From: Ornithinicoccus hortensis
GTDB lineage: Bacteria; Actinomycetota; Actinomycetes; Actinomycetales; Dermatophilaceae
Reading direction: 5' to 3'
DNA length: 64,000 nucleotides
Assembly (NCBI RefSeq): GCF_006716185.1
Contig: NZ_VFOP01000001.1
Location: 558,001-622,000 of the forward strand
Made by a program: the position numbers and the translations under genes. Below, piece by piece: positions 1 to 64,000 of this stretch; positions within the stretch are counted from its first letter, which is position 1, and each line of letters starts with the position of its first letter. The notes under the pieces are model-generated. The model had not been told where the DNA came from. It did not search any database and saw nothing but the letters and a program-made list of their open reading frames with translations.

Positions 1-51
1 GGTCGCGGTGTCCTGGACGTCGTCCTGGCTGGTCTCGGCGGGTGTGCTCAT
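1..51 (-). CDS. Jag/KhpB-like RNA-binding protein, N-terminal fragment
   Basis: Only the first 17 codons lie in the window (MSTPAETSQDDVQDTAT), reading leftward from an ATG whose first base is at 51. A GGAG ribosome binding site sits just upstream of it. Nothing in these residues identifies a family. The call rests on synteny: in actinobacteria the gene after yidC in the rpmH-rnpA-yidD-yidC series is normally jag (KH plus R3H RNA-binding domains). The acidic, Ser/Thr-rich start fits the usual flexible N-terminus of that protein. Confidence 0.55.
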   Translation of the reverse strand, partial: MSTPAETSQDDVQDTAT

Positions 52-127
52 CTGAACTCCTGTGGTGGGGGCGGCCGACGGCCGCTCACGAGAAAGAAAG
101 AGATCGAACTGGTGTCCGGACCTGGGG

Positions 128-1132
128 CTATCGACCCTTGGGTCGGTTGTTGCCCTTGCCCTTGGTGCGCTTCTTGCTGCGCGGCTGGACCCGCTGGCCG
201 CCCTGCGGTCGGGGACGGGTGGTGGAGGCGGCCGCGGTGGCGGTGGCGTCGTCACCCTCGACGGTCGACAGCTGCACCTTGTCCACCGGCTTGCCCTTGG
301 CCAGGCGGCGGGCCTCCCGGGCCTTCTCGGCCGGGGACCCCGGGGCCGGCATCGCGCGGATCACGTAGAACTGCTGGCCCATGCTCCACAGATTGGTGGT
401 GGTCCAGTAGATGAGCACACCGATCGGGAAGTTGACACCGGACACCGCGAAGATCAGCGGCAGGGCGTAGAGCAGCATCTTCTGCTGCCGCGCCATCGGG
501 TTGTCCAGTGCCGCGGCCGGCATGTTCTTGCGCATCAGTTGGTGCTGGGTGGTGAACGTGGTCACCGACATCGCGATGATGAGCACCACGGCAAGGACCT
601 TGGCGGGACCGTCGTTGCTGTGCAGGAAACTGGAGGTCAGCGAGGCGCCGAAGATGTCAGAGGCGGCCAGCTTTTGGGCCAGCTCCTGGGACCACATCCC
701 CTGCGGGTCGTGCGTGCCGTCCGCCACACCCGGCACCGTGTTCAGGATGCGGAAGAGGGCGAAGAAGAACGGCATCTGCATCAGGATCGGCAGACAGGAG
801 GAGAACGGGTTGGTGCCGTGCTTCTTGTAGAGAGCGAAGCTCTCCTCGGTCATCGCCTTGCGCGACGCCTCGTCTTTCTTCCCCTTGTACTTCTGCTGGA
901 TCTTCATGAGCTCCGGCTGCAGCATCTGCATCCGGCGCTGGGAACGGATCTGCTTGACGAACAACGGCATCAGCAGCACGCGGAGCACGATGACCAGGCC
1001 GACGATCGAAAGCGCCCAGGTCCACCCGCTCGTGTCGGACATCCCGAGCCTGGTGAGCAGCCACTCGACGCCGACCAGGATGGCCGAGTTGAACCAGTAG
1101 AACGGGATCAACAGTGTGTCAATGAAACCCAT
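128..1132 (-). CDS. yidC: Membrane protein insertase YidC
   Basis: This 334-residue protein inserts and folds membrane proteins, alone or with SecYEG. It starts directly with a hydrophobic segment near residues 5-25 and has further membrane segments near 38-58, 120-140, 190-207 and 230-255. The C-terminal tail after about residue 275 is basic and low in complexity (Lys/Arg/Pro). It lacks the large periplasmic domain of Gram-negative YidC, as expected for Gram-positive forms. The ATG at 1132 follows a GAGG site and lies 7 bases after the yidD stop, so the two are probably co-transcribed. Assignment is by the five-segment pattern and by synteny. Confidence 0.95.
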   Translation of the reverse strand: MGFIDTLLIPFYWFNSAILVGVEWLLTRLGMSDTSGWTWALSIVGLVIVLRVLLMPLFVKQIRSQRRMQMLQPELMKIQQKYKGKKDEASRKAMTEESFALYKKHGTNPFSSCLPILMQMPFFFALFRILNTVPGVADGTHDPQGMWSQELAQKLAASDIFGASLTSSFLHSNDGPAKVLAVVLIIAMSVTTFTTQHQLMRKNMPAAALDNPMARQQKMLLYALPLIFAVSGVNFPIGVLIYWTTTNLWSMGQQFYVIRAMPAPGSPAEKAREARRLAKGKPVDKVQLSTVEGDDATATAAASTTRPRPQGGQRVQPRSKKRTKGKGNNRPKGR

Positions 1133-1139
1133 GAGGTCC

Positions 1140-1421
1140 TCAGTCTTGCGGCGAGCCGTGGCTCACCTGGTGGTCATGCGTGCGGGCCGGGGGAACGTGG
1201 TCGACGCCCCCGGCGCTCCAAGGATGGCACCTGGACAACCGGCGAGCCGCCAGCCAGGTTCCCCGGAGGGGTCCGTGCACCCGCAACGCCTCGATGGCGT
1301 AGGCCGAGCACGACGGGTAGTAGCGACAGCTGGGGCCGAGCAGCGGCGAGATCAGCAACTGGTAACCGCGGACCAACCAGATCAGCGGTGCCGCCAGGAC
1401 CGAGCCCACCGTGGCCGCCAT
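1140..1421 (-). CDS. yidD: Membrane protein insertion efficiency factor YidD
   Basis: This 93-residue protein belongs to the YidD family, small amphipathic proteins on the inner face of the membrane that assist YidC-dependent insertion. The family signature is visible as [18 protein letters not shown], with its paired cysteines, followed by G-x-W-L-A-x-R-R and RCHPW. The start codon overlaps the rnpA stop by one base (TGATG), which indicates translational coupling. The C-terminal 20 or so residues are His/Pro-rich and not conserved. Confidence 0.95.
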
Positions 1422-1786
1422 CAGCGCAACGCCCGAGCGACGGCGTCATCAAGCGCCGCACCGAGGGCCTGGCTACTCGCCCCCGCAGCTGCCGGGGTGG
1501 CCCGGACCACCAGGTCGGTACCGCCGGGGAACTGGTCCGTGCGGGCCGCGACGAGGTGCCGCAGTTGCCGGGTGACCCGGTGTCGCACAACGGAGTTGCC
1601 AACCGCCTTGGAGACCACGAAGCCGACCCTGGCCGGGCCGGAACCGCGGTGGGACCGGTCGGCGCGGTGCACCACGAGGAGCGGCGTGCCGGCCCGTCGG
1701 GTCCTGGTCACCGACCGCGCCGCACCGCCCCGGAACACGGCGGTGAAATCCTCCGGCCGGGTCAGTCGATGGCGCTTGGGCAGCAT
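1421..1786 (-). CDS. rnpA: Ribonuclease P protein component
   Basis: This is the 121-residue protein subunit of RNase P, which helps the catalytic RNA cut 5' leaders from tRNA precursors. It begins [21 protein letters not shown], typical of the family. The RNR-type motif is present in the form [15 protein letters not shown] near residues 62-77. The protein is very basic. It lies 52 bases after rpmH and overlaps yidD by one base, as in most actinobacterial origin regions. Confidence 0.95.
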
Positions 1787-1838
1787 CGTGACCTCGGGAG
1801 CAGCATGGCTGATGAGTCGACCTGGTCGGGGCCCCTCG

Positions 1839-1976
1839 TCAGGCGGACAGGCTGGAGCGGCCCTTGCGGCGGCGGTTGGCCAGGATGGAACGGCCGGCGC
1901 GGGTACGCATCCGCAGGCGGAAGCCGTGCACGCGGGCGCGACGACGGTTGTTGGGCTGGAACGTACGCTTGCTCAC
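1839..1976 (-). CDS. rpmH: Ribosomal protein bL34
   Basis: The reading frame encodes 45 residues beginning (V)[18 protein letters not shown], an unmistakable L34. It carries the R-x-R-x-H-G-F-R core and the R-R-R-K-G-R segment near the C-terminus. The start is a GTG at 1976 preceded by GGAG. This is the first gene of the leftward rpmH-rnpA-yidD-yidC-jag operon, and a promoter candidate lies at 2155-2184. Confidence 0.97.
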
Positions 1977-2154
1977 TGGGTACTCCGTTACCGCAGCACC
2001 CCACGTCTGTCGTGATCGGTGCTGGCTCTGGCTGGTTGGGGATGTTCGGGTGCCGCCCTCGGCCGCAATCGAAAGCCCACGCGCCACCCCCGGTCGGTGC
2101 GACCGGGAGGACGTGCTCGCGGGCAGGCGAAAACGGCCGAAATCGGCCTGCTCC

Positions 2155-2184
2155 ACGGTACGCGAGGGCCACATTCCGGGTCAA
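2155..2184 (-). promoter_or_regulatory. Candidate rpmH operon promoter
   Basis: Read leftward, TTGACC (bases 2184-2179) is followed after 18 bases by TACCGT (2160-2155). This is a good sigma-70-type match upstream of rpmH. The predicted leader of about 170 bases contains the palindrome GGCCGATTTCGGCC near 2135-2148. The rest of the 1977-2467 gap holds DnaA boxes close to dnaA and no other gene that I can see. Confidence 0.55.
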
Positions 2185-2340
2185 ACCGTGTGGGGTCCCG
2201 TCGCCGCGGCGACCAAAACGGTCTAGTGTGGCTGCTTCCGAGCCGTCGATGCCGCGCGACACGCCGATCCGGGCAGATCTCCAGGGCGGGCACTTGCCCC
2301 GGGGCCGTCGATGTTGTTAGCGTCGCTGGCTCGGGAGTCC

Positions 2341-2385
2341 TTGTCCACCGGTTTATACACAGCCTGTGGATAACCTTGTGGACAC
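2341..2385. promoter_or_regulatory. DnaA-box cluster upstream of dnaA
   Basis: Four DnaA-box-like 9-mers lie within 45 bases: TTGTCCACC (2341-2349), TTATACACA (2353-2361), TGTGGATAA (2365-2373, a perfect inverted TTATCCACA) and TGTGGACAC (2377-2385). They sit about 85 bases before the dnaA start. Such clusters usually serve dnaA autoregulation or form part of a bipartite origin. Confidence 0.75.
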
Positions 2386-2467
2386 GGTCGACAGCGGGAG
2401 CGCCGGGACCTCGGCCACGGGGGGACCCTACCCGCAGGTACGACACAGACAAGGACACACGACACCG

Positions 2468-3955
2468 ATGACGCAGCCGGAGGTCGACTACGACCAGGTG
2501 TGGCAAGACACCGTCGGTGACCTGCACGAAAACGGCATCGCACCTCGGGAGCGCGCCTACCTGCGGATGACCCGCCTCGTCGGACTCCTCGACTCCACGG
2601 CCCTGCTCGCCGTGCCCTACGAGCACACCAAGGACTCCCTCGAGGCCGGGCTGCGCACCCAGGTCGAAGACGCGCTGTCCACCCACCTGGCCGTGCGGGT
2701 ACGCCTGGCGATCACAGTCGATGAGGACCTGCGCGGCCAGATCGAGGGCGAGGGCACCCAGCTCTCCGACGAGGGTCCGGGCGAGGCCGCTTCGGCTGGC
2801 GGGCGGGCGCCCCAGAGCGGGAACGGCGACCAGGGCGCCACGACCAGGGAGACCCCGATGGCCCGCAGCCAGGCCCGTGGCTCCGACGCCGTGCAGGTGT
2901 CCTCGACCGACGTCGACTCCCGGCTCAACCCCAAGTACACCTTCGACACCTTCGTGTCCGGGTCGTCCAACCGGTTCGCGCACGCCGCCTCGCTCGCGGT
3001 GGCCGAGTCGCCGGCCCGGGCATACAACCCGTTGTTCATCTACGGCGAGTCCGGGCTGGGCAAGACCCACCTGCTGCACGCCATCGGGCACTACGCCCGC
3101 AACCTCTACCCGGGCGTGCGCGTCCGCTACGTGAACTCCGAGGAGTTCACCAACGACTTCATCAACAGCATCCGCGACGACAAGGCCGGCGCGTTCCAGC
3201 GCCGTTACCGCAACGTGGACTTCCTGCTGATCGACGACATCCAGTTCCTCCAGGGCAAGGAACAGACGGTCGAGGAGTTCTTCCACACCTTCAACACGCT
3301 GCACAACAGTGAGAAGCAGGTGGTGATCACCTCCGACCAGCCGCCGAAGAAGCTCTCCGGCTTCGCCGAGCGGCTGCGCAGTCGGTTCGAGTGGGGGCTG
3401 CTGACCGACGTGCAACCCCCCGACCTGGAGACCCGCATCGCGATCCTGATGAAGAAGGCCGCCCAGGAGGGGATGACCATCCCCGCGGACGTGGCCGAAC
3501 TCATCGCGAGCAAGATCACCACCAACATCCGCGAGCTCGAGGGCGCGCTGATCAGGGTGACCGCCTTCGCCTCGCTCTCCGGGATGCCGCTGACGGTCGA
3601 GCTCGCCGCGCACGTCCTCAAGGACATCATCCCGGCCGGTGACTCCGGCCAGATCACGGTCAGTACGATCATGAACGAGGTCTCCGCCTACTTCCACATC
3701 GCGATCGACGACCTGTGCGGCACCTCCCGCTCGCGCACCCTGGTCAACGCCCGGCAGATCGCGATGTACCTGTGCCGGGAGCTCACCGACCTCTCGCTGC
3801 CCAAGATCGGTCAGGAGTTCGGTGGGCGGGACCACACCACCGTGATGCACGCCGAGCGCAAGATCCGGCAGCTAATGGGCGAGCGCCGGGCGCTGTATGA
3901 CCAGATCACCGAGCTCACGGGTCTGATCCGCCGGGCCGCCGCACGCCGCGGCTGA
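2468..3955 (+). CDS. dnaA: Chromosomal replication initiator DnaA
   Basis: This 495-residue initiator binds DnaA boxes at oriC, melts DNA and loads helicase. The N-terminal domain I starts MTQPEVDYDQVWQDTVGDL. An acidic, low-complexity domain II covers about residues 95-155. The AAA+ domain has Walker A GESGLGKTH near 192-200 and Walker B LLIDDIQF near 252-259. Domain IV carries the box-binding signature GGRDHTTVMHAERKI near residue 452. I place the start at the ATG at 2468 because it gives the conserved domain I beginning. An in-frame upstream extension would run into the DnaA boxes. The ribosome binding site is weak (AAGGA, about 13 bases upstream). Confidence 0.97.
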   Translation: MTQPEVDYDQVWQDTVGDLHENGIAPRERAYLRMTRLVGLLDSTALLAVPYEHTKDSLEAGLRTQVEDALSTHLAVRVRLAITVDEDLRGQIEGEGTQLSDEGPGEAASAGGRAPQSGNGDQGATTRETPMARSQARGSDAVQVSSTDVDSRLNPKYTFDTFVSGSSNRFAHAASLAVAESPARAYNPLFIYGESGLGKTHLLHAIGHYARNLYPGVRVRYVNSEEFTNDFINSIRDDKAGAFQRRYRNVDFLLIDDIQFLQGKEQTVEEFFHTFNTLHNSEKQVVITSDQPPKKLSGFAERLRSRFEWGLLTDVQPPDLETRIAILMKKAAQEGMTIPADVAELIASKITTNIRELEGALIRVTAFASLSGMPLTVELAAHVLKDIIPAGDSGQITVSTIMNEVSAYFHIAIDDLCGTSRSRTLVNARQIAMYLCRELTDLSLPKIGQEFGGRDHTTVMHAERKIRQLMGERRALYDQITELTGLIRRAAARRG

Positions 3956-4310
3956 GCGCCTCCACCTCCCCGCGTCGCCCGTCCGGCGACCACTGCGCCT
4001 TACCCACACCCTGTGGATAACCCTGTGGGTAAGACACCACCCATTCACCCGGATCACGCCAACCCCGTCCGCCCCGGCTGTGGACAGGGTGCGGACGACC
4101 TGGGGACAACCCGGACGTTCCTGCGGACGACGCGGCCCCCGGATCGCCCCCGGTTGTGGACACGATCCGGGGATCCCCAGTCCGGTGTCGGCCGTGCCCA
4201 GGATGTCCACCCGGCATACACATCCCGAACAGCCGGGGTGACCTGCCCGGGAAGGCTGTTGTCCACAACGTCCACAGTCCCTATGACGATGACGAGTTAA
4301 CCTATGGACC
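3956..4310. other. oriC: Chromosomal replication origin oriC
   Basis: The 531-base gap between dnaA and dnaN is packed with DnaA-box-like 9-mers on both strands. They include TTACCCACA (4000-4008), TGTGGATAA (4012-4020), TGTGGGTAA (4024-4032), TGTGGACAG (4081-4089), TGGGGACAA (4103-4111), TGTGGACAC (4155-4163), ATGTCCACC (4203-4211), TTGTCCACA (4259-4267) and ACGTCCACA (4268-4276). A short AT-richer stretch with GTTAACCTATG follows at about 4285-4306 and may be the unwinding element. Genes diverge around this region, leftward rpmH operon and rightward dnaN onward, as expected for bidirectional replication. Confidence 0.88.
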
Positions 4311-4382
4311 GGGATCCCGTCCCACGTCCTGGGGATGAGGACAGGGAGGCCGAGACGCGTGGTCGCTCGGGGACGGGGCGGG

Positions 4383-4411
4383 TTGGCCTCGCACCGGCCG
4401 CCGACTAGTGT
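4383..4411 (+). promoter_or_regulatory. Candidate dnaN promoter
   Basis: TTGGCC (4383-4388) and TAGTGT (4406-4411) are separated by 17 bases and lie about 75 bases before the chosen dnaN start. They are at the right end of the origin region and free of DnaA boxes. Confidence 0.5.
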
Positions 4412-4486
4412 CATGCTGCACACCCGCCGGTGCGCTCGCCCGAGACCCGGCACCACCGAATGTCATTTTGCGAAGGGCTGTCCGAC

Positions 4487-5620
4487 GTGAAGTTCCGGGT
4501 TGACCGCGATGTCCTCTCCGAAGCCGTGGCCTGGGTGGTCCGTGGCCTGAGTAACCGGCCGCCCGTGCCGGTGCTGGCCGGCGTACTGTTGCACGCCGAC
4601 GAGGAGGGCACGCTGACCCTGTCGGCCTTCGACTACGAGATCTCGGCCACGGTGACCGTCGAGGCCGACGTCACCGAGGGCGGCGAGGTCCTGGTCCTGG
4701 GCCGGCTGCTGGCCGACATCTCCCGCAACCTGCCCAACAAGCCTGTCGAGGTGTCGACCGAGGGCAGCAAGGTGCAGCTGACCTGCGGTTCCAGCCGGTT
4801 CGCCCTGATCCAGATGCCCGTGGAGGACTACCCCGCGCTGCCCGCCGCGGCCGAGAGCAGCGGCAGCATCGCCGGCGACGTGTTCACCCAGGCCGTCGCG
4901 CAGGTCTCCGTGGCCGCGGACCGCGGCGACACGCTGCCGATCCTCACCGGGGTCCGGGTCGAGATCGAGGGGGAGAAGGTCACCCTCCTGGCCACCGACC
5001 GCTACCGCCTGGCGATGCGCGAGATCACCTGGCGTCCCACGGACCCGAACGCTTCGCGGGTGGCGCTGATCCCCGCGCGGACCCTGTCCGAGACGGCCCG
5101 GGCGCTCGGTGCCGCCGGCACCGTCGAGGTCGCGCTGGGCGACCCGGCCAGCGGCGACGGCCTGATCGGTTTTGAGGCCGGCTCCCGCCGCGCGACCACC
5201 CGGCTGCTGGACGGTGAGTACCCCAAGGTCACCTCGATCTTCCCGAACAGCGTGGACACCGTGGCGCTGATGGAGACCACCACCCTGATCGAGGCCGTCA
5301 AGCGGGTGGCCCTGGTCGCCGAGCGCAACACTCCGATCCGGTTGCGGTTCACCGACGGCCAGGTCGCGATCGAGGCTGGCACCGGCGACGACGCCCAGGG
5401 CAGCGAGGCGATCGAGGCGACGCTGACCGGCCCCGGCCTGGAGATCGCCTTCAACCCCGGGTTCCTGCTGGACGGCCTCGGTGCGCTGAACGCCGCCTAC
5501 GCGCGCCTGGCATTCACCCAGCCGTCCCGGCCGGCCGTGCTGTCCGGGCAGGCCGAGCCCGACGGCGAATCCGATGAGTCCTACCGTTATGTCCTGATGC
5601 CGGTCCGCTTCGCGGGCTGA
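4487..5620 (+). CDS. dnaN: DNA polymerase III sliding clamp (beta subunit)
   Basis: This 377-residue clamp encircles DNA and tethers polymerase III. The sequence begins (V)KFRVDRDVLSEAVAWVVRGL and runs through three clamp domains to a C-terminus ending RYVLMPVRF, the usual end of the fold. I chose the GTG at 4487, with AAGG about 11 bases upstream, because homologous clamps start with M-K-x-R-V-x-R-D. An in-frame ATG at 4460 would add nine unconserved residues. The gene follows oriC and precedes gnd. Confidence 0.96.
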   Translation: MKFRVDRDVLSEAVAWVVRGLSNRPPVPVLAGVLLHADEEGTLTLSAFDYEISATVTVEADVTEGGEVLVLGRLLADISRNLPNKPVEVSTEGSKVQLTCGSSRFALIQMPVEDYPALPAAAESSGSIAGDVFTQAVAQVSVAADRGDTLPILTGVRVEIEGEKVTLLATDRYRLAMREITWRPTDPNASRVALIPARTLSETARALGAAGTVEVALGDPASGDGLIGFEAGSRRATTRLLDGEYPKVTSIFPNSVDTVALMETTTLIEAVKRVALVAERNTPIRLRFTDGQVAIEAGTGDDAQGSEAIEATLTGPGLEIAFNPGFLLDGLGALNAAYARLAFTQPSRPAVLSGQAEPDGESDESYRYVLMPVRFAG

Positions 5621-5676
5621 CAACCGGCGGGTGGAGTCCCACCCGCCCCCGCGTGCACTCAGGAGGAGAAGGCAGC

Positions 5677-6663
5677 ATGCAACTCGGAATGATCGGCCTG
5701 GGCAAGATGGGCGGCAACATGCGCGAGCGGATCCGCCGCGCAGGCCACGAGGTCATCGGCTACGACCTGGCGCCCGACGTGCGTGACGTGGACACTCTGG
5801 AGGAGCTGGTCTCCGGTCTGTCCGCCCCCCGGACGGTGTGGGTGATGGTCCCGGCGGGCAAGCCGACCCGGGAGACGGTCAGCCAGCTCGGGGAGCTGCT
5901 CGAGCCCGGCGACCTGGTCATCGACGGCGGCAACAGCCACTTCAAGGACGACGCGCTGCACGATGCGGAGCTGGCCGAGAAGGGCATCGGCTACGTCGAC
6001 TGCGGTGTGTCCGGCGGCATCTGGGGGCTGGAGAACGGCTACGGCCTGATGTGCGGCGGCCGGCCCGAGCACGTCGAGCAGGCGATGCCGATCTTCGACG
6101 CGCTCCGCCCGGAGGGGCCGCGCGAGGAGGGCTTCGTGCACGCCGGGGACGTCGGCGCCGGGCACTACGCCAAGATGGTGCACAACGGCATCGAGTACGG
6201 CCTGATGCACGCGTATGCCGAGGGGTTCGAGCTGCTGACCGCCAAGGAGATCGTCAAGGACGTCAAGGGCTGCTTCCAGGCCTGGTCGCGCGGCACCGTG
6301 GTGCGTTCCTGGCTGCTGGACCTGCTGGTCAAGGCCCTGGAGGAGACCCCGGGCCTGGAGGGGGTCAGCGAGTACACCACGGACTCCGGCGAGGGGCGGT
6401 GGACCGTCCAGGAGGCGATCGAGAACGCCGTGCCGATGCCGGTCATCAGCGCCGCACTGTTCGCCCGGTTCAACTCCCGCCAGGAGAACTCCCCGGCGAT
6501 GCAGGCCGTCGCGGCGCTGCGCGGCCAGTTCGGCGGCCACGACGTCAAGATGCTCGACGACCAGCTCGCCGAGGGCCAGAAAGAGGTCCACGACTTCGCG
6601 CGCGCCAAGCAGGACGCCGGTCAGGCGCGTCCCGGCGACGCCAACGCTGACAGCGCGGGCTGA
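5677..6663 (+). CDS. gnd: 6-phosphogluconate dehydrogenase (decarboxylating), short form
   Basis: The 328-residue product oxidises 6-phosphogluconate to ribulose 5-phosphate and CO2 in the pentose phosphate pathway. The dinucleotide-binding motif is GLGKMGGNM at residues 6-14. Substrate and catalytic motifs GGNSHFKDD and GHYAKMVHNGIEYGLM follow. The length matches the shorter actinobacterial/Bacillus YqeC-type enzyme rather than the 470-residue form. The ATG at 5677 has a strong AGGAGGAGAAGG site. Its place between dnaN and recF is common in Micrococcales and relatives, without known functional linkage. Confidence 0.93.
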   Translation: MQLGMIGLGKMGGNMRERIRRAGHEVIGYDLAPDVRDVDTLEELVSGLSAPRTVWVMVPAGKPTRETVSQLGELLEPGDLVIDGGNSHFKDDALHDAELAEKGIGYVDCGVSGGIWGLENGYGLMCGGRPEHVEQAMPIFDALRPEGPREEGFVHAGDVGAGHYAKMVHNGIEYGLMHAYAEGFELLTAKEIVKDVKGCFQAWSRGTVVRSWLLDLLVKALEETPGLEGVSEYTTDSGEGRWTVQEAIENAVPMPVISAALFARFNSRQENSPAMQAVAALRGQFGGHDVKMLDDQLAEGQKEVHDFARAKQDAGQARPGDANADSAG

Positions 6664-6681
6664 GCCCGGCATACCGATGCA

Positions 6682-7905
6682 GTGCACCTGACCAGACTCA
6701 GCGTCACCGACTTCCGCAGCTATGCCGAGGCGACGGTCGACCTGTCGCCGGGAGTGACCACGCTGCTCGGCCGCAACGGACAGGGCAAGACCAACCTGGT
6801 GGAGGCCGCCGGCTACCTGGCCGCCCTGTCCAGCCACCGGGTCGCGACCGACGCACCCCTGGTCCGCTACGGCGCGGAGACGGCCGTCGTGCGGGCCACG
6901 GTGGTCCGCGACGGGCGGGAATCGTTGCTGGAGCTGGAGATTGTCCCGGGACGGTCGAACCGGGCCCGGCTCAACCGGTCTGCGCTGACCCGGCCACGGG
7001 ACGTCCTCGGCACGCTGCGCACGGTCCTGTTCGCACCCGAGGACCTGGCGCTGGTCAAGGGTGATCCCGGCGAACGCCGCAGGTTCCTCGACGAGCTCCT
7101 CGTGGCCCGCCAACCCCGCTGGGCGGGAGTGCGCGGTGACTACGACAAGGCACTCAAACAGCGCAACGCCCTGCTCCGGTCCGCCTCGGCACTGTGGCGG
7201 GAACCGAAGGGGCGGCGGCGGCGCGAGCACCACCTGGCCCCGGGGCAGACCCTGGAGGAGGCCCGCGAGTCGGCGGTGTCCACCCTGGCCGTCTGGGACT
7301 CCCAGCTCGCGGAGGTCGGTGGCGCCCTGACCTACGCCCGGCTGCGGCTGCTGCGCGATCTCGGGCCGTATGTCGACGAGGCCTACCGGACGATCAGCGA
7401 TGCCGACACCGCGGCGGTCACCAGCTACCGGACGAGCCTGCAGGGACCGGTCGCCGACCGTATCGCCGCCGGCGAGGTGCCCGAACGCGAGGAACTGGTG
7501 GCCGCGACCCTGGAGACGATGACGCAGCTGCGCACCCAGGAGCAGGAACGCGGGGTCAGCCTGGCCGGGCCGCACCGGGACGACCTGGTGCTCGCCCTCG
7601 GCGACCTCCCGGCCAAGGGGTATGCCAGCCACGGCGAGTCGTGGTCGTTCGCCCTGGCGCTGCGGCTGGCCGGGTTCCAGCTGCTGCGGCACGACGTGGG
7701 GACAGACCCGGTCCTGGTGCTGGACGACGTCTTTGCCGAGCTGGACCAGGGGCGGCGCCACCGGCTGGCCGCCCTGATCGCCGACTGCGAGCAGGTGCTG
7801 ATCACGGCCGCGGTCGCCGAGGACGTGCCCGAGGAGCTGCTCGCCCGCGCCGGTGCGGTGCTCGACGTCAGCCTGGGCTCGGTCACCGTCCGGGAGAACC
7901 CGTGA
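6682..7905 (+). CDS. recF: DNA replication and repair protein RecF
   Basis: This 407-residue SMC-like ATPase helps RecOR load RecA at gaps. Walker A is GRNGQGKTN near residues 29-37. The ABC signature region is [10 protein letters not shown] near 292, and Walker B is [11 protein letters not shown] near 343. The start is a GTG at 6682, 18 bases after gnd. The stop overlaps the next gene by four bases (GTGA), so recF and the DciA-like gene are probably translated together. Confidence 0.96.
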
Positions 7906-8483
7906 GCGGCTCCACGGACGGCGACGACCCCGGCGCGGTCCCCGAGGAGGCGGTCCCCGAGGAGGAGGCCGCACTCGACGCGGCCGCGGACGCGTTGGCC
8001 CGTGCCCGGCGGCTGGCGCGCGAGAAGGGGCTGCGACCCGGCCGACCCGGCCGCACCGCCGGCACCCGCGCGGCCGGCCCCGCCGCGGGTCTCTCGCGAA
8101 CCCGCTCGGGCGCCGGCAAACCCGATGCACGCGACCCGCAGAAGGTCGGCACCGAGATCGAACGCCTGGTCGCCAGCCGGGGATGGGGCTCCGAGGTGCA
8201 GGTCGGGTCCGTGATCGGGCGGTGGCGCACGATCGTGGGCGACACCGTCGCGCAGCACGTGGCCCCCACGGGGTTCACCGGTTCGGTGCTGACGGTGCAG
8301 GCCGACTCCACGGCGTGGGCCACCCAGATGCAGCTGCTCACGAGCTCGGTGCTCGCCCGGATCGAGACCGAGGTGGGGCCCGACGTGGTGACCGAGATCG
8401 TGGTCCGCGGCCCGGGCGGGCCGAGCTGGCGCAAGGGGGCCTTCCGGACGACCGGTCGGGGACCCCGGGACACCTACGGGTGA
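7902..8483 (+). CDS. dciA: DciA-like replicative helicase loader (DUF721)
   Basis: This 193-residue protein matches the DUF721 family found between recF and gyrB in actinobacteria. Family members (DciA, mycobacterial Rv0004) load the replicative helicase DnaB. The N-terminal 75 or so residues are low in complexity (Ala/Glu then Arg/Pro/Gly). The conserved part begins around [17 protein letters not shown] and contains [15 protein letters not shown] and [13 protein letters not shown]. The GTG start overlaps the recF stop by four bases. Identification is by these motifs, length and position. Confidence 0.88.
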
Positions 8484-8497
8484 GGACGGAGGCGCAG

Positions 8498-9124
8498 ATG
8501 CTCGTGGGAGACGTCACGGAACAGGGCACGGTCTTGTTCGAGGCCAGGGCGCGGACGCGGGTCCTCGTCACGGAGGCGGTGCTGCCCATGGTGATCGGGC
8601 TCGGCCTGGGCATCCCCTACGTGGTCCTCATCCGGAACCGCGACGGCAGCGCGGCCGAGAACCTGCTCATCAGCAGCCTGGCCGTCCTCGTCTGTGCGGG
8701 GGTGCTGGCTTTCCTCTGGGCGCGGCAACGGGCGGTCTTCCAGGTCACCGCCACCCATGTGGTGAAACGCCGGACGTTGCGTCGCCCCATCATGGTCCGG
8801 CGGGACGAGATCGCGGAGGCCGTGGTCACCAAGGAGTATGCCGTGGTCCGAGATCACCGCCCGCGCGCGCTGTTCCTCGCCGCGGACACCTCCACGTTGC
8901 TGACCACTGAGCCGTTGTCCGACCTGGCCGACGTGGAGGCACTGGCCCACGCGGCGCCGGTCGCGACCTACCTGGAGGTGCTCCGACCGGAGCAGACCGT
9001 GCAGCGGTGGCCGCTGATGCTTCCCTGGAGCCACCGGCACCAGAGGGCTGCCGCGGTGGTCACGGGAGGCGTGGTCGTCGTCGCCACGCTCGTTGCCTTC
9101 GTGATCGGAATAACCCTCTTCTGA
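8498..9124 (+). CDS. Membrane protein with PH-like domain, function unknown
   Basis: I do not recognise a named family for this 208-residue protein. It has hydrophobic segments near residues 27-48 and 55-75. A soluble middle of about 100 residues begins FQVTATHVVKRRTLRRP, resembling bacterial PH-type membrane proteins. A final membrane helix lies at about 183-208 (VVTGGVVVVATLVAFVIGI). The ATG at 8498 follows GGAGG with good spacing. An in-frame GTG at 8480 that overlaps the dciA stop is the alternative. A possible terminator follows. Confidence 0.7.
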   Translation: MLVGDVTEQGTVLFEARARTRVLVTEAVLPMVIGLGLGIPYVVLIRNRDGSAAENLLISSLAVLVCAGVLAFLWARQRAVFQVTATHVVKRRTLRRPIMVRRDEIAEAVVTKEYAVVRDHRPRALFLAADTSTLLTTEPLSDLADVEALAHAAPVATYLEVLRPEQTVQRWPLMLPWSHRHQRAAAVVTGGVVVVATLVAFVIGITLF

Positions 9125-9161
9125 GTCCGGATCGACCGGTGTGACGGCCGTCCCGACCGAG

Positions 9162-9235
9162 CGGCAAAACGGCACGTGTGGACGGCTGAGCCCCCACGCG
9201 ACGTGGTGGACCTCGTCTGAGGGGCTGTTTTGCCG
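9162..9235 (+). terminator. Bulged long-range hairpin between DUF721 operon and gyrB
   Basis: CGGCAAAAC (9162-9170) is perfectly complementary to GTTTTGCCG (9227-9235). Continuing inward, AGCCCC (9189-9194) pairs with GGGGCT (9221-9226). An 18-base bulge on the left and a 26-base loop remain. It lies upstream of the gyrB promoter candidate, so termination of the preceding operon is the simplest reading. Confidence 0.5.
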
Positions 9236-9287
9236 TAGAAAAGCCGTTCTGAGGCTGTGGAAGGCATGTTCTGGGGGCCATGACAGG

Positions 9288-9293
9288 TAGACT
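9288..9293 (+). promoter_or_regulatory. Candidate gyrB -10 element
   Basis: TAGACT at 9288-9293 lies 37 bases before the gyrB start and is preceded by GACAGG, without a convincing -35. A weak -35, compensated by other elements, would fit a supercoiling-sensitive gyrase promoter, but this is inference. Confidence 0.35.
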
Positions 9294-9311
9294 GGACCGG
9301 TAATCCGGTGA

Positions 9312-11477
<2,166 letters not shown>

Positions 11478-11560
11478 CCGCTGGGGGAGGGCTCCGGCCG
11501 AGACCCCGCGCAAGACGTAGTACGAACACTGGCCACTGAACGGCATACCAAAGGAACGTC

Positions 11561-14134
11561 GTGACAGAAACACCGCAGAGCGACCGGATCGAGGCGGTCG
11601 ACCTCAACACCGAGATGCAGCGCAGCTACATCGAGTATGCGATGAGCGTCATCGTCTCGCGCGCGCTGCCGGACGTGCGGGACGGGCTGAAGCCGGTGCA
11701 CCGCCGCGTCCTCTACGCGATGTATGACGGGGGCTACCGCCCGGACCGTGGCTTCAACAAGTGTGCCCGCGTCGTCGGCGACGTGATGGGGCACTACCAC
11801 CCGCACGGCGACAGCGCGATCTACGACGCCCTGGTCCGCCTCGTGCAGGACTGGGCGATGCGCTACCCGCTGGTCGACGGCCAGGGCAACTTCGGCACGC
11901 CCGGTGACGACCCCGCCGCGGCCCCCCGCTACACCGAGTGCAAGATGGCGCCGCTGGCCATGGAGATGGTCCGTGACATCACCGAGGACACCGTCGACTT
12001 CCAGGACAACTACGACGGCAAGGCCCAGGAGCCCACCGTCCTGCCCGCCCGGTTCCCGAACCTGCTGGTCAACGGCTCGGCCGGGATCGCGGTCGGGATG
12101 GCGACCCAGATCCCGCCGCACAACCTGCGGGAGGTGGCCGACGGCGTCCAGTGGCTGCTGGAAAACCCCGACGCCTCCCGCGAGGAGCTGCTCGAGGCGC
12201 TGATCGAGCGGATCCCCGGTCCGGACTTCCCCACCGGCGCCCTGATCATGGGCCGCCGCGGCATCGAGGAGGCCTACCGCACCGGGCGCGGCTCGATCAT
12301 CATGCGGGCCGTGGTCGAGGTCGAGGAGATCCAGGGTCGGCAGTGTCTGGTGGTCACCGAGCTGCCCTACCAGGTCAACCCGGACAGCCTGGCCAAGAAG
12401 ATCGCCGAACTGGTCAACGACGGCAAGCTCGGCGGCATCGCCGACATGCGGGACGAGACCTCCGGCCGGACCGGCCAGCGGCTGGTGATCGTGCTGAAGC
12501 GGGACGCGGTCGCCAAGGTCGTGCTCAACAACCTCTACAAGCACACCCAGCTGCAGCAGAACTTCGGCGCCAACATGCTCGCTCTGGTCGACGGCGTGCC
12601 GCGCACCCTGCCGCTGTCCGCCTTCGTGCGGCACTGGGTGGAGCACCAGATCGTGGTCATCCAGCGGCGCACGGCATACCGGCTGCGTCGCGCGGAGGAG
12701 GAGATCCACATCCTCCGCGGCTACCTCAAGGCCCTGGACGCCCTCGACGAGGTGATCGCGCTGATCCGCCGGTCCCCTACGGTCGAGCAGGCCCGGGACG
12801 GCCTGATGGAGCTGCTGGACGTCGACGAGGCGCAGGCGCGGGCCATCCTGGACATGCAGCTCCGGCGCCTGGCGGCCCTGGAGCGGCAGAAGATCATCGA
12901 GCAGCACGACAAGCTCGAGGCGCTCATCCTGGACCTCCAGGACATCCTGGAGAAGCCGCAGCGCCAGCGCGACCTGGTCAGCGAGGAGCTGGCCGAGATC
13001 GTGCAGCGGTTCGGCGACGACCGGCGCAGCCGGATCGTGCCCTTCGACGGCGACATGTCGATGGAGGACCTGATCCCCGAGGAGGACGTGGTCGTCACGA
13101 TCACCCGCGGCGGGTACGCCAAGCGGACCCGGGTCGCGGAGTACCGCCCGCAGAACCGTGGCGGCAAGGGCCGTCGCGGGGCCGCGCTGCGGGCCGACGA
13201 CGTGGTGAACCACTTCTTCACCACCAGCACGCACCACTGGTTGCTGTTCTTCACCAACCTGGGCCGGGTCTACCGCGCCAAGGCCTATGAGATTCCCGAG
13301 GGCGGACCCACCGGCAAGGGCCAGCACGTGGCCAACCTGATGGCCTTCCAGCCCGGTGAGGAAATCGCCCAGGTGCTGACGCTGAAGGACTACGAGCAGG
13401 CCGACTACCTGCTCCTGGCCACCCGCAACGGGCTGGTCAAGAAGACCCGCCTCGGCGACTACGACTCCCCACGGTCCGGTGGTCTGATCGCGGTCAACCT
13501 GCGCGATGGCGACGAGCTCGTCGGCGCGCAGCTGGCCGGTGCCGAGGACGACGTGCTGTTGGTCTCGGTCAAGGGCCAGTCGGTCCGGTTCACGGCGACC
13601 GACTCGGCGCTGCGTCCGATGGGCCGGGCCACCTCCGGGGTCACCGGGATGAAGTTCCGCGACGCCGACCACCTGCTCTCGATGAGCGTGATCCCGGACG
13701 GCACCGACCCCTACGTCTTCGTCGTCTTCGGCAACGGCAAGGCCAAGCGCACCCCGGTGTCGGCCTACCGGGTCCAGGGGCGCGGCGGCCTGGGCATCAA
13801 GGTGGCGAAGGCGACCGAGAAGGCGGGCGACCTGGTCGGCGCCCTGACGGTCGAGGAGACCGACGAGGTGCTGGTCGTGATGGAGCGCGGCAACGTCGTC
13901 CGGTCGGCCATCGACCAGGTCCGCGTCACCGGACGGGACACCGAGGGTGTCCGGTTCGCCACACCGGCCAAGGGCGACGCGATCGTGGCGGTGGCCCGCA
14001 ACGCGGAGTCCGCGCTGAGCGAGGAGATCGAACAGATCGAACTCGACCCCGACGAGGATTCGGCGTCTACCCCCGATGATGGCGTAACGTCGGACCCCAC
14101 AGGTCCGGCAGCCCCCGCCGAGGCCGACGAGTGA
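11561..14134 (+). CDS. gyrA: DNA gyrase subunit A
   Basis: This 857-residue subunit cuts and rejoins DNA. The catalytic tyrosine is Y124 in APRYTE. The quinolone-resistance region reads [10 protein letters not shown] with Ser85 and Asp89, the drug-sensitive type of residues; mycobacteria have Ala at the first site. The C-terminal beta-pinwheel includes the GyrA-box [11 protein letters not shown]. The protein ends in an acidic, Pro-containing tail. The start is a GTG at 11561 after AAAGGAACGTC. The next gene begins 22 bases downstream. Confidence 0.97.
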
Positions 14135-14156
14135 TTCCGCCTCAGGGAGGTCAGTG

Positions 14157-14834
14157 GTGAGCAGGACCGACCAGGGTGACTCGCCTGTGGACTCCGACGC
14201 GACCCAGAAGCTGAGCCGTCCCGGCACGCAGACCGGCGAGGGCTCGGGGATGCGTGACGGCGCCATGGCCCGCACGGCACCCCGTCGTGACCTGGAGCGC
14301 CGGGCCCGGGTCGCGGGTGCCGCTGGGTCCTCCGGCTCGTCCGGCAGCACCGGGTCGGGGTCGGGCGGCTCGTCGAGCAGTTCGGGGACCGGTGGGCGGG
14401 CTACCCGTCCGGCGGCCCGCACCGGCCAGCGCAACCCGGCCACCCGGGCACCGCGGCGCAGCGGACCCCGCCGGGTCAGGCTGACCCTCCAGCGGGTGGA
14501 CCCGTGGTCGGTGATGAAGATCTCGTTCCTGGTCTCTGTCGCCCTCGGCATCGCCGGCGTCGTCATGGTGACCGTGCTGTGGAGTGTGCTGTCCGGGATG
14601 CAGGTGTTCTCCACCGTCAACGAGCTGATCACCATGATCAGCACCGGCGAGGACGGTGGCCCGAGCTTCGACCTGATGGACTACCTGGGCTTCGGCCGGG
14701 TGGTGTCGCTGTCGGTCGTGATCGGCGTGATCAACGTGATCCTGCTGACCGCCCTGGCGACCCTGACCGCGTTCCTCTACAACGTGTGCACGGCGCTGGT
14801 CGGCGGGGCGCAGCTCACCCTGTCCGACGAGTGA
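14157..14834 (+). CDS. DUF3566 membrane protein
   Basis: This 225-residue protein carries a long, disordered, Ser/Gly/Arg-rich N-terminus of about 100 residues. A conserved DUF3566-type region starting VRLTLQRVDPWSVMKISFLV follows. Two membrane helices are visible near residues 120-145 and 180-212. DUF3566 genes sit directly after gyrA in most actinobacteria, and their role is unknown. Two adjacent GTG codons are possible starts. I chose the second (14157) because its GGGAGG site is at the better distance. Confidence 0.85.
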   Translation: MSRTDQGDSPVDSDATQKLSRPGTQTGEGSGMRDGAMARTAPRRDLERRARVAGAAGSSGSSGSTGSGSGGSSSSSGTGGRATRPAARTGQRNPATRAPRRSGPRRVRLTLQRVDPWSVMKISFLVSVALGIAGVVMVTVLWSVLSGMQVFSTVNELITMISTGEDGGPSFDLMDYLGFGRVVSLSVVIGVINVILLTALATLTAFLYNVCTALVGGAQLTLSDE

Positions 14835-14842
14835 GCCCCGTT

Positions 14843-14872
14843 TTGGTCCACCCCGGCGTGGTGAGGTAATCT
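14843..14872 (+). promoter_or_regulatory. Candidate tRNA-Ile promoter
   Basis: TTGGTC (14843-14848) and TAATCT (14867-14872) are separated by 18 bases, 60 bases upstream of the mature tRNA end. Confidence 0.55.
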
Positions 14873-14931
14873 CATCCGGCGCACCCCGGCATACCCGATG
14901 TGGTCTGCCACGCGCGAAACCCAGCACCACC

Positions 14932-15008
14932 GGGCCTATAGCTCAGACGGTTAGAGCGCTTCCCTGATAAGGAAGAGGTCACAGGTTCAAGTCCTGTTAG
15001 GCCCACCA
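14932..15008 (+). tRNA. tRNA-Ile (GAT anticodon)
   Basis: The acceptor arms GGGCCTA and TAGGCCC pair perfectly. The anticodon stem CTTCC/GGAAG holds loop CTGATAA with anticodon GAT. The T arm contains GGTTCAAGTCC. CCA is encoded. The gene lies downstream of gyrA as in most actinobacteria. Confidence 0.97.
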
Positions 15009-15058
15009 CAGCAGGCCCCCCGCCGGTCCACGGCGGGGACCCGACCGGAGTGTGTGAG

Positions 15059-15190
15059 ATGAACCGTTTGCTCCTCGTGGCAGTCGCCGCCCTCGGTGCC
15101 GCGGCACTGGTCAAGAAGTTGCAGGACCAGCAGGCCGAGCGGGACCTGTGGGCCGAGGCCACCGACGACGTGGCGGCCGGCCAGCGCTGA
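15059..15190 (+). CDS. DLW-39 family small protein
   Basis: This 43-residue peptide begins MNRLLLVAVAALGAAALVKK with a single hydrophobic helix. A charged segment containing the family-defining D-L-W-A-E-A-T-D follows. DLW-39 peptides are encoded between the tRNA-Ile and tRNA-Ala genes near gyrA throughout the actinobacteria, exactly as here. Their function is unknown. The ATG at 15059 is preceded by GGAGTGTGTGAG. Confidence 0.9.
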   Translation: MNRLLLVAVAALGAAALVKKLQDQQAERDLWAEATDDVAAGQR

Positions 15191-15217
15191 TCGCGCGGCA
15201 CCGGCACAACTGAACAA

Positions 15218-15293
15218 GGGGACTTAGCTCAGCTGGTAGAGCACCGCCTTTGCAAGGCGGGGGTCAGGGGTTCGAGCCCCCTAGTCTCCACCA
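15218..15293 (+). tRNA. tRNA-Ala (TGC anticodon)
   Basis: The acceptor strands GGGGACT and AGTCTCC pair with one G-U. The anticodon stem CCGCC/GGCGG holds loop TTTGCAA with anticodon TGC. The T loop is GTTCGAG. CCA is encoded. Confidence 0.97.
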
Positions 15294-15525
15294 CACGCAC
15301 GCGGAGTTCGTCGTCCTCGTCTGCGGTTCCCGGGACTCTACTGTTCACGAGGCTGCGCCGCTGGTCGTACTTGCGTCGCGAGGGCGAGCACCGTGATCAG
15401 CGTTACTGCCGTGATCGCGATGGGGAGCGAAGAGATAGTGGTGATGCCGCCGATTCGGGGGATAGTCTTCCGGCAGAGGGGAACAGGGCGGACAGGGAGC
15501 CCTGCGGCCCGTGGAGGGAGGAACG

Positions 15526-16200
15526 ATGAGCCTGATCGACCCGTCGACCCGGTGGTGGAACTCCTATCGCGTCCGTGGCTGGGCGGCCCGGGCGTGCTGG
15601 GTCGTCTCCATGACGTCCTGCTTCGTGATCGGCTGGTCCTTCATCGCGGGGGTGGGGCCGGCGGATGAGACCTCGGGCTGGCTGTTCTCCGCGCTCCTCC
15701 CCCTGTCCGTCCTCCTGATCATCGCCGGAGCCTTCCTGCACCTGGCGAGCGACCCCGGCGGGCGCTCCGAGGACTGGAATCCGCGCATCATCTTCCTGCC
15801 GATCGCCGGGTCGTTCTTCTTCCAGGGCGCGGGCGCGGTGGCCCGTGCGGTGAGCGAGGGCGTGGCGGTCAGGACCTTCCCGGCCGTCTTGGCGGCTGTC
15901 GGCCTGGTCGCCGCCGTGCTCGTGGAGGTGATCAGTCGCCGGGTGGAGAGCGTCCGGGCGCGCCGGGGCCGCGTGGCACGCAGCGGCATCACGACGCGCG
16001 GCACGGTGACGCGGACCCGCGGCTACTACCTCAACGAGTCCCGGGTCAGCAGGGTCACCGTCACGTTCACCGACGCGGACGGGCGGCAGCGGTGGGCGAG
16101 CCAGACGGTGGCCGGGCCCGTCCGGGTGGGTGCGCGGATGACCGTGGAGTACCTCCCGGGCGAGTTGGGCCGCCGGGGCGGGGTGGTCCTGGACGCGTGA
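15526..16200 (+). CDS. Membrane protein with C-terminal DUF3592-like domain
   Basis: This 224-residue protein has hydrophobic segments near residues 20-42, 53-75, 88-105 and 115-137. A soluble C-terminus follows in which GTVTRTRGYY, V-T-V-T-F-T-D-A-D-G-R and VEYLPGE resemble DUF3592 domains. The function is unknown. The ATG at 15526 has a strong GGAGGGAGGAACG site. It has no obvious partner: tRNA genes are upstream and a convergent NYN gene lies downstream. Confidence 0.75.
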   Translation: MSLIDPSTRWWNSYRVRGWAARACWVVSMTSCFVIGWSFIAGVGPADETSGWLFSALLPLSVLLIIAGAFLHLASDPGGRSEDWNPRIIFLPIAGSFFFQGAGAVARAVSEGVAVRTFPAVLAAVGLVAAVLVEVISRRVESVRARRGRVARSGITTRGTVTRTRGYYLNESRVSRVTVTFTDADGRQRWASQTVAGPVRVGARMTVEYLPGELGRRGGVVLDA

Positions 16201-16245
16201 CCGGCACCGGGCGGGTGGCCCGACCCCTCCGCTCAGCCGAAGAAC

Positions 16246-16818
16246 TCAGCCCAGGAACTGCGTCGGGTCGAACTCCTCGATCGGGATGATCCGGATCCGT
16301 GGCAGCGGGGTGTTGAACGCCTGCACGTCGTGCTCGAGGTCGAAACTGATCAACCCCTGCGACGCCAGCGGGGTGAAGCCGCTGTTGCGGAACTCCGCGA
16401 AGGCCATCACCGCCACCCGGCGGTCCCCGTCGAGCAGGGGCGTGAGGTCCTCCAGGAAGTCACCGTCGTGACTGACCAGGATGACGTCGTCGGTGCGGTC
16501 CTGCAGGGCCTGGAGCGTGCGCTGGATCGCGATGTCGACGATCTTCTCGTCCGCGGGCCCGGAGAGCGGCACGGGCAGGTAGCCCATCGCCTTGAGCGCC
16601 TGGACGAACGACATCGGCAGTCCGGTGCTGGCGTTCAGGTAGAACAGCCCGCGCGTCGGCTGGCCCCACCGCTCGGTGCTGAAGCTGAGCAGCCGGTCCC
16701 ACCGCGGCCGCTCGTCGGGGTGCGGGCGCCGCCCCAGGATCGAGGTGCCCAGCGTGGCGTCGATGTTCTCGCCGTCGACGAGCAGGTAGGTCGTGTGGCC
16801 GTCGGGCGTCTGCTCCAT
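16246..16818 (-). CDS. NYN domain (PIN-like) putative ribonuclease
   Basis: The 190-residue product matches the NYN/LabA-like family of PIN-fold proteins, many of which are metal-dependent RNases. Conserved acidic positions are visible: LLVDGENID near residue 15 and VILVSHDGDF near residue 110. A DEKIVDIAIQRTL helix precedes the second motif. The substrate is unknown. It lies 29 bases downstream of the ATP-grasp/esterase operon on the same strand, so it may be its last gene. The start is the ATG at 16818. Confidence 0.8.
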   Translation of the reverse strand: MEQTPDGHTTYLLVDGENIDATLGTSILGRRPHPDERPRWDRLLSFSTERWGQPTRGLFYLNASTGLPMSFVQALKAMGYLPVPLSGPADEKIVDIAIQRTLQALQDRTDDVILVSHDGDFLEDLTPLLDGDRRVAVMAFAEFRNSGFTPLASQGLISFDLEHDVQAFNTPLPRIRIIPIEEFDPTQFLG

Positions 16819-16847
16819 GGGCGGAGTGTATGCCGTCCGTCGCCCTC

Positions 16848-18032
16848 TTACTCGTAGACGTACTTCTGCGGCCCTGGGAAGGTCCAGGACAGGCCGTCGC
16901 GCAGCCGGTCCCGCCAGTTCTCCCACGAGTGCCCGTCGCGCGCCTCGACATACCGCACCGTCGTGCCGGTCGACTCGAAGACCGGCACCATCGAGCGGTT
17001 GGCCACGATGAGCGGCTCGTAGATCCCGCACGAGATGAACATCCGGTCCACCACCTTGCGCGGCGCCCCCCGGTAGCGGTTCATGAACTTCACCACCGGG
17101 TCGAACGCCTCGCCCCCGCCGTGGTCGTCGCCGATGTCGGTGAACACGAACGAGCCGGACTGCAGGATCAGCGACCCGAACATGCCGGGGTTGCGGCTGG
17201 CCACGGACAGCGAGGCGACCCCGCCGAAGCTCGCGCCCATCAGGCACCGGCCGTCCGGGCGCCGGATCAGCGGGAACCGCTCCTCCAGGTGTGGGATCAG
17301 CTCGTGCGCGATGTGCCGGGCGTGCGGGGCGTAGTTGGGATACTCCCGCAGCCGGTCGCCCGGGTTGCTGAACACGACGATCGTCTCGGCCATGTCGAGC
17401 CGGTGGATCAGGTTGTCCAGCACCGTCTTCATTGACGAGTAGTTGATGTAGTCGTCACCGTCGTGGACCACCAGCAGGGGGTATGTCGTGCTGGTGCGGA
17501 AGCGCGCGGGCAGGTAGACCCGGCTCAGCGTCTTGCGCCGCAGGGCACGGGAGTCCAGCTGCATGTCCAGCAGCTCACCGGGGCGGGCGTCCGGGTCCGG
17601 CTGGGTCCACTCGGGGGTCTGGTAGCCGACCGCCTGGCAGACTGAGGAGGACCCGACCGGGCTGTGCGCGACCTTGGGGTTCAGCGGGTCGTTGCCGCGC
17701 TCCACGTGGTCACCGAGGCGCACCTCGAGCTGGTACTCGACCCGCGAGCCGGCCGGCAGCTCGATGATCACGTACCAGAGGGAGGTCTGGCCGATCTGCC
17801 TCATCGGCACCCGCTGCGGCTGGTTCACGATCCGGTGGGTGACCCAGACCTCGTCGGCGTTGCCGCGGAACAGGAAGGTGCAGTTGGACCCCTCGATGAT
17901 CGGCACGGACCGCTCGTGCAGGAAGGCGTCGATCTGGCCCTCGTCCAGGTCCCGCTGCTCGCGCAGGCCGTTGATCGCCAGCTTGTGGCGCACCCGGCGG
18001 CGCGCCGGGTAGTTGGTGGTGTTCGGGCTCAT
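16848..18032 (-). CDS. Enterochelin-esterase-like alpha/beta hydrolase with N-terminal CBM48-like domain
   Basis: This 394-residue protein has an N-terminal beta-rich domain of about 150 residues resembling the domain in front of Fes/IroE-type esterases. The esterase D fold (PF00756-type) follows. The nucleophile elbow is GASFGG with Ser268, and the likely catalytic His is His368 in DGHSWENW. VVHDGDDYINY begins the hydrolase core. The ATG at 18032 overlaps the upstream stop by four bases (ATGA). No secretion signal is evident, so a cytosolic role is likely. The substrate is unknown, and the neighbouring ATP-grasp suggests an ester or amide formed in the same pathway. Confidence 0.85.
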   Translation of the reverse strand: MSPNTTNYPARRRVRHKLAINGLREQRDLDEGQIDAFLHERSVPIIEGSNCTFLFRGNADEVWVTHRIVNQPQRVPMRQIGQTSLWYVIIELPAGSRVEYQLEVRLGDHVERGNDPLNPKVAHSPVGSSSVCQAVGYQTPEWTQPDPDARPGELLDMQLDSRALRRKTLSRVYLPARFRTSTTYPLLVVHDGDDYINYSSMKTVLDNLIHRLDMAETIVVFSNPGDRLREYPNYAPHARHIAHELIPHLEERFPLIRRPDGRCLMGASFGGVASLSVASRNPGMFGSLILQSGSFVFTDIGDDHGGGEAFDPVVKFMNRYRGAPRKVVDRMFISCGIYEPLIVANRSMVPVFESTGTTVRYVEARDGHSWENWRDRLRDGLSWTFPGPQKYVYE

Positions 18033-18973
18033 GCCGCCCCACGCCCCTTCAGGGTCCCGTCGGGCTGGAGCACCGGCGCACCCTCGGGCAGCAGGCCGTC
18101 CGACCCCACGTCGACCCGGGCGCGCTGCTCCAGCAGCAGGCTCTCGGCCGGTGCGAACCGTCGCGCCATCATCGCCATCCGTTCGTGGTTGCCCAGGTCC
18201 AGGCGTTCCCGGGCGCTGGGGAAGACCACCACGTCGTTCAGCAGGCCCACCCCGGTCGAGAACACCTCCGGCAGCGACGGCCCGTGCGGGGCGCGGTCGT
18301 GGAAGAGCACGATCTGGTCGGTCAGGGCCATCGCCCCGGCGCCCCAGGCGATCACCGGCGAACTGATCCGGGGCGCGACGTTGAACAGGTGCAGGGCACC
18401 GGTGAGCACCCCGACGTGACCGCCGGTGATGACGACGGCCGACACGTCGGCGAGCTCGTGGGAGATGAGCTCGCGGAAGGCCGCCACCGCCATCCGCTCG
18501 TGCGGGCGCCAGCGCTCCCAGAACTCGGCGTGCACCTGCGAGACCCGGGCCAGGTGCGCCTTGTCCATCCCGCGCATGATCCGCTCCACGTCCTGGATGG
18601 CCATCTGGTGCACCTCCTCGCTGCGGGCGTGGTGGTTGCGCAGCGAGTCGATCGCGTCGTCCACGTGGCCCAGGCCGAGCAGGTAGAGGTCCTGCATCTC
18701 CTCCAGCACCTGGCGACGGTGCCGGTCGGCGTCGGCGAACTCGGGGTCGGCGTCCCAGACCTCCTGCATCCGGTGCCAGAGCCGCAGGTTGACCGCGTCC
18801 CCACCCACCAGGTCCCGCAACAGTTCGTCGTCGGGCTCGCGCTCGCGCCACCCGGCGTTCACCAGGGCGATCCGCCCGCTGATGCCGAGGTCGGAGAGGA
18901 CCTGGTCGACGTGCGGGTTGCGCTGGGGCCCGAGCAGGGTGATCGAAGGGACCGGGGCGGCCTCAGCTGGCAT
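18029..18973 (-). CDS. Class I glutamine amidotransferase-like / S51-like fold protein, catalytic Ser apparently absent
   Basis: The 314-residue protein begins MPAEAAPVPSITLLGPQRNP. It contains VVITGGHVGVLTGAL followed by PVIAWGAGAMALTDQIVLF. The second segment aligns in shape with the nucleophile turn of type 1 amidotransferase-like and S51 (cyanophycinase-type) proteins, usually G-x-S-A-G-A, but here Gly stands where Ser or Cys is expected. A long helical middle is rich in Glu/Arg/His. It overlaps both neighbours: its start lies inside the end of the ATP-grasp gene (11 bases) and its stop overlaps the esterase start. The fold call is moderately secure. The function is not known, and a non-catalytic or altered enzyme is possible. 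Confidence 0.6.
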   Translation of the reverse strand: MPAEAAPVPSITLLGPQRNPHVDQVLSDLGISGRIALVNAGWREREPDDELLRDLVGGDAVNLRLWHRMQEVWDADPEFADADRHRRQVLEEMQDLYLLGLGHVDDAIDSLRNHHARSEEVHQMAIQDVERIMRGMDKAHLARVSQVHAEFWERWRPHERMAVAAFRELISHELADVSAVVITGGHVGVLTGALHLFNVAPRISSPVIAWGAGAMALTDQIVLFHDRAPHGPSLPEVFSTGVGLLNDVVVFPSARERLDLGNHERMAMMARRFAPAESLLLEQRARVDVGSDGLLPEGAPVLQPDGTLKGRGAA

Positions 18974-20183
18974 GGACCTGGACGGTCTGGCCGACCGCGT
19001 CCAGCATCTCGCGCAGGATGTCGTAGTCCGGGTGCCGCATCCGGACGTAGGCGTTGGCCATGTAGCCGGCCTCAACGGGCTGGGTGGGGGTGCCGGCGCC
19101 CGGCAGGTGGGCGTCCATCACCCAGCGGCCGTAGTTGTTCTCCACCGTCTCCAGGCCGGAGTAGCCGGTGATCACGCCGTCCCGGTCGGGGCGCAGCGCG
19201 ATGATCCCGGCCGAGTGGCTCCGGCTGGGGCGGGTGAAGACCTGGCCGTGCACCAGCGAGTCGGCCCAGGCCCGGTAGACGTCGATGTCGTTGGCGGCGC
19301 AGTACAGGTCCCAGCAGCCCACGCCGGGGGGCCGGGCGCCGATCTCGCTGAACTTCAGCCCCTTGGGGCCGTAGAACCACTCCATGTGGGTGGCCGAGGT
19401 CTCGATGCCCAGGGCGTTGATGACCCGTTGGCCCATGTCGCGGATCTCGTCGTAGAGACCGCCGCCGTCGATCCGGTTCGTGGCGATGAACTGGGGGCTG
19501 ATCCACCGGGTCCGCATCGCCTCGAGCACGCCCGGGTAGTAGTGGGAGACGAAGTCCATCGCGACCCCGCCGTCGAGGGCGATGGTGTCGTAGAACCCCT
19601 CGTGACCCTCGATGAACTCCTCCACGGCGATCGACTTCACCCCGGGACCGAACGCGGCCATCGCGGCCTTCAGCTCCGTGTCGTTGGTGACCTTCGAGGT
19701 GGCCGCGGCGCCCGCCCCGTCGCGCGGCTTGAGGATCAGCGGGTAACCGACCCTGCTGGCGAAGGCGAGCACCTGGTCCAGGGTCTCCGCGCCGGTGGAG
19801 GCGGCCGTCGGGACCCCGGCGGCGCGCAGGGCGTCCTTCATCGACGGCTTGTCGCGGCACAACCACGTGGTGTGCACGGAGGTGCCCGGTATGCCGGTCC
19901 GCTCCCGGACCACGGCCGCCGCCAGGGTGTGCGCCTCGATGGTCGCCTCGAGCTTGTCCACCCAGACCATCCGCTGGACCCGCTCGACGGTGGCGGTGAG
20001 CTGCTCGATGTCGGTGACCGACCCGATCTGCTCGTAGTGCTGCATCCAGGAGCGCAACTGGTCGTCCAGGTAGTCAGCGGGGGTCTCGCCGATGCCGATC
20101 ACGTTGGCGCCCGACTCAGCGAGGGCCCGGACGAACTCGCGTTGGTTCCGGGGGAAGTGGGGCTCGACGAAGATGATGTTCAC
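18963..20183 (-). CDS. ATP-grasp ligase
   Basis: This 406-residue protein has the ATP-grasp architecture. The N-terminal Rossmann-like domain starts MNIIFVEPHFPRNQREFV. Nucleotide-binding residues include PLILKPRDGAGAAAT and IAVEEFIEGHEG. The metal-binding end of the fold is FSEIGARPPGVG. ATP-grasp enzymes join a carboxylate to an amine or thiol through an acyl-phosphate; the substrate here cannot be read from sequence. It is the first gene of an overlapping three-gene operon with an amidotransferase-fold protein and an esterase. The start is the ATG at 20183. Confidence 0.88.
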   Translation of the reverse strand: MNIIFVEPHFPRNQREFVRALAESGANVIGIGETPADYLDDQLRSWMQHYEQIGSVTDIEQLTATVERVQRMVWVDKLEATIEAHTLAAAVVRERTGIPGTSVHTTWLCRDKPSMKDALRAAGVPTAASTGAETLDQVLAFASRVGYPLILKPRDGAGAAATSKVTNDTELKAAMAAFGPGVKSIAVEEFIEGHEGFYDTIALDGGVAMDFVSHYYPGVLEAMRTRWISPQFIATNRIDGGGLYDEIRDMGQRVINALGIETSATHMEWFYGPKGLKFSEIGARPPGVGCWDLYCAANDIDVYRAWADSLVHGQVFTRPSRSHSAGIIALRPDRDGVITGYSGLETVENNYGRWVMDAHLPGAGTPTQPVEAGYMANAYVRMRHPDYDILREMLDAVGQTVQVHAS

Positions 20184-20217
20184 AGGTCTGAGCCTCCCAC
20201 ACCACCCCGGTCCCGGA

Positions 20218-22464
20218 TCAAGATGATCGGGCCAACTTGTCGAAGGACTCTGCCACCACCCGGGCGTAGACGTGCATCCCGGCGATGTCCGGGTGGATCC
20301 GGTCGGACTGGAGGGTCTCCGGCTCCTCGGTCATCGCGGCGTGCCAGTCGCCCACCACGGCGTTGGGGTAGTCCGCGACGACCTCGTCGATCGTCTCGTT
20401 CGACGGGGGGACGAAGGTGCTGGAGGAGTAGAGGTTCATCACCACGACCTGGCGGTCCGGGCCGAGCGTGTCGAGCACCTCGCGCAGCGCGTCGCCGTCC
20501 ACGCCGGCGTTGGTCCCGAAGTGCACGATGACGTTGTCCCGCACAGTGTCCGCCTCGAGGGCAGCCTCCAGGACGGGCATCGCGTCGCCCCACTGGCGGT
20601 TGGACTTGGCCTCGAAGGTCATCCCGGGGAAGCGGTACTCCAGGCCGTCGGCGCTGGTCACCACGAGCGAGTCGCCGATCGCGGTGATGTCCTTCCCGTC
20701 CGGCACCAGCAGGCCGTCGGCGTCCTCGGTGTACCCGAACGGGTGGTCCCCGTCCGCGGCGTCCTTCTCGTCGCTTCCCTTGTCGTCGCCTTCCTTGTCG
20801 CCGGCTTCCTTGTCCTCCTCGTCCTCCTTGGCGTCCTCCTCGGCCCGGGCCTCGTCACCCTTGTCGGACTTCGGGTCCGACCCGGAGTCCGGTCCCGCGC
20901 CGAGGGCAGCCCCGGGGCCGAAGCCGTCGCCCAGGAGGCCGCCCGATCGTTCGTCACCGGCTGCCTCGTCCGCAGCGCCGGAGTCTGCCCCGGCGTCCTC
21001 GGCGTCACCGGCCTCCTCGCCGGCGGCGGATCCGGCGTCCTCGCCGGGGACGGGGGTGCCGCCGAGGCGGGCCTCCTGCTCCTCGATCAGCTGCTGCGTC
21101 TCGGACTTGTCGGGGGCGGTGGCGACGGCCACCGCGGCGAACAGCACCAGCAAGGCCACCGTGCCCGCGAGGACCCGGGGCGCCCAGCCGTCGGACCAGG
21201 GGGCGGTCGCCCAGTCGCGCACCCGCGCCGCCGTGGCCCGGAACCCGTCCTCGCGCACCGGGGTCTCGATGAACCGGTGGGACAACTCGGACAGGACGAA
21301 GGTGACCACCAGGGCACTTGTGAGCACCAGCGCGGCCCGGACCGTGCCCTGGGCGAACGGCACCAGGGTCGCTGCGACCATCAGCACCGGCCAGTGCCAC
21401 AGGTAGATGCCGTAGGACCGCTCGCCCACCCAGACCAGGGGGCGCAGCTGCATCACCCGGCGCCACGGGCTGTCCGACTCCAGCAGCGCCGCGATCAGCA
21501 CGACCGTGGCCAGGCAGGCCAGCAGGATGCCGCCGCGGAAGGTCCACGCGGAGGAGTCGCCGAGCACCCGCATCAGGAGGACCAGGACCGCCAGGGCGCC
21601 GATCACGGCATACGGCCGCACCCGCCGCCAGGTGTCGGTGCGCAGGCCGGCCCGGTGCGGGGCGGCCCACGCGAAGGCGAGCGCCACCCCGAGCATCAGG
21701 CCGAACAGGTGGGTGTCCGTGCCGTAGTAGACCCGGGTGGCGTCGGTGCCGGGCTGGTAGAGCACCGCCATCAGCAGGGCCGAGCCGAGCCCGACGGCGG
21801 TGACCACGCCGATCCGCTGCCGTGACGTCCGGGCGAGCGCGAGCAGGACCACCAGGAGCACCGGCCAGAACAGGTAGAACTGCTCCTCCACGGCCAGCGA
21901 CCAGAAGTTCACGAAGAGCAGCGGCGAGGTGTTGTGGAAGTAGCTGGCCCCCGCACCGATCTCCAGCCAGTTGGTGGAGAAGGTCAGGGCACCGACCGCC
22001 TGGCGGCCGATCGCCACGAGCAGGTCGCCGCCGACGAGGCGGGCCGCGGCGATGCTGACCACCACGACGGTGAGCAGCGCCGGGAGCAACCGCCGGGCCC
22101 GGCGCAGCCAGAAGCGCGGCAGGTCCAGCCGACCCTTGGAGGTGAGCTCGCGGGCGAGCAGGGTGGTGATCAGGAAGCCCGAGACGACGAAGAAGATGTC
22201 GACGCCGAGGAACCCGCCGGGCAGCACCGTGGGGGTGAAGTGGAAGACCAGCACCCCGAGGATCGCCAGCGCGCGGATGCCGTCCAGTCCGGGGATCCGG
22301 CCGGGCCGGGGCCGCAGGTCGTCGGGGCCGTGGTGCCGGCGGCGCCGGGGCGCACCGCGGTCGTGCTCCGGCGTATGCCGTGGGGCGGCCTGCGGGAGGG
22401 TCGGGACGGCCGTGTCCGCCGGGGGTGCTTGTAGCGCATCGACCCGGTGAGCAGTGGTCGTCAT
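20218..22464 (-). CDS. OatA-like membrane O-acyltransferase fused to SGNH domain
   Basis: The 748-residue protein combines an acyltransferase-3 domain (about residues 60-420, roughly ten membrane helices, with GLDGIRALAILGVLVFHF supplying the conserved His) with an extracytoplasmic SGNH domain (about 580-748). SGNH motifs are visible as ITAIGDSLVV (block I), FGTNAGVD and DRIHPD (catalytic Asp/His). This is the layout of peptidoglycan or polysaccharide O-acetyltransferases. Between the domains lies an unusually long, charged linker (about 455-570) of Ala/Gly/Glu/Asp then Lys/Asp/Glu repeats. The ATG at 22464 follows GGGAGGAG. The accepted sugar is unknown. Confidence 0.9.
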   Translation of the reverse strand: MTTTAHRVDALQAPPADTAVPTLPQAAPRHTPEHDRGAPRRRRHHGPDDLRPRPGRIPGLDGIRALAILGVLVFHFTPTVLPGGFLGVDIFFVVSGFLITTLLARELTSKGRLDLPRFWLRRARRLLPALLTVVVVSIAAARLVGGDLLVAIGRQAVGALTFSTNWLEIGAGASYFHNTSPLLFVNFWSLAVEEQFYLFWPVLLVVLLALARTSRQRIGVVTAVGLGSALLMAVLYQPGTDATRVYYGTDTHLFGLMLGVALAFAWAAPHRAGLRTDTWRRVRPYAVIGALAVLVLLMRVLGDSSAWTFRGGILLACLATVVLIAALLESDSPWRRVMQLRPLVWVGERSYGIYLWHWPVLMVAATLVPFAQGTVRAALVLTSALVVTFVLSELSHRFIETPVREDGFRATAARVRDWATAPWSDGWAPRVLAGTVALLVLFAAVAVATAPDKSETQQLIEEQEARLGGTPVPGEDAGSAAGEEAGDAEDAGADSGAADEAAGDERSGGLLGDGFGPGAALGAGPDSGSDPKSDKGDEARAEEDAKEDEEDKEAGDKEGDDKGSDEKDAADGDHPFGYTEDADGLLVPDGKDITAIGDSLVVTSADGLEYRFPGMTFEAKSNRQWGDAMPVLEAALEADTVRDNVIVHFGTNAGVDGDALREVLDTLGPDRQVVVMNLYSSSTFVPPSNETIDEVVADYPNAVVGDWHAAMTEEPETLQSDRIHPDIAGMHVYARVVAESFDKLARSS

Positions 22465-22590
22465 GAGGTGGCTCCTCCCAGGCGGACCGAGACTGGTCGC
22501 GGGTCCAGCCTAGGTGGGGCCGTCCCCGTGGCTGGGAATCCGCTGGGCGTGTCACCGAACCTGCCAGGAGCGGGAGCCGCCAGGGATGCG

Positions 22591-22633
22591 CCGAGGGCGG
22601 TGGACGTCCGGTCGGGATGTCCACCGCCCTCGG
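22591..22633 (-). terminator. Strong hairpin terminator after the CwsA-like gene
   Basis: CCGAGGGCGGTGGAC (22591-22605) and GTCCACCGCCCTCGG (22619-22633) form a perfect 15-base-pair stem with a 13-base loop. It lies 20 bases beyond the stop of the leftward CwsA-like gene. There is no U-tract, as is common for actinobacterial terminators. Confidence 0.8.
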
Positions 22634-22653
22634 CGGCCGTGCTGCGGGTCGGG

Positions 22654-23508
22654 TCAGGGCAGACCGGGGCCCTTCGGGGTGTCCTTGCCGTCCTCGATGT
22701 CGTCGAGCACGTCGGTCACCTCCCGGTCGCCCAGGCCGGTCGTGGCGTCGGTGTTGGTGCCGGGCACCTCCGCCTCCTCGGCGGACAGCGGCTCCTCGGT
22801 AGCTGCCTCGGCGGCGGCCGGGGCGGCGGCCGTGTCCTTGTTCAGCGTCTCGCGCACCTGGGAGTCGACACCCGGGGCGCCACCGACGGGACGGGACCCG
22901 CTGCTGGCCGCCCACGGGTCGGTCTTGGGCGTCTGCTGCTGCTGGTTGAGGTACCAGGCGATCCCGGCGCCGGCCGCGGCCAGCAGGCCGAGGGTGAGCA
23001 GCACGCTGCCCTTGCGCCGCTTCTTCTTGGGCGCGCCGGTGACGACGGCCACCGGACCCTCCTGCTGGGCGAGCAGGTCGTTCTTGGACTCCTGGACCGA
23101 GCCGAGCCAGTCCGAGAGCTTGGGCAGCAGGTCGTCGACGATGTAGTCGTGCGCCTTGTCCACCTTGGGCCCGACGCTGTCCAGCGCCTCGTTCGCCCTC
23201 GGCACGGCCGCGTCGATGCCCTTGTCCAGCCCGTGGACCGCGCGGTCCCGGGCGTGCGCCGCGGCGGTCGCGGCACTGGCGGCGTAGGCGCCTGCCTTGG
23301 GGCCCACCTTGTCCTTGACGTCGTGGAACAGCGCAGAGTCCTGCACGTTGTGCGCGAGGTTCGAGGCCCGGTCCTGCACCGTGGATGCGGCCCGTTCACC
23401 GGCTGCTGCTGCCTTGTCGCGCAGCTGGGCAGCCTTGTCCCCCGCCTGCTGGGCGCGGTCGGCCGCAGCTGCTGCGACCTTCTCCTTCTTGCTCTTGCGG
23501 TTGAACAC
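22654..23508 (-). CDS. CwsA-like cell-wall/division protein
   Basis: The 284-residue protein has a long, Ala/Lys/Asp/Arg-rich helical region (about residues 1-150, apolipoprotein-like, coiled-coil prone). One membrane helix (SVLLTLGLLAAAGAGIAWYL, about 170-190) follows a KKKRRKG stop-transfer. An acidic, disordered tail completes it. Mycobacterial CwsA, a Wag31/CrgA partner in division, sits at the same place just before ppiA in the opposite direction, so the assignment rests on synteny and architecture; sequence identity is weak by eye. The GTG at 23508 has an AGGAGG site. A perfect hairpin terminator follows. Confidence 0.65.
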   Translation of the reverse strand: MFNRKSKKEKVAAAAADRAQQAGDKAAQLRDKAAAAGERAASTVQDRASNLAHNVQDSALFHDVKDKVGPKAGAYAASAATAAAHARDRAVHGLDKGIDAAVPRANEALDSVGPKVDKAHDYIVDDLLPKLSDWLGSVQESKNDLLAQQEGPVAVVTGAPKKKRRKGSVLLTLGLLAAAGAGIAWYLNQQQQTPKTDPWAASSGSRPVGGAPGVDSQVRETLNKDTAAAPAAAEAATEEPLSAEEAEVPGTNTDATTGLGDREVTDVLDDIEDGKDTPKGPGLP

Positions 23509-23606
23509 CGATCCTCCTGTTGTCTCGCCGTTGTCCCCCATCCTGCACTGTGCAGGCGGCAAACCTCTAGCCGAGGGGGCAGCTGCCCCCGTGCGAGGAT
23601 AACGAC

Positions 23607-24125
23607 ATGAACGTGACCTTCCAGACGAACAAGGGCGACATCAACCTCGTCCTCTTCCCCGACCACGCCCCCAAGACCGTCCGCAACTTCGTCGGACTGG
23701 CCAAGGGCGAGCTGGACTACAAGGACGACGCGGGCCGCGCCAACCCGACCCCCTACTTCGACGGCCTGGGCTTCCACCGGATCATCCCGAACTTCATGAT
23801 CCAGGGTGGCTGCCCGCTCGGTCAGGGCACCGGTGGCCCCGGCTTCGAGTTCGACGACGAGATCAGCCCGGACAAGGACTTCAGCCAGCCCTACGTGCTG
23901 GCCATGGCCAACGCCGGCAAGCGGATGGGCAAGGGCACCAACGGTTCCCAGTTCTTCATCACGACTGCGCCGACCCCCTGGCTGCAGGGCAAGCACACCA
24001 TCTTCGGCGAGGTGGCCGACGGCGCCAGCCGCGAGGTCGTGGACGCGATCGGCAACGTGCCGACCGGCCGGATGGACCGTCCGATCGACCCGGTCGTCAT
24101 CGAGAAGGTCATCGTCTCCGAGTGA
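23607..24125 (+). CDS. ppiA: Cyclophilin-type peptidyl-prolyl cis-trans isomerase
   Basis: This 172-residue cytosolic cyclophilin speeds X-Pro isomerisation. Typical motifs include FHRIIPNFMIQGG (active-site Arg and Phe), the Met/Ala-containing LAMANAGKRMGKGTNGSQFFIT and W-L-Q-G-K-H-T-I-F-G. There is no signal peptide. The ATG at 23607 lies 98 bases from the divergent CwsA-like start. The gene order cwsA-ppiA-rhomboid matches other actinobacterial origin regions. Confidence 0.96.
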   Translation: MNVTFQTNKGDINLVLFPDHAPKTVRNFVGLAKGELDYKDDAGRANPTPYFDGLGFHRIIPNFMIQGGCPLGQGTGGPGFEFDDEISPDKDFSQPYVLAMANAGKRMGKGTNGSQFFITTAPTPWLQGKHTIFGEVADGASREVVDAIGNVPTGRMDRPIDPVVIEKVIVSE

Positions 24126-24144
24126 TCCACCGCCCGGATCACCG

Positions 24145-25035
24145 ATGAGCCACAGCGACCCGGCGGCCGCACCCGTCTGCCCGCGCCACCCCGACCGGGT
24201 GGCCTACGTCCGGTGCCAGCGGTGCGGCCGCCCGGCCTGCCCCGACTGTCAGCGTCCCGCCGCCGTCGGGATCCAGTGCGTGGACTGCGTCGCCCAGGCC
24301 TCCCGGGAGGCCCCTCGCGCCACCACCCGGTTCGGCGGCACCCCGCGCCGGACGACCCGCCCGCTGGTCACCCTGGTCCTGATCGGGCTGTGCGTGCTGA
24401 CCTACCTGGGCCAGCAGCTGAACGACGAGGTGACCGTCGCGCTGTGGTTCGGACCGTGGCTCGCGGAGACGGAGCCGTGGCGCTTCCTCACGGCTGCCTT
24501 CGTGCACTCGCCCTCGGGCTTCATGCACATCGTGTTCAACATGTATGCCCTCTACCTGGTGGGCGGCTACCTGGAGCCGATGCTCGGGCGGGCCCGCTAC
24601 CTGGCGCTCTACCTGGTCAGTGCGCTGGGCGGCAGCGTGGCGGTGCTGCTGCTGGCGAGCGTCCCCGAGGGATGGTTCACCCCGACCGTGGGGGCGTCCG
24701 GCGCGGTCTTCGGGCTGTTCGGCGCCATGCTCGTGCTGAACCGGCACCTGGGGCGGGACACCACCGGGATCCTGGTGATCCTCGGGATCAACATGGTGAT
24801 CGGCTTCCTGGTGTCCGGCATCTCCTGGCAGGCGCACGTGGGGGGCGCCGTCACGGGCGTGGTCATCGCCGGGATCTACGCCCTGACCAGCAGCCGCGGA
24901 CGGGACCGCAAGTCGGTCACCCGCCGCCGGCTCGCCTGGCCCGGCCTCGCCGTCCTGGTCCTGCTGCTCGGCGCCCTGTCGGTCTGGCGGATCCACGAGG
25001 TCACCGGCACCGTCGTCTGGATGTTCGGCAGCTGA
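24145..25035 (+). CDS. Rhomboid family intramembrane serine protease
   Basis: This 296-residue membrane protein begins with a small Cys/His-rich zinc-binding domain (CPRHPDRVAYVRCQRCGRP and further Cys pairs, residues 11-52). A six-helix rhomboid core follows. The catalytic Ser lies in GASGAVFGLFG and the catalytic His in AHVGG. The HIVFNMYALY segment is typical of the family. A final hydrophobic helix, near residues 268-283, precedes the C-terminus. It starts 20 bases after ppiA and is likely co-transcribed with it. Its substrate is unknown. Confidence 0.94.
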   Translation: MSHSDPAAAPVCPRHPDRVAYVRCQRCGRPACPDCQRPAAVGIQCVDCVAQASREAPRATTRFGGTPRRTTRPLVTLVLIGLCVLTYLGQQLNDEVTVALWFGPWLAETEPWRFLTAAFVHSPSGFMHIVFNMYALYLVGGYLEPMLGRARYLALYLVSALGGSVAVLLLASVPEGWFTPTVGASGAVFGLFGAMLVLNRHLGRDTTGILVILGINMVIGFLVSGISWQAHVGGAVTGVVIAGIYALTSSRGRDRKSVTRRRLAWPGLAVLVLLLGALSVWRIHEVTGTVVWMFGS

Positions 25036-25050
25036 GTTACACCGCTGTAG

Positions 25051-25083
25051 TTATCCCCAGACCTGTGGATAGCGTGTGGATGG
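25051..25083. promoter_or_regulatory. DnaA-box-like cluster upstream of prs-like gene
   Basis: TTATCCCCA (25051-25059), TGTGGATAG (25064-25072) and TGTGGATGG (25075-25083) differ from TTATCCACA, or its inverse, by one, one and two bases. They lie in the 136-base gap between the rhomboid and PRPP synthetase genes, about 21 kb from oriC. Confidence 0.45.
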
Positions 25084-25171
25084 CGCTGCCCCCAGGGTGA
25101 CCGACAGGAGACGGCGCTAGGGTGCGGGGAGCCCGAGTGTCCCTGTGCCGACCGCCACCGAGGGGTAGTTG

Positions 25172-26155
25172 ATGCGCGAGATCGTCGTGTTCTCCGGGAG
25201 TGCCCATCCGGGTCTTGCCAAGGACATCTGCGATGGCCTGGGGGTGCGGTTGGCGCCCTCGACCATCAGCAGGTTCAGCAACGACTGCCTCCAGGCGCAG
25301 TTGCGGGCCAACTGCCGGCAACGGGACGTCTACATCGTCCAGCCGCTGGTGCGACCGACCCAGGACATGCTGATGGAGCTGCTCCTGATGGTGGATGCGG
25401 CCCGGGGTGCGTCGGCGGCCCAGATCACCGCGGTGATCCCGCACTACGCCTACGCCCGGTCGGACAAGAAGGACTCCTCGCGGATCTCCCTGGGCGGCCG
25501 CCTGGTCGCCGACCTGTTGGGCACGGCCGGCGTCGACCGGGTGCTCACCATGGCGCTGCACGCGCCCCAGGTGCACGGCTTCTTCCCGGTCCCGGTCGAC
25601 CACCTGACGGCGATCGGCGTGCTCGCCGACCACTTCCGGGGGCTGGACCTAGCCGACTCGGTGGTGGTGTCACCGGACCTGGGCAACGCCAAGACCGCAA
25701 CCCAGTTCGCGCGGCTGCTCGGCCTGCCGGTCGCGGCCGGCAGCAAGCAGCGGATGGCCGACGACAAGGTCGTCATCGACGCGATCGTCGGTGACGTCGC
25801 GGGCCGCCGCGCGATCGTGCTGGACGACGAGATCGCCACCGGGGGCTCCATCGTGGAGCTGCTGGAGCGGCTCGAGGACGCCGGGTGCACCGAGGCCGCG
25901 GTGGCCTGCACGCACGGGCTCTTCGCCGGTCCGGCGGTGGAGCGGTTGCGGAACCACCCGATGATCACGCAGGTGGTCACCACCGACACGGTGCCGGCAC
26001 CGGCGGACTGGCCAGAACTGCAGGTGCGCACGGTCGCCGACCTGTTCGCCGAGGCGATCGGGCGGATCCACGCCGGTGAGTCGGTGAGCAGCCTGTTCGA
26101 CGGGGTGGACCCGGCCTACGCCCCGCCCCAGGGGTCGCTCTTCGACCAGTCCTGA
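25172..26155 (+). CDS. Ribose-phosphate pyrophosphokinase, divergent paralogue
   Basis: This 327-residue protein has the PRPP synthetase fold: two phosphoribosyltransferase-like halves that transfer pyrophosphate from ATP to ribose 5-phosphate. The N-terminus reads REIVVFSGSAHPGLAKDI. The flexible loop is YARSDKKDSSRISLGGRLVADLL instead of the usual Y-A-R-Q-D-R-K-x-x-x-R-x-P-I-S-A-K. The PRPP-binding loop is VLDDEIATGGS instead of V-D-D-M-I-D-T-G-G-T. These changes suggest a second, specialised enzyme rather than the housekeeping copy. The ATG at 25172 follows GAGGGG. A TTG immediately before it is less likely. Confidence 0.85.
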   Translation: MREIVVFSGSAHPGLAKDICDGLGVRLAPSTISRFSNDCLQAQLRANCRQRDVYIVQPLVRPTQDMLMELLLMVDAARGASAAQITAVIPHYAYARSDKKDSSRISLGGRLVADLLGTAGVDRVLTMALHAPQVHGFFPVPVDHLTAIGVLADHFRGLDLADSVVVSPDLGNAKTATQFARLLGLPVAAGSKQRMADDKVVIDAIVGDVAGRRAIVLDDEIATGGSIVELLERLEDAGCTEAAVACTHGLFAGPAVERLRNHPMITQVVTTDTVPAPADWPELQVRTVADLFAEAIGRIHAGESVSSLFDGVDPAYAPPQGSLFDQS

Positions 26156-26162
26156 CGACGGC

Positions 26163-26420
26163 TCAGCGCCACCGGGTCGCCATGGCGAACCCCGCCATGA
26201 TCGAGCCCAGGCCGATCACCAGGTTCCAGTAGCCGATCTTGAGCGGCCAGTCGCCCGAGGTGATGTAGAAGGTGGACACCCACAGCACGCCGAAGATCAT
26301 CAGCCCACACATCACCGGGACGAACCACGGCGGGTTGGCCGCCGGTGCCTTGGCGACGTCCGGCGGCGGCTTCTCGCGGGATCGGGACTTCTTGGGCGGG
26401 CGGCCCTTGGACTCCGGCAC
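26163..26420 (-). CDS. crgA: Septation inhibitor protein CrgA
   Basis: This 85-residue protein has a basic, Pro/Lys-rich N-terminus and two membrane helices (about 32-50 and 62-80) with the NPPWFVPVM and YWNLVIGLG motifs of CrgA. CrgA acts at the septum and interacts with FtsZ/FtsQ and PBPs in relatives. The start is a GTG at 26420 with an AAGGAG site. It converges on the prs-like gene, with 7 bases between stops, and is divergent from the DUF881 gene, as in other actinobacterial origins. Confidence 0.93.
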   Translation of the reverse strand: MPESKGRPPKKSRSREKPPPDVAKAPAANPPWFVPVMCGLMIFGVLWVSTFYITSGDWPLKIGYWNLVIGLGSIMAGFAMATRWR

Positions 26421-26523
26421 GGTAACTCCTTGTCGGGTGTGGTGCCCACAGGATACGCAGGTCCCCGGGATACCCTGACCAGCGACAGTGCACGACTTCT
26501 CCGGATCGAGGGATGACGCGCCG

Positions 26524-27297
26524 ATGACCAGCGAACGGCCGGCTCGACGGCGAGGGTCCTGGCGCGTCCTGGTGCCGGTCGTCACGCTGGCCGCCGGGCT
26601 GATGTTCGGCACCTCCGCGGCGCTCGCCGACCGCACCGGGTCCGTGGAGCGCCCGACGGACCTGGCGGGGCTGATCCAGGAGCGGAACCGTGCCGTGGCC
26701 GACCTGACCCGGCAGGCCGAGGAGCTCTCCGCCGAGGTGGACGGGTTGAGCCGGGACGGCAGCACGGTCCGGCAGACCACCGCCCAGGCGGACCGGATCG
26801 CCCCGGGCGTGGGGACCCTCCCGGTGCAGGGACCGGCGCTGCGGGTGACCCTGGACGACGCCGGCTACAGCCTGGAGACCCTTCCCGAGGGCTACACGGT
26901 CGACGACGTCGTGGTGCACCAGCAGGACGTCCAGTCGGTCGTCAACGCGCTGTGGAGCGGCGGCGCCGAGGCGATGATGATCCAGGACCAGCGGATCGTG
27001 GCCACCAGCTCCGTCCAGTGCGTCGGCAACACCCTCTACCTGCAGGGCAGGGTGTACTCGCCGCCCTACTCGATCACCGCGATCGGTGACGTCGAGGGGA
27101 TGCAGCAGGCGCTGGAGGACGACCCGGTCGTGACCAACTTCCGGGGGTGGTCCCGGGCGCTCGGCCTCGGCTACCAGGTCGAGGACGTGGGGGTCCAGGA
27201 GTTCCCGGGCTACGCCGGTCCCACCCGGCCGCTGCACGCCGAGGTGATCACCCCGCGTGAGCCCACCGAGCCCACGGTCGGCCCGGTCCAGCGGTAG
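26524..27297 (+). CDS. DUF881 family protein
   Basis: This 257-residue protein has a basic N-terminus, one membrane anchor (VLVPVVTLAAGLMFGTSAALA), a short coiled coil (IQERNRAVADLTRQAEELS) and a conserved outer domain. That domain includes GPALRVTLDDA, VVNALWSGGAEAMMIQDQRI and YSPPYSITAIGD, all typical of DUF881. The genes neighbour crgA and pknB in actinobacteria. Their role is unknown but probably division- or envelope-linked. The start at 26524 is uncertain. An upstream in-frame GTG at 26488 is possible. Confidence 0.85.
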   Translation: MTSERPARRRGSWRVLVPVVTLAAGLMFGTSAALADRTGSVERPTDLAGLIQERNRAVADLTRQAEELSAEVDGLSRDGSTVRQTTAQADRIAPGVGTLPVQGPALRVTLDDAGYSLETLPEGYTVDDVVVHQQDVQSVVNALWSGGAEAMMIQDQRIVATSSVQCVGNTLYLQGRVYSPPYSITAIGDVEGMQQALEDDPVVTNFRGWSRALGLGYQVEDVGVQEFPGYAGPTRPLHAEVITPREPTEPTVGPVQR

Positions 27298-27315
27298 GTC
27301 CGAGGAGACCAGCCG

Positions 27316-29322
27316 CTAGTCGTCCGGATCCGCCCCGGGGCCCCCCGGTCCGAAGGTGATCGTCTCGCTGTCGCCGGGCGGGTCGGTCCCGGTGGGGTCG
27401 TCGGGGGGCCCCGTCGTCGTCGGCGGATCGGTGTCCGTCGGCTCCTCGGGGTCGGTCGTCGGCGGGGGCTGGGTCACGGTCACGGACTCGGTCCGGGTGA
27501 CCGTCTCCGGGGGCGTCCGCGACACGGTGAGGACGATCTCGGTGCCGTAGTCGACCTCCGCATCCGGATCCAGCGACTGCTCCAGCACGGTGTTTTCCTC
27601 GACCTCCGCGCTGTCCTGGTACTCGATCTCGACCTCCAGCCGGAAGTCGTTGCTCAACTGGGAGAACGCCTGGTTGGCGTTGTCGCCGACGACGTCGGGC
27701 ACCTCCACCTTGCCGCTGGCCAGGACGAGCACGACCTCCTCGTCAGGGGCGGCGGCCTCCCCGGTGGGTGGCTCGGTCCTGATCACCCGGCCCTTGTCGA
27801 ACTCGGGGTTGTTCTCCTCCTCGACCTCGTCGGCCACGAGCAGGTTGAACGAGCCGAGCCGGGCCCTGGCCGCCTGCTCGGTGAAGTCGCGCACGTCCGG
27901 CACGGTGATCGAGTCCGGACCCTGCGAGACCACCAGCTCCACGGTGCTGCCCTCGTCGGCGCGGGCGTTGCCGGTCGGGGTCTGCTCGATCACCCGCCCC
28001 TTCGCCTCGTCGTCGTTCTCGTAACTGACGTCGGCCACCAGGTTGGCGTTCGTGATCGCCTCGACGGCCTGCGCCTCGGTGCGCCCCACCACGTCGGGGA
28101 CGGTCACCTCGATCGGCTCCTCCGGGTCGTCGCCGTTCGGTCCGAGGACCTGGAAGACGACCCAGCCGATGCCCGCGAGGGCGAGCAGCGCCAGCATGGT
28201 GAGCACCAACCAGCCGCCCCCGTGCCGCTCCTCGCGCACCGGGATCTCGTCGGTGCTCTCGAAGTCGTCCCGGTATGCCGGACCGTGGCCTTCCGGGGGC
28301 CCCTGACCGGCGGGCGGTGTCGCCCGGGCGGCACCCTGCGGCGGGCCGGTCCGGGGGATCGCCTCGGTCGGCTGGTCCTGGCCCAGGGGAGTCTGTGCGG
28401 CCATGCCGACCACGCCCGCGGCATACCCCACCCGGCGCAGCGTCTCCTGGGCGTCGGCACTGACCGGGCGACCCGCGCGGGCGGCGTGCAGGTCGTCGCG
28501 GAAGGCGGCGGCCGTCTGGTAGCGGGTGTCCGGTGACTTGCCCAGGGCGTGCAGCGCGACCGCGTCCATCGCCGGCCCCAGGTCCTGCTGGATCGTGGAC
28601 GGTGCCTTCGGCTGCTCCCCGATGTGCTGGTAGACCAGCGACACGGGGTCGCCGACGAAGGGGGTGCGTCCGGTCAACAGCTCGTAGAACAAGCACCCGG
28701 CGGAGTAGAGGTCGGAGCGGGTGTCGACGTCCAGCCCTTGCGCCTGCTCCGGGGAGAGGTAGCGGGCGGTGCCGAGCACCGCCTGGGTCTGGGTCATGGT
28801 CGCGGCGGTGTCGGCCAGGGCCCGGGCGATGCCGAAGTCCATCACCTTCACCGCGCCGCCGCGGGTCACCATCACGTTGGCCGGCTTGATGTCGCGGTGC
28901 ACGATCCCGCGCTGGTGGGAGTACTCGAGCGCGGAGAGTACGGACGCGGTGATCCGCGCGGCCTCGTCGGGGTCCAGCACCTTCTCGTCGTTGAGCACCT
29001 GCCGGAGCGTCTTGCCCTCGACGTGCTCCATCACGATGTAGGGGACCATCACCGGGGCCCCGCCGGACTCGTGGTGCTCCTGCTCCCCCGAGTCGTAGAC
29101 GGCCACGATGGCCGGGTGGTTCAGCCCGGCCGCGGACTGCGCCTCGCGCCGGAACCGGGCCAGGAACGAGGTGTCCCTGGCCAGGTCGGTCCGCAGGATC
29201 TTGATGGCGACGGTCCGGCCCAGCCGGAGGTCGTGGCCGACGTGCACCTCGGCCATGCCGCCCCGGCCGATCAGCCCGCCGACCTCGTAGCGTCCCCCGA
29301 GGACGCGTGGTTCCTCGCTCAT
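27316..29322 (-). CDS. pknB: Ser/Thr protein kinase PknB with PASTA domains
   Basis: The 668-residue kinase has an N-terminal catalytic domain: G-loop LIGRGGMAEVHVG, VAIKIL lysine, HRDIKPANVM near residue 141, DFGIA, and TARYLSPEQ. A membrane helix lies near 370-392. Three extracellular PASTA repeats begin near VTVPDVVG, ITVPDVRD and VEVPDVVG. A Thr/Pro-rich tail follows. It senses peptidoglycan fragments and controls growth in relatives. It is the last gene of the fhaA-fhaB-pstP-rodA-pbpA-pknB operon, overlapping pbpA by four bases. Related organisms often have four PASTA repeats or a second kinase, pknA; neither is present here. Confidence 0.97.
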   Translation of the reverse strand: MSEEPRVLGGRYEVGGLIGRGGMAEVHVGHDLRLGRTVAIKILRTDLARDTSFLARFRREAQSAAGLNHPAIVAVYDSGEQEHHESGGAPVMVPYIVMEHVEGKTLRQVLNDEKVLDPDEAARITASVLSALEYSHQRGIVHRDIKPANVMVTRGGAVKVMDFGIARALADTAATMTQTQAVLGTARYLSPEQAQGLDVDTRSDLYSAGCLFYELLTGRTPFVGDPVSLVYQHIGEQPKAPSTIQQDLGPAMDAVALHALGKSPDTRYQTAAAFRDDLHAARAGRPVSADAQETLRRVGYAAGVVGMAAQTPLGQDQPTEAIPRTGPPQGAARATPPAGQGPPEGHGPAYRDDFESTDEIPVREERHGGGWLVLTMLALLALAGIGWVVFQVLGPNGDDPEEPIEVTVPDVVGRTEAQAVEAITNANLVADVSYENDDEAKGRVIEQTPTGNARADEGSTVELVVSQGPDSITVPDVRDFTEQAARARLGSFNLLVADEVEEENNPEFDKGRVIRTEPPTGEAAAPDEEVVLVLASGKVEVPDVVGDNANQAFSQLSNDFRLEVEIEYQDSAEVEENTVLEQSLDPDAEVDYGTEIVLTVSRTPPETVTRTESVTVTQPPPTTDPEEPTDTDPPTTTGPPDDPTGTDPPGDSETITFGPGGPGADPDD

Positions 29323-30776
29323 CGGTTCACTCCCGCCTCCAACACGGCCCGCGCGATCGGCGCGGCCACCACCCCACCGGTCTCGCCGGTCCAGTCATCC
29401 GAGGCGCTCTCGACCAGCACCGCGACCGCGATCTCCGGGTCGCCCGCGGGGGCGAAACCGGTGAACCAGGCGTGGGCCGCGCCGTTCGTGCCGTATTCCG
29501 CGGTGCCGGTCTTGCCGGCGACCCGCACCTCCGGGAGCGCGGCCGCGGTCCCGGAGCCGTCGGTGATGACCGACTCCATCATCGCCGTCAGCTCCTCGGC
29601 CGTCTTCGGCGAGATCGCCTCGGCCAGCTCCTGCGGCTCGGTCTGCTCGATCGTGTTGAGGTCCTGGTCCCGGACGGTGCGCACCAGGTAGGGCTCCATG
29701 ACGACCCCGTCGTTGGCGATGGCGGCCGACACCATGGCGACCTGCATCGGGGTGACCCGGACGTCGTACTGCCCGATCCCGGTCAGCGCGACCTGGGCGT
29801 CGTCCAGCTCCGAGGGGTAGCGGCTCGGCGTCACCGACATCGGGATCTGCAGGGACTGGCCGAACCCGAAGGAGGCGGCCTGGTCGGCGATCGCGTCGGC
29901 ACCCAGCTCCCCCGCCAGCCAGGCGAAGGAGGTGTTGCAGGAGACCCGGACCGAGTCCGCCAGGCTGACCTCGTCGGTGGGGGCGCAGGCCGCACCGCCG
30001 AAGTTCGGCAGCTCGGTCGTGGTGTTCGGCAGGGTGTAGCGCAGCGGCCCCTCCAGCATGCTGTCGGGCCGGAAGTCGCCGGACTCCAGCGCGGCGGCGG
30101 CCACCACGAGCTTGAACACCGAGCCGGGTGGGTACAGGTCGCCGGCGATCGCCCGGTTGGTCATCGGCCGGCTGTCGTCGTTGTTCAACTCGTTCCAGGC
30201 GTCCTCCACCTGGCCGAGCTGGTGCGAGGCGAGCACGTTGGGGTCGTATGTCGGGTGGCTGACCATGGCCAGGATCGCGCCGGTGCGGGGGTCGAGTGCG
30301 ACGACGGCGCCGCGCCGGTCGCCCAGCGCCTGGGCCGCGGCCTCCTGGATCTCGGGGTCCAGGGTCAGCTCCAGGGTGGCCCCGCTCGGCGTGGTGCCGG
30401 TCACCAGGTCGACGATCCGGCGGTAGAACAGCAGGTCGTCGGTGCCGGACAACAGGGCGTCCTTGGACAGCTCGAGCCCGCCGCCGGCCCCGTAGATGAA
30501 GGAGTAGTAGCCGGTGCTGTGGGCGTAGAGCTCTCCCTGCGGGTACTCCCGGATGCGGCGCAGCTCGTCCCCGGAGTCCACGCTGCGGGCGATCGGGTCG
30601 CCGTCCACCAGGATGGCGCCGCGGTCGCGGCTGTAGTTGGACAGCAGGGTGCGGCGGTTGCCGGGCTGGTCCCGCAGCTGGTCCGCCTGGACGAACTGGA
30701 TGTAGGTGGTGGCGATGAGCAGCGCGGCGAACATCGCGAAGACCACCACCGCGAGCTTGCGGATCGGCGCGTTCAC
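29319..30776 (-). CDS. pbpA: Penicillin-binding protein PbpA (class B transpeptidase)
   Basis: This 485-residue protein has an N-terminal membrane anchor (KLAVVVFAMFAALLIATTYI), a dimerisation/pedestal region and a transpeptidase domain. The catalytic motifs are SVFK (S near residue 219, in YPPGSVFKL), SCN and KTGTAEY (near 421). With RodA it makes side-wall peptidoglycan. The GTG at 30776 overlaps the rodA stop by four bases, and its own stop overlaps pknB by four bases. Confidence 0.96.
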   Translation of the reverse strand: MNAPIRKLAVVVFAMFAALLIATTYIQFVQADQLRDQPGNRRTLLSNYSRDRGAILVDGDPIARSVDSGDELRRIREYPQGELYAHSTGYYSFIYGAGGGLELSKDALLSGTDDLLFYRRIVDLVTGTTPSGATLELTLDPEIQEAAAQALGDRRGAVVALDPRTGAILAMVSHPTYDPNVLASHQLGQVEDAWNELNNDDSRPMTNRAIAGDLYPPGSVFKLVVAAAALESGDFRPDSMLEGPLRYTLPNTTTELPNFGGAACAPTDEVSLADSVRVSCNTSFAWLAGELGADAIADQAASFGFGQSLQIPMSVTPSRYPSELDDAQVALTGIGQYDVRVTPMQVAMVSAAIANDGVVMEPYLVRTVRDQDLNTIEQTEPQELAEAISPKTAEELTAMMESVITDGSGTAAALPEVRVAGKTGTAEYGTNGAAHAWFTGFAPAGDPEIAVAVLVESASDDWTGETGGVVAAPIARAVLEAGVNR

Positions 30777-32149
30777 CGGGTGCCCTCTGCCGGTTGTGCC
30801 GCGGTCTGCCCGGCCTCGTCCGTGGCACGCTCGGACACCGGGCGGCGGGCGTGGTCGCTGATCCGCAGGAGCAGGGCCAGGATGATCCAGTTGGCCAACA
30901 GCGAGGACCCGCCCGCGGACATGAAGGGTGTGGTCAGGCCGGTGAGCGGGATGACCCGGGTGATGCCCCCCACGATGACGAAGACCTGCAGGCCGAAGGA
31001 GAAGGAGAGCCCGGTCGCCAGGAGCTTGCCGAAGCCCTCCCGCGCCCCGATCGCGGTGCGCAGGCCGCGCTCCACCAGCAGCCCGTAGAGCACCAGGATC
31101 GCGAAGACCCCGATCATCCCGAGCTCCTCGGCGAAGCTGGCCACGATGTAGTCGCTGTTGGCCAGGTAGGTCTCCGCCGGGTAGCCCTGCCCGAGGCCGG
31201 TCCCGAACAGCCCGCCGTGACCCATCCCCATCAGCCCCTTGGCCACCTGGTCGGACTGCACGTCGGGGGCGAACGGGTCGAGCCAGAGGTGCACCCGGGT
31301 CTGGACGTGGGCGAAGAGCCGCCACGCGACATACGCCCCGCCCACGAACAGGGCCAGACCAATGACGATCCAGCTGACCCGCTCGGTCGCCACGTAGAGC
31401 ATCGCGACGAAGAGCCCGAAGAAGAGCAGCGAGGAGCCGAGGTCGCGCTGGCCGACCAGGATGACGATCGAGACGCCCCAGGCCAGCAGCAACGGGCCCA
31501 GGTCGCGGCCGCGCGGGAGCTGCAACCCGAGGAACTTGCGGCCCACCAGGGACAACGCGTCGCGCGTGGAGACGAGGTAGCCAGCGAAGAACACAGTGAG
31601 CACGATCTTGGCGAGCTCACCTGGTTGGAAGCTGAGTGGACCGACTCGGATCCACAGGCGGGAGCCGAACTCCTCCACCCCGAGGCCGGGGACCATCGGC
31701 AGCAGGAGGAGGACGATACCGGCGGCCATCGCCAGGTAGGTGTAGCGGCGCAGCATCCGGTGGTCCCGGACCAGGAACAGTACGATCCCGGCGATCACGA
31801 TGGCCAGCACGCTCCACATCAGCTGGCGGGTCGACGCCCAGGCCTCCGGGGAGCGGCCCGAGCCGAGGTCCAGCCGGTGGATCATCACCAGACCCAACCC
31901 GTTGAGGAGGGTGGCGATCGGCAGGAGCAGCGGGTCGGCATACGAGGCCTTCCACCGCAGCAGCAGATGGAACGCCCCGGTGACCGCGAGCAGCCCCCCG
32001 CCGTGCGTCACCAGGTCGGCCGGGACGGTGCCCTCCAGCGCGAGACCCACGTTGACGTAGGCCAGCAGCACGATGGCGATGGCGAACAGGAGCAGGACGA
32101 GCTCGGTGTTGCGGCCGGTGCGGGGTCGCACCGAGGTGATGGTGCTCAC
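30773..32149 (-). CDS. rodA: SEDS peptidoglycan polymerase RodA/FtsW
   Basis: The 458-residue polytopic protein has about twelve membrane helices and the SEDS signatures R-V-G-P-L-S-F-Q-P-G-E-L-A-K-I and G-L-T-T-P-F-M-S-A-G-G-S-S. It polymerises lipid II into glycan strands with PbpA. The start is a GTG at 32149, overlapping pstP by four bases. Position within the pstP-rodA-pbpA-pknB operon supports RodA rather than the septal FtsW. Confidence 0.96.
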   Translation of the reverse strand: MSTITSVRPRTGRNTELVLLLFAIAIVLLAYVNVGLALEGTVPADLVTHGGGLLAVTGAFHLLLRWKASYADPLLLPIATLLNGLGLVMIHRLDLGSGRSPEAWASTRQLMWSVLAIVIAGIVLFLVRDHRMLRRYTYLAMAAGIVLLLLPMVPGLGVEEFGSRLWIRVGPLSFQPGELAKIVLTVFFAGYLVSTRDALSLVGRKFLGLQLPRGRDLGPLLLAWGVSIVILVGQRDLGSSLLFFGLFVAMLYVATERVSWIVIGLALFVGGAYVAWRLFAHVQTRVHLWLDPFAPDVQSDQVAKGLMGMGHGGLFGTGLGQGYPAETYLANSDYIVASFAEELGMIGVFAILVLYGLLVERGLRTAIGAREGFGKLLATGLSFSFGLQVFVIVGGITRVIPLTGLTTPFMSAGGSSLLANWIILALLLRISDHARRPVSERATDEAGQTAAQPAEGTR

Positions 32150-33582
32150 GGGCGACAGTCCTCGGTGGGCACGATCGGCGTCGGCCGTTCCGGTGCCCCG
32201 GTGGCCGTCGCCTCGTCGGTGTCCGGCCCGCGGGTCTGCCCGGCCGTGTCGGGGGCGGCCGTGCTCGCCGCGCCGTCCGGGCCGGCGGTGATTGCCTGGC
32301 CGTCGGGGCCAACGGTCACCGTCACGGCGTCACCGTCCGAGGTCGGCATCGGCAGTTGCGCGAGGTCGCGGCACCGCGGCAGCGACAGCACGCGCAGCTC
32401 CTCCACGATGGCCTCCGCGCCGGCCAGGTCGTCGGCGGACAGGCTGCCGCGGACCTCCTGCTGGTAGTAGGTGGGCAGCGCCGACACCTCGATGTCGGTG
32501 ACCTCCTCGACGGTGGACAGCTCGATCGGCCCGAGGTCCTGGGAGACCCCGCGGAAGATCGCCACGTGGCCGTCGTCCTCGCCGACGAAGTACTGCCGCT
32601 GGCTCCAGTCGTAGGTGGCCCAGCCACCGCCGGCGACCACGAGGAGGATCGCCAGCCCGATCAGCGTGCGCCGGATCCAGGCCATCGGGCCGGTGCCGTC
32701 GCCTTCCTCGGCCAGCTCCAGGCCCTCGCCCTCGTCGCCGTGGACCTCCCGGGTGAGCGCGGCGGCCTTCTCCGCGGGGGTCTGCGGGGTCAGCAGCGTC
32801 GTGCCCCGGCGTTCGCTGGCCGCACCCACGACCTGGGGCTTGGTGGTGCCCTCGCCCGCGGGGACCACGTCGGCCACGATGACCGTGACGTTGTCGCGCA
32901 CGGAGGCACGCAGCGAGATCTCGATGAGCCGGTCCGCGAGGGCGCCGGGGGCCGCGTCCTGCAGCAGCAGGTCGGCGACGGTGCTCTCGGCGACGTAGTC
33001 GGTGAGGCCGTCCGAGGCGAGGAGCAGCCGGTCGCCGACCCGCAGCTCGCGCATCGACAGGTCCGGCTCGTCCCCCTCGCGACCGGTGAGGACCTTGGTG
33101 ACCAGGGAGCGCTGCGGGTGGTGCAGCGCCTCCTCCTCGCTGATCCGTCCCTCGTCGAGCAGCTTCTGCACGAACGAGTGGTCCTTGGTGATCTGGGTGA
33201 CCCGGGTCCCGCGGCGCAGGTAGGCGCGGGAGTCGCCGATGTTGGCGACCGCCAGCTTGGCGCCCGAGCGCATCATCGCGATGCAGGTGGTGCCCATCCC
33301 CTCTAGCGTCTCGGTCTCGTCGGCGACCTCGGACAGCCGGTCGTTGGCCTCCAGCACGGACCGCTCGAGGATGTCGAGCATGTCGTCGGCGCCGTGGCTC
33401 TCCCCGTCCAGGTGGACCAGTTCCCCGACGACCAGGGAGCTGGCGACGTCGCCGGCGGCGTGCCCGCCCATCCCGTCGCAGAGCACGAGCAACTCGGGCC
33501 CGGCATAGGCGGAGTCCTCGTTGCGGGACTTCGTGCCGAGCCCGACGTGGGAACGGGCGGCGTACCGGAAGGCGACGGACAT
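32146..33582 (-). CDS. pstP: PP2C-type Ser/Thr phosphatase PstP
   Basis: The 478-residue phosphatase reverses PknB phosphorylation. The catalytic domain (about residues 1-240) has RSHVGLGTKSRNEDSAY, LVLCDGMGGHAAGDVAS, NIGDSRAYL and LLLASDGLTDYV, which carry the metal-binding aspartates. A membrane helix near 310-328 (IGLAILLVVAGGGWATY) precedes an outer domain. A Thr/Ala/Pro-rich tail ends the protein. The gene lies 3 bases after fhaB and overlaps rodA. Confidence 0.96.
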   Translation of the reverse strand: MSVAFRYAARSHVGLGTKSRNEDSAYAGPELLVLCDGMGGHAAGDVASSLVVGELVHLDGESHGADDMLDILERSVLEANDRLSEVADETETLEGMGTTCIAMMRSGAKLAVANIGDSRAYLRRGTRVTQITKDHSFVQKLLDEGRISEEEALHHPQRSLVTKVLTGREGDEPDLSMRELRVGDRLLLASDGLTDYVAESTVADLLLQDAAPGALADRLIEISLRASVRDNVTVIVADVVPAGEGTTKPQVVGAASERRGTTLLTPQTPAEKAAALTREVHGDEGEGLELAEEGDGTGPMAWIRRTLIGLAILLVVAGGGWATYDWSQRQYFVGEDDGHVAIFRGVSQDLGPIELSTVEEVTDIEVSALPTYYQQEVRGSLSADDLAGAEAIVEELRVLSLPRCRDLAQLPMPTSDGDAVTVTVGPDGQAITAGPDGAASTAAPDTAGQTRGPDTDEATATGAPERPTPIVPTEDCRP

Positions 33583-33585
33583 CGG

Positions 33586-34059
33586 CTACCGCTTGAGCTC
33601 GAGGATCGTCTGGCCGATCCGGATCTGGCTGCCCGGCTCGATGACCGTGGGCGTGGTGATCCGCTGGTTGTTCAGGAAGGTGCCGTTCGTGGAGCCCAGG
33701 TCCTCGGCATACCAGCTGCCGGCCTCCCCGGGGTAGAGACGCAGGTGACGGCCCGAGGCGAAGTCGTCGGTGAGCACCAGCGAGCACTCCGGGTTGCGTC
33801 CGATCAGGAGGCCGTTGTCGGTGAGCGGGACGGTGGTGCCGCGCAGCGAACCGGCCACGACGGCCACGTGCGAAGGACCCTTGCGGGCACTCCGTGCGGG
33901 CCGGGCCGTCCGGCCCGGGCCCCGTGGTGCGGCGGCGCCCCGGCTGGTCACGCGGGTGCCGTAGAGGTCGCCGCGCAGGGCGCCGACCACGCTGAACACG
34001 AATGCCCACAGCAGGACGAGGAGTCCGAGGCGGACGATGTTCAGCGTGAGCTCGCTCAT
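33586..34059 (-). CDS. fhaB: FHA domain membrane protein FhaB/FipA
   Basis: This 157-residue protein has one N-terminal membrane helix (VRLGLLVLLWAFVFSVVG) and a basic linker. A C-terminal forkhead-associated domain carries GRNPECSLVL, SGRHLRLY and DLGSTNGTFLNN, the phosphothreonine-binding motifs. FhaB homologues bind phosphorylated partners of PknB and help division under stress. Its ATG overlaps the fhaA stop by four bases. Confidence 0.95.
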   Translation of the reverse strand: MSELTLNIVRLGLLVLLWAFVFSVVGALRGDLYGTRVTSRGAAAPRGPGRTARPARSARKGPSHVAVVAGSLRGTTVPLTDNGLLIGRNPECSLVLTDDFASGRHLRLYPGEAGSWYAEDLGSTNGTFLNNQRITTPTVIEPGSQIRIGQTILELKR

Positions 34060-35030
34060 CGTCCCCCGTCCAGGTGGAACGTCACCGTGCTGCGGCCGAT
34101 GGTCAGCCGGTCGCCCTCGTGGAGCTGCTCGTTGCCCACCTGGTCGCCGTTGAGGTAGGTGCCGTTGGTCGACCCGAGGTCACGCACGAAAACCTGCAGG
34201 TGCGGGCCGTCGTGGGTGATCCGGAGCTCCGCGTGCCGGCGCGAGACCCCGGGGTCGTCCACCACGATGTCGGCCGAGTTGTCGCGGCCGAGCGTGGTCA
34301 CCGCGGTGCGCAGGTCGTGGCGCCGCCCGCTGATGTCGATCCACGGGCCGCTCCTGCGCGGCTGGGCAGGACGTTGCTGCTGCGGCTGGGCCGGGGCGAA
34401 CTCCCGCGTGCGCGGCCCGTCCGACGCAGCCGGGCGTGCCCCGCCCATGGCGGCGGCACCGGCGGCACCGACCCCGGCGGGGGCCTGCCCACCCGACCGG
34501 GCAGGGGGCCGGGCTTGTCCACCCGCGGGACCGTTCGGCATACCTCCCGGCCTTCCCCGTGACTGGGCCCGACCGCCCGGACGCCCCTGCTGCCCGGGTT
34601 GACCCTGCTGCCCTGGTTGGCCCTGTCGCCCGGATTGACCGGCGCGCTGGGCGCGGCGGGCGTTCTTGGAGGCGGGGCGGACCCGGAAGATGCCGGTCTC
34701 CAGCTCCTCGTCGCTGCTCAGCCGGACCTCCATCGGCCCGGCCGGGGTGTAGCGCTGGGACTGGGCGTGGTCCTCGACGGCGGCGACCAGTTCGTCGGTC
34801 AGCGCCTCCTCGTAGGACGCGAGGCGCTCGAAGTCGGTCTTGGCCAGCTCGATCGTGAAGACGTTCGGCACCATGGTGCGCCCCGGACCCAGGACTGCGG
34901 CTCGCTCGTCCATCGCCCCCCGCATCGCCGAGGCGATCTCGACCGGCTGGACCTCTGCCTTGAAGACGCGCGCAAAGGGCGCCTTGACGGCACGCTCCAG
35001 GCCGCGCTCGACCCGGTCGAGGATTCCCAC
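34056..35030 (-). CDS. fhaA: FHA domain protein FhaA (DUF3662 plus FHA)
   Basis: This 324-residue protein starts (V)GILDRVERGLERAVKAPFA, the DUF3662 domain (about residues 1-120). A long Gly/Gln/Pro/Arg-rich linker follows with Q-x-G-Q-P-G-type repeats (about 135-235). The C-terminal FHA domain carries LGRDNSADIVV, SRRHAELRI and DLGSTNGTYLNG. FhaA reads Thr phosphorylation of MviN/PknB-type targets to control lipid II export in mycobacteria. It is the first gene of the growth-control operon. The GTG at 35030 has an AAGGGAG site. Confidence 0.94.
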   Translation of the reverse strand: MGILDRVERGLERAVKAPFARVFKAEVQPVEIASAMRGAMDERAAVLGPGRTMVPNVFTIELAKTDFERLASYEEALTDELVAAVEDHAQSQRYTPAGPMEVRLSSDEELETGIFRVRPASKNARRAQRAGQSGRQGQPGQQGQPGQQGRPGGRAQSRGRPGGMPNGPAGGQARPPARSGGQAPAGVGAAGAAAMGGARPAASDGPRTREFAPAQPQQQRPAQPRRSGPWIDISGRRHDLRTAVTTLGRDNSADIVVDDPGVSRRHAELRITHDGPHLQVFVRDLGSTNGTYLNGDQVGNEQLHEGDRLTIGRSTVTFHLDGGR

Positions 35031-35248
35031 CGTCCACTCCCTTCGTCTGTGGAGGTACCGACGAGCGGCCGGCACCTGCAGTTCCCGTGGCCCGCGGCAT
35101 GGGTCGTGCCCGCGGCCACCAGCCCGATCGTATCCGCCCGGGCTGGTGGATTCGGGGATCCGCGGCGCGGCCTGCCCACCCGGGCGGAGTCCGCGCGCTC
35201 GTGGATTCCTGACCACCGCGTGCATCGTGCTAACCTGTTCCAGCACTC

Positions 35249-35332
35249 GCGCGGGTGGCGGAATTGGCAGACGCGCACGGTTCAGGTCCGTGTGCCCGAA
35301 AGGGCGTGGGGGTTCAACTCCCCCCTCGCGCA
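35249..35332 (+). tRNA. tRNA-Leu (CAG anticodon)
   Basis: GCGCGGG pairs with CTCGCGC (one G-U), and the U8-containing TGGCGGAATTGGCAGACGC is typical of class II leucine tRNAs. The anticodon stem CACGG/CCGTG holds TTCAGGT with anticodon CAG. A long variable arm and GGTTCAACTCC T arm follow. CCA is not encoded (CCG follows). TAACCT at 35231-35236 is a possible -10 element. Confidence 0.96.
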
Positions 35333-35339
35333 CCGAGGT

Positions 35340-35388
35340 GAAACAGCCCCTCACCAGGCAGAACATCGTCTGGTTGAGGGGTTGTTTC
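35340..35388 (+). terminator. Hairpin terminator after tRNA-Leu
   Basis: GAAACAGCCCCTCA (35340-35353) pairs with TGAGGGGTTGTTTC (35375-35388) over 14 base pairs with one G-U. An inner CCAG/CTGG extension follows across one bulged base. It begins 8 bases after the tRNA. Confidence 0.75.
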
Positions 35389-35530
35389 GCGTCCGCGCGA
35401 CCTTCCAGGGTCATCGCTGAAGAACCTGCAGGTCAGCGACTTCTTCCTCCCCGTTGTGCAACGTGGCGTCCGTCCCAGTGCGTTCTTCTTCAGAGTCCGA
35501 AAACGCTCAACCACGAGACGGAGGACAACG

Positions 35531-36421
35531 ATGAAGGCCCACAGGACGAGCAGCACGGTCGTCGGCCTGACGGCGCTCGCCGTGATTCTCGGCGGGTGCG
35601 GCAGCACCTCGGAGGACCCGGAGGTCATTCCGGCGGGAGACACCACCGACGAGGCCGGGACGACCCAGGGCTCCGGCGGGGACAGCACGGTGACCGAGGG
35701 GGAAGCCGCGGGGGCGACCGACACGCAGGACGACGGTCAGGACGGCGACGACGGGCAGGCCGGCGACGACGGGCAGGCCGGCGACGAAGGCTCCGACGAG
35801 GGATCCGGGGAGGGCTCCGGGGACGGCGCCCCGGCCGACATCCCGACCGTGCCGGTCGACTATGCCGCCGCGCTGGTGGTGGCCTGGGGGGCGGGCGACC
35901 ACGCGACGATGGAACAGCTGGGCACGGCCGAGGTGGTGCACATCCTCGGCGACGGGGGTGGCCCGAACTGGGAACAGGTCGGCTCCGACGGGGCCGCCGG
36001 CTCGACCTCGGTCACCTACCGGAACACCGAGAGCGGGGACACCCTGGCGCTGCGGGTGGACAACGCGGCTGCCAGCGAGGGCGCAGAGCAGGCCGTTGTG
36101 CAGGCGAAGTACACCGTGGCCGGGGACGAGGAGGACCTGCCCACCGAGCCGGCCGCCTACGCCGACGCGCTGGTGGTCGCCTGGGGCGCGAGCGAGCAGG
36201 GGCTGGTCAGCCGGATGGCCACGCCCGAGGTGGTCCACATCCTCGGCGACGGGGGCGGCCCGAACTGGGAGCAGACCGGGGCCGAGGGCGCTGCCGGGTC
36301 GACCTACGTGACCTACGAGAACTCCGAGAGCGGTGACGTGCTGACCCTGCGGGTGGACAACGCCACCGCCTCCGAGGGTGCCGACCAGGCCGTGGTCGAG
36401 GCGACCTACGAGATGCCCTGA
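35531..36421 (+). CDS. Secreted lipoprotein with two tandem copies of an uncharacterised domain
   Basis: The 296-residue protein has a lipoprotein signal (LAVILGGCGS, lipidation at the Cys near residue 25). An acidic linker rich in Asp/Gly/Glu covers about residues 35-110. Two 85-residue repeats of the same domain follow. Each repeat contains VVHILGDGGGPNWEQ, then a V-T-Y-x-N-x-E-S-G-D-x-L segment and L-R-V-D-N-A. The repeats are strongly similar, suggesting recent internal duplication. I do not know the family. The linker DNA contains 18-base tandem repeats (around 35745-35785). The ATG at 35531 has a GGAGG site. Confidence 0.8.
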   Translation: MKAHRTSSTVVGLTALAVILGGCGSTSEDPEVIPAGDTTDEAGTTQGSGGDSTVTEGEAAGATDTQDDGQDGDDGQAGDDGQAGDEGSDEGSGEGSGDGAPADIPTVPVDYAAALVVAWGAGDHATMEQLGTAEVVHILGDGGGPNWEQVGSDGAAGSTSVTYRNTESGDTLALRVDNAAASEGAEQAVVQAKYTVAGDEEDLPTEPAAYADALVVAWGASEQGLVSRMATPEVVHILGDGGGPNWEQTGAEGAAGSTYVTYENSESGDVLTLRVDNATASEGADQAVVEATYEMP

Positions 36422-36480
36422 GTTCCGTCGCCGGTGAGGCGGCCGGGTGGGGTGGTCGCGTCATCGGCGACGATGGGCGT

Positions 36481-36990
36481 ATGACGACAGACCCGTGGAG
36501 CGACACGCGCCCGCTTCGGGAGGACTTCCCGACCGACATCACCGACCGCTGGTTCGAGGACTACACGACCGGTGACGTACGGGAGTACGGCACGATCAGC
36601 CTCACCGAGGAGGAGATCGTCGAGTTCGCCCGGCGCTACGACCCGCAGTCGATCCACACCGATCCGCAGTGGGCGCAGACGGGGCCGTTCTCGGGGCTGA
36701 TCGCCAGCGGGATGCAGACGATCGGGATCTTCATGCGGCTCTTCGCCGACCACTACCTGACCAAGTCCGGCTCGCTGGCCTCGCCCGGGATGGACGAGAT
36801 CCGGTGGCCGCGCCCGGTCCGCCCCGGCGACGTGCTCCGGCTGCGGACCGAGACGCTGGAGACCCGTCTCTCCCGGTCCAAGCCGGACCGCGGGATGGTG
36901 GTCACCGCGGTGACCCTGCTGAACCAGGACGACGAGCCGGTGCTGACCCTGCGGTTGATGAACCTCGTCGCGGTGCGTCCCGCGGCCTGA
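36481..36990 (+). CDS. MaoC family (hotdog-fold) dehydratase
   Basis: The 169-residue protein has the MaoC hydratase pattern: RWFEDYTTGDV near the start and EEIVEFARRYDPQSIHTDP with the catalytic Asp/His pair. LIASGMQTIGIFMRL and WPRPVRPGDVLRL follow. Such proteins hydrate enoyl thioesters, but many stand-alone copies have unknown substrates. The ATG at 36481 is close to the preceding lipoprotein gene (59 bases), with no sign of functional linkage. It converges on xthA with no gap. Confidence 0.9.
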   Translation: MTTDPWSDTRPLREDFPTDITDRWFEDYTTGDVREYGTISLTEEEIVEFARRYDPQSIHTDPQWAQTGPFSGLIASGMQTIGIFMRLFADHYLTKSGSLASPGMDEIRWPRPVRPGDVLRLRTETLETRLSRSKPDRGMVVTAVTLLNQDDEPVLTLRLMNLVAVRPAA

Positions 36991-37914
36991 TCAGCCCGGG
37001 AAGTCGTAGTCCACGACGACGGGGGCGTGGTCCGACAGCCGCTCGCCGCGGTGGTCCCGGTCGACCTCGGCGGCGACCGCGCTCCGGGCCAGCCGCGGGG
37101 TGGCCAGGTGGTAGTCGATGCGCCAGCCGGCGTCCCGGGCATACGCCTGCCCCAACCAGGACCACCACGTATACGGCCCCTCCGTCTCGGGGTGCACACG
37201 GCGCACCACGTCGACCAGGGTGCGTGGCGAGAGCTGGGAGTCGATCCAGGCCCGCTCCTCGGGCAGGAAGCCCTCGGACTGCTGGTTGCGCCGCCAGGCG
37301 GCCACGTCGAGTCGGGTGTGGGCGAGGTTGAGGTCGCCAGTGAGCAGGAACTCCCGTCCCCGCGCCGCGGCCGCGCGCCTGGTGCGGGACAACTGCCGGG
37401 CGAAGGCGGCGAGGAAGCGCATCTTCCACTCGTACCGGACCCCGCCGTCGGGCTCCTCCCGCATCCTTCCAGGACGTTGCAGGTGCGCCGGCAGCCCGCC
37501 CTTGGGCAGGTAGAGGCTGGCCACCGTGACCGGGGCGTCGGCCAGGTCCACCTCGAGGTAGCGCCCCTCGTGCGCGTGCCGCGCCAACCCCCGGGCGAGC
37601 GGCACCCCGTCGGGCGCGGGCTCGGTGTGCAGGTGGTCCTCCCCGGGGGCACGCACCAGCACCTCGGCGTCCCAGGTGCGCACCGCCGCCGGCCGCTCCC
37701 GGGTCAGCACCGCCACCCCGTTGCGTCCGGCGAGCTGCCCGGGATCGTAGGTGACGTGGTAGTCGCCGAAGGCGTTCTCCGGCAGCTTGTCCAGAGGCGC
37801 GCGGACCTCCTGGAGCGTCACGACGTCACAGCCCCGGGTGGCCAGCCAGTCGTCGAAGCCGCGGCGGTGTCCGGCCCGGATGCCGTTGATGTTGAGGGAG
37901 GCGATGCGCAGCAC
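36991..37914 (-). CDS. xthA: Exodeoxyribonuclease III
   Basis: The 307-residue protein is an exonuclease III/AP endonuclease of the base-excision repair pathway. Motifs are LRIASLNINGIRA, VVTLQEVRA (catalytic Glu), FLLTGDLNLAH (Asp/Asn) and SDHAPVVVDYDF (Asp-His). It starts at a GTG at 37914. It is a little longer than the usual 260-270 residues. The extra length lies mostly in a loop near the centre. Confidence 0.93.
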   Translation of the reverse strand: MLRIASLNINGIRAGHRRGFDDWLATRGCDVVTLQEVRAPLDKLPENAFGDYHVTYDPGQLAGRNGVAVLTRERPAAVRTWDAEVLVRAPGEDHLHTEPAPDGVPLARGLARHAHEGRYLEVDLADAPVTVASLYLPKGGLPAHLQRPGRMREEPDGGVRYEWKMRFLAAFARQLSRTRRAAAARGREFLLTGDLNLAHTRLDVAAWRRNQQSEGFLPEERAWIDSQLSPRTLVDVVRRVHPETEGPYTWWSWLGQAYARDAGWRIDYHLATPRLARSAVAAEVDRDHRGERLSDHAPVVVDYDFPG

Positions 37915-37989
37915 GCGTCGAGGGTATGTCGACCGCTCCGGTGGCCGGGCGAGGGGACGGATGTCGGTGGGTGGGTCTACCGTCGAAGA

Positions 37990-38505
37990 ATGGACCCGAG
38001 TGCACCGACGACCGACCGTCCCGAGATGCCCGACGGATACGGGCTGCCCGACTCGACGCAGGGGTTGTTGGGCTGGGACGAGGTCGAGGCGCGGCTCGTC
38101 GCGGCGGAGCACTACTGGATCTCCAGCGTGCGCCCGGACGGGCGACCCCACTCCGTGCCGCGCTGGGGCGTGTGGCTGGACGGCCGGTTCTGGTACGACG
38201 GCGCACCCACCACCCGTCATACGCGCAACGTGGAGGCCAACCCGGCCGTCACGTTGACCCTGGAGAGCGGCACCCAGTCGGTGATCGTCGAGGGGACCTC
38301 CCGCGCGACGCGCGCCGAGGCCGACGGGCTGGGCTGCCGGTTGTCGGGAGCGTTCGGCAAGTATGCGGGGGCCGGCTATTCGCCGGGGCCGGACTCGTGG
38401 GCCGGGGAGGACGGGGGCGGCCTCCGGGTCATCACCCCCCAGCGGGTCCTCGCCTGGTTCAACTTCCCGAAGGACTGCACCCGGTTCACCTGGACCACGC
38501 CATGA
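37990..38505 (+). CDS. Pyridoxamine 5'-phosphate oxidase family protein
   Basis: This 171-residue split-barrel protein has the PPOX pattern: HYWISSVRPDGRPHSVPRWG, LDGRFWYDGAPTTRHTRNV and NPAVTLTLESG. Members bind FMN, F420 or haem, and which one applies here cannot be told. The ATG at 37990 lies 75 bases from the divergent xthA. The next gene, a CMD-family protein, follows after 27 bases and may be co-transcribed. Confidence 0.85.
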   Translation: MDPSAPTTDRPEMPDGYGLPDSTQGLLGWDEVEARLVAAEHYWISSVRPDGRPHSVPRWGVWLDGRFWYDGAPTTRHTRNVEANPAVTLTLESGTQSVIVEGTSRATRAEADGLGCRLSGAFGKYAGAGYSPGPDSWAGEDGGGLRVITPQRVLAWFNFPKDCTRFTWTTP

Positions 38506-38532
38506 GGACCACGACATGAGGAGGAGCGACTG

Positions 38533-38973
38533 ATGCCCCGGATGAAGCTGCAGAAGGTCCTGCCGATGGCCTACGCGCCGGTCCTGGCCCTGGAGACCTA
38601 CGCGCGGAAGAACAACGACAGGCGGCTCTACGAGTTGGTCAAGATCCGCGCGTCCGAGATCAACCAATGTCACTTCTGCATCGCGATGCACACCCGGGAC
38701 GCGCTCAAACACGGCGAGAGCCAGGAACGGATCTCGGCACTGGCGGGAGACTGGCGCGCCGCAGACCTCTGGACCGAGGCGGAGGCGGCCGCCCTCGCCT
38801 ACACCGACGAGGCGACCCGCCTGGGCGAAGGCGGCGTCACCGACGCGGTGTGGGATGACCTCGTCCAGCACTTCGGCGAGAAGGGGGCCGGCCACCTGAT
38901 CATGGCGGTGGTAGCGATCAACGCCTGGAACCGGATCGGGATCTCGACCGGATTGACCGCGGATGACCTCTGA
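38533..38973 (+). CDS. Carboxymuconolactone decarboxylase (AhpD-like) family protein
   Basis: The 146-residue protein is a CMD-family helical protein. C46 and C49 with H53 lie in NQCHFCIAMH, the redox-active Cys pair of AhpD-like alkylhydroperoxidase/CMD proteins. The later HLIMAVVAINAWNRIGISTG segment is also typical. A role in disposal of peroxides is likely but unproven. The ATG follows a GAGGAGCG site. Confidence 0.9.
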   Translation: MPRMKLQKVLPMAYAPVLALETYARKNNDRRLYELVKIRASEINQCHFCIAMHTRDALKHGESQERISALAGDWRAADLWTEAEAAALAYTDEATRLGEGGVTDAVWDDLVQHFGEKGAGHLIMAVVAINAWNRIGISTGLTADDL

Positions 38974-39016
38974 GCCCGCCGAGCCCGAAGTCCCCGAATC
39001 CCCGCCGACGCGGAGT

Positions 39017-40158
39017 TCAGGCCGCTCCCGCCTGCCGGCGGTGGAGCACGTAACCCCACACCGCCAGGCCGAGGGCCGGACCCCAGACCCAGAACGGGAA
39101 CACCACAGCTGAGACCAAGACTTCACCCACGGTCTCGGTCCTGAAGGAGACGAGCATCGGCCCGGCCGAGACGATCAGGGCCGCGGCCACGACAGACCCC
39201 GGGACCGCTGCGAACCAGACGGGCACCGGCCGCCCGGCGAAGCCCGGCATCCAGCGGGGGAACACCTCGCCCAGCGTTGGATCAGCCCGAGGGTCAGGAC
39301 GAATCCTGCCCACGCGCCGAACGACATCATCATGCCCCACAGGCGGATCTCGGGGGTGATGTCCTCCGGGTAGAGCACGGGCCAGGGGGTGAGCCAGGTG
39401 AGGCGCTGGAGCGCGTAGGGCAACGGGCCGAGGGCGGCCACGACCGTGATCGAAGTGCGGTGCCGGAGCACCCAGGACCCCGCGCGCTCCAGGTGACCGT
39501 TCGCCGTGGAGGCCTGGAGCCCGAGGACCGCCCAGACCAGGGCGGTGGCGGTCAGCGTGAAGGGGGCGGCGAGTCTGGTCGGCGCCTCGGTGACGAGGCT
39601 GCCCAGCATCGAGGTCAGGCCGAGGGCGTCCGGGGTGAGCACGCCGCTGACCACGCCAACTCCGGCGGCACCGGTCAGCGCCGCGAGCGTGCCCCAGCGG
39701 GCGCGCCCGCCGAGGCGGATGAGACCCGCGACCAGGACGACGAGACCCACCGGGACGAGGACGGCCGTGATGTAGCCCAGGCCCATGATCACGCCGGTGC
39801 CGAGGAGCGTCAGGCCCGTCACCGCGCCCAGGAGGGAGCCGACCGGCCCCAGCCAACCGGGCCACAGGGAGCGCCGTCCGGAGGTCACCACCAGCGCCGC
39901 GATGGACGCGCCGAGACCGATGAGTCCGACGACGAGTTGGACCAGGGCCGCGACCTCGGCGGAAGTGGCCAGACCCAGGGGCGAGGCGATCTCCGTCTCG
40001 TGCGGGTTCCACCCCGGGCGCGCCAGCCAGACGGCGCCCAGGGCGGCTGTCGCGCCGCTAGCGACGGCCGCCGCGCTGCCCAACCAGCGTCGAGGGGTGG
40101 TGGACGAGGCGGTGCGGCTCGGAGGTGCCACGAGAGTCTGCGGGTGGTGTGCGTTCAT
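39017..40158 (-). pseudogene. Polytopic membrane protein gene with apparent single-base frameshift
   Basis: Two overlapping leftward frames together make one membrane protein of about 380 residues with around eight helices. The first frame runs from the ATG at 40158 through LVVGLIGLGASIAALVV to FVLTLGLIQRW. The second resumes with GEVFPRWMPGFAG and ends VWGYVLHRRQAGAA. The switch is at the run of three G on the coding strand (39271-39273). One extra G would restore a continuous protein. It may be a real mutation or a sequencing error. The function is unknown. The N-terminal start is uncertain, and a GTG at 40197 is possible. Confidence 0.7.
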
Positions 40159-40234
40159 ACCCCGACGATCCGTCCGGTGGGCAGGCTGAGGCGTCACCCC
40201 TGAGGGTGACCGCCGCGCGGGCTCGGGTGATCGT

Positions 40235-40275
40235 TTGACTTTGCGATAGTGAATCCGTAGGTTTGCTGTCGCAAA
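40235..40275 (+). promoter_or_regulatory. Promoter overlapped by TTTGC/GCAAA inverted repeats
   Basis: TTGACT (40235-40240) and TAGGTT (40258-40263) with 17-base spacing form a good promoter for the VWA gene. Overlapping it are TTTGCGATAGTGAA (40240-40253) and TTTGCTGTCGCAAA (40262-40275), which are inverted copies of each other (11 of 14 match). The second is itself a TTTGC-N4-GCAAA palindrome. This looks like a repressor operator. Confidence 0.6.
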
Positions 40276-40301
40276 TCATCGGTTGTGGGAAGGTGACATT
40301 C

Positions 40302-42293
40302 ATGCGGAGTCAGGGCCGAATCTGGAGGGCGGCGGTCGGAGTGGCCGCACTCGCCGTACTCCTGGTCGTCGTCGGACCGGCCGGGAGCCAGGCGACGGCA
40401 GCACCGGATGCAGCGGAGACCGAAGGTGAGCAGCAGCCGGTTGTGCTCGTGCTCGATGCGTCGGGGTCGATGGACGAGGCGGACGGTTCCGGGGACGGCA
40501 GCCGGATGGACGCCGCGAAGGACGCCGTGACGGACCTGATCGCGGGGACGCCGTCCGAGGCGGAGCTGGGGGTGCTGGTCTACGGCAGTGAGGTGGGCAA
40601 CACCGGTGCGGAGAAGGAGGCGGGGTGCCAGGACATCGTGACCCTCGCCGACGTTGGCCCCGTCGATGCGCAGGCGCTCACTGACCGCGTCCTGCAGGTG
40701 GAGGCCTCCGGGTGGACCCCGATCGGGACCGCCCTGGAGCGCGCCGCCGACGTCCTCCCGGACGAGGGTCCGCGCTCCATCGTGCTGGTCTCTGACGGGA
40801 TCGACACCTGCGCCCCGCCGGACCCCTGTGAGGTGGCCGAGGGCCTGGCCCAGGACGGCGTCGACCTGAGGGTTCACACCGTGGGCTTCCACGTCGACGC
40901 GCAGGCTCGGGAGCAGTTGCAGTGCATCGCGGAGGTGACCGGGGGAACGTATGCCGATGCCTCCGGCGCGGGTGAGCTCTCCGAGGAGCTGAGCATCCAG
41001 GTGCAGCGGGCCATGCGCAGTTATCTGCCGGCCGGCCGGCCCATCCAGGGCGGGCCCGACGAGGAGGGCGCCCTGGAGATCACCGCGGGTGACTACGTCC
41101 TGCAGTTGGCCAGCAACAAGGGGCCCGACCCCGCCCGTGCCGTGCAGGTCTTCACCGTCCCCATGCGGCAGGGAGAGACCCTGCATGCGTCGGCCTCGCT
41201 GGTCCGTCCCCAGGAGAGGGGCGAGGCAACCGTCCTATCCAGCATCTCGGTGACCCAACTGGGGGCGGCCACGTGCCGGAGCGACTACGACCAGAACAAT
41301 GCGCGGAACACCAATGGTGGTCCCCCGACAGCGGTGCTCATCACCCGCCCGGCCGAGGCCGACCACGACTGCTTCCCCGAGGGATACGCGGTGTTCGCCG
41401 TCGAGCGCTCCGGCGCCCACGCCGCGAACGCCGACCTGCCGGTCGAGCTGTCGGTCACGGTCGAACCGCCGATCGACACTGCGACGGTGCGCAAGGCCCC
41501 GGCCGCCGGGATCGACCTCCCGGAGATCGATGAGCCGGACCTGGCCGGTGCCGTGCCGGTGACCCCGGGGCTCAACTATTCCACCGCCACCGGGATCACG
41601 CCCGGGACCTACCGCTCGGAGATCACCGGGGGTGAGTTCCACGTCTACGCGGTGCGCCTCGAGCCGGGCCAACGTCTGGCGGCGGCGGTGCTCCCCGAGT
41701 CGGGCGTGGGGGAGCGGGCGTCGCTGCAGTTGAACATTGCGGCGCCGGACCGGACCGCCCTGGGCCTCACGGAGTCGTCCGTCGGGTACCGGAATGGCCA
41801 CTTCGTGTCGGGGATCGAGGACGGCGAACTGCTCGCGGACCGGATGGGCCAGACGGTCGACCCCGCGGCGCCGGAGCCGCCTAACCGTGCCGGCGAGTAC
41901 TACGTCATGGTGAGCCTTGCGTCCCCGGACCGCACGGTGGTGCCGTACGCCCTCGCGGTGGACGTGGCCGGCGACGCCGTGCCGGAACCGACGTTTATCG
42001 AGGACCCGGAGCCGTTGACCGAGGTCGGCAAGACCGCTCGGGCGCAGGAAGCCGCCACGGAGCAGACCGGCGGCGACACCGACGCAGCCACGGCCCCCGT
42101 CGTCGCGGACCCCGACCCGGATCTCACCGGGCCAACGACCGACGTCGACGCCGGAGACGTCGTTGCCGGAGACGGTGCCGGGCCGGACGCCGGGGACGGT
42201 GGGATCAGGCCGGTGACCTGGCTCCTAGCGGCGGCGGGCGTGCTCCTCGCGGCCGGCGGCGGCTGGTTGCTCGCGACGCGCCACCGCCGCTGA
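40302..42293 (+). CDS. Secreted von Willebrand factor A domain protein, membrane-anchored
   Basis: This 663-residue protein has a signal peptide (about residues 8-35). The VWA domain carries the MIDAS motif in LVLDASGSMD (near 51-58) and SGWTPIGTALERAADVL, SIVLVSDGIDTC. A long beta-rich ectodomain with four or more Cys follows. A Thr/Asp-rich stalk and a C-terminal membrane helix (WLLAAAGVLLAAGGGWLLA) with ATRHRR anchor end the protein. It is probably exposed on the cell surface and binds a metal-dependent ligand. The ATG at 40302 follows GGGAAGG. An XRE regulator and a kinase follow on the opposite strand. Confidence 0.85.
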   Translation: MRSQGRIWRAAVGVAALAVLLVVVGPAGSQATAAPDAAETEGEQQPVVLVLDASGSMDEADGSGDGSRMDAAKDAVTDLIAGTPSEAELGVLVYGSEVGNTGAEKEAGCQDIVTLADVGPVDAQALTDRVLQVEASGWTPIGTALERAADVLPDEGPRSIVLVSDGIDTCAPPDPCEVAEGLAQDGVDLRVHTVGFHVDAQAREQLQCIAEVTGGTYADASGAGELSEELSIQVQRAMRSYLPAGRPIQGGPDEEGALEITAGDYVLQLASNKGPDPARAVQVFTVPMRQGETLHASASLVRPQERGEATVLSSISVTQLGAATCRSDYDQNNARNTNGGPPTAVLITRPAEADHDCFPEGYAVFAVERSGAHAANADLPVELSVTVEPPIDTATVRKAPAAGIDLPEIDEPDLAGAVPVTPGLNYSTATGITPGTYRSEITGGEFHVYAVRLEPGQRLAAAVLPESGVGERASLQLNIAAPDRTALGLTESSVGYRNGHFVSGIEDGELLADRMGQTVDPAAPEPPNRAGEYYVMVSLASPDRTVVPYALAVDVAGDAVPEPTFIEDPEPLTEVGKTARAQEAATEQTGGDTDAATAPVVADPDPDLTGPTTDVDAGDVVAGDGAGPDAGDGGIRPVTWLLAAAGVLLAAGGGWLLATRHRR

Positions 42294-42299
42294 GGCGGA

Positions 42300-42833
42300 T
42301 CACGGTTTGCGGTGCGCCCGGTAGTGCTCGGCGGCCTCCTCCGGACCATCGAGACCGTAGACCTGCAGGAAGCGCGCGAGGGCAGGCTGGGTGGGCGAGA
42401 GCAACCGCACCGCAGCGTGCAGGTCCTGACCCGAGGCGAGGGTCCGCAACAGCCCGCGGATGCCCTCGGGCACGGCGGTCTCGGCCCCGCGGGGCGGCTC
42501 GCTGGTCCGGGACTGTGGCTGGGTCAGTGTCCACTGGCCCGTCACGCTGCGCACCTCCGCGAGGCGGTCGGACACCTGGTCGCTGTCGACGGCGCCCGCT
42601 TCGACCTGCTCGGCCAACTCCTGCAAGGCCATGAGCCGCTGCAGGACAGCCGGGTTGCCGATCTTGATCCGTCTGCCCGTGACCAGTTGCGAGAGCATCG
42701 GCGGAGACATCCCGATCACACCGGCGAGCTGGGCCTGGGTCAGGCCGAGGGAGGAGCCGATCCGGCCGAACACCCCGTCCAGCGACTCCCCGTAGATCTC
42801 GGCCTGCTCGCGCCGGTTTCGCTCCTGTTCCAT
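42300..42833 (-). CDS. XRE-type helix-turn-helix DNA-binding protein
   Basis: This 177-residue protein has a helix-turn-helix domain near residues 20-60. The recognition part is LTQAQLAGVIGMSPPMLSQLVTG, followed by RRIKIGNPAVLQRL, typical of the XRE family. The C-terminal half is helical and unrecognised. The start is the ATG at 42833. A GTG at 42845 would add four residues. It lies directly downstream of the kinase gene and converges on the VWA gene. It could act on the palindrome at 40235-40275, but this is inference. Confidence 0.8.
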   Translation of the reverse strand: MEQERNRREQAEIYGESLDGVFGRIGSSLGLTQAQLAGVIGMSPPMLSQLVTGRRIKIGNPAVLQRLMALQELAEQVEAGAVDSDQVSDRLAEVRSVTGQWTLTQPQSRTSEPPRGAETAVPEGIRGLLRTLASGQDLHAAVRLLSPTQPALARFLQVYGLDGPEEAAEHYRAHRKP

Positions 42834-42850
42834 CACGCCTGTCACTGTAG

Positions 42851-43915
42851 TCAGACCAGTTCGACGACCACGGCCGTCACCAGCAACGCGACCCCGAGGA
42901 CCACCAGGACGGCCCCCCAGAGCCCGCGACGGGTCGCAGGCGCCGACGGGCCTGGCGCCGACGACGGGCCTGGCGCCGACGACGGGCCTGGCGCCGAGGT
43001 CGCCCCGGTGACGTCGGGCCGGCGCTGCTCGGGGCCGGAGTCTCCCCAGCCGGGGGGCAGGTCGGGGACCTGGTCGAACACCTCCACGGCACCACCTGCC
43101 CGCGGGTCACCAGCCAGGTCGGCCTCGGTCCGGGCGACCAGCCCGGTGTCGGCCAGCCGCGATCGGGCGGCGGCGGCCGTCCGTGGCCGTGCCGCAGGGT
43201 CTGGGTTCAGCAGGTCGAGCACGAGGGCAGCCAGACGTGGGGGGACCTCGGCCCGAACCAGGGTGCCGGCAAGGTCATCCGCGGTGTCGGGCGGCCGAGC
43301 CACGAGCAACTCGTAGGCGGTGGCCCCCGCGCCGTAGAGGTCGGCCGTGGGATCGGGATCTGCTCCCCGAAGGGCCTCCGGCGCGAGATACCCGGGCGTC
43401 CCGTGGGCGACCGGCCCGGTGGTCAGCCGGGGGTCGGTGCGCGCGATGGCCAGCCCGAAGTCGGACAGCCGGCCGTGCGGAAGTCTCTGGCCGGTGGCGT
43501 CCAGCAGCAGGTTCGCCGGTTTCACGTCCCGGTGCACCATGCCCATGGAATGCACCTGTCCGAGGCCGGCGAGCAGGTGGTCCAACAGCGTGGCCGCCCA
43601 GCGTGGCGGGAGGGGACCGTGATCGCTGACCAGAGTTGCCGCGGAACCACCGTGGATCAGCGGCATGGTGAACAGCACCCGGTCGTCCTCCCCGGCCCAC
43701 CCGATAGGCGCGAGAACATGCGGGTGATCCACGCGGACCAACTGCTCACGCATGAACCGCAGCAGAGAGGCGGCGTCGATCTGGCGCAGCAGCTTGGCCG
43801 CGACATAGCGGTGGTCCCGGTGGTCCCACACGCGCCACACCGCACCGCCGCCACCCTCCCCGAGGGGGTCCACGAGCTCGTAGCGTCCGGCGAAAAGGGC
43901 ACCCACCCCCGGCAC
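42851..43915 (-). CDS. Ser/Thr protein kinase with single C-terminal membrane helix
   Basis: This 354-residue kinase has a G-loop LGEGGGGAVWRV, VAAKLLRQ lysine, HRDVKPANLLL, SDFGLAI and GTPGYLAPEAL. A disordered tail with three A-P-G-P-S-S units lies before a terminal helix (GAVLVVLGVALLVTAVVVEL). There is no extracellular sensor domain, unlike PknB. The tail is encoded by 18-base tandem repeats (42942-42995). The start is uncertain: the GTG at 43915 or the one at 43906, both without a clear ribosome site. It is likely co-transcribed with the XRE gene. Confidence 0.85.
   Translation of the reverse strand: MPGVGALFAGRYELVDPLGEGGGGAVWRVWDHRDHRYVAAKLLRQIDAASLLRFMREQLVRVDHPHVLAPIGWAGEDDRVLFTMPLIHGGSAATLVSDHGPLPPRWAATLLDHLLAGLGQVHSMGMVHRDVKPANLLLDATGQRLPHGRLSDFGLAIARTDPRLTTGPVAHGTPGYLAPEALRGADPDPTADLYGAGATAYELLVARPPDTADDLAGTLVRAEVPPRLAALVLDLLNPDPAARPRTAAAARSRLADTGLVARTEADLAGDPRAGGAVEVFDQVPDLPPGWGDSGPEQRRPDVTGATSAPGPSSAPGPSSAPGPSAPATRRGLWGAVLVVLGVALLVTAVVVELV
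42942..42995. repeat. Three 18-base tandem repeats in the kinase gene
   Basis: Units GACGACGGGCCTGGCGCC at 42960-42977 and 42978-42995, and a first copy at 42942-42959 with one mismatch, encode the P-S-S-A-P-G units of the kinase linker. Confidence 0.85.
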
Positions 43916-43938
43916 TGTAGCGGGGTGATACTGGCGGT

Positions 43939-44886
43939 ATGCCGATTCTCGCCGTGCAACGCCGGGCCGGGGCAGCGCTGCGCGCCAAGGTGGCGGGGGA
44001 CGACGCCGCGGAGCAGGCCCGGTTGATCTGGGGGGTCCGGGGGGAGCGGTGGTTCGGGGTGGACGACGCGATCTGGCAGGTGCACCGCGACGCCTCGATG
44101 TTCGTCGGTGGCATCGCGGCACTCCTGGTCCAGTCCCTGCAGCCGATGGCGATGGCCGGCGTGGCCGGGCACAGCGGATACAAGTCCGACCCGTGGGGCC
44201 GGCTGCAGCGCACCAGCCGCTACCTGGCGGTCACCACCTACGGGGTCGTGCCGGACGCCGAAGACGTGATCGACCGGGTCCGGAGCGTCCACGCCCGGGT
44301 GCGCGGCAAGGATGAGCGCGGCCGTCCCTACCGGGCGGACGACCCACACCTGCTCACCTGGGTGCACCTCGCCGAGGTGCGCTGCTTCCTCGATGCCCAC
44401 CAGGCGTTCGGGGCGCAGCCCCTGCCGCCTGATCGCGCTGACGAGTATGTCGAGCAGACGGGGCGGGTTGCGGCCCGGCTCGGCGTTCCCGACCCACCGG
44501 CCACGGTGGCCGACCTGCAGACCCGCCTGTCGGCATACCGTCCCGAGCTCGAGGCCACCCCCGCGGCGCGGGACGCCGCCCGGTTCCTGCTCCTGCACCC
44601 ACCGTTGTCGTTCGCCGCCCGGCCGGGCTACGGGATGCTCGCGGCCGGGGCGTTGTCGTTGCTCGAGCCGTGGGAGCTGGCCGAACTCGGGGTCCGGCTG
44701 CCGGTCGGTCTCACCCGAGGCGTCGGCCGCCCGGTCGGGAAGGTGGCGGCCCGCACGGTGCGCTGGGCCCTCTCCGGTGTCGACGACGAACGTGTCCCGC
44801 CCCCGTCGCCCGAATCCGGATCGCCCGATGCCGGACCGTCCGATACCCGACCGCCCGATGCCGGACCGTCCCAGCCCGGAGTCTGA
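43939..44886 (+). CDS. MpaB-like oxygenase family protein (DUF2236)
   Basis: This 315-residue protein matches the DUF2236/MpaB family, haem-associated oxygenase-like proteins named from a fungal mycophenolic-acid enzyme. Characteristic stretches are IWQVHRDASMFVGGIAALL, LQPMAMAGVAGHSGYKSDPW, GRLQRTSRYLAVTTYG and DDPHLLTWVHLAEVRCFL. The C-terminal tail is low in complexity and contains a 30-base DNA repeat. The ATG at 43939 lies 12 bases after GATACT, so the transcript may be leaderless. It is divergent from the kinase gene. Confidence 0.85.
   Translation: MPILAVQRRAGAALRAKVAGDDAAEQARLIWGVRGERWFGVDDAIWQVHRDASMFVGGIAALLVQSLQPMAMAGVAGHSGYKSDPWGRLQRTSRYLAVTTYGVVPDAEDVIDRVRSVHARVRGKDERGRPYRADDPHLLTWVHLAEVRCFLDAHQAFGAQPLPPDRADEYVEQTGRVAARLGVPDPPATVADLQTRLSAYRPELEATPAARDAARFLLLHPPLSFAARPGYGMLAAGALSLLEPWELAELGVRLPVGLTRGVGRPVGKVAARTVRWALSGVDDERVPPPSPESGSPDAGPSDTRPPDAGPSQPGV
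44822..44870. repeat. 30-base spaced repeat in MpaB-like gene tail
   Basis: CGCCCGATGCCGGACCGTC occurs at 44822-44840 and again at 44852-44870, a 30-base period. It encodes P-D-A-G-P-S units in the disordered C-terminal tail. Confidence 0.8.
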
Positions 44887-44906
44887 ACGAGCCGGAGCGG
44901 CGGGAC

Positions 44907-45803
44907 TCAGGGGAGGCGGAAGACGGCGCTGTGGTCAAGGTCACCGTCACCGCGGTCGGACAGCTGTCGGTAGAGCTGCTCGGTGACCTCGGTGACCGGC
45001 AGGCTGACCCCCAGGTCCTGGGCGGCCGCGAGCCCGAAGCCCAGGTCCTTGAGTTGGTTGTCCACGCTTCCGCCACCGGAGTAGTCGCCGCTGAGCCAGT
45101 GCCGGCGCTTCTGTCGCAACGCCTCGGACCCGGCGAGGCCACCGTCCAGGACATCGAGGACGTCCGCGAGGTCGAGGCCGCCGGCCTGGGCAAGCCGCAG
45201 CGCCTCGGACAGCCCGGACAAGGTCGCGCCGACGATGATCTGGTTGCAGGACTTGGCCAGTTCTCCCGAGCCGACCGGGCCCAGGTGCCGCACGGTCTTC
45301 CCCATGACGGACAACACGGCCTCGACGGTCGCGAAGTCGTCGTCGGCGGCCCCGACCATGATGCTCAGCCGACGTTCCTGCGCCCCGAGCGGACCCCCGC
45401 TCACTGGGGCGTCGACGAGCCGGATTCCCTGCTCGGCGAGCTCACCGGCCCATTCCCGCACCTCCACCGGGCTGACCGTGCTGGTCACCACCAGCACCGG
45501 CTCCGGCGCGTCCGCCGGCCGGCCGGCCCAACCGCTGAGCAGGCCGTCCGGCCGATGCACGACGTCCCGGATCTGCGGCAGATCGTGCAGCATGGCGATC
45601 ACGATGTCGGCGGCGGCGTCGGCGGGACAGTGGGCTACTCGCACGGTCGGTATGTCGTGGGCCAGGTCGTGCGCCTTGCCGGCCGTGCGGTTCCACACGG
45701 TGAGGTCGAAACCCGCGTCGGCGAGGGACCCGGCCATCGGCATCCCCATCGGCCCCAGCCCGACGAACCCGACGCTGGGCTCCGCGGCGCCTGCAACGGT
45801 CAT
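44907..45803 (-). CDS. NAD(P)-dependent beta-hydroxyacid dehydrogenase family protein
   Basis: The 298-residue protein is of the 3-hydroxyisobutyrate dehydrogenase family. The dinucleotide site is VGFVGLGPMGMPMAGSL (about residues 11-27). The substrate motif is DAPVSGGPLGA, and the catalytic Lys lies in GSGELAKSCNQ. The exact substrate (hydroxyisobutyrate, tartronate semialdehyde or an imine) cannot be told. The ATG overlaps the upstream stop by four bases. Confidence 0.88.
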   Translation of the reverse strand: MTVAGAAEPSVGFVGLGPMGMPMAGSLADAGFDLTVWNRTAGKAHDLAHDIPTVRVAHCPADAAADIVIAMLHDLPQIRDVVHRPDGLLSGWAGRPADAPEPVLVVTSTVSPVEVREWAGELAEQGIRLVDAPVSGGPLGAQERRLSIMVGAADDDFATVEAVLSVMGKTVRHLGPVGSGELAKSCNQIIVGATLSGLSEALRLAQAGGLDLADVLDVLDGGLAGSEALRQKRRHWLSGDYSGGGSVDNQLKDLGFGLAAAQDLGVSLPVTEVTEQLYRQLSDRGDGDLDHSAVFRLP

Positions 45804-46117
45804 CCGTTCCGTCCTTCGTTCGGTGCCGTTGCGGTCCCCGGCACCCCGCGGGCGTCGACATACACCCCGTGCAGGTCGTCGATCTTGCGGACCGCCCGCA
45901 CGACGCCGACGGCCAGGCACCACAGGCCGATGATCCCGCAGCACGCGGCGAGCACGAGCACGGTGCTCGAGGCCGTGCCGGCACCGCCGTCCTGCAGCAC
46001 CATCCCGCCGCTGTAGAGCCACAGCAGATAGGCCATGATCAACAGGATCAGCCCGTTGCGGACAGGTTGTGCGGCAGAGGGGGCGTGCGGGCTCCGGGGC
46101 GCCTCGGCAGGGGTCAT
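45800..46117 (-). CDS. Small membrane protein, unknown function
   Basis: This 105-residue protein has two helices (GLILLIMAYLLWLYSGGM, near residues 22-39, and VLVLAACCGIIGLWCLAVGVV, near 53-73) and a hydrophilic C-terminus. I recognise no family. It overlaps the dehydrogenase start by four bases, so they share an operon. It is divergent from the DEAD-box helicase gene. Confidence 0.7.
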   Translation of the reverse strand: MTPAEAPRSPHAPSAAQPVRNGLILLIMAYLLWLYSGGMVLQDGGAGTASSTVLVLAACCGIIGLWCLAVGVVRAVRKIDDLHGVYVDARGVPGTATAPNEGRNG

Positions 46118-46142
46118 GGCGGGAACAGTAGTCGCAGTGCCG

Positions 46143-46185
46143 TAGACTGGTGGGTAGCAGCCCGTTCCGTCTTGCCACGGGCTGC
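46143..46185 (+). promoter_or_regulatory. DEAD-box helicase leader: -10 element and hairpin
   Basis: TAGACT (46143-46148) is a likely -10 element. It is followed by GCAGCCCGT (46157-46165) and ACGGGCTGC (46177-46185), a perfect 9-base-pair hairpin with an 11-base loop. The inferred leader from there to the start at 46301 is about 145 bases, long enough for cold-shock-like regulation. Confidence 0.5.
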
Positions 46186-46300
46186 CTGGCGATGCGATCC
46201 CCGGTCCGACCGGATGTCATGAGTCGCGCGGCCGTTCCCACAGCAGTGGACGGGCCAACGCGCCGGGCGGGACACATCACCAGCAATACGGAGAAACTCC

Positions 46301-47866
46301 TTGTCTCAGGACACCTTCGCGCGCCTTGGCGTGCCCGCCCCGCTGTGCGCCGTACTCGACGCCCGCGGGATCACCATCCCCACCCCGATCCAGGCGGCGA
46401 CGTTGCCGGACTCCCTCGCCGGACGCGATGTGCTCGGCCGCGGCCGCACCGGCTCGGGCAAGTCCTACGCCTTCCTGCTGCCGATCGTGACCAGGTTGGC
46501 CGCCTCCGGCAACCCGCGCCGTCCCAAGCGGCCGCGCGCCTTGATCCTGGCCCCGACCCGGGAGCTCGTGGGTCAGCTCGAGACCGCGCTCGCCCCCCTG
46601 GCGAAGGCCAGCGGCCTCACCTCGATGACCGTCTTCGGCGGCGTCAACCAGAACCCGCAGGTCCGCGCGCTCGCCGCTGGCGTCGACGTGATGGTCGCCT
46701 GCCCGGGCCGGCTCGAGGACCTGATCGGCCAGGGCCACGCCAGCCTCGACTCGGTCGAGATCACCGTGCTCGACGAGGCGGACCACATGGCCGACCTGGG
46801 CTTCCTGCCGGGCGTGAAGCGCCTGTTGGACCGCACCCCCTCGAGCGGGCAGCGGATGCTCTTCTCGGCCACCCTGGACTCCGGGGTCAACGTGCTGGTC
46901 AAGCGCTACCTGAGCAAGCCCGTCACGCACGAGGCCGACTCGCCGCAGTCGCCGGTGGCCACCATGTCCCACCACGTCCTGCACGTCACGGCCGACGCGC
47001 ACCTGCCGGTCCTGCTCGATCTCACCGCGGCCCCGGGCCGGTCGGTGGTGTTCACCCGTACCAAGCACCGCGCCAAGAAGCTGGCCCGCCAGCTCAACGC
47101 CAACGGCGTGCCGGCCGTCGAGCTGCACGGGAACCTGAGCCAGAACGCGCGCACCCGGACAATGGACGCCTTCCACAGCGGCGCCGCGCAGACCCTGGTC
47201 GCGACCGACATCGCGGCCCGGGGGATCCACGTCGACGACGTCGGGCTGGTCATCCACGCCGACCCGCCGGTCGAGCACAAGGCGTACCTGCACCGCTCGG
47301 GCCGGACCGCCCGCGCCGGCAACTCCGGCACCGTGGTCACCCTGATGACCGACGAGCAGGTCCGCGACGTGCGCGACCTGACCCGCAAGGCGGGCATCAA
47401 GGCCACCACGACCCGGGTGGACCGGTCCCACCCGCTGCTGGCCGAGCTCGCCCCCGGGGAGCGTGAGTTCAGCGGTGCGTATGTCGCGCCGGTGCCCGCG
47501 GGCAGTAACGGCAACGGCACCGGCAGCGGTGCTGGCGGCGGTGCCGGGAACGGTCAGCGCGGCGGGAAGCCCCGCGGCGGGCAGAACCGGAACGGGCAGC
47601 GTCGCCAGGGCCAGGGCGGCCAGGGTGGTCGCGATGGCAATGCCCGCGGGCAGGGCGGTCGCAGCCAGGGCTCCCGTGGCCAGGGTGGTCGCGATGGGAA
47701 CGCGCGCGGCCAGGGTGCTCGTGGCCAGGGCGGCGCGGGTGGTGCCCGGTCCGGTGGCTCCCGCTCGTCGGGTTCGCGCCGCGGTTCGGGTGGGTCCGCT
47801 CCGGTCTACTCCACCAGTTCGGGTGGTGCGGCGAACTTCTCGCGCAACACCCGCGCGGGTCGCTGA
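46301..47866 (+). CDS. DEAD-box RNA helicase with RGG-rich tail
   Basis: This 521-residue RNA helicase has Q motif ITIPTPIQAATLP, Walker A GRTGSGKS near residues 47-54, APTREL, DEAD near 158 (VLDEADHM), SATL, and HRSGRTARAG. After residue 395 or so the tail is nearly all Gly/Arg/Gln/Asn/Ser, with repeats such as GGRDGNARGQGGR that should bind RNA or promote condensates. The start codon is TTG at 46301 with GGAG 8-10 bases upstream. It remodels RNA, probably ribosomal or cold-stalled mRNA. Confidence 0.94.
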   Translation: MSQDTFARLGVPAPLCAVLDARGITIPTPIQAATLPDSLAGRDVLGRGRTGSGKSYAFLLPIVTRLAASGNPRRPKRPRALILAPTRELVGQLETALAPLAKASGLTSMTVFGGVNQNPQVRALAAGVDVMVACPGRLEDLIGQGHASLDSVEITVLDEADHMADLGFLPGVKRLLDRTPSSGQRMLFSATLDSGVNVLVKRYLSKPVTHEADSPQSPVATMSHHVLHVTADAHLPVLLDLTAAPGRSVVFTRTKHRAKKLARQLNANGVPAVELHGNLSQNARTRTMDAFHSGAAQTLVATDIAARGIHVDDVGLVIHADPPVEHKAYLHRSGRTARAGNSGTVVTLMTDEQVRDVRDLTRKAGIKATTTRVDRSHPLLAELAPGEREFSGAYVAPVPAGSNGNGTGSGAGGGAGNGQRGGKPRGGQNRNGQRRQGQGGQGGRDGNARGQGGRSQGSRGQGGRDGNARGQGARGQGGAGGARSGGSRSSGSRRGSGGSAPVYSTSSGGAANFSRNTRAGR

Positions 47867-48057
47867 CCGCCGCGCCACGCGCGTCGTCGAACGTCTCACG
47901 AGGCTTCCGGGACAACTTCCATTCGTCTCGGGGTTGCTCTTAGGTCTGGACCGAGTCACCAGCGGGCTATAACCTCCCCAGCAGGTCGTTGCCCCGATGG
48001 GTGGCTGCCTGGAGTCCCCGTGTTGCCCGGTCCCGGGCAAAAACAAAGGAGTTTCTC

Positions 48058-50778
48058 GTGACATCCACCAACCGACGGCTCCGACGCGGCGGTATCGCCG
48101 CAGCGGCTGCCGTAACGCTGGTCGCCAGCGGATCGGGCATGGCCTTCTCGACCTCTGATGGTTCGACGGTCCCTGCCGGTTCGCTCGGCGCCCTCGTCTC
48201 TGCCGTGGCGGCCGGGTTGCCCGCCGACGTCACCCCGGCCAGCGAGACCGCCGACCGGATCGGCGGCAAGAACCGCTACGAGACCGCGGCCAACGTCGCA
48301 GCGGCCTTCGACGGCAGCACCACCCACGTGAACATCGCCACCGGTCAGAACTATGCAGACGCCCTGACCGCCGGCATCTACGAGAACCCCGACGTGGCCG
48401 CCCAGGACCTCGCGGCCTCGCCCACGCTCCTCACCCGCAAGGACGCGCTGCCGCCCGAGACGATCGCCGCGCTGGAGGCCGCCGCACCCGACACGATCCG
48501 GATCATCGGTGGCACGGAGGCCGTGTCGTCCGACGTCGAGACCGAGCTGGAGCAGTACGGCGAGGTCGAGCGGATCTCCGGTGCGGACCGCTACGAGACC
48601 GCGGCCCTGCTCGCCGCCGGCTACCCGACCGGGCTGCCGACGGTCTACCTCGCGACCGGACAGAACTTCCCGGACGCCCTGACCGGCGCCGCGCTCGCGG
48701 ACAGCCAGGGTGCCCCGGTGCTGCTGACCCGCGCGGGCGAGCTTCCCGAGTCCACCGCGGACGCGCTCGAGGCCCTGGCGCCCGAGTCGGTCGTGGTCTT
48801 CGGCGGCAGCGCCGCGGTGAGCGACGACGTGCTCGCCGCGGTCACCGAGATCGTCCCGGACACCTCGCGGATGTCCGGCGCGGACCGTTACGGCACGGCC
48901 GCGGCGATCGCGGCCCAGTTCCCCAAGGACGTGGACACGGCATACCTGGCCACCAGCCTTGACTTCCCGGACGCGCTGACCGGTGCCCACCTGGCCGGCT
49001 CCCAGTCCGTCCCGGTCCTGCTGAGCCGCCCCGAGGCGCTGAACCCGACCACCGTCGAGGCGCTGACCGGGCTGTCCCCGCAGGGAGTCACCCTGCTGGG
49101 CGGCACGGCTGCCCTGAGCGATGCCGTGGAGACCTCGATCAACGCGGCGCTGCCCGCCTGGTTCGACTCGCTGCACGTGCAGCTGCTGTCGTTCAACGAC
49201 TTCCACGGTCACCTCGAGGCCGAGGACGCCACGCTGAGCGAGGTCCAGGACCCCGAGCAGAACATCGTCGGCGGGGTGGAGTACCTGTCCACCACGCTGG
49301 CCAACCTCCGGACCGGCTACCAGGACGGGCACAGCCTGACGGTCGCCGCGGGTGACCTGATCGGTGGCTCGACCTTCCTGTCCGGCATGTTCCACGACGA
49401 GCCCACGGTCGAGGCGCTCAGCGCGGTCGGCCTGGACATCAGCAGCGTCGGCAACCACGAGTTCGACGAGGGCACCGACGAGCTGATCCGGATGCAGGAG
49501 GGTGGCTGCCACCCGGTGGACGGCTGCTACTTCGACGGCCAGGAGTACCCGGGCGCCGAGTTCAACTGGCTGACGGCCAATGTGGTCGACAAGGAGACCG
49601 GGGAGCCGCTGCTGGCCGCCACGGAGGTCCGTGAGGTCGATGGCGTCAAGGTCGGCTTCATCGGGATGACCCTGGAGGCCACCCCGACCCTGGTCAGCCC
49701 CGGTGGCGTCTCCACGGTCAACTTCCTGGACGAGGTCGAGACCGCCAACGCCGAGGCCGCCCAGCTGCAGGACGAGGGCGTGGAGGCGATCGTCGTGCTG
49801 CTGCACGAGGGCGGCTACCAGGCCGGCACCTACCAGGACTGCGAGGGCCCGTCCGGCCCGATCGTGGAGATCGCCGAGAACTTCGACCCGGCCATCGACA
49901 TGGTCATCACCGGGCACACCCACCAGCCCTACATCTGCAACATCCCCGACCCGGACGGCAACACCCGGATGGTGACCAGCGCCGCGCAGTACGGCTACGT
50001 CGTCACCGGCACTGACCTGGTCGTCAGCCGGGACACCGGCGACGTCGTCCGTGAGGCCGTGGACTCGCAGAACCACCTGGTCCTCCAGGAGGAGGCCGAC
50101 GCGGCCATCACCGCGCTGCTCGCTCCCTGGCAGGACCTGTCCGAGCAGGTCGCGGGCCAGGTCGTGGGCACCATCACCGAGGACATCACCGGCGACGCCA
50201 GTGGTGACCGTGGCATCGAGACCCCGATGGCCAACCTGGTCGCGGACTCCATCCTCTGGGGCACCAGCGCCCCCGAGGACGGCGGCGCGCAGATCTCGTT
50301 CATGAACGTCGGCGGTGTCCGCGCGAGCTTCATCTACGACCAGGTGAGCAACGGCGAGCAGCCGGGTGAGATCACCTACGAGGAGAGCTACAACGTCGCG
50401 CCGTTCGGCAACCTGCTGGTGTCGATCGACATGACCGGCGACCAGATCGAGCGCGTGCTCGAGCAGCAGTTCGTCCCGGACCGCGGGCGCCAGTACCTGG
50501 CTCTCGGCGTCTCGGAGGGCTTCACCTACACCTGGGACGACAGCCAGCCGGAGGGCGAGAAGGTCAGCAACATGCAGCTCAACGGTGTCCCGCTGGAGGC
50601 GGATGAGACCTACCGGGTCTCGACGCTGAACTTCCTCCAGGAGGGCGGTGATGACTTCACCGTCTTCACCGAGGGCACCAACCTGGTCGGTGGTCCGGAG
50701 GACCTGCAGAACCTGGTCGACTACCTGGGTGCCAACCCGGGTCTGTCCGCGCCGGGCGACCGGGTCGACGGTCTGTGA
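48058..50778 (+). CDS. Secreted 5'-nucleotidase/metallophosphatase with three CWB2 repeats
   Basis: This 906-residue secreted protein has a signal sequence (about residues 1-40). Three cell-wall-binding-2 repeats follow (about 65-370), each with an R-x-x-G-x-x-R-Y-x-T-A and an F-P-D-A-L-T motif. The metallophosphatase domain has LSFNDFHGHLE near 377, GNHEFDEG near 464 and ITGHTHQPY near 617. The 5'-nucleotidase C-terminal domain (about 720-880) ends it. It probably stays on the cell wall and releases phosphate from nucleotides outside the cell. The GTG at 48058 has a strong AAAGGAG site. Confidence 0.93.
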   Translation: MTSTNRRLRRGGIAAAAAVTLVASGSGMAFSTSDGSTVPAGSLGALVSAVAAGLPADVTPASETADRIGGKNRYETAANVAAAFDGSTTHVNIATGQNYADALTAGIYENPDVAAQDLAASPTLLTRKDALPPETIAALEAAAPDTIRIIGGTEAVSSDVETELEQYGEVERISGADRYETAALLAAGYPTGLPTVYLATGQNFPDALTGAALADSQGAPVLLTRAGELPESTADALEALAPESVVVFGGSAAVSDDVLAAVTEIVPDTSRMSGADRYGTAAAIAAQFPKDVDTAYLATSLDFPDALTGAHLAGSQSVPVLLSRPEALNPTTVEALTGLSPQGVTLLGGTAALSDAVETSINAALPAWFDSLHVQLLSFNDFHGHLEAEDATLSEVQDPEQNIVGGVEYLSTTLANLRTGYQDGHSLTVAAGDLIGGSTFLSGMFHDEPTVEALSAVGLDISSVGNHEFDEGTDELIRMQEGGCHPVDGCYFDGQEYPGAEFNWLTANVVDKETGEPLLAATEVREVDGVKVGFIGMTLEATPTLVSPGGVSTVNFLDEVETANAEAAQLQDEGVEAIVVLLHEGGYQAGTYQDCEGPSGPIVEIAENFDPAIDMVITGHTHQPYICNIPDPDGNTRMVTSAAQYGYVVTGTDLVVSRDTGDVVREAVDSQNHLVLQEEADAAITALLAPWQDLSEQVAGQVVGTITEDITGDASGDRGIETPMANLVADSILWGTSAPEDGGAQISFMNVGGVRASFIYDQVSNGEQPGEITYEESYNVAPFGNLLVSIDMTGDQIERVLEQQFVPDRGRQYLALGVSEGFTYTWDDSQPEGEKVSNMQLNGVPLEADETYRVSTLNFLQEGGDDFTVFTEGTNLVGGPEDLQNLVDYLGANPGLSAPGDRVDGL

Positions 50779-50800
50779 CCGGCTGACTCCGCACGACGAC

Positions 50801-50838
50801 GGGGGCCGCATCCGGGGATCTTCCCCGGGTGCGGCCCC
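50801..50838 (+). terminator. Strong hairpin terminator after CWB2-nucleotidase
   Basis: GGGGCCGCATCCGGGGA (50802-50818) and TCCCCGGGTGCGGCCCC (50822-50838) form a 17-base-pair stem with one G-U and a three-base loop. It begins 23 bases after the stop codon. Confidence 0.85.
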
Positions 50839-50872
50839 GCCGCATGTCCGGGGTGGCTGCCAGACTCCAGGT

Positions 50873-51340
50873 ATGTCACGGACCATCGCCACCACAACCA
50901 CCGTCGACCTGCAGGGGCTGCTGGACTTCGTCCGGCCGCGGCACCAGATGCTGCTGATCACCACCCGGGCCGACGGCCGTCCCCAGGCCTCCCCGGTGAG
51001 CGGGGGTGTCGACGCGGAGGGCCGGCTGGTCATCGCGACCTATCCGGAGCGGGCCAAGACGGCGAATGCCCGCCGCAACCCGCAGGTCAGCGTGGTGGTG
51101 CTGTCGGACGACTTCGGCCAGGCCTGGGTGCAGGTCGACGGCAGCTGCGAGGTGCTCGATCTTCCGGCGGCGCTCGAGCCGCTGGTCGAGTACTTCAGGT
51201 CGATCTCCGGGGAGCACCCCGACTGGGAGGAGTACCGGCAGGCGATGCGGGACCAGGGCAAGTCGCTGCTCCGGGTCACCCCCACGTCGTGGGGGCCGAT
51301 CGCCACCGGGGGGTTCCCCGCCCGCCTCGCCGACGACTGA
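50873..51340 (+). CDS. PPOX class F420-dependent oxidoreductase
   Basis: This 155-residue split-barrel protein has LLITTRADGRPQASPVSGG, VIATYPERAKTANARRNPQ and W-V-Q-V-D-G-S. It resembles F420H2-dependent oxidoreductases common in actinobacteria. The substrate is unknown. It lies between two CWB2 genes without clear linkage. The ATG at 50873 has GGTAT before it and no strong ribosome site. Confidence 0.85.
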   Translation: MSRTIATTTTVDLQGLLDFVRPRHQMLLITTRADGRPQASPVSGGVDAEGRLVIATYPERAKTANARRNPQVSVVVLSDDFGQAWVQVDGSCEVLDLPAALEPLVEYFRSISGEHPDWEEYRQAMRDQGKSLLRVTPTSWGPIATGGFPARLADD

Positions 51341-51404
51341 CGCGGGGCGGCAGCCGGGTCACCGGATGCCGCCCCGCGTGGGCGCTGCGCGGAGCCGCGC
51401 TGGA

Positions 51405-53897
51405 TCAGTCGGTGTAGTCCAGCGCCGCCAGGGCCTGGAGCACCGACTCCTCGATCGCGGTCGTGCCACCCACGACGCTGATTACCGGGGGCTCGAGCCG
51501 CTCCAGCTCCGTGGCGGTGACCGGGGGCAGGTCCGTCGGGCGGGTCAACAGCACCGGCACGTCGGCGCTCGCGGCGACCGCCGCGGCACTGAGCGCATCC
51601 GGCCAGTTGCGGCCGGTGGCCACGAAGGCCCGGTCGCTGGTGTCCGCGTCCTGCGAGAGCTTGACCGCTGTCTCGTAGCGGTCCTTGCCGAAGAGACGCT
51701 CCACGTCCGTGCCGGTAACGGCCTCGATGTCGGCCAGCACGTCGTTGTCGACGGCCGACGTGCCGCCGAGGAGGACGACGTGGGTCGGGTCGAGCCAGTT
51801 CAGCGCCGTCGCGGTCTCGTCCGGCAGCTCGTCCGGCCGCACCAGCAGCACCGGCACGTCCTCGGCGCCGGCCTGGGCGCTCGCGGCGAGGGCGTCGGGG
51901 AAGTCGCGACCGGTCGCGACGTAGACGGTGTCCACGTCATCGAACTCGGCCGCCAGGTTGGCTGCGGTGGCATACCGGTTGGCACCCTGGATCCGGTCCA
52001 CCGACCCGTCGGTGTACTCCTCCAGCTCGGTGGCGACGTCGCCCGAGACGGCCGCCTGGCCACCGACCACGACGATCCGCTCGGGTGCCAGCTCGTCCAG
52101 GGCTGCCGCGGTCTCCTCCGGGAGCTGCTCGGGACGGGTGAGCAGGACGGGCCCGCTCTGCGACCCGGCGAGTGCGGCCGAGGTCAGCGCGTCGGGGAAG
52201 TCGCTCCCGGTCGCCACGTAGACCACGCCGACCCCGGGGCCGAAGGAGTCGAGGGCCGTCGCGGCGGCGGTCCCGTACCGGTTGGCGCCGCGCAGGCGTT
52301 CCACGGTCTCCGGGTGCTCGACCTCCGGCGGCTGCGCGGCCGGGGTGACAGTGATCAGGATCTGGCCCGTGGAGGAGAGCCTGCCGTCGCTGACCGTCAC
52401 CCGGGAGAAGAAGATCCCGTCCCGCTCGCTCTGGTAGGTGAAGTCCGGTCCGGGGCCGGTCAGTTCACCCTTCACCGGGTCCGTCCAGCTCCAGGAGAGG
52501 TCGTCCCCGTCGGGGTCGCTGGCCTCCATGGTGAAGTCGACGGCCTCGCCCTCCTCCACCTGCACCCGGATGTCCTCGACCACGGGCCGGGCGTTCGGGG
52601 GCTCTTCGTCGGAGTCGGCATACGCCACGAAGACGCCGCTGCCCCACTCGACCTGGTCGTCACCGGCCGGGTGCAGACCGCCGCTGAAGGACACGTCGCC
52701 GTGGTTGTTGATCTTGGGGGCGCCGCCGAAGACCGGGCTGGTGTCGTGCTGGCCCAGCTCGCCGGCGCCGAGGTCGGTCTCCACCGGGGTGCCGTCGCCG
52801 GCCACCTTGGTCAGGGTCTGGCCGTCGCTGACGAACACCGCCTGCCCGTCACTGTCGGAGCCGCGGAAGGTGACCTGGCCCTCGTCGTTGATGTCCGGGG
52901 AGAAGTAGGCGAGCTCGGTCAGCCCGTCGTCGCCGACGGCGGCCACCTCGGTGACCGTGCTGCCGTCGATCCGCACCACGACGCGGGCACCGTCGTCGGC
53001 GCGGGTGGCGATGACGGCCGCCTTCCCGTTGTCGCTGAGGCCGAGCGAGTTGTCGAACTTGGAGTAGGGCGACTCGGGGTCCACCTGGGAGGAGCTGAGC
53101 AGGAGGGTGTCCGAGCCGTCGGCCCCGAACGCGCGGATCTGCACCTCGTTGCTGATGTCCTCGACCAGGCCCACCTTCACCGCGATGGTGCCGGCGTCGT
53201 TGGCGCGCGGGGTGTAGAGGAAGCCGTAGGGGCTCGAGGAGTCCAGACCGCGGTCCTGGACGTAGAAGGAGCCCTCGCCGTCCCGGAGCGCCGCGAGGGC
53301 GCGGCCGGCGCCGAAGCTGGCCTGGAAGCCGATGTTGCCGTCCTCGTCGATGCCGGGCGTGGAGTAGGAGTTCGGGAGTACCGGGGAGGTGCTGACCTGG
53401 GACGCCTCGCCCGAGTCGGCGTCGTAGCGGTAGAGCACGTTGTTGACGCCGCCGTCCGCGAGGGTGAAGGCGACGTCGCCGCCGTCGTTGAGCGAGACGT
53501 CGTTGTCGATCTGGTTCGTCGCGCCAGCGCGGTAGACGACCGAGCCCTGCCCGTGGGAGCCCATCCAGATGCCGGGGGCCCCGTCGCTCGGGCTGCCCTC
53601 CGCGGCGACGTACTGGACCCGGAGGGCCACCTCCGCCTCGTCGTTGATGTCCGGCGTGATGCTGTTCCAGCTGCTCCCGGGCGGGAGGTTCCAGCCCTCG
53701 TCGTTGACCAGGAGGTTGCTGCGGACCTGCAGCTCGATGGAGTTGTAGGCATCGGTTGCCTCGTGGTCCGCCGCGGGCTCGGCCTGGGCCAGTGGCACCC
53801 AGCCGACGCCGGTCAGCAGCGCCGCTGAGGCGAGAGTGACGAGTGCGCGCCGCGGAGTGCGGGTGCCGCCTCCGGCGCGCTCGTGAGTGACGGTCAT
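51405..53897 (-). CDS. Secreted protein with beta-propeller-like region, Ig-like domain and three CWB2 repeats
   Basis: This 830-residue secreted protein has a signal sequence (residues 17-40, ending AQAEPAADHEAT). A large region (about 45-420) of repeated D-I-N-D-E-G / G-x-V-x-F motifs, as in calcium-binding propeller-like surface proteins, comes next. A PKD/Ig-like domain (about 425-520) and three CWB2 repeats (about 530-830) complete it. CWB2 anchors it to wall polymers. The N-terminal region is likely a surface sensor or adhesin. The ATG at 53897 has a GAAGGGGAA site. Confidence 0.88.
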   Translation of the reverse strand: MTVTHERAGGGTRTPRRALVTLASAALLTGVGWVPLAQAEPAADHEATDAYNSIELQVRSNLLVNDEGWNLPPGSSWNSITPDINDEAEVALRVQYVAAEGSPSDGAPGIWMGSHGQGSVVYRAGATNQIDNDVSLNDGGDVAFTLADGGVNNVLYRYDADSGEASQVSTSPVLPNSYSTPGIDEDGNIGFQASFGAGRALAALRDGEGSFYVQDRGLDSSSPYGFLYTPRANDAGTIAVKVGLVEDISNEVQIRAFGADGSDTLLLSSSQVDPESPYSKFDNSLGLSDNGKAAVIATRADDGARVVVRIDGSTVTEVAAVGDDGLTELAYFSPDINDEGQVTFRGSDSDGQAVFVSDGQTLTKVAGDGTPVETDLGAGELGQHDTSPVFGGAPKINNHGDVSFSGGLHPAGDDQVEWGSGVFVAYADSDEEPPNARPVVEDIRVQVEEGEAVDFTMEASDPDGDDLSWSWTDPVKGELTGPGPDFTYQSERDGIFFSRVTVSDGRLSSTGQILITVTPAAQPPEVEHPETVERLRGANRYGTAAATALDSFGPGVGVVYVATGSDFPDALTSAALAGSQSGPVLLTRPEQLPEETAAALDELAPERIVVVGGQAAVSGDVATELEEYTDGSVDRIQGANRYATAANLAAEFDDVDTVYVATGRDFPDALAASAQAGAEDVPVLLVRPDELPDETATALNWLDPTHVVLLGGTSAVDNDVLADIEAVTGTDVERLFGKDRYETAVKLSQDADTSDRAFVATGRNWPDALSAAAVAASADVPVLLTRPTDLPPVTATELERLEPPVISVVGGTTAIEESVLQALAALDYTD

Positions 53898-53961
53898 TGG
53901 GCTTTCCCCTTCGCAGCTGCCGGACCCCTGCTGGTCCGGTCCTACAGGACGCTAGGCAACG

Positions 53962-54004
53962 TTGTCATCACTGTCAATAGTGACAAAGTCAGGTTTCTGT
54001 CATG
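53962..54004. promoter_or_regulatory. GTCA-rich divergent operator between CWB2 gene and TrmB-like gene
   Basis: The 115-base gap between the two starts holds GTCA copies beginning 53964, 53973, 53988 and 53999, plus a TGAC at 53981. TCACT (53968-53972) and AGTGA (53979-53983) form an inverted repeat around GTCAAT. The region is AT-richer than its surroundings. Confidence 0.55.
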
Positions 54005-54012
54005 ATGTGCCC

Positions 54013-54825
54013 ATGACGGCTGCCCGAGAGACGGATCTGGCGGACCTCGTCGCGCTCGGTCTGACCCAGTACGAGGCGAAGGGCTACCTCGGCCTCCTGG
54101 GCCGGGAGCAGGCCACGCCGACCGAGGTCGCCCGGGTCACCGGCCTGCCCCGGCAGCGCACCTACGACGTGCTCGCCACCCTGGCCGAACGCGGACTGGT
54201 CGCTCCCGTGCCGGGCAAGGCCGTCGCCTATCGCGCCATGCCGCCGGAGCAGGTCCTGGACAGGTTGGTCTCGCTCCGCCGGGCGGCCCTGGCGCGCCAA
54301 CAGGAGCTGGCCGCCGACCTCACCTCACGGCTGGGTGCGCTCTATGCCCACGGCCGTCTGCAGGACGACCCGCTCGACTACGTCGAGGTCTTGCACGACG
54401 CCGAGCACGCCGCCCACCGGATCGGGCAGCTCGTGGCCGAGGCCACCAGCGAGGTGGTCGGGATGGTGCGACCGCCGTATGCCGCTCCGCCAGCCGTTGC
54501 GGAGGCGCAGGTCAGCGCGGTGCGCCAGCGGGTGCTGTACGAACGCTCGGTGCTGGACAACCCCGCGCTCCGGGACCTGGTGGGCGCCTACGCGAGCCTC
54601 GGAGAGGAGGTCCGGATCGCCGCGGAGCTCCCGCTGAAGGTGGCGGTGATCGACGGGGCGACGGTGGCGTTCAGTCTGCCGGACCCCGTGGGCGGACGGG
54701 ACCGGGAGACGACGCTGATCGTGCACCACCGGATGCTCGCCGCGACGATGCTGCTCGCCTTCGAATCGGTGTGGTCCCAGGCGACGGCGCTGCCCGAAGC
54801 GATCGCGGAGAAGAGTTCCGGCTGA
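54013..54825 (+). CDS. TrmB-family transcriptional regulator
   Basis: This 270-residue protein has an N-terminal winged helix (about residues 8-75) with LTQYEAKGYLGLL and TPTEVARVTGLPRQRTYDVL, typical of TrmB regulators. A C-terminal effector domain of the phospholipase D/TrmB type follows. The effector is unknown; sugars and related metabolites are typical in archaea. It is divergent from the CWB2 gene with GTCA-rich sites between. The ATG at 54013 gives the proper N-terminus. Confidence 0.85.
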   Translation: MTAARETDLADLVALGLTQYEAKGYLGLLGREQATPTEVARVTGLPRQRTYDVLATLAERGLVAPVPGKAVAYRAMPPEQVLDRLVSLRRAALARQQELAADLTSRLGALYAHGRLQDDPLDYVEVLHDAEHAAHRIGQLVAEATSEVVGMVRPPYAAPPAVAEAQVSAVRQRVLYERSVLDNPALRDLVGAYASLGEEVRIAAELPLKVAVIDGATVAFSLPDPVGGRDRETTLIVHHRMLAATMLLAFESVWSQATALPEAIAEKSSG

Positions 54826-54889
54826 TCGACCGGCTACGAACGGCCACGGTCCGGGCTCATCGCCCGGGTCGGGGGACCCATCGCCTGGG

Positions 54890-56104
54890 TCAGGGGACCA
54901 ACCGACCCAGCAGTGCGGCATACCCCACCCGGACCCCCGTGCTCAGCGTCGGCTCGAGCACAGGGGCGAAGTGGGGCGAGTGGTTGCTCGGCACCGGAGC
55001 CAGGCCGTCCACGACGTCGTCGGCCATCCCACCGAAGAACCAGTAGGCGGTCGGGACCCCGATCGAGCCGCCCAGGTGGCCGACGTCCTCACTGCCCATC
55101 TGGGCCGGGCTGATCACGATGTGCTCCATGTCGACGGCCCGCACCATGCTGGGGATGACGTCCTCGATGACGTCGGGGTCGTTGTAGGTCAGCGGGAACG
55201 TGTAGAGCTCCTCCACGGTGGGTTCCTTCGCCCCCGAGGCCTGTGCCTCGGCCTGGATCACCCGGCGGACGGCGGCGAGCACCCGGCTGCGGACCTTCTC
55301 GTCCAGGTGCCGGATGTTGATGGTGAACTCGGCCGAGTCCGGGATCACGTTCTCCTTGGTGCCGGCCTTGATGGTGGCGACCGTGATGACCGAGGCGCTC
55401 TGGGCGGCGACCTCGCGGGTGACGATCGACTGGAGCCGGACGATGATGTGCGCGGCGATGAGCACCGGGTCGATGGCCTGCTCCGGCCGTGATCCGTGCC
55501 CGCCGCGACCGTGGACGGTCACCCGCCACGCGTCGGCGACGGCCATCGCGGGACCGATGCTGACCTGGAGGGTCCCGGCACGGGCCGGTCCCACGTGTTG
55601 GCCGAAGACCACCTCGGGTCGCGGCGCCCGGTCCCAGAGACCGTCCTCGATCATCGCCAGCGCGCCGGCGGCGAGCTCCTCGGCAGGCTGGAAGATGAAG
55701 ACGACCGTGCCCCGCCAGGCCGTGAGGTCCGTGCTCAGGAGCGTGGCGATCCCGATCGCGCAGGTGATGTGTACGTCGTGACCGCAGGCGTGCATGACCG
55801 GGACCTCTGTGCCGTCCGGTGCGGTGGCCACGGTGGTGCTGGCGTAGTCCAGGCCGGTCTGCTCCTTCACCGGCAGGCCGTCCAGGTCGGCACGGAAGGC
55901 GACGACCGGACCCTCACCGTTGCTCAACCAGGCGGCGATCCCGGTGCCGGCGACCCTGATCGTGGTGAAGCCAAGGTCCTGCATCTTGCCCTCGACCAGT
56001 TCGGAGGTCCGGTGCTCCTGGAAGGACAGCTCCGGGTGCGCGTGCAGGTGGCGGTACAGGTCGTGTAACGCATGCTGCAACTCGGCAGGGATGGTCCCGG
56101 TCAT
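54890..56104 (-). CDS. M20 family amidohydrolase
   Basis: This 404-residue protein is of the M20D aminoacylase/amidohydrolase group. Motifs are HAHPELSFQEHRTSE, FRADLDGLPV, MHACGHDVH, QPAEELAAGA, QHVGP and GRGGHGSRPEQAIDP; these hold the metal-binding His/Asp/Glu/Cys. The AQMGSEDVG segment near the end is usual for the group. It hydrolyses an N-acyl or peptide bond in the cytoplasm; the substrate is not predictable. The ATG is at 56104. No signal peptide is seen. Confidence 0.9.
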   Translation of the reverse strand: MTGTIPAELQHALHDLYRHLHAHPELSFQEHRTSELVEGKMQDLGFTTIRVAGTGIAAWLSNGEGPVVAFRADLDGLPVKEQTGLDYASTTVATAPDGTEVPVMHACGHDVHITCAIGIATLLSTDLTAWRGTVVFIFQPAEELAAGALAMIEDGLWDRAPRPEVVFGQHVGPARAGTLQVSIGPAMAVADAWRVTVHGRGGHGSRPEQAIDPVLIAAHIIVRLQSIVTREVAAQSASVITVATIKAGTKENVIPDSAEFTINIRHLDEKVRSRVLAAVRRVIQAEAQASGAKEPTVEELYTFPLTYNDPDVIEDVIPSMVRAVDMEHIVISPAQMGSEDVGHLGGSIGVPTAYWFFGGMADDVVDGLAPVPSNHSPHFAPVLEPTLSTGVRVGYAALLGRLVP

Positions 56105-56246
56105 CTCAGACGCTTTCGTCGGCTGGTGAGCATGTCATCGGCTGCTCGCCGCTACGGGACATCATGTCGGACAGGACGGTAGCCCGCTAGATCTTTCGAG
56201 GACCCGGTTGGGTTGCGGGGTCGTAGCGGCCTTCCGCGGGCGGCGG

Positions 56247-58655
56247 TCAGAAGGGTGGGGGTATGTCGCCCGTGGGCGTCGTCGTGGCGCCCAGATCCCG
56301 CGAGGCTTCGTCTGCCCGGGCCAGGACCTCCTCGGGCGTGGGTTGACCCGGAGGGGCACCATGGCGCTGCTTCCCGCCGCGGGTGCGGTGGCGTAGCTGG
56401 ATCGGTGCGTCGTGGTGGAGCCAGCCGCGCCCGAACTCGAGGTACTCCGGATCCGGGTAGTCGTCGTCCGCGGCGAGTGCCTCGCCGGAGCCACGGTGGC
56501 TGAGCGCGGCATAGACGAGTCGGTCCTGGAGGTCATGGTCGCCGTCCAAGACCTGTCGCCACGAACGGTCCGGGCGTTCGGCGTGAGCGGACTGCTCGGG
56601 CGCGCCGGTCCACGGATGGGTGAGTGTGCGGTAGTCGAAACTTCGGGTGCGGTAAACCCGACCGAACAGGGTTGTCCACGTGACGTTGCGATACGCGTCC
56701 ATGACCGCCTTCCACGCGGCCCATGTCTTGAGCTGGTGGTGGACGCCATGCAGCGGCTCCCCGTTGATCTCGCTGGTCGGCCCACCGGTGACGCCGTCGC
56801 CGTACTCCATGACGTGGTCGAACTGGCACCCGCGCGCGGCAACTTTGCAGCCCGGAGCGCGGCAGACCTGGTCGGCGGCGACGATCTGGTCCCGCATCTT
56901 CTGGTCGAAGGCATAGCTCTTGATGGAGCGCTCGACGAGCCGCCCGTCCAGCGGGTCGGTGACGAGGCGGTGCAGTTCTCCGCCAGCCTGGATGGCGAGT
57001 TCGCGGACCTCTTCGGCGGAGAGGTAGTGGCCGCCCGGGATCAGGCCCACCCCGGTGGACCGGTCGTTCACGAGGACCTCGAGAGGGACGATGACGTCCA
57101 GGTTCACCGGTGGCCTGCCGGCCAGCACCGCAGTCAGGGCTTCGTCCGGGGCGGCGATTGATCCTGCGGTGGACACAGCATCGCTGCTGCCCGCACCGAC
57201 ATCATCCGGGGGAGGAGGGTCCGGGTGTCCGGTGGCGGGGGTGATGGACCCGTGGACCAGGAGCGACATCGCAATGTCTGCCCGGAGCTGGGCCAACGTC
57301 CTGTGGTCCCCGGCAGCGCGGACCGAACGGGCGATCTGGTCGACGCGGTCCAGCGCGGCCACGATGGAGGAGGCACGTCCGGACACCGTGAACTCCCCGG
57401 TCCCGTCGTCCTCGATCTGCGCGCTCGCATCGCGCCGTGCCACCGCTTCCTGACGGTCCTTGCGTGCCTGCTCGGGATCCTCGCCGAGGAGTGCTGCGAC
57501 CAACCGGGCCAAGGTGTCCTTGGTCTCGCCGAAGGACTCTCGCGCCTGGCCGCCCTCGGCGCTGCGGGATCGTTCATCACGGACCGAGCGCGCCCGATCC
57601 GAGTCCGCCCCGAAGGTGCGGCGCGCGATCTCGGCCGCGACCTCCGGCGGCAGGTCACGGCAGGTGGACCACCAGGCACGCACCTGGTTCCACTGCACCT
57701 CGCCGGTTGCCAATGCGGCCCACGGCAGACCGGTGGCCTGGCGCGAACCGAGGGCGAAGCCGACCCGGTCGTGGCAGTCCTGGATGCCCCATCCGGTCAG
57801 CACCTTCAACTCGTTGGCCAGCACCGACTTGGTCTTGGCCCGCCAGCGTTTGCGGCCCGTGGGCGATAGTTCGTCGGCGCTGGCGACCCGCTCGCGGGCC
57901 AGGAACTCCTCGCCCGTCGCGGCTGCCAGGTCGCTGAGTACGCCGGTCAGCAGCGCGTCGCACCAGCGCTGCACGACCACGGTTGCTTCGGCCGCCGCGA
58001 CCAACTGCTCGTCTGTGGCCCGCGGGGACTCGAGCGCCGATCCTCCCCGGAGCTCTGGCGCTACCACGCCGTCGTCGGCCGGCCGGGCGGTCGTGGCGGG
58101 TGAGGCTCCGGCTGCGCCCGCGGCCAGCACCGGGGCCAGGGCGCAGAGTTGCTGCACGACGTGGGCGGGGAAGCCGGCGGCAGTCAACGTCGAGGTCAAC
58201 ACGTCGGAAGAGGCCGAGGTCAACACGTCCGAAGAGATGGCCGGAGCATCTGGCGCTCCGGGCAGACCGGTCCCGCCGACTCCCACGGTCGCGCGCTGTG
58301 TCAGGTCCGGGAAGGGTTCTCCCGGCTGACCGTGGAACTCGGGATCGACGGGCAGGTCGTCCCACATCCGCGCCGCTTCGCTGGCTTCCGCAGCGAGGTC
58401 CTCCGAGATGGCGTCCCACGGGTCAGGGGCCCAGCCGCCGCACTCGTCCGCCCACTCCTCGAGGGCACGTGCGACATCCACCCGCGAGAGTCCTGACAGG
58501 TCGGGCTGGGGTGGCAGCTCCACGAGGAGGCCTCCCGGCATCACCCCGTCGGGCCCCACGGCGCCGAAGCGGACGCCACCGGGCTGCCGCGCCGCAGTGA
58601 CCTCAGCAGCCCCGGCCTGTCGGCCAGCCACCACATCCACCCCGCTTCCGGACAC
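56247..58655 (-). CDS. DUF222 plus HNH endonuclease domain protein
   Basis: This 802-residue protein has a long N-terminal part with DUF222 features and a C-terminal HNH domain. The HNH core is CRAPGCKVAARGCQFDH, then PLHGVHHQLKT. The DUF222/HNH (13E12-like) family is multi-copy in many actinobacteria, of unknown function. It is longer than typical (400-550 residues), with a low-complexity N-terminus containing the repeated S-S-D-V-L-T-S. No flanking inverted repeats or target duplication are visible, so it is not called a transposon. Confidence 0.85.
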   Translation of the reverse strand: MSGSGVDVVAGRQAGAAEVTAARQPGGVRFGAVGPDGVMPGGLLVELPPQPDLSGLSRVDVARALEEWADECGGWAPDPWDAISEDLAAEASEAARMWDDLPVDPEFHGQPGEPFPDLTQRATVGVGGTGLPGAPDAPAISSDVLTSASSDVLTSTLTAAGFPAHVVQQLCALAPVLAAGAAGASPATTARPADDGVVAPELRGGSALESPRATDEQLVAAAEATVVVQRWCDALLTGVLSDLAAATGEEFLARERVASADELSPTGRKRWRAKTKSVLANELKVLTGWGIQDCHDRVGFALGSRQATGLPWAALATGEVQWNQVRAWWSTCRDLPPEVAAEIARRTFGADSDRARSVRDERSRSAEGGQARESFGETKDTLARLVAALLGEDPEQARKDRQEAVARRDASAQIEDDGTGEFTVSGRASSIVAALDRVDQIARSVRAAGDHRTLAQLRADIAMSLLVHGSITPATGHPDPPPPDDVGAGSSDAVSTAGSIAAPDEALTAVLAGRPPVNLDVIVPLEVLVNDRSTGVGLIPGGHYLSAEEVRELAIQAGGELHRLVTDPLDGRLVERSIKSYAFDQKMRDQIVAADQVCRAPGCKVAARGCQFDHVMEYGDGVTGGPTSEINGEPLHGVHHQLKTWAAWKAVMDAYRNVTWTTLFGRVYRTRSFDYRTLTHPWTGAPEQSAHAERPDRSWRQVLDGDHDLQDRLVYAALSHRGSGEALAADDDYPDPEYLEFGRGWLHHDAPIQLRHRTRGGKQRHGAPPGQPTPEEVLARADEASRDLGATTTPTGDIPPPF

Positions 58656-58779
58656 GACCCGTCACCCCCTCCTCCTGCTGGGACCATCGAGATCAACTTG
58701 ATGAAACCACCATAGAACACACGTCCGACAGAGTGGCTGACCTGCGACGATGCGGTGATCTGCTGGCAGTGGGGAGGGG

Positions 58780-60057
58780 TCAGCCACCCATCCCCAGGTA
58801 GTTCCGCACCATCGCCACCGCCGTCGCTACCCCGTCCTCGCGCCGCACGATCGCGCCGAGGTCGGCCGCGAGGGTCCGCACGCTCGGGTCGGTGATCATC
58901 CGCTCGATCCCGGCCGCGAGCCGCCGCGCATCCAGCTCGTGTCGCTTGATCGGCTCGGGCCCAATCCCGAGCTGGGCGACGCGCCGTCCCCAGTAGGGCT
59001 GGTCGACGACGTGCGGGACGACCAGTTGGGGCACCCCGGCCCGGACCGCGGCCGCGGTCGTGCCGGCCCCGCCGTGATGCACGACCGCGCTCATCCGGGG
59101 GAAGAGCCACTCGTGCGGGACGTCGCCCACGAGCGCGACGGTGTCCGGGAGGTCACCGGTGGCCAGACCGGTCCACCCCGAGTGGATCAACCCTCGCCGG
59201 CCCGTCCGGGCCAACGCCTCGAGCATGATCTCCGTGGTGGCTCGTGGGTCGCGCGACATCATGCTGCCGAAGCCCAGGTAGATCGGCGGCTCACCCGCCT
59301 CTAGGAAGTCCACGAGCTCGGCCGGTGGCACCCAACTGTCGTCCGGGGGCAGGAACCAGGCACCGGTCGGCTTCAGCTGCGGGCCCCACGCGGGGTCCGG
59401 CGGCACGATGGCAGGGCTGCACGCGAGCATCGCGGGTGTCGCATAGGCGGTCCGCAGGTAGTCGCGGAAGCTCCCCGCCGGCAGACCGAGACGTGCGCGC
59501 ACGGGGTCGGCGGTCTGCCGGAAGAGGGAGTATGCGCCCGCCGCCATGGCCATCGAGGTGGCCTTGTTGAGGGTGCTGGCCGCCCCCGGGATGACCGAGT
59601 AGACCGTCGACGAACCCTTCCGTCCGGGGGTGGTCGGGGACAGCATGCCGACGATGTGCCGCTGCCCGCGGGCCCGCGTCGCGATGGATGCCGCTTCGTA
59701 TGTCATCGCCCCACTGATCACGAGGTCGGCGTCGCCCGCGGCCAGCACCCCCTCGGAGATGGGCTCGGCGAGCTCGGCGAGCAGCGCGCCGAGCAGCTTG
59801 CCTTCCTGCCGCAGACCACGGCTGCCGTCGGCCTGCCAGTCCAGGCCGGTCCCCTCCCCGGAGGCCTGTCGTATGTCGACAGGGAAGGTGCTCGTGCGCA
59901 ACCCGTGCGCGGCGGCGGTCGGCGCGAGGTCCTGGGGGACGGTGATCCCCACGTCCAGCCCCCCGGCCGCCAGGGCGATCCCGAGGGCCACGAACGGCTG
60001 GACGTCTCCCCGGGAGCCCATGGCCAGCACCTGTACGGAGGGCGATCGGCGGTTCAT
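58780..60057 (-). CDS. UDP-glycosyltransferase (GT1-type)
   Basis: This 425-residue protein resembles bacterial GT1 enzymes such as sterol or macrolide glucosyltransferases. It begins with VLAMGSRGDVQPFVALGIAL. The donor domain shows PIYLGFGSMMSRDP, VGDVPHEWLFPRMSAVVHHGGAGTT (split here by the limit on copying) and AGVPQLVVPHVVDQPYW, with the His-Gly-Gly-Ala-Gly-Thr nucleotide-sugar motif. The acceptor is unknown. The ATG at 60057 has no strong ribosome site and is 63 bases from the divergent ligase gene. Confidence 0.9.
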   Translation of the reverse strand: MNRRSPSVQVLAMGSRGDVQPFVALGIALAAGGLDVGITVPQDLAPTAAAHGLRTSTFPVDIRQASGEGTGLDWQADGSRGLRQEGKLLGALLAELAEPISEGVLAAGDADLVISGAMTYEAASIATRARGQRHIVGMLSPTTPGRKGSSTVYSVIPGAASTLNKATSMAMAAGAYSLFRQTADPVRARLGLPAGSFRDYLRTAYATPAMLACSPAIVPPDPAWGPQLKPTGAWFLPPDDSWVPPAELVDFLEAGEPPIYLGFGSMMSRDPRATTEIMLEALARTGRRGLIHSGWTGLATGDLPDTVALVGDVPHEWLFPRMSAVVHHGGAGTTAAAVRAGVPQLVVPHVVDQPYWGRRVAQLGIGPEPIKRHELDARRLAAGIERMITDPSVRTLAADLGAIVRREDGVATAVAMVRNYLGMGG

Positions 60058-60120
60058 GGGCTCGAGTCTGTCAGGCGCATCGGGGTGCCGCTGTCGGTGC
60101 GGGCGGTCATGCTTGGTCGT

Positions 60121-61683
60121 ATGCAGTTCGCTCGGGTCATCGAGACATCGGCGGCGGTGGCCGCGACCTCCTCGCGCACGGCGAAGGTCGAGGCACTGGC
60201 GCAGACGCTCCGCGCGGCCGCTTCCGAGGGGGGTGTGATGGTCGAGTTGGTGGCCGCCTACCTCGCGGGACGGCTGCCGCAGCGTCGCGTGGGCGTGGGG
60301 TGGCGCAGCCTGCGCGCGTCGTTCGCCCCCGCGACGGACTCGACGTTGTCGGTGACCGAGGTGGACGCGGCGCTCACCGAGCTCGCCGGACTGGGTGGGG
60401 CCGGTTCGGTGGCCGGTCGGAGCGCGGCCCTGCGGGACCTGTTGGGCCGTGCCACCCGGGACGAACAGGCCTGGTTGCGGAGGCTGCTCACCGGCGAGCT
60501 GCGCCAGGGCGCGAGCGACGGGGTCCTGCAGAAGGCGGTCGCGGTGGCCGCTGACGTCCCCGAGCCGGTGGTGCGCCGCGCGGTGATGCTGGCCGGTTTC
60601 GTCGGTCCGGTGGCGGCCGTGGCCCTCGCCCACGTGGACGATCCGTCCGCCGCCGAGGAGGCGCTCGGGCAGATCCGGCTCGAGGTCGGCCGGCCGCTCC
60701 GCCCGATGCTGGCCTCCTCGGCGCCGGATGTCGCGACGGCCATGACCGGCGGGGCGGACGATCACCCGATGGCGCTGGAGAGCAAGCTCGACGGCATCCG
60801 CATCCAGGCGCACCTGGACCGGTCGGACGCGACGCAGCCGGTCCGGCTGTTCACCCGCACCCTGGAGGAGGTGACCGAGCGCCTCCCCGAGGTGGTCGAG
60901 GTGCTGCTGGAGCTACCGGCCGAGCGGGCCGTGCTCGACGGGGAGGTCATCGCGGTGCAGGACGACGGACGGCCCGCCCCGTTCCAGGTCACCGGTGCCC
61001 GCACTGCCAGCTCGGCGGACCCGGAGCGGCTCCGCCAGGACGTGCCGTTGACGACCTTCCTCTTCGACCTCTTGCACCGGGACGGACGCGACCTGGTCGA
61101 CGCCCCGGCGCAGGAGCGTTGGGGCGAGCTCAGCGACCTCGCGCCCGCGCTCCTCGTGCCCAGGACGGTCACGGGCGACCCGGCGGTCGGCGAGGAGTTC
61201 TTCCGGGAGCGGGTCTCTGCCGGGCACGAGGGGGTGGTGGTGAAGGTCCTCGAGGCGCCCTACGGGGCAGGTCGGCGGGGCGCCGGCTGGGTGAAGGTGA
61301 AGCCGCGGCACACCCTGGACCTGGTGGTGCTCGGCGTCGAGTGGGGCAGCGGCCGACGCCGCGGGAAACTGTCCAACATCCACCTGGGGGCGCGTGACGA
61401 GGAGACCGGCGAGCTGGTGATGCTGGGCAAGACGTTCAAGGGGATGACCGACGCGATGCTGGAGTGGCAAACCGAGCGGTTCACGGCCCTCGAGACCTAC
61501 CGGGAGGGACACGTCGTGTATGTCCGTCCCGAGCAGGTGGTCGAGATCGCCTTCGACGGGGTGCAGCGCTCGCGCAGGTATCCCGGCGGCGTGGCACTCC
61601 GGTTCGCGCGGGTGCTCCGCTATCGGGACGACAAGCCGGTGGGTGAGATCGACACGCTGCAGCGGGTCCGCGAGCTGGGCTAG
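60121..61683 (+). CDS. ATP-dependent DNA ligase
   Basis: This 520-residue ligase seals nicks using ATP. The nucleotidyl lysine lies in LESKLDGIRIQ near residue 222. The later motifs include VLDGEVIAV, GHEGVVVKVL and GWVKVKP. An N-terminal DNA-binding domain (about residues 1-190) precedes the core, like bacterial LigB/LigC-type enzymes. No polymerase or Ku partner is adjacent, so it is not LigD. The ATG at 60121 lacks a ribosome site, so the transcript may be leaderless. Confidence 0.92.
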   Translation: MQFARVIETSAAVAATSSRTAKVEALAQTLRAAASEGGVMVELVAAYLAGRLPQRRVGVGWRSLRASFAPATDSTLSVTEVDAALTELAGLGGAGSVAGRSAALRDLLGRATRDEQAWLRRLLTGELRQGASDGVLQKAVAVAADVPEPVVRRAVMLAGFVGPVAAVALAHVDDPSAAEEALGQIRLEVGRPLRPMLASSAPDVATAMTGGADDHPMALESKLDGIRIQAHLDRSDATQPVRLFTRTLEEVTERLPEVVEVLLELPAERAVLDGEVIAVQDDGRPAPFQVTGARTASSADPERLRQDVPLTTFLFDLLHRDGRDLVDAPAQERWGELSDLAPALLVPRTVTGDPAVGEEFFRERVSAGHEGVVVKVLEAPYGAGRRGAGWVKVKPRHTLDLVVLGVEWGSGRRRGKLSNIHLGARDEETGELVMLGKTFKGMTDAMLEWQTERFTALETYREGHVVYVRPEQVVEIAFDGVQRSRRYPGGVALRFARVLRYRDDKPVGEIDTLQRVRELG

Positions 61684-61698
61684 AGAGCGTTCTTTCGA

Positions 61699-61986
61699 TC
61701 AGTGGTTGCGCAGCGCGTCGATCAGTTCGTCCTTGGTCATGTCCGAGCGACCCTCGATGTCGAGTTCGGCCGCGCGGTCCCGCAGCTCCTCGACGGTGCG
61801 GTCCTCATAGTCCTCGGCTTCGCCGCCTCGCTGCCCGACCGCGGATCGGGAGGTGTTGGCCGCGGCGTTGGCGATCCGCGCCGACTTCTCCTTGGAGTTC
61901 CCCTCCTCGCGCAGCCGCTCGTAGAGCTCGTCGTCCTTCACGCTGGGGCCGGGGTCCTCCCGGCCAGTGCCGTTCTCGGGTGTCAT
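61699..61986 (-). CDS. Small Rho-N/SAP-like domain protein (DUF7218-type)
   Basis: This 95-residue acidic protein has two parts: a charged helical part (ELYERLREEGNSKEKSARIA, N-A-A-A-N-T-S-R) and a C-terminal TVEELRDRAAELDIEGRSDM fold like the Rho termination factor N-terminal domain. Such proteins are common in actinobacteria with unknown function; nucleic acid binding is inferred. The stop lies 15 bases from the convergent ligase stop. Confidence 0.85.
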   Translation of the reverse strand: MTPENGTGREDPGPSVKDDELYERLREEGNSKEKSARIANAAANTSRSAVGQRGGEAEDYEDRTVEELRDRAAELDIEGRSDMTKDELIDALRNH

Positions 61987-62041
61987 CCCCCCAGCATGCG
62001 CCTGCCGGCGGAGCCCCGCATCCCGTGGGAGCGGGGTGGGC

Positions 62042-63076
62042 TCAGGAGCGGTCCGCCCCGTCCCACTCGCTCTGCTCCTGCCACTCGTTGTTCTCGTCCC
62101 ACCCGTCTTCCTCGGCATGCCGGGGGGTGCGGGTGCCGCCGAAGGAGAGGACGGCGCCGAGCACCAGGAGGACCAGGCCCAGGACGATGCCCACCCAGGT
62201 CAGCGGGCCGTTGATGAAGCCGAGCAGCGCGCCCTTGGTGCCATAGGTGTCGGCGTTGGCCGACACGGTCTCGTCGGTGTAGCCGATGGTGCCGACGGTG
62301 ATCGGCACGACCGGCAGCGAGTCGTCGGCGGCCTCGAACCGGACGTTCTGCTCCTCCAGGCCCTTGAGGATGACGCCGGTGTTCGGCTCGACCCACACGG
62401 TGCGCACGTTCTGGTAGACCCGGTCGGCATCGACCGGTTCGTCGGTGCCGAACAGGGAGCCCGGCAGGCCCTGGCTGGTGGAGACGGTCTCCGGCCCCAT
62501 CGTCATCCGGAAGACGTAGGCGTTCGTCCCCTCGATCAGTTCCTCACCCTGGAAGACGGCCGGCACGCCGCGGCGCAGCGAGCCGTCCCAGTACTGGTAG
62601 TCCTGCTGCTGGGTGTCGAACGGGAACTTGAAGAAGACGCCCTCGTGCTCGACGGGCTCGTGGGTGGCGGGGTCCTCCGGGGCCTCGGCGTCCCCGACCG
62701 CGATGAAGTCGCCGCAGCAGTTGGTGGACTCGGCGGTGCGCCGGTCGAAGGAGACCCCCTCCTCGGAGTAGGTGAGCACCGGGCCGTCCTCGACGGCCGA
62801 CTCCACGGTGGTCTGCCAGAACGCGTTGTCACCCTCGGCCAGGCCGGGGATCCCGACGACGTCGCGGGTGCTGACCAGCGTCACCCCGTGCAACTGCTCC
62901 ACTCCGTCGGCGGAGACGCGCAGCGCATCCATGTTCTCCCCGCGGGAGATCGACTGACTCGTCTGGTCCAGCTCGACGGTGGCCAGCCGGTCGTAGATCA
63001 CCGGTTTGGCGAGGATGCCGAGCAGCAGGGCGAACGCACCCAGCAGCAGCAACACGAATCCGAGGCCACGGCGCAC
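62042..63076 (-). CDS. DUF3068 family (PorA-like) membrane protein
   Basis: This 344-residue protein has a membrane helix at each end (GFVLLLLGAFALLLGILA and WVGIVLGLVLLVLGAVLSFGG). A large outer domain has the DUF3068 motifs FKFPFDTQQQDYQYWD and VRTVWVEPNTGVILKG, and a Cys pair in NCCGDF. DUF3068 proteins are membrane-anchored envelope proteins of unknown role. The start is a GTG at 63076 with an AAAGGAG site. Confidence 0.85.
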   Translation of the reverse strand: MRRGLGFVLLLLGAFALLLGILAKPVIYDRLATVELDQTSQSISRGENMDALRVSADGVEQLHGVTLVSTRDVVGIPGLAEGDNAFWQTTVESAVEDGPVLTYSEEGVSFDRRTAESTNCCGDFIAVGDAEAPEDPATHEPVEHEGVFFKFPFDTQQQDYQYWDGSLRRGVPAVFQGEELIEGTNAYVFRMTMGPETVSTSQGLPGSLFGTDEPVDADRVYQNVRTVWVEPNTGVILKGLEEQNVRFEAADDSLPVVPITVGTIGYTDETVSANADTYGTKGALLGFINGPLTWVGIVLGLVLLVLGAVLSFGGTRTPRHAEEDGWDENNEWQEQSEWDGADRS

Positions 63077-63149
63077 GGTGAGCTCCTTTGCACGAGTTTG
63101 GCCGGAGCCTACCAGTCGGTAACAGCCTCGTCGTAGAGTCGACGCCGAG

Positions 63150-64000
63150 ATGACCGCAGCCGCCTCCCCCCGCGACCTGACTGCCGACCCACCGGGGCCG
63201 GACGCTCCGCTGCGCCGACGGTTCGGCGGGCTGGACGGCATGCGTGCCGTCGGGGCCCTCATGGTGGTGCTCACCCACGTCTCGTGGCACACCGGGGCCA
63301 GCTTCCGCGAGCCGTTCGGTGGGCTGCTGGCCAGGTTCGACGCCGGGGTGGCGATCTTCTTCGTGATCTCCGGGTTCCTGCTCTACCGGCCGTATGTCGC
63401 GGCGCGGCTCACCGGGGACGAGCCGCCACGGGTAGGTCGTTACCTCTGGCACCGGGCGCTGCGCATCCTGCCGGTGCTGTGGATCTCGATCGCGGCCACC
63501 CGGTTGCTGTTCGACCACGGCACGGCTGCCTCGCAGTACCTGCGGCACGCCCTGCTGATCCACATCTACTGGCCGGAGAACTGGGTCCGCGGTCTCACCC
63601 AGATGTGGAGCCTGGCCGTCGAGGGTGCCTTCTACCTCGCGCTGCCGTTGCTCGCCTGGGCCCTGGTCCGGACGGCGCGGGGGCCGGAGGCCTACCTGCG
63701 GCGCAGCCTCCTGGTCCTCGGTGCCCTGGTGCTGCTGTCCCCGGTCTGGACCTTCGTGGCCCACGCCGTGGAGCACCCGACGGCCTCGCAGTGGCTGCCG
63801 GCATACCTCGGCTGGTTCGCCGCGGGGATGGCGATGGCGACCTGGCAGCAGGCACGGTGCCTGGACCTGCTGCCTGCGGGAGTGCTCGACCAGCTCGCCC
63901 GGCACCCCGGCACCCTCTGGCTCGCGGGGCTGGCCGTGCTGGCGATCGCCTCGACCCCGCTGGCCGGGCCCCGCGGGCTCGACGCCGTGTCACCGGCCGA
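63150..64000 (+). CDS. Acyltransferase-3 family membrane protein, cut by the window end
   Basis: The frame stays open from an ATG at 63150 to the last base (283 codons). It begins with a short disordered leader. The acyltransferase-3 pattern follows: FGGLDGMRAVGALMVVLTHV with the conserved His, AGVAIFFVISGFLLYRPY, RALRILPVLWI and MWSLAVEGAFYLALPLL, in about seven membrane helices. It modifies a surface glycan or similar acceptor with an acyl group. A fused C-terminal domain cannot be excluded because the gene is incomplete. A TAGAGT -10 candidate lies at 63134-63139. Confidence 0.88.
   Translation, partial: MTAAASPRDLTADPPGPDAPLRRRFGGLDGMRAVGALMVVLTHVSWHTGASFREPFGGLLARFDAGVAIFFVISGFLLYRPYVAARLTGDEPPRVGRYLWHRALRILPVLWISIAATRLLFDHGTAASQYLRHALLIHIYWPENWVRGLTQMWSLAVEGAFYLALPLLAWALVRTARGPEAYLRRSLLVLGALVLLSPVWTFVAHAVEHPTASQWLPAYLGWFAAGMAMATWQQARCLDLLPAGVLDQLARHPGTLWLAGLAVLAIASTPLAGPRGLDAVSPA

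Follow-up and report, generated by a model that had tools for sequence, protein, structure and literature searches.

A conserved ATP-grasp ligase, S51 homologue and esterase gene trio in actinobacteria, with a likely pseudoenzyme among its products

Three genes overlap end to end in the DNA stretch analysed here (the window: 64,000 nucleotides, positions 558001–622000 of a 3.9 Mb single-contig genome). They encode an ATP-grasp ligase (ligase A), a homologue of S51 peptidases (the middle protein) and an esterase, and they form one conserved unit. The trio is a genuine conserved system, apparently undescribed and built of known families, and its sequences indicate that it likely includes a pseudoenzyme. 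Our preferred explanation, to which we assign a probability of roughly 0.55, places the trio at the centre of a conserved pathway of ligases and hydrolases in which one small conjugate, linked through an amide or an ester, is assembled and trimmed.

All three genes lie on the minus strand (Table 1), and their coordinates bear out the overlaps of 11 and 4 bases given in the original prediction. A NYN-domain gene follows 29 bases downstream of the esterase. Among named relatives, those that match the middle gene best belong to Ornithinimicrobium (61–62% identity). The surrounding region (window 9330–29322) holds gyrB-gyrA-DUF3566, cyclophilin and PASTA kinase genes, an arrangement typically found near the replication origin. 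A rhomboid gene, identified from one tested member, is one recurrent neighbour cluster near the trio (7 related loci). Elsewhere in the window, two large proteins (47989–50778 and 51405–53897) both carry cell wall binding domain 2, one together with a 5'-nucleotidase C-terminal domain and the other with a PKD domain.

Table 1. Genes of the trio and its immediate neighbours, in window coordinates.
Feature	Position	Strand	Remarks
ATP-grasp ligase A	18963..20183	-	406 aa, GTG start; PF02222 E 1.1e-7
Middle gene, S51 (cyanophycinase/peptidase E fold) homologue	18029..18973	-	314 aa; predicted pseudoenzyme in the window's genus
Esterase, alpha/beta hydrolase with enterochelin-esterase-type N-terminal domain	16848..18032	-	394 aa; PF00756 E 3.3e-21
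NYN-domain gene	16246..16818	-	PF01936 E 1.7e-8
Membrane acyltransferase (Acyl_transf_3), upstream of the trio	20218..22464	-	PF01757 E 4.6e-30

The trio was located in other genomes by tblastn and profile searches, and its neighbourhoods were read with a rough gene caller based on GC3, which got some frames wrong, among them the window's middle-gene start and esterase. Ligase A, middle gene and esterase stand in this order and on one strand in all 40 family loci fetched, out of 70 genomes of the window genome's own family that have the middle gene besides the window's. Nine of 12 further loci keep both order and strand (counting L021, whose ligase is cut by a contig end), one (L027) has the ligase reversed and two are cut by contig ends. 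The gap between ligase and middle gene is at most 60 bases in 49 of 50 loci, as is that between middle gene and esterase (49 of 50), some of the large overlaps in this measurement coming from the choice of start codon. The exact 11- and 4-base overlaps recur in 10 of the 11 measurable loci whose middle protein has glycine at the nucleophile position (the Gly clade, described below).

Co-occurrence across the family is nearly complete: among 149 genomes, ligase A (match E ≤ 1e-40) and the middle gene are both present in 70 and both absent from 78, the single genome with the middle gene alone being 58% complete and in 340 contigs. In 69 of these 70 genomes the two genes share one contig and strand, with ligase A upstream and match ends 5–100 bases apart; in the other (G456) they lie on two separate contigs. 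The corresponding Fisher value of 2e-42 overstates the evidence because the genomes are related. The middle gene occurs in 71 of the 149 family genomes and in two of 296 genomes of another class (profile searches; in the latter one strong match, 8.2e-119, and one marginal, 2.9e-4), and in six of 396 sampled genomes of the phylum (single-sequence search). The trio thus conserved in the family recurs in other actinobacterial classes, in Myxococcota and in one deltaproteobacterial MAG; its presence is patchy, and its product accordingly dispensable. The original prediction had read the overlaps as one pathway or complex that forms an acyl bond and opens an ester or amide. The conserved unit stands, on gene order in 40 of 40 loci and on co-occurrence, whereas the bond chemistry is something we infer.

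Ligase A passes the ATP-grasp family cut-off (PF02222, 32.1 bits against 27), in agreement with its initial assignment, and K152, E268, E280 and R284 are near-invariant in 52 aligned sequences, the window's included. Its nearest solved sequence is the L-amino acid ligase 4wd3_A (E 3.9e-14), and it also matches BacD (3vmm, E 6.2e-8). L-amino acid ligases convert a carboxylate into an acyl phosphate, which is then joined to an amine. Modification of a ribosomal peptide, as in graspetide pathways, is a very unlikely alternative role: ATP-grasp ligases there form lactones or lactams, and some loci include peptidases and possibly an alpha/beta hydrolase, according to the available part of PMC8939145, but ligase A has an L-amino acid ligase as its closest match, and the neighbourhood clusters show no conspicuous recurrent small gene; they comprise open reading frames of at least 80 residues from the rough caller, so that shorter precursors would escape.

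The middle protein is an S51 homologue by sequence match, with a helical insertion of ~100 residues (about residues 64–177). It had first been described as type 1 amidotransferase- or S51-like, and only the second half of that description survives: a class I glutamine amidotransferase is rejected, as all 52 sequences have Gly or Ser, and none has Cys, at the nucleophile position. These 52 are what remains of 53 aligned loci (Ser in 41, Gly in 12) once one truncated and unreliable Ser row (L022) is set aside. Within the xSAG turn, glycine is found in the window (Gly211, in WGAGAM) and in 11 relatives, and serine in the other 40. In cyanophycinase the catalytic Ser and His are 42 residues apart. 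The candidate catalytic His, assigned by position only, would accordingly be position 253, 42 residues after Ser/Gly211. The window has Ser there, and 26 of the 52 sequences have His. The triad of the related PepE is Ser120/His157/Glu192, and S51 homologues without peptidase activity are known (both from the available part of PMC9239234).

In a tree of the 52 rows, the 12 Gly forms make up one clade (support 100/99), which groups with 11 His-less Ser forms (support 92/81); the other rows of the enclosing set have both Ser and His. On these sequences Gly211 is a lineage-specific loss, so the glycine noted originally is real in the window and is not a family trait. The most parsimonious order seems to be loss of the candidate His first and of Ser later. 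Three loci keep Ser with another residue at the candidate His position (Asp in L020, Gln in L021, Tyr in L094), so that the candidate His is possibly dispensable or wrongly assigned. The Gly clade keeps 45 of the 63 columns conserved in Ser/His forms, including W210, A212–M215, D226, P252 and R257, for which reason its middle protein looks like a constrained pseudoenzyme. Of the 18 columns not kept, five are replaced in 12 of 12 sequences (Glu51, Arg100, His166, Ser211 and His253); the loss is thus wider than the two candidate catalytic residues. Pseudogene decay was considered and is not supported, no stops having been counted inside the matches and the 45 conserved columns being retained; one genome (G537) has its middle-gene match in two pieces within one open frame. 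Middle-gene distances exceed ligase distances by a factor of 2.04 in the Gly clade and of 1.81 and 1.79 in the remaining groups, so slightly relaxed constraint on the middle gene is possible there.

The predicted fold of the middle protein is best matched by pseudo-CphB and cyanophycinase, and ligase A has a partial match to cyanophycin synthetase (E 8.5e-11). Both would fit a cyanophycin-like storage peptide, in which ATP-grasp ligases build an Asp-rich or isopeptide polymer, the S51 homologue is a former hydrolase and the esterases are accessory. We nevertheless consider this unlikely: the synthetase match covers only ~95 residues and reaches 40.6 bits against a cut-off of 850, the Mur-ligase domain is absent from the family-search results for the ligases, a whole clade lacks the S51 nucleophile while the operon persists, and two esterases are left unexplained.

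The esterase consists of a PF00756 domain with Ser268 and His368 in place, as had been predicted, and its GxSFG and DGH motifs are kept in 52 of 52 sequences, the window's included. Its N-terminal domain, initially taken as CBM48-like, matches Enterochelin_N in 12 of 12 cases and CBM_48 in 2 of 12 (best 0.0061), and is by sequence nearer to the N-domain of enterochelin esterases. The closest PDB match of the whole protein is the enterochelin esterase Fes (2b20, E 4.2e-12), which together with the N-domain raises the idea of a siderophore-type or depsipeptide pathway whose ATP-grasp ligases assemble a chelator and whose Fes-like esterase opens esters to free the cargo. Such a pathway is improbable, given that the score against the NCBIfam enterochelin esterase equivalog (NF007758) is 86 bits against a cut-off of 222, and that no siderophore gene appears among the neighbour proteins put through family searches, a minority of the recurrent neighbours.

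The system is larger than the trio, and includes other ATP-grasp ligases and a second esterase. Elsewhere, the trio is accompanied by ATP-grasp paralogues B and C, a RimK-like ATP-grasp protein (C5) and the second esterase (C1, also PF00756). Pfam yields nothing significant for C5, whose ATP-grasp call comes from a PDB profile (E 3.6e-4) and a RimK-family NCBIfam match below cut-off (E 2.3e-7). Clusters of three or four ligases that also contain the trio, or as much of it as the contig covers, are found at L018, L020, L022, L023, L024, L025 and L027, and C, B and C5 follow one another at L150, where ligase A, middle gene and esterase were not detected. Every one of the 71 family genomes with the middle gene has C5 (matches E ≤ 4.9e-113), as do 34 of the 78 that lack this gene; in the phylum sample C5 occurs in six of six middle-gene genomes against 29 of 396 overall. 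B-like matches of at least 67% identity occur in five of 149 family genomes, all five with the trio. Of 20 C5 loci outside the family, 16 contain a second-type esterase (est2) and 12 a C1-like esterase. The older unit may have been a ligase with two esterases, the trio being a second such unit formed round an S51 homologue.

In the window's genome these components are dispersed, with B and C together at about 467.6–470.1 kb, C5 and a C1-like esterase at 127.9–129.9 kb and another C1 at 1181 kb, and they would be tied to the trio by analogy with other genomes. This C5 ligase and its esterase adjoin a VTC-domain gene and a DUF4956 gene (L033:9827-13615); VTC domains are linked to polyphosphate. 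C1 follows the trio in 17 of the 40 family loci (within L067–L096), 16 of which keep the middle-gene His, L094 having Tyr, and four His-bearing loci (L069, L074, L076 and L095) are without C1. The pattern does no more than suggest a link between C1 and the middle-gene His.

The genes flanking the trio in the window are more restricted. The NYN gene, correctly placed by the original prediction, is adjacent to the trio at the Gly-clade loci and at L077, lies ~3 kb off in L073 and is found at none of the other loci compared; it was accordingly rejected as a core pathway member. The acyltransferase is directly upstream of the trio in L057–L064 and at a distance in L017, only in loci of the window's genus. 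It matches a SucT-type NCBIfam model (E 1.9e-24, 86.1 bits against a cut-off of 1275) and carries a long C-terminal part. An origin in phages, plasmids or defence systems was also rejected: PADLOC-DB anti-phage models gave no match for 6 proteins at 0.001, no plasmid match was found for the middle protein, and the PHROGs gave one weak match of unknown function for the ligase (7.1e-6) and none for the middle protein, esterase or NYN protein.

Some loci place the system beside glycogen metabolism. Of 21 family loci, 9 have glgB and 11 have pgm in the fetched stretch around C5, both cluster names being drawn from one member, L108. In L020 (Myxococcota) the glycogen synthase gene glgA ends 3 bases before ligase A, and in L027 glgA meets the second esterase, with a GH13 protein carrying CBM48 also present, as are glgC- and GH57-like genes judged from sequence reading alone. 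These loci would allow a write/erase cycle on alpha-glucan, in which ATP-grasp ligases esterify or amidate glycogen, or an oligosaccharide derived from it, with an amino or hydroxy acid, paired CE1-type esterases remove the group and the pseudo-S51 protein acts as a reader subunit. The linkage is patchy, occurring in three lineages. We give this cycle a low probability since glgA, glgB, glgC, pgm and the GH57-like gene occur at none of 20 further C5 loci outside the family, and no glycogen gene is near the window's trio or its genome's C5 locus; the glgA query likewise found no match in L021, L022, L024 and L025. If this is true, bacterial glycogen would undergo a covalent modification so far unrecognised, a new kind of storage-polysaccharide modification.

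The pathway we favour, one that assembles and trims a small conjugate, takes into account that a ligase and an ester hydrolase share one tight unit, which suggests that bonds are formed and opened in one compound. Ligase A would activate a carboxylate as an acyl phosphate and join it to an amine or hydroxyl, and the esterase would cut an ester in the product or in an intermediate. The middle protein would ancestrally have been a serine peptidase for an Asp/isoAsp-type amide, and in Ornithinimicrobium may now be a non-catalytic binding or regulatory subunit. The further ATP-grasp ligases and second esterase lie beside the trio elsewhere and are represented here by homologues at other chromosomal sites. 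These results define an apparently undescribed, conserved ligase/hydrolase system of actinobacteria that has relatives in Myxococcota. Within the same operon, one S51 homologue exists with Ser and His, without the His and without the Ser, a natural series that makes the role of a pseudo-peptidase beside a ligase directly testable.

No description of the trio's gene set was found in the open-licence PMC literature, where absence is weak evidence, and to that extent the initial statement that no named system has this trio holds. L-amino acid ligases (4wd3 and BacD) share ATP-grasp sequence similarity with ligase A, and are not known to partner with an S51 homologue and a Fes-like esterase. Fes and CE1 esterases have an esterase domain and an N-terminal domain in common with the trio esterase, which differs from Fes in falling below the equivalog cut-off and in having no siderophore context among its annotated neighbours. 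Cyanophycinase CphB and peptidase E (MEROPS S51) are without the helical insertion of the middle protein, which in the window also differs from them by Gly for the Ser nucleophile and Ser for the candidate His. Pseudo-CphB of Pseudobacteroides cellulosolvens (7uqv), for which no paper was found in the same literature, is 12% identical to the middle protein in a comparison by fold and sequence identity. The available parts of the articles on C7orf58 (PMC2824669), S51 homologues (PMC9239234) and graspetide loci (PMC8939145) contain no system with the trio's gene set. According to the available part of PMC2824669, the animal C7orf58 proteins fuse an ATP-grasp domain to a PC-esterase and are predicted to modify cell-surface polymers; they share with the trio the tie between ATP-grasp ligase and esterase, although their esterase is GDSL/SGNH-like, secreted and animal, and an S51 partner goes unmentioned there. 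R2K-clade (CDC123) operons, described in an article in whose main text no words that start with esterase, hydrolase or peptidase occur (PMC4431377), resemble the larger trio clusters, as far as the available part of that article goes, in having more than one ATP-grasp ligase per bacterial operon.
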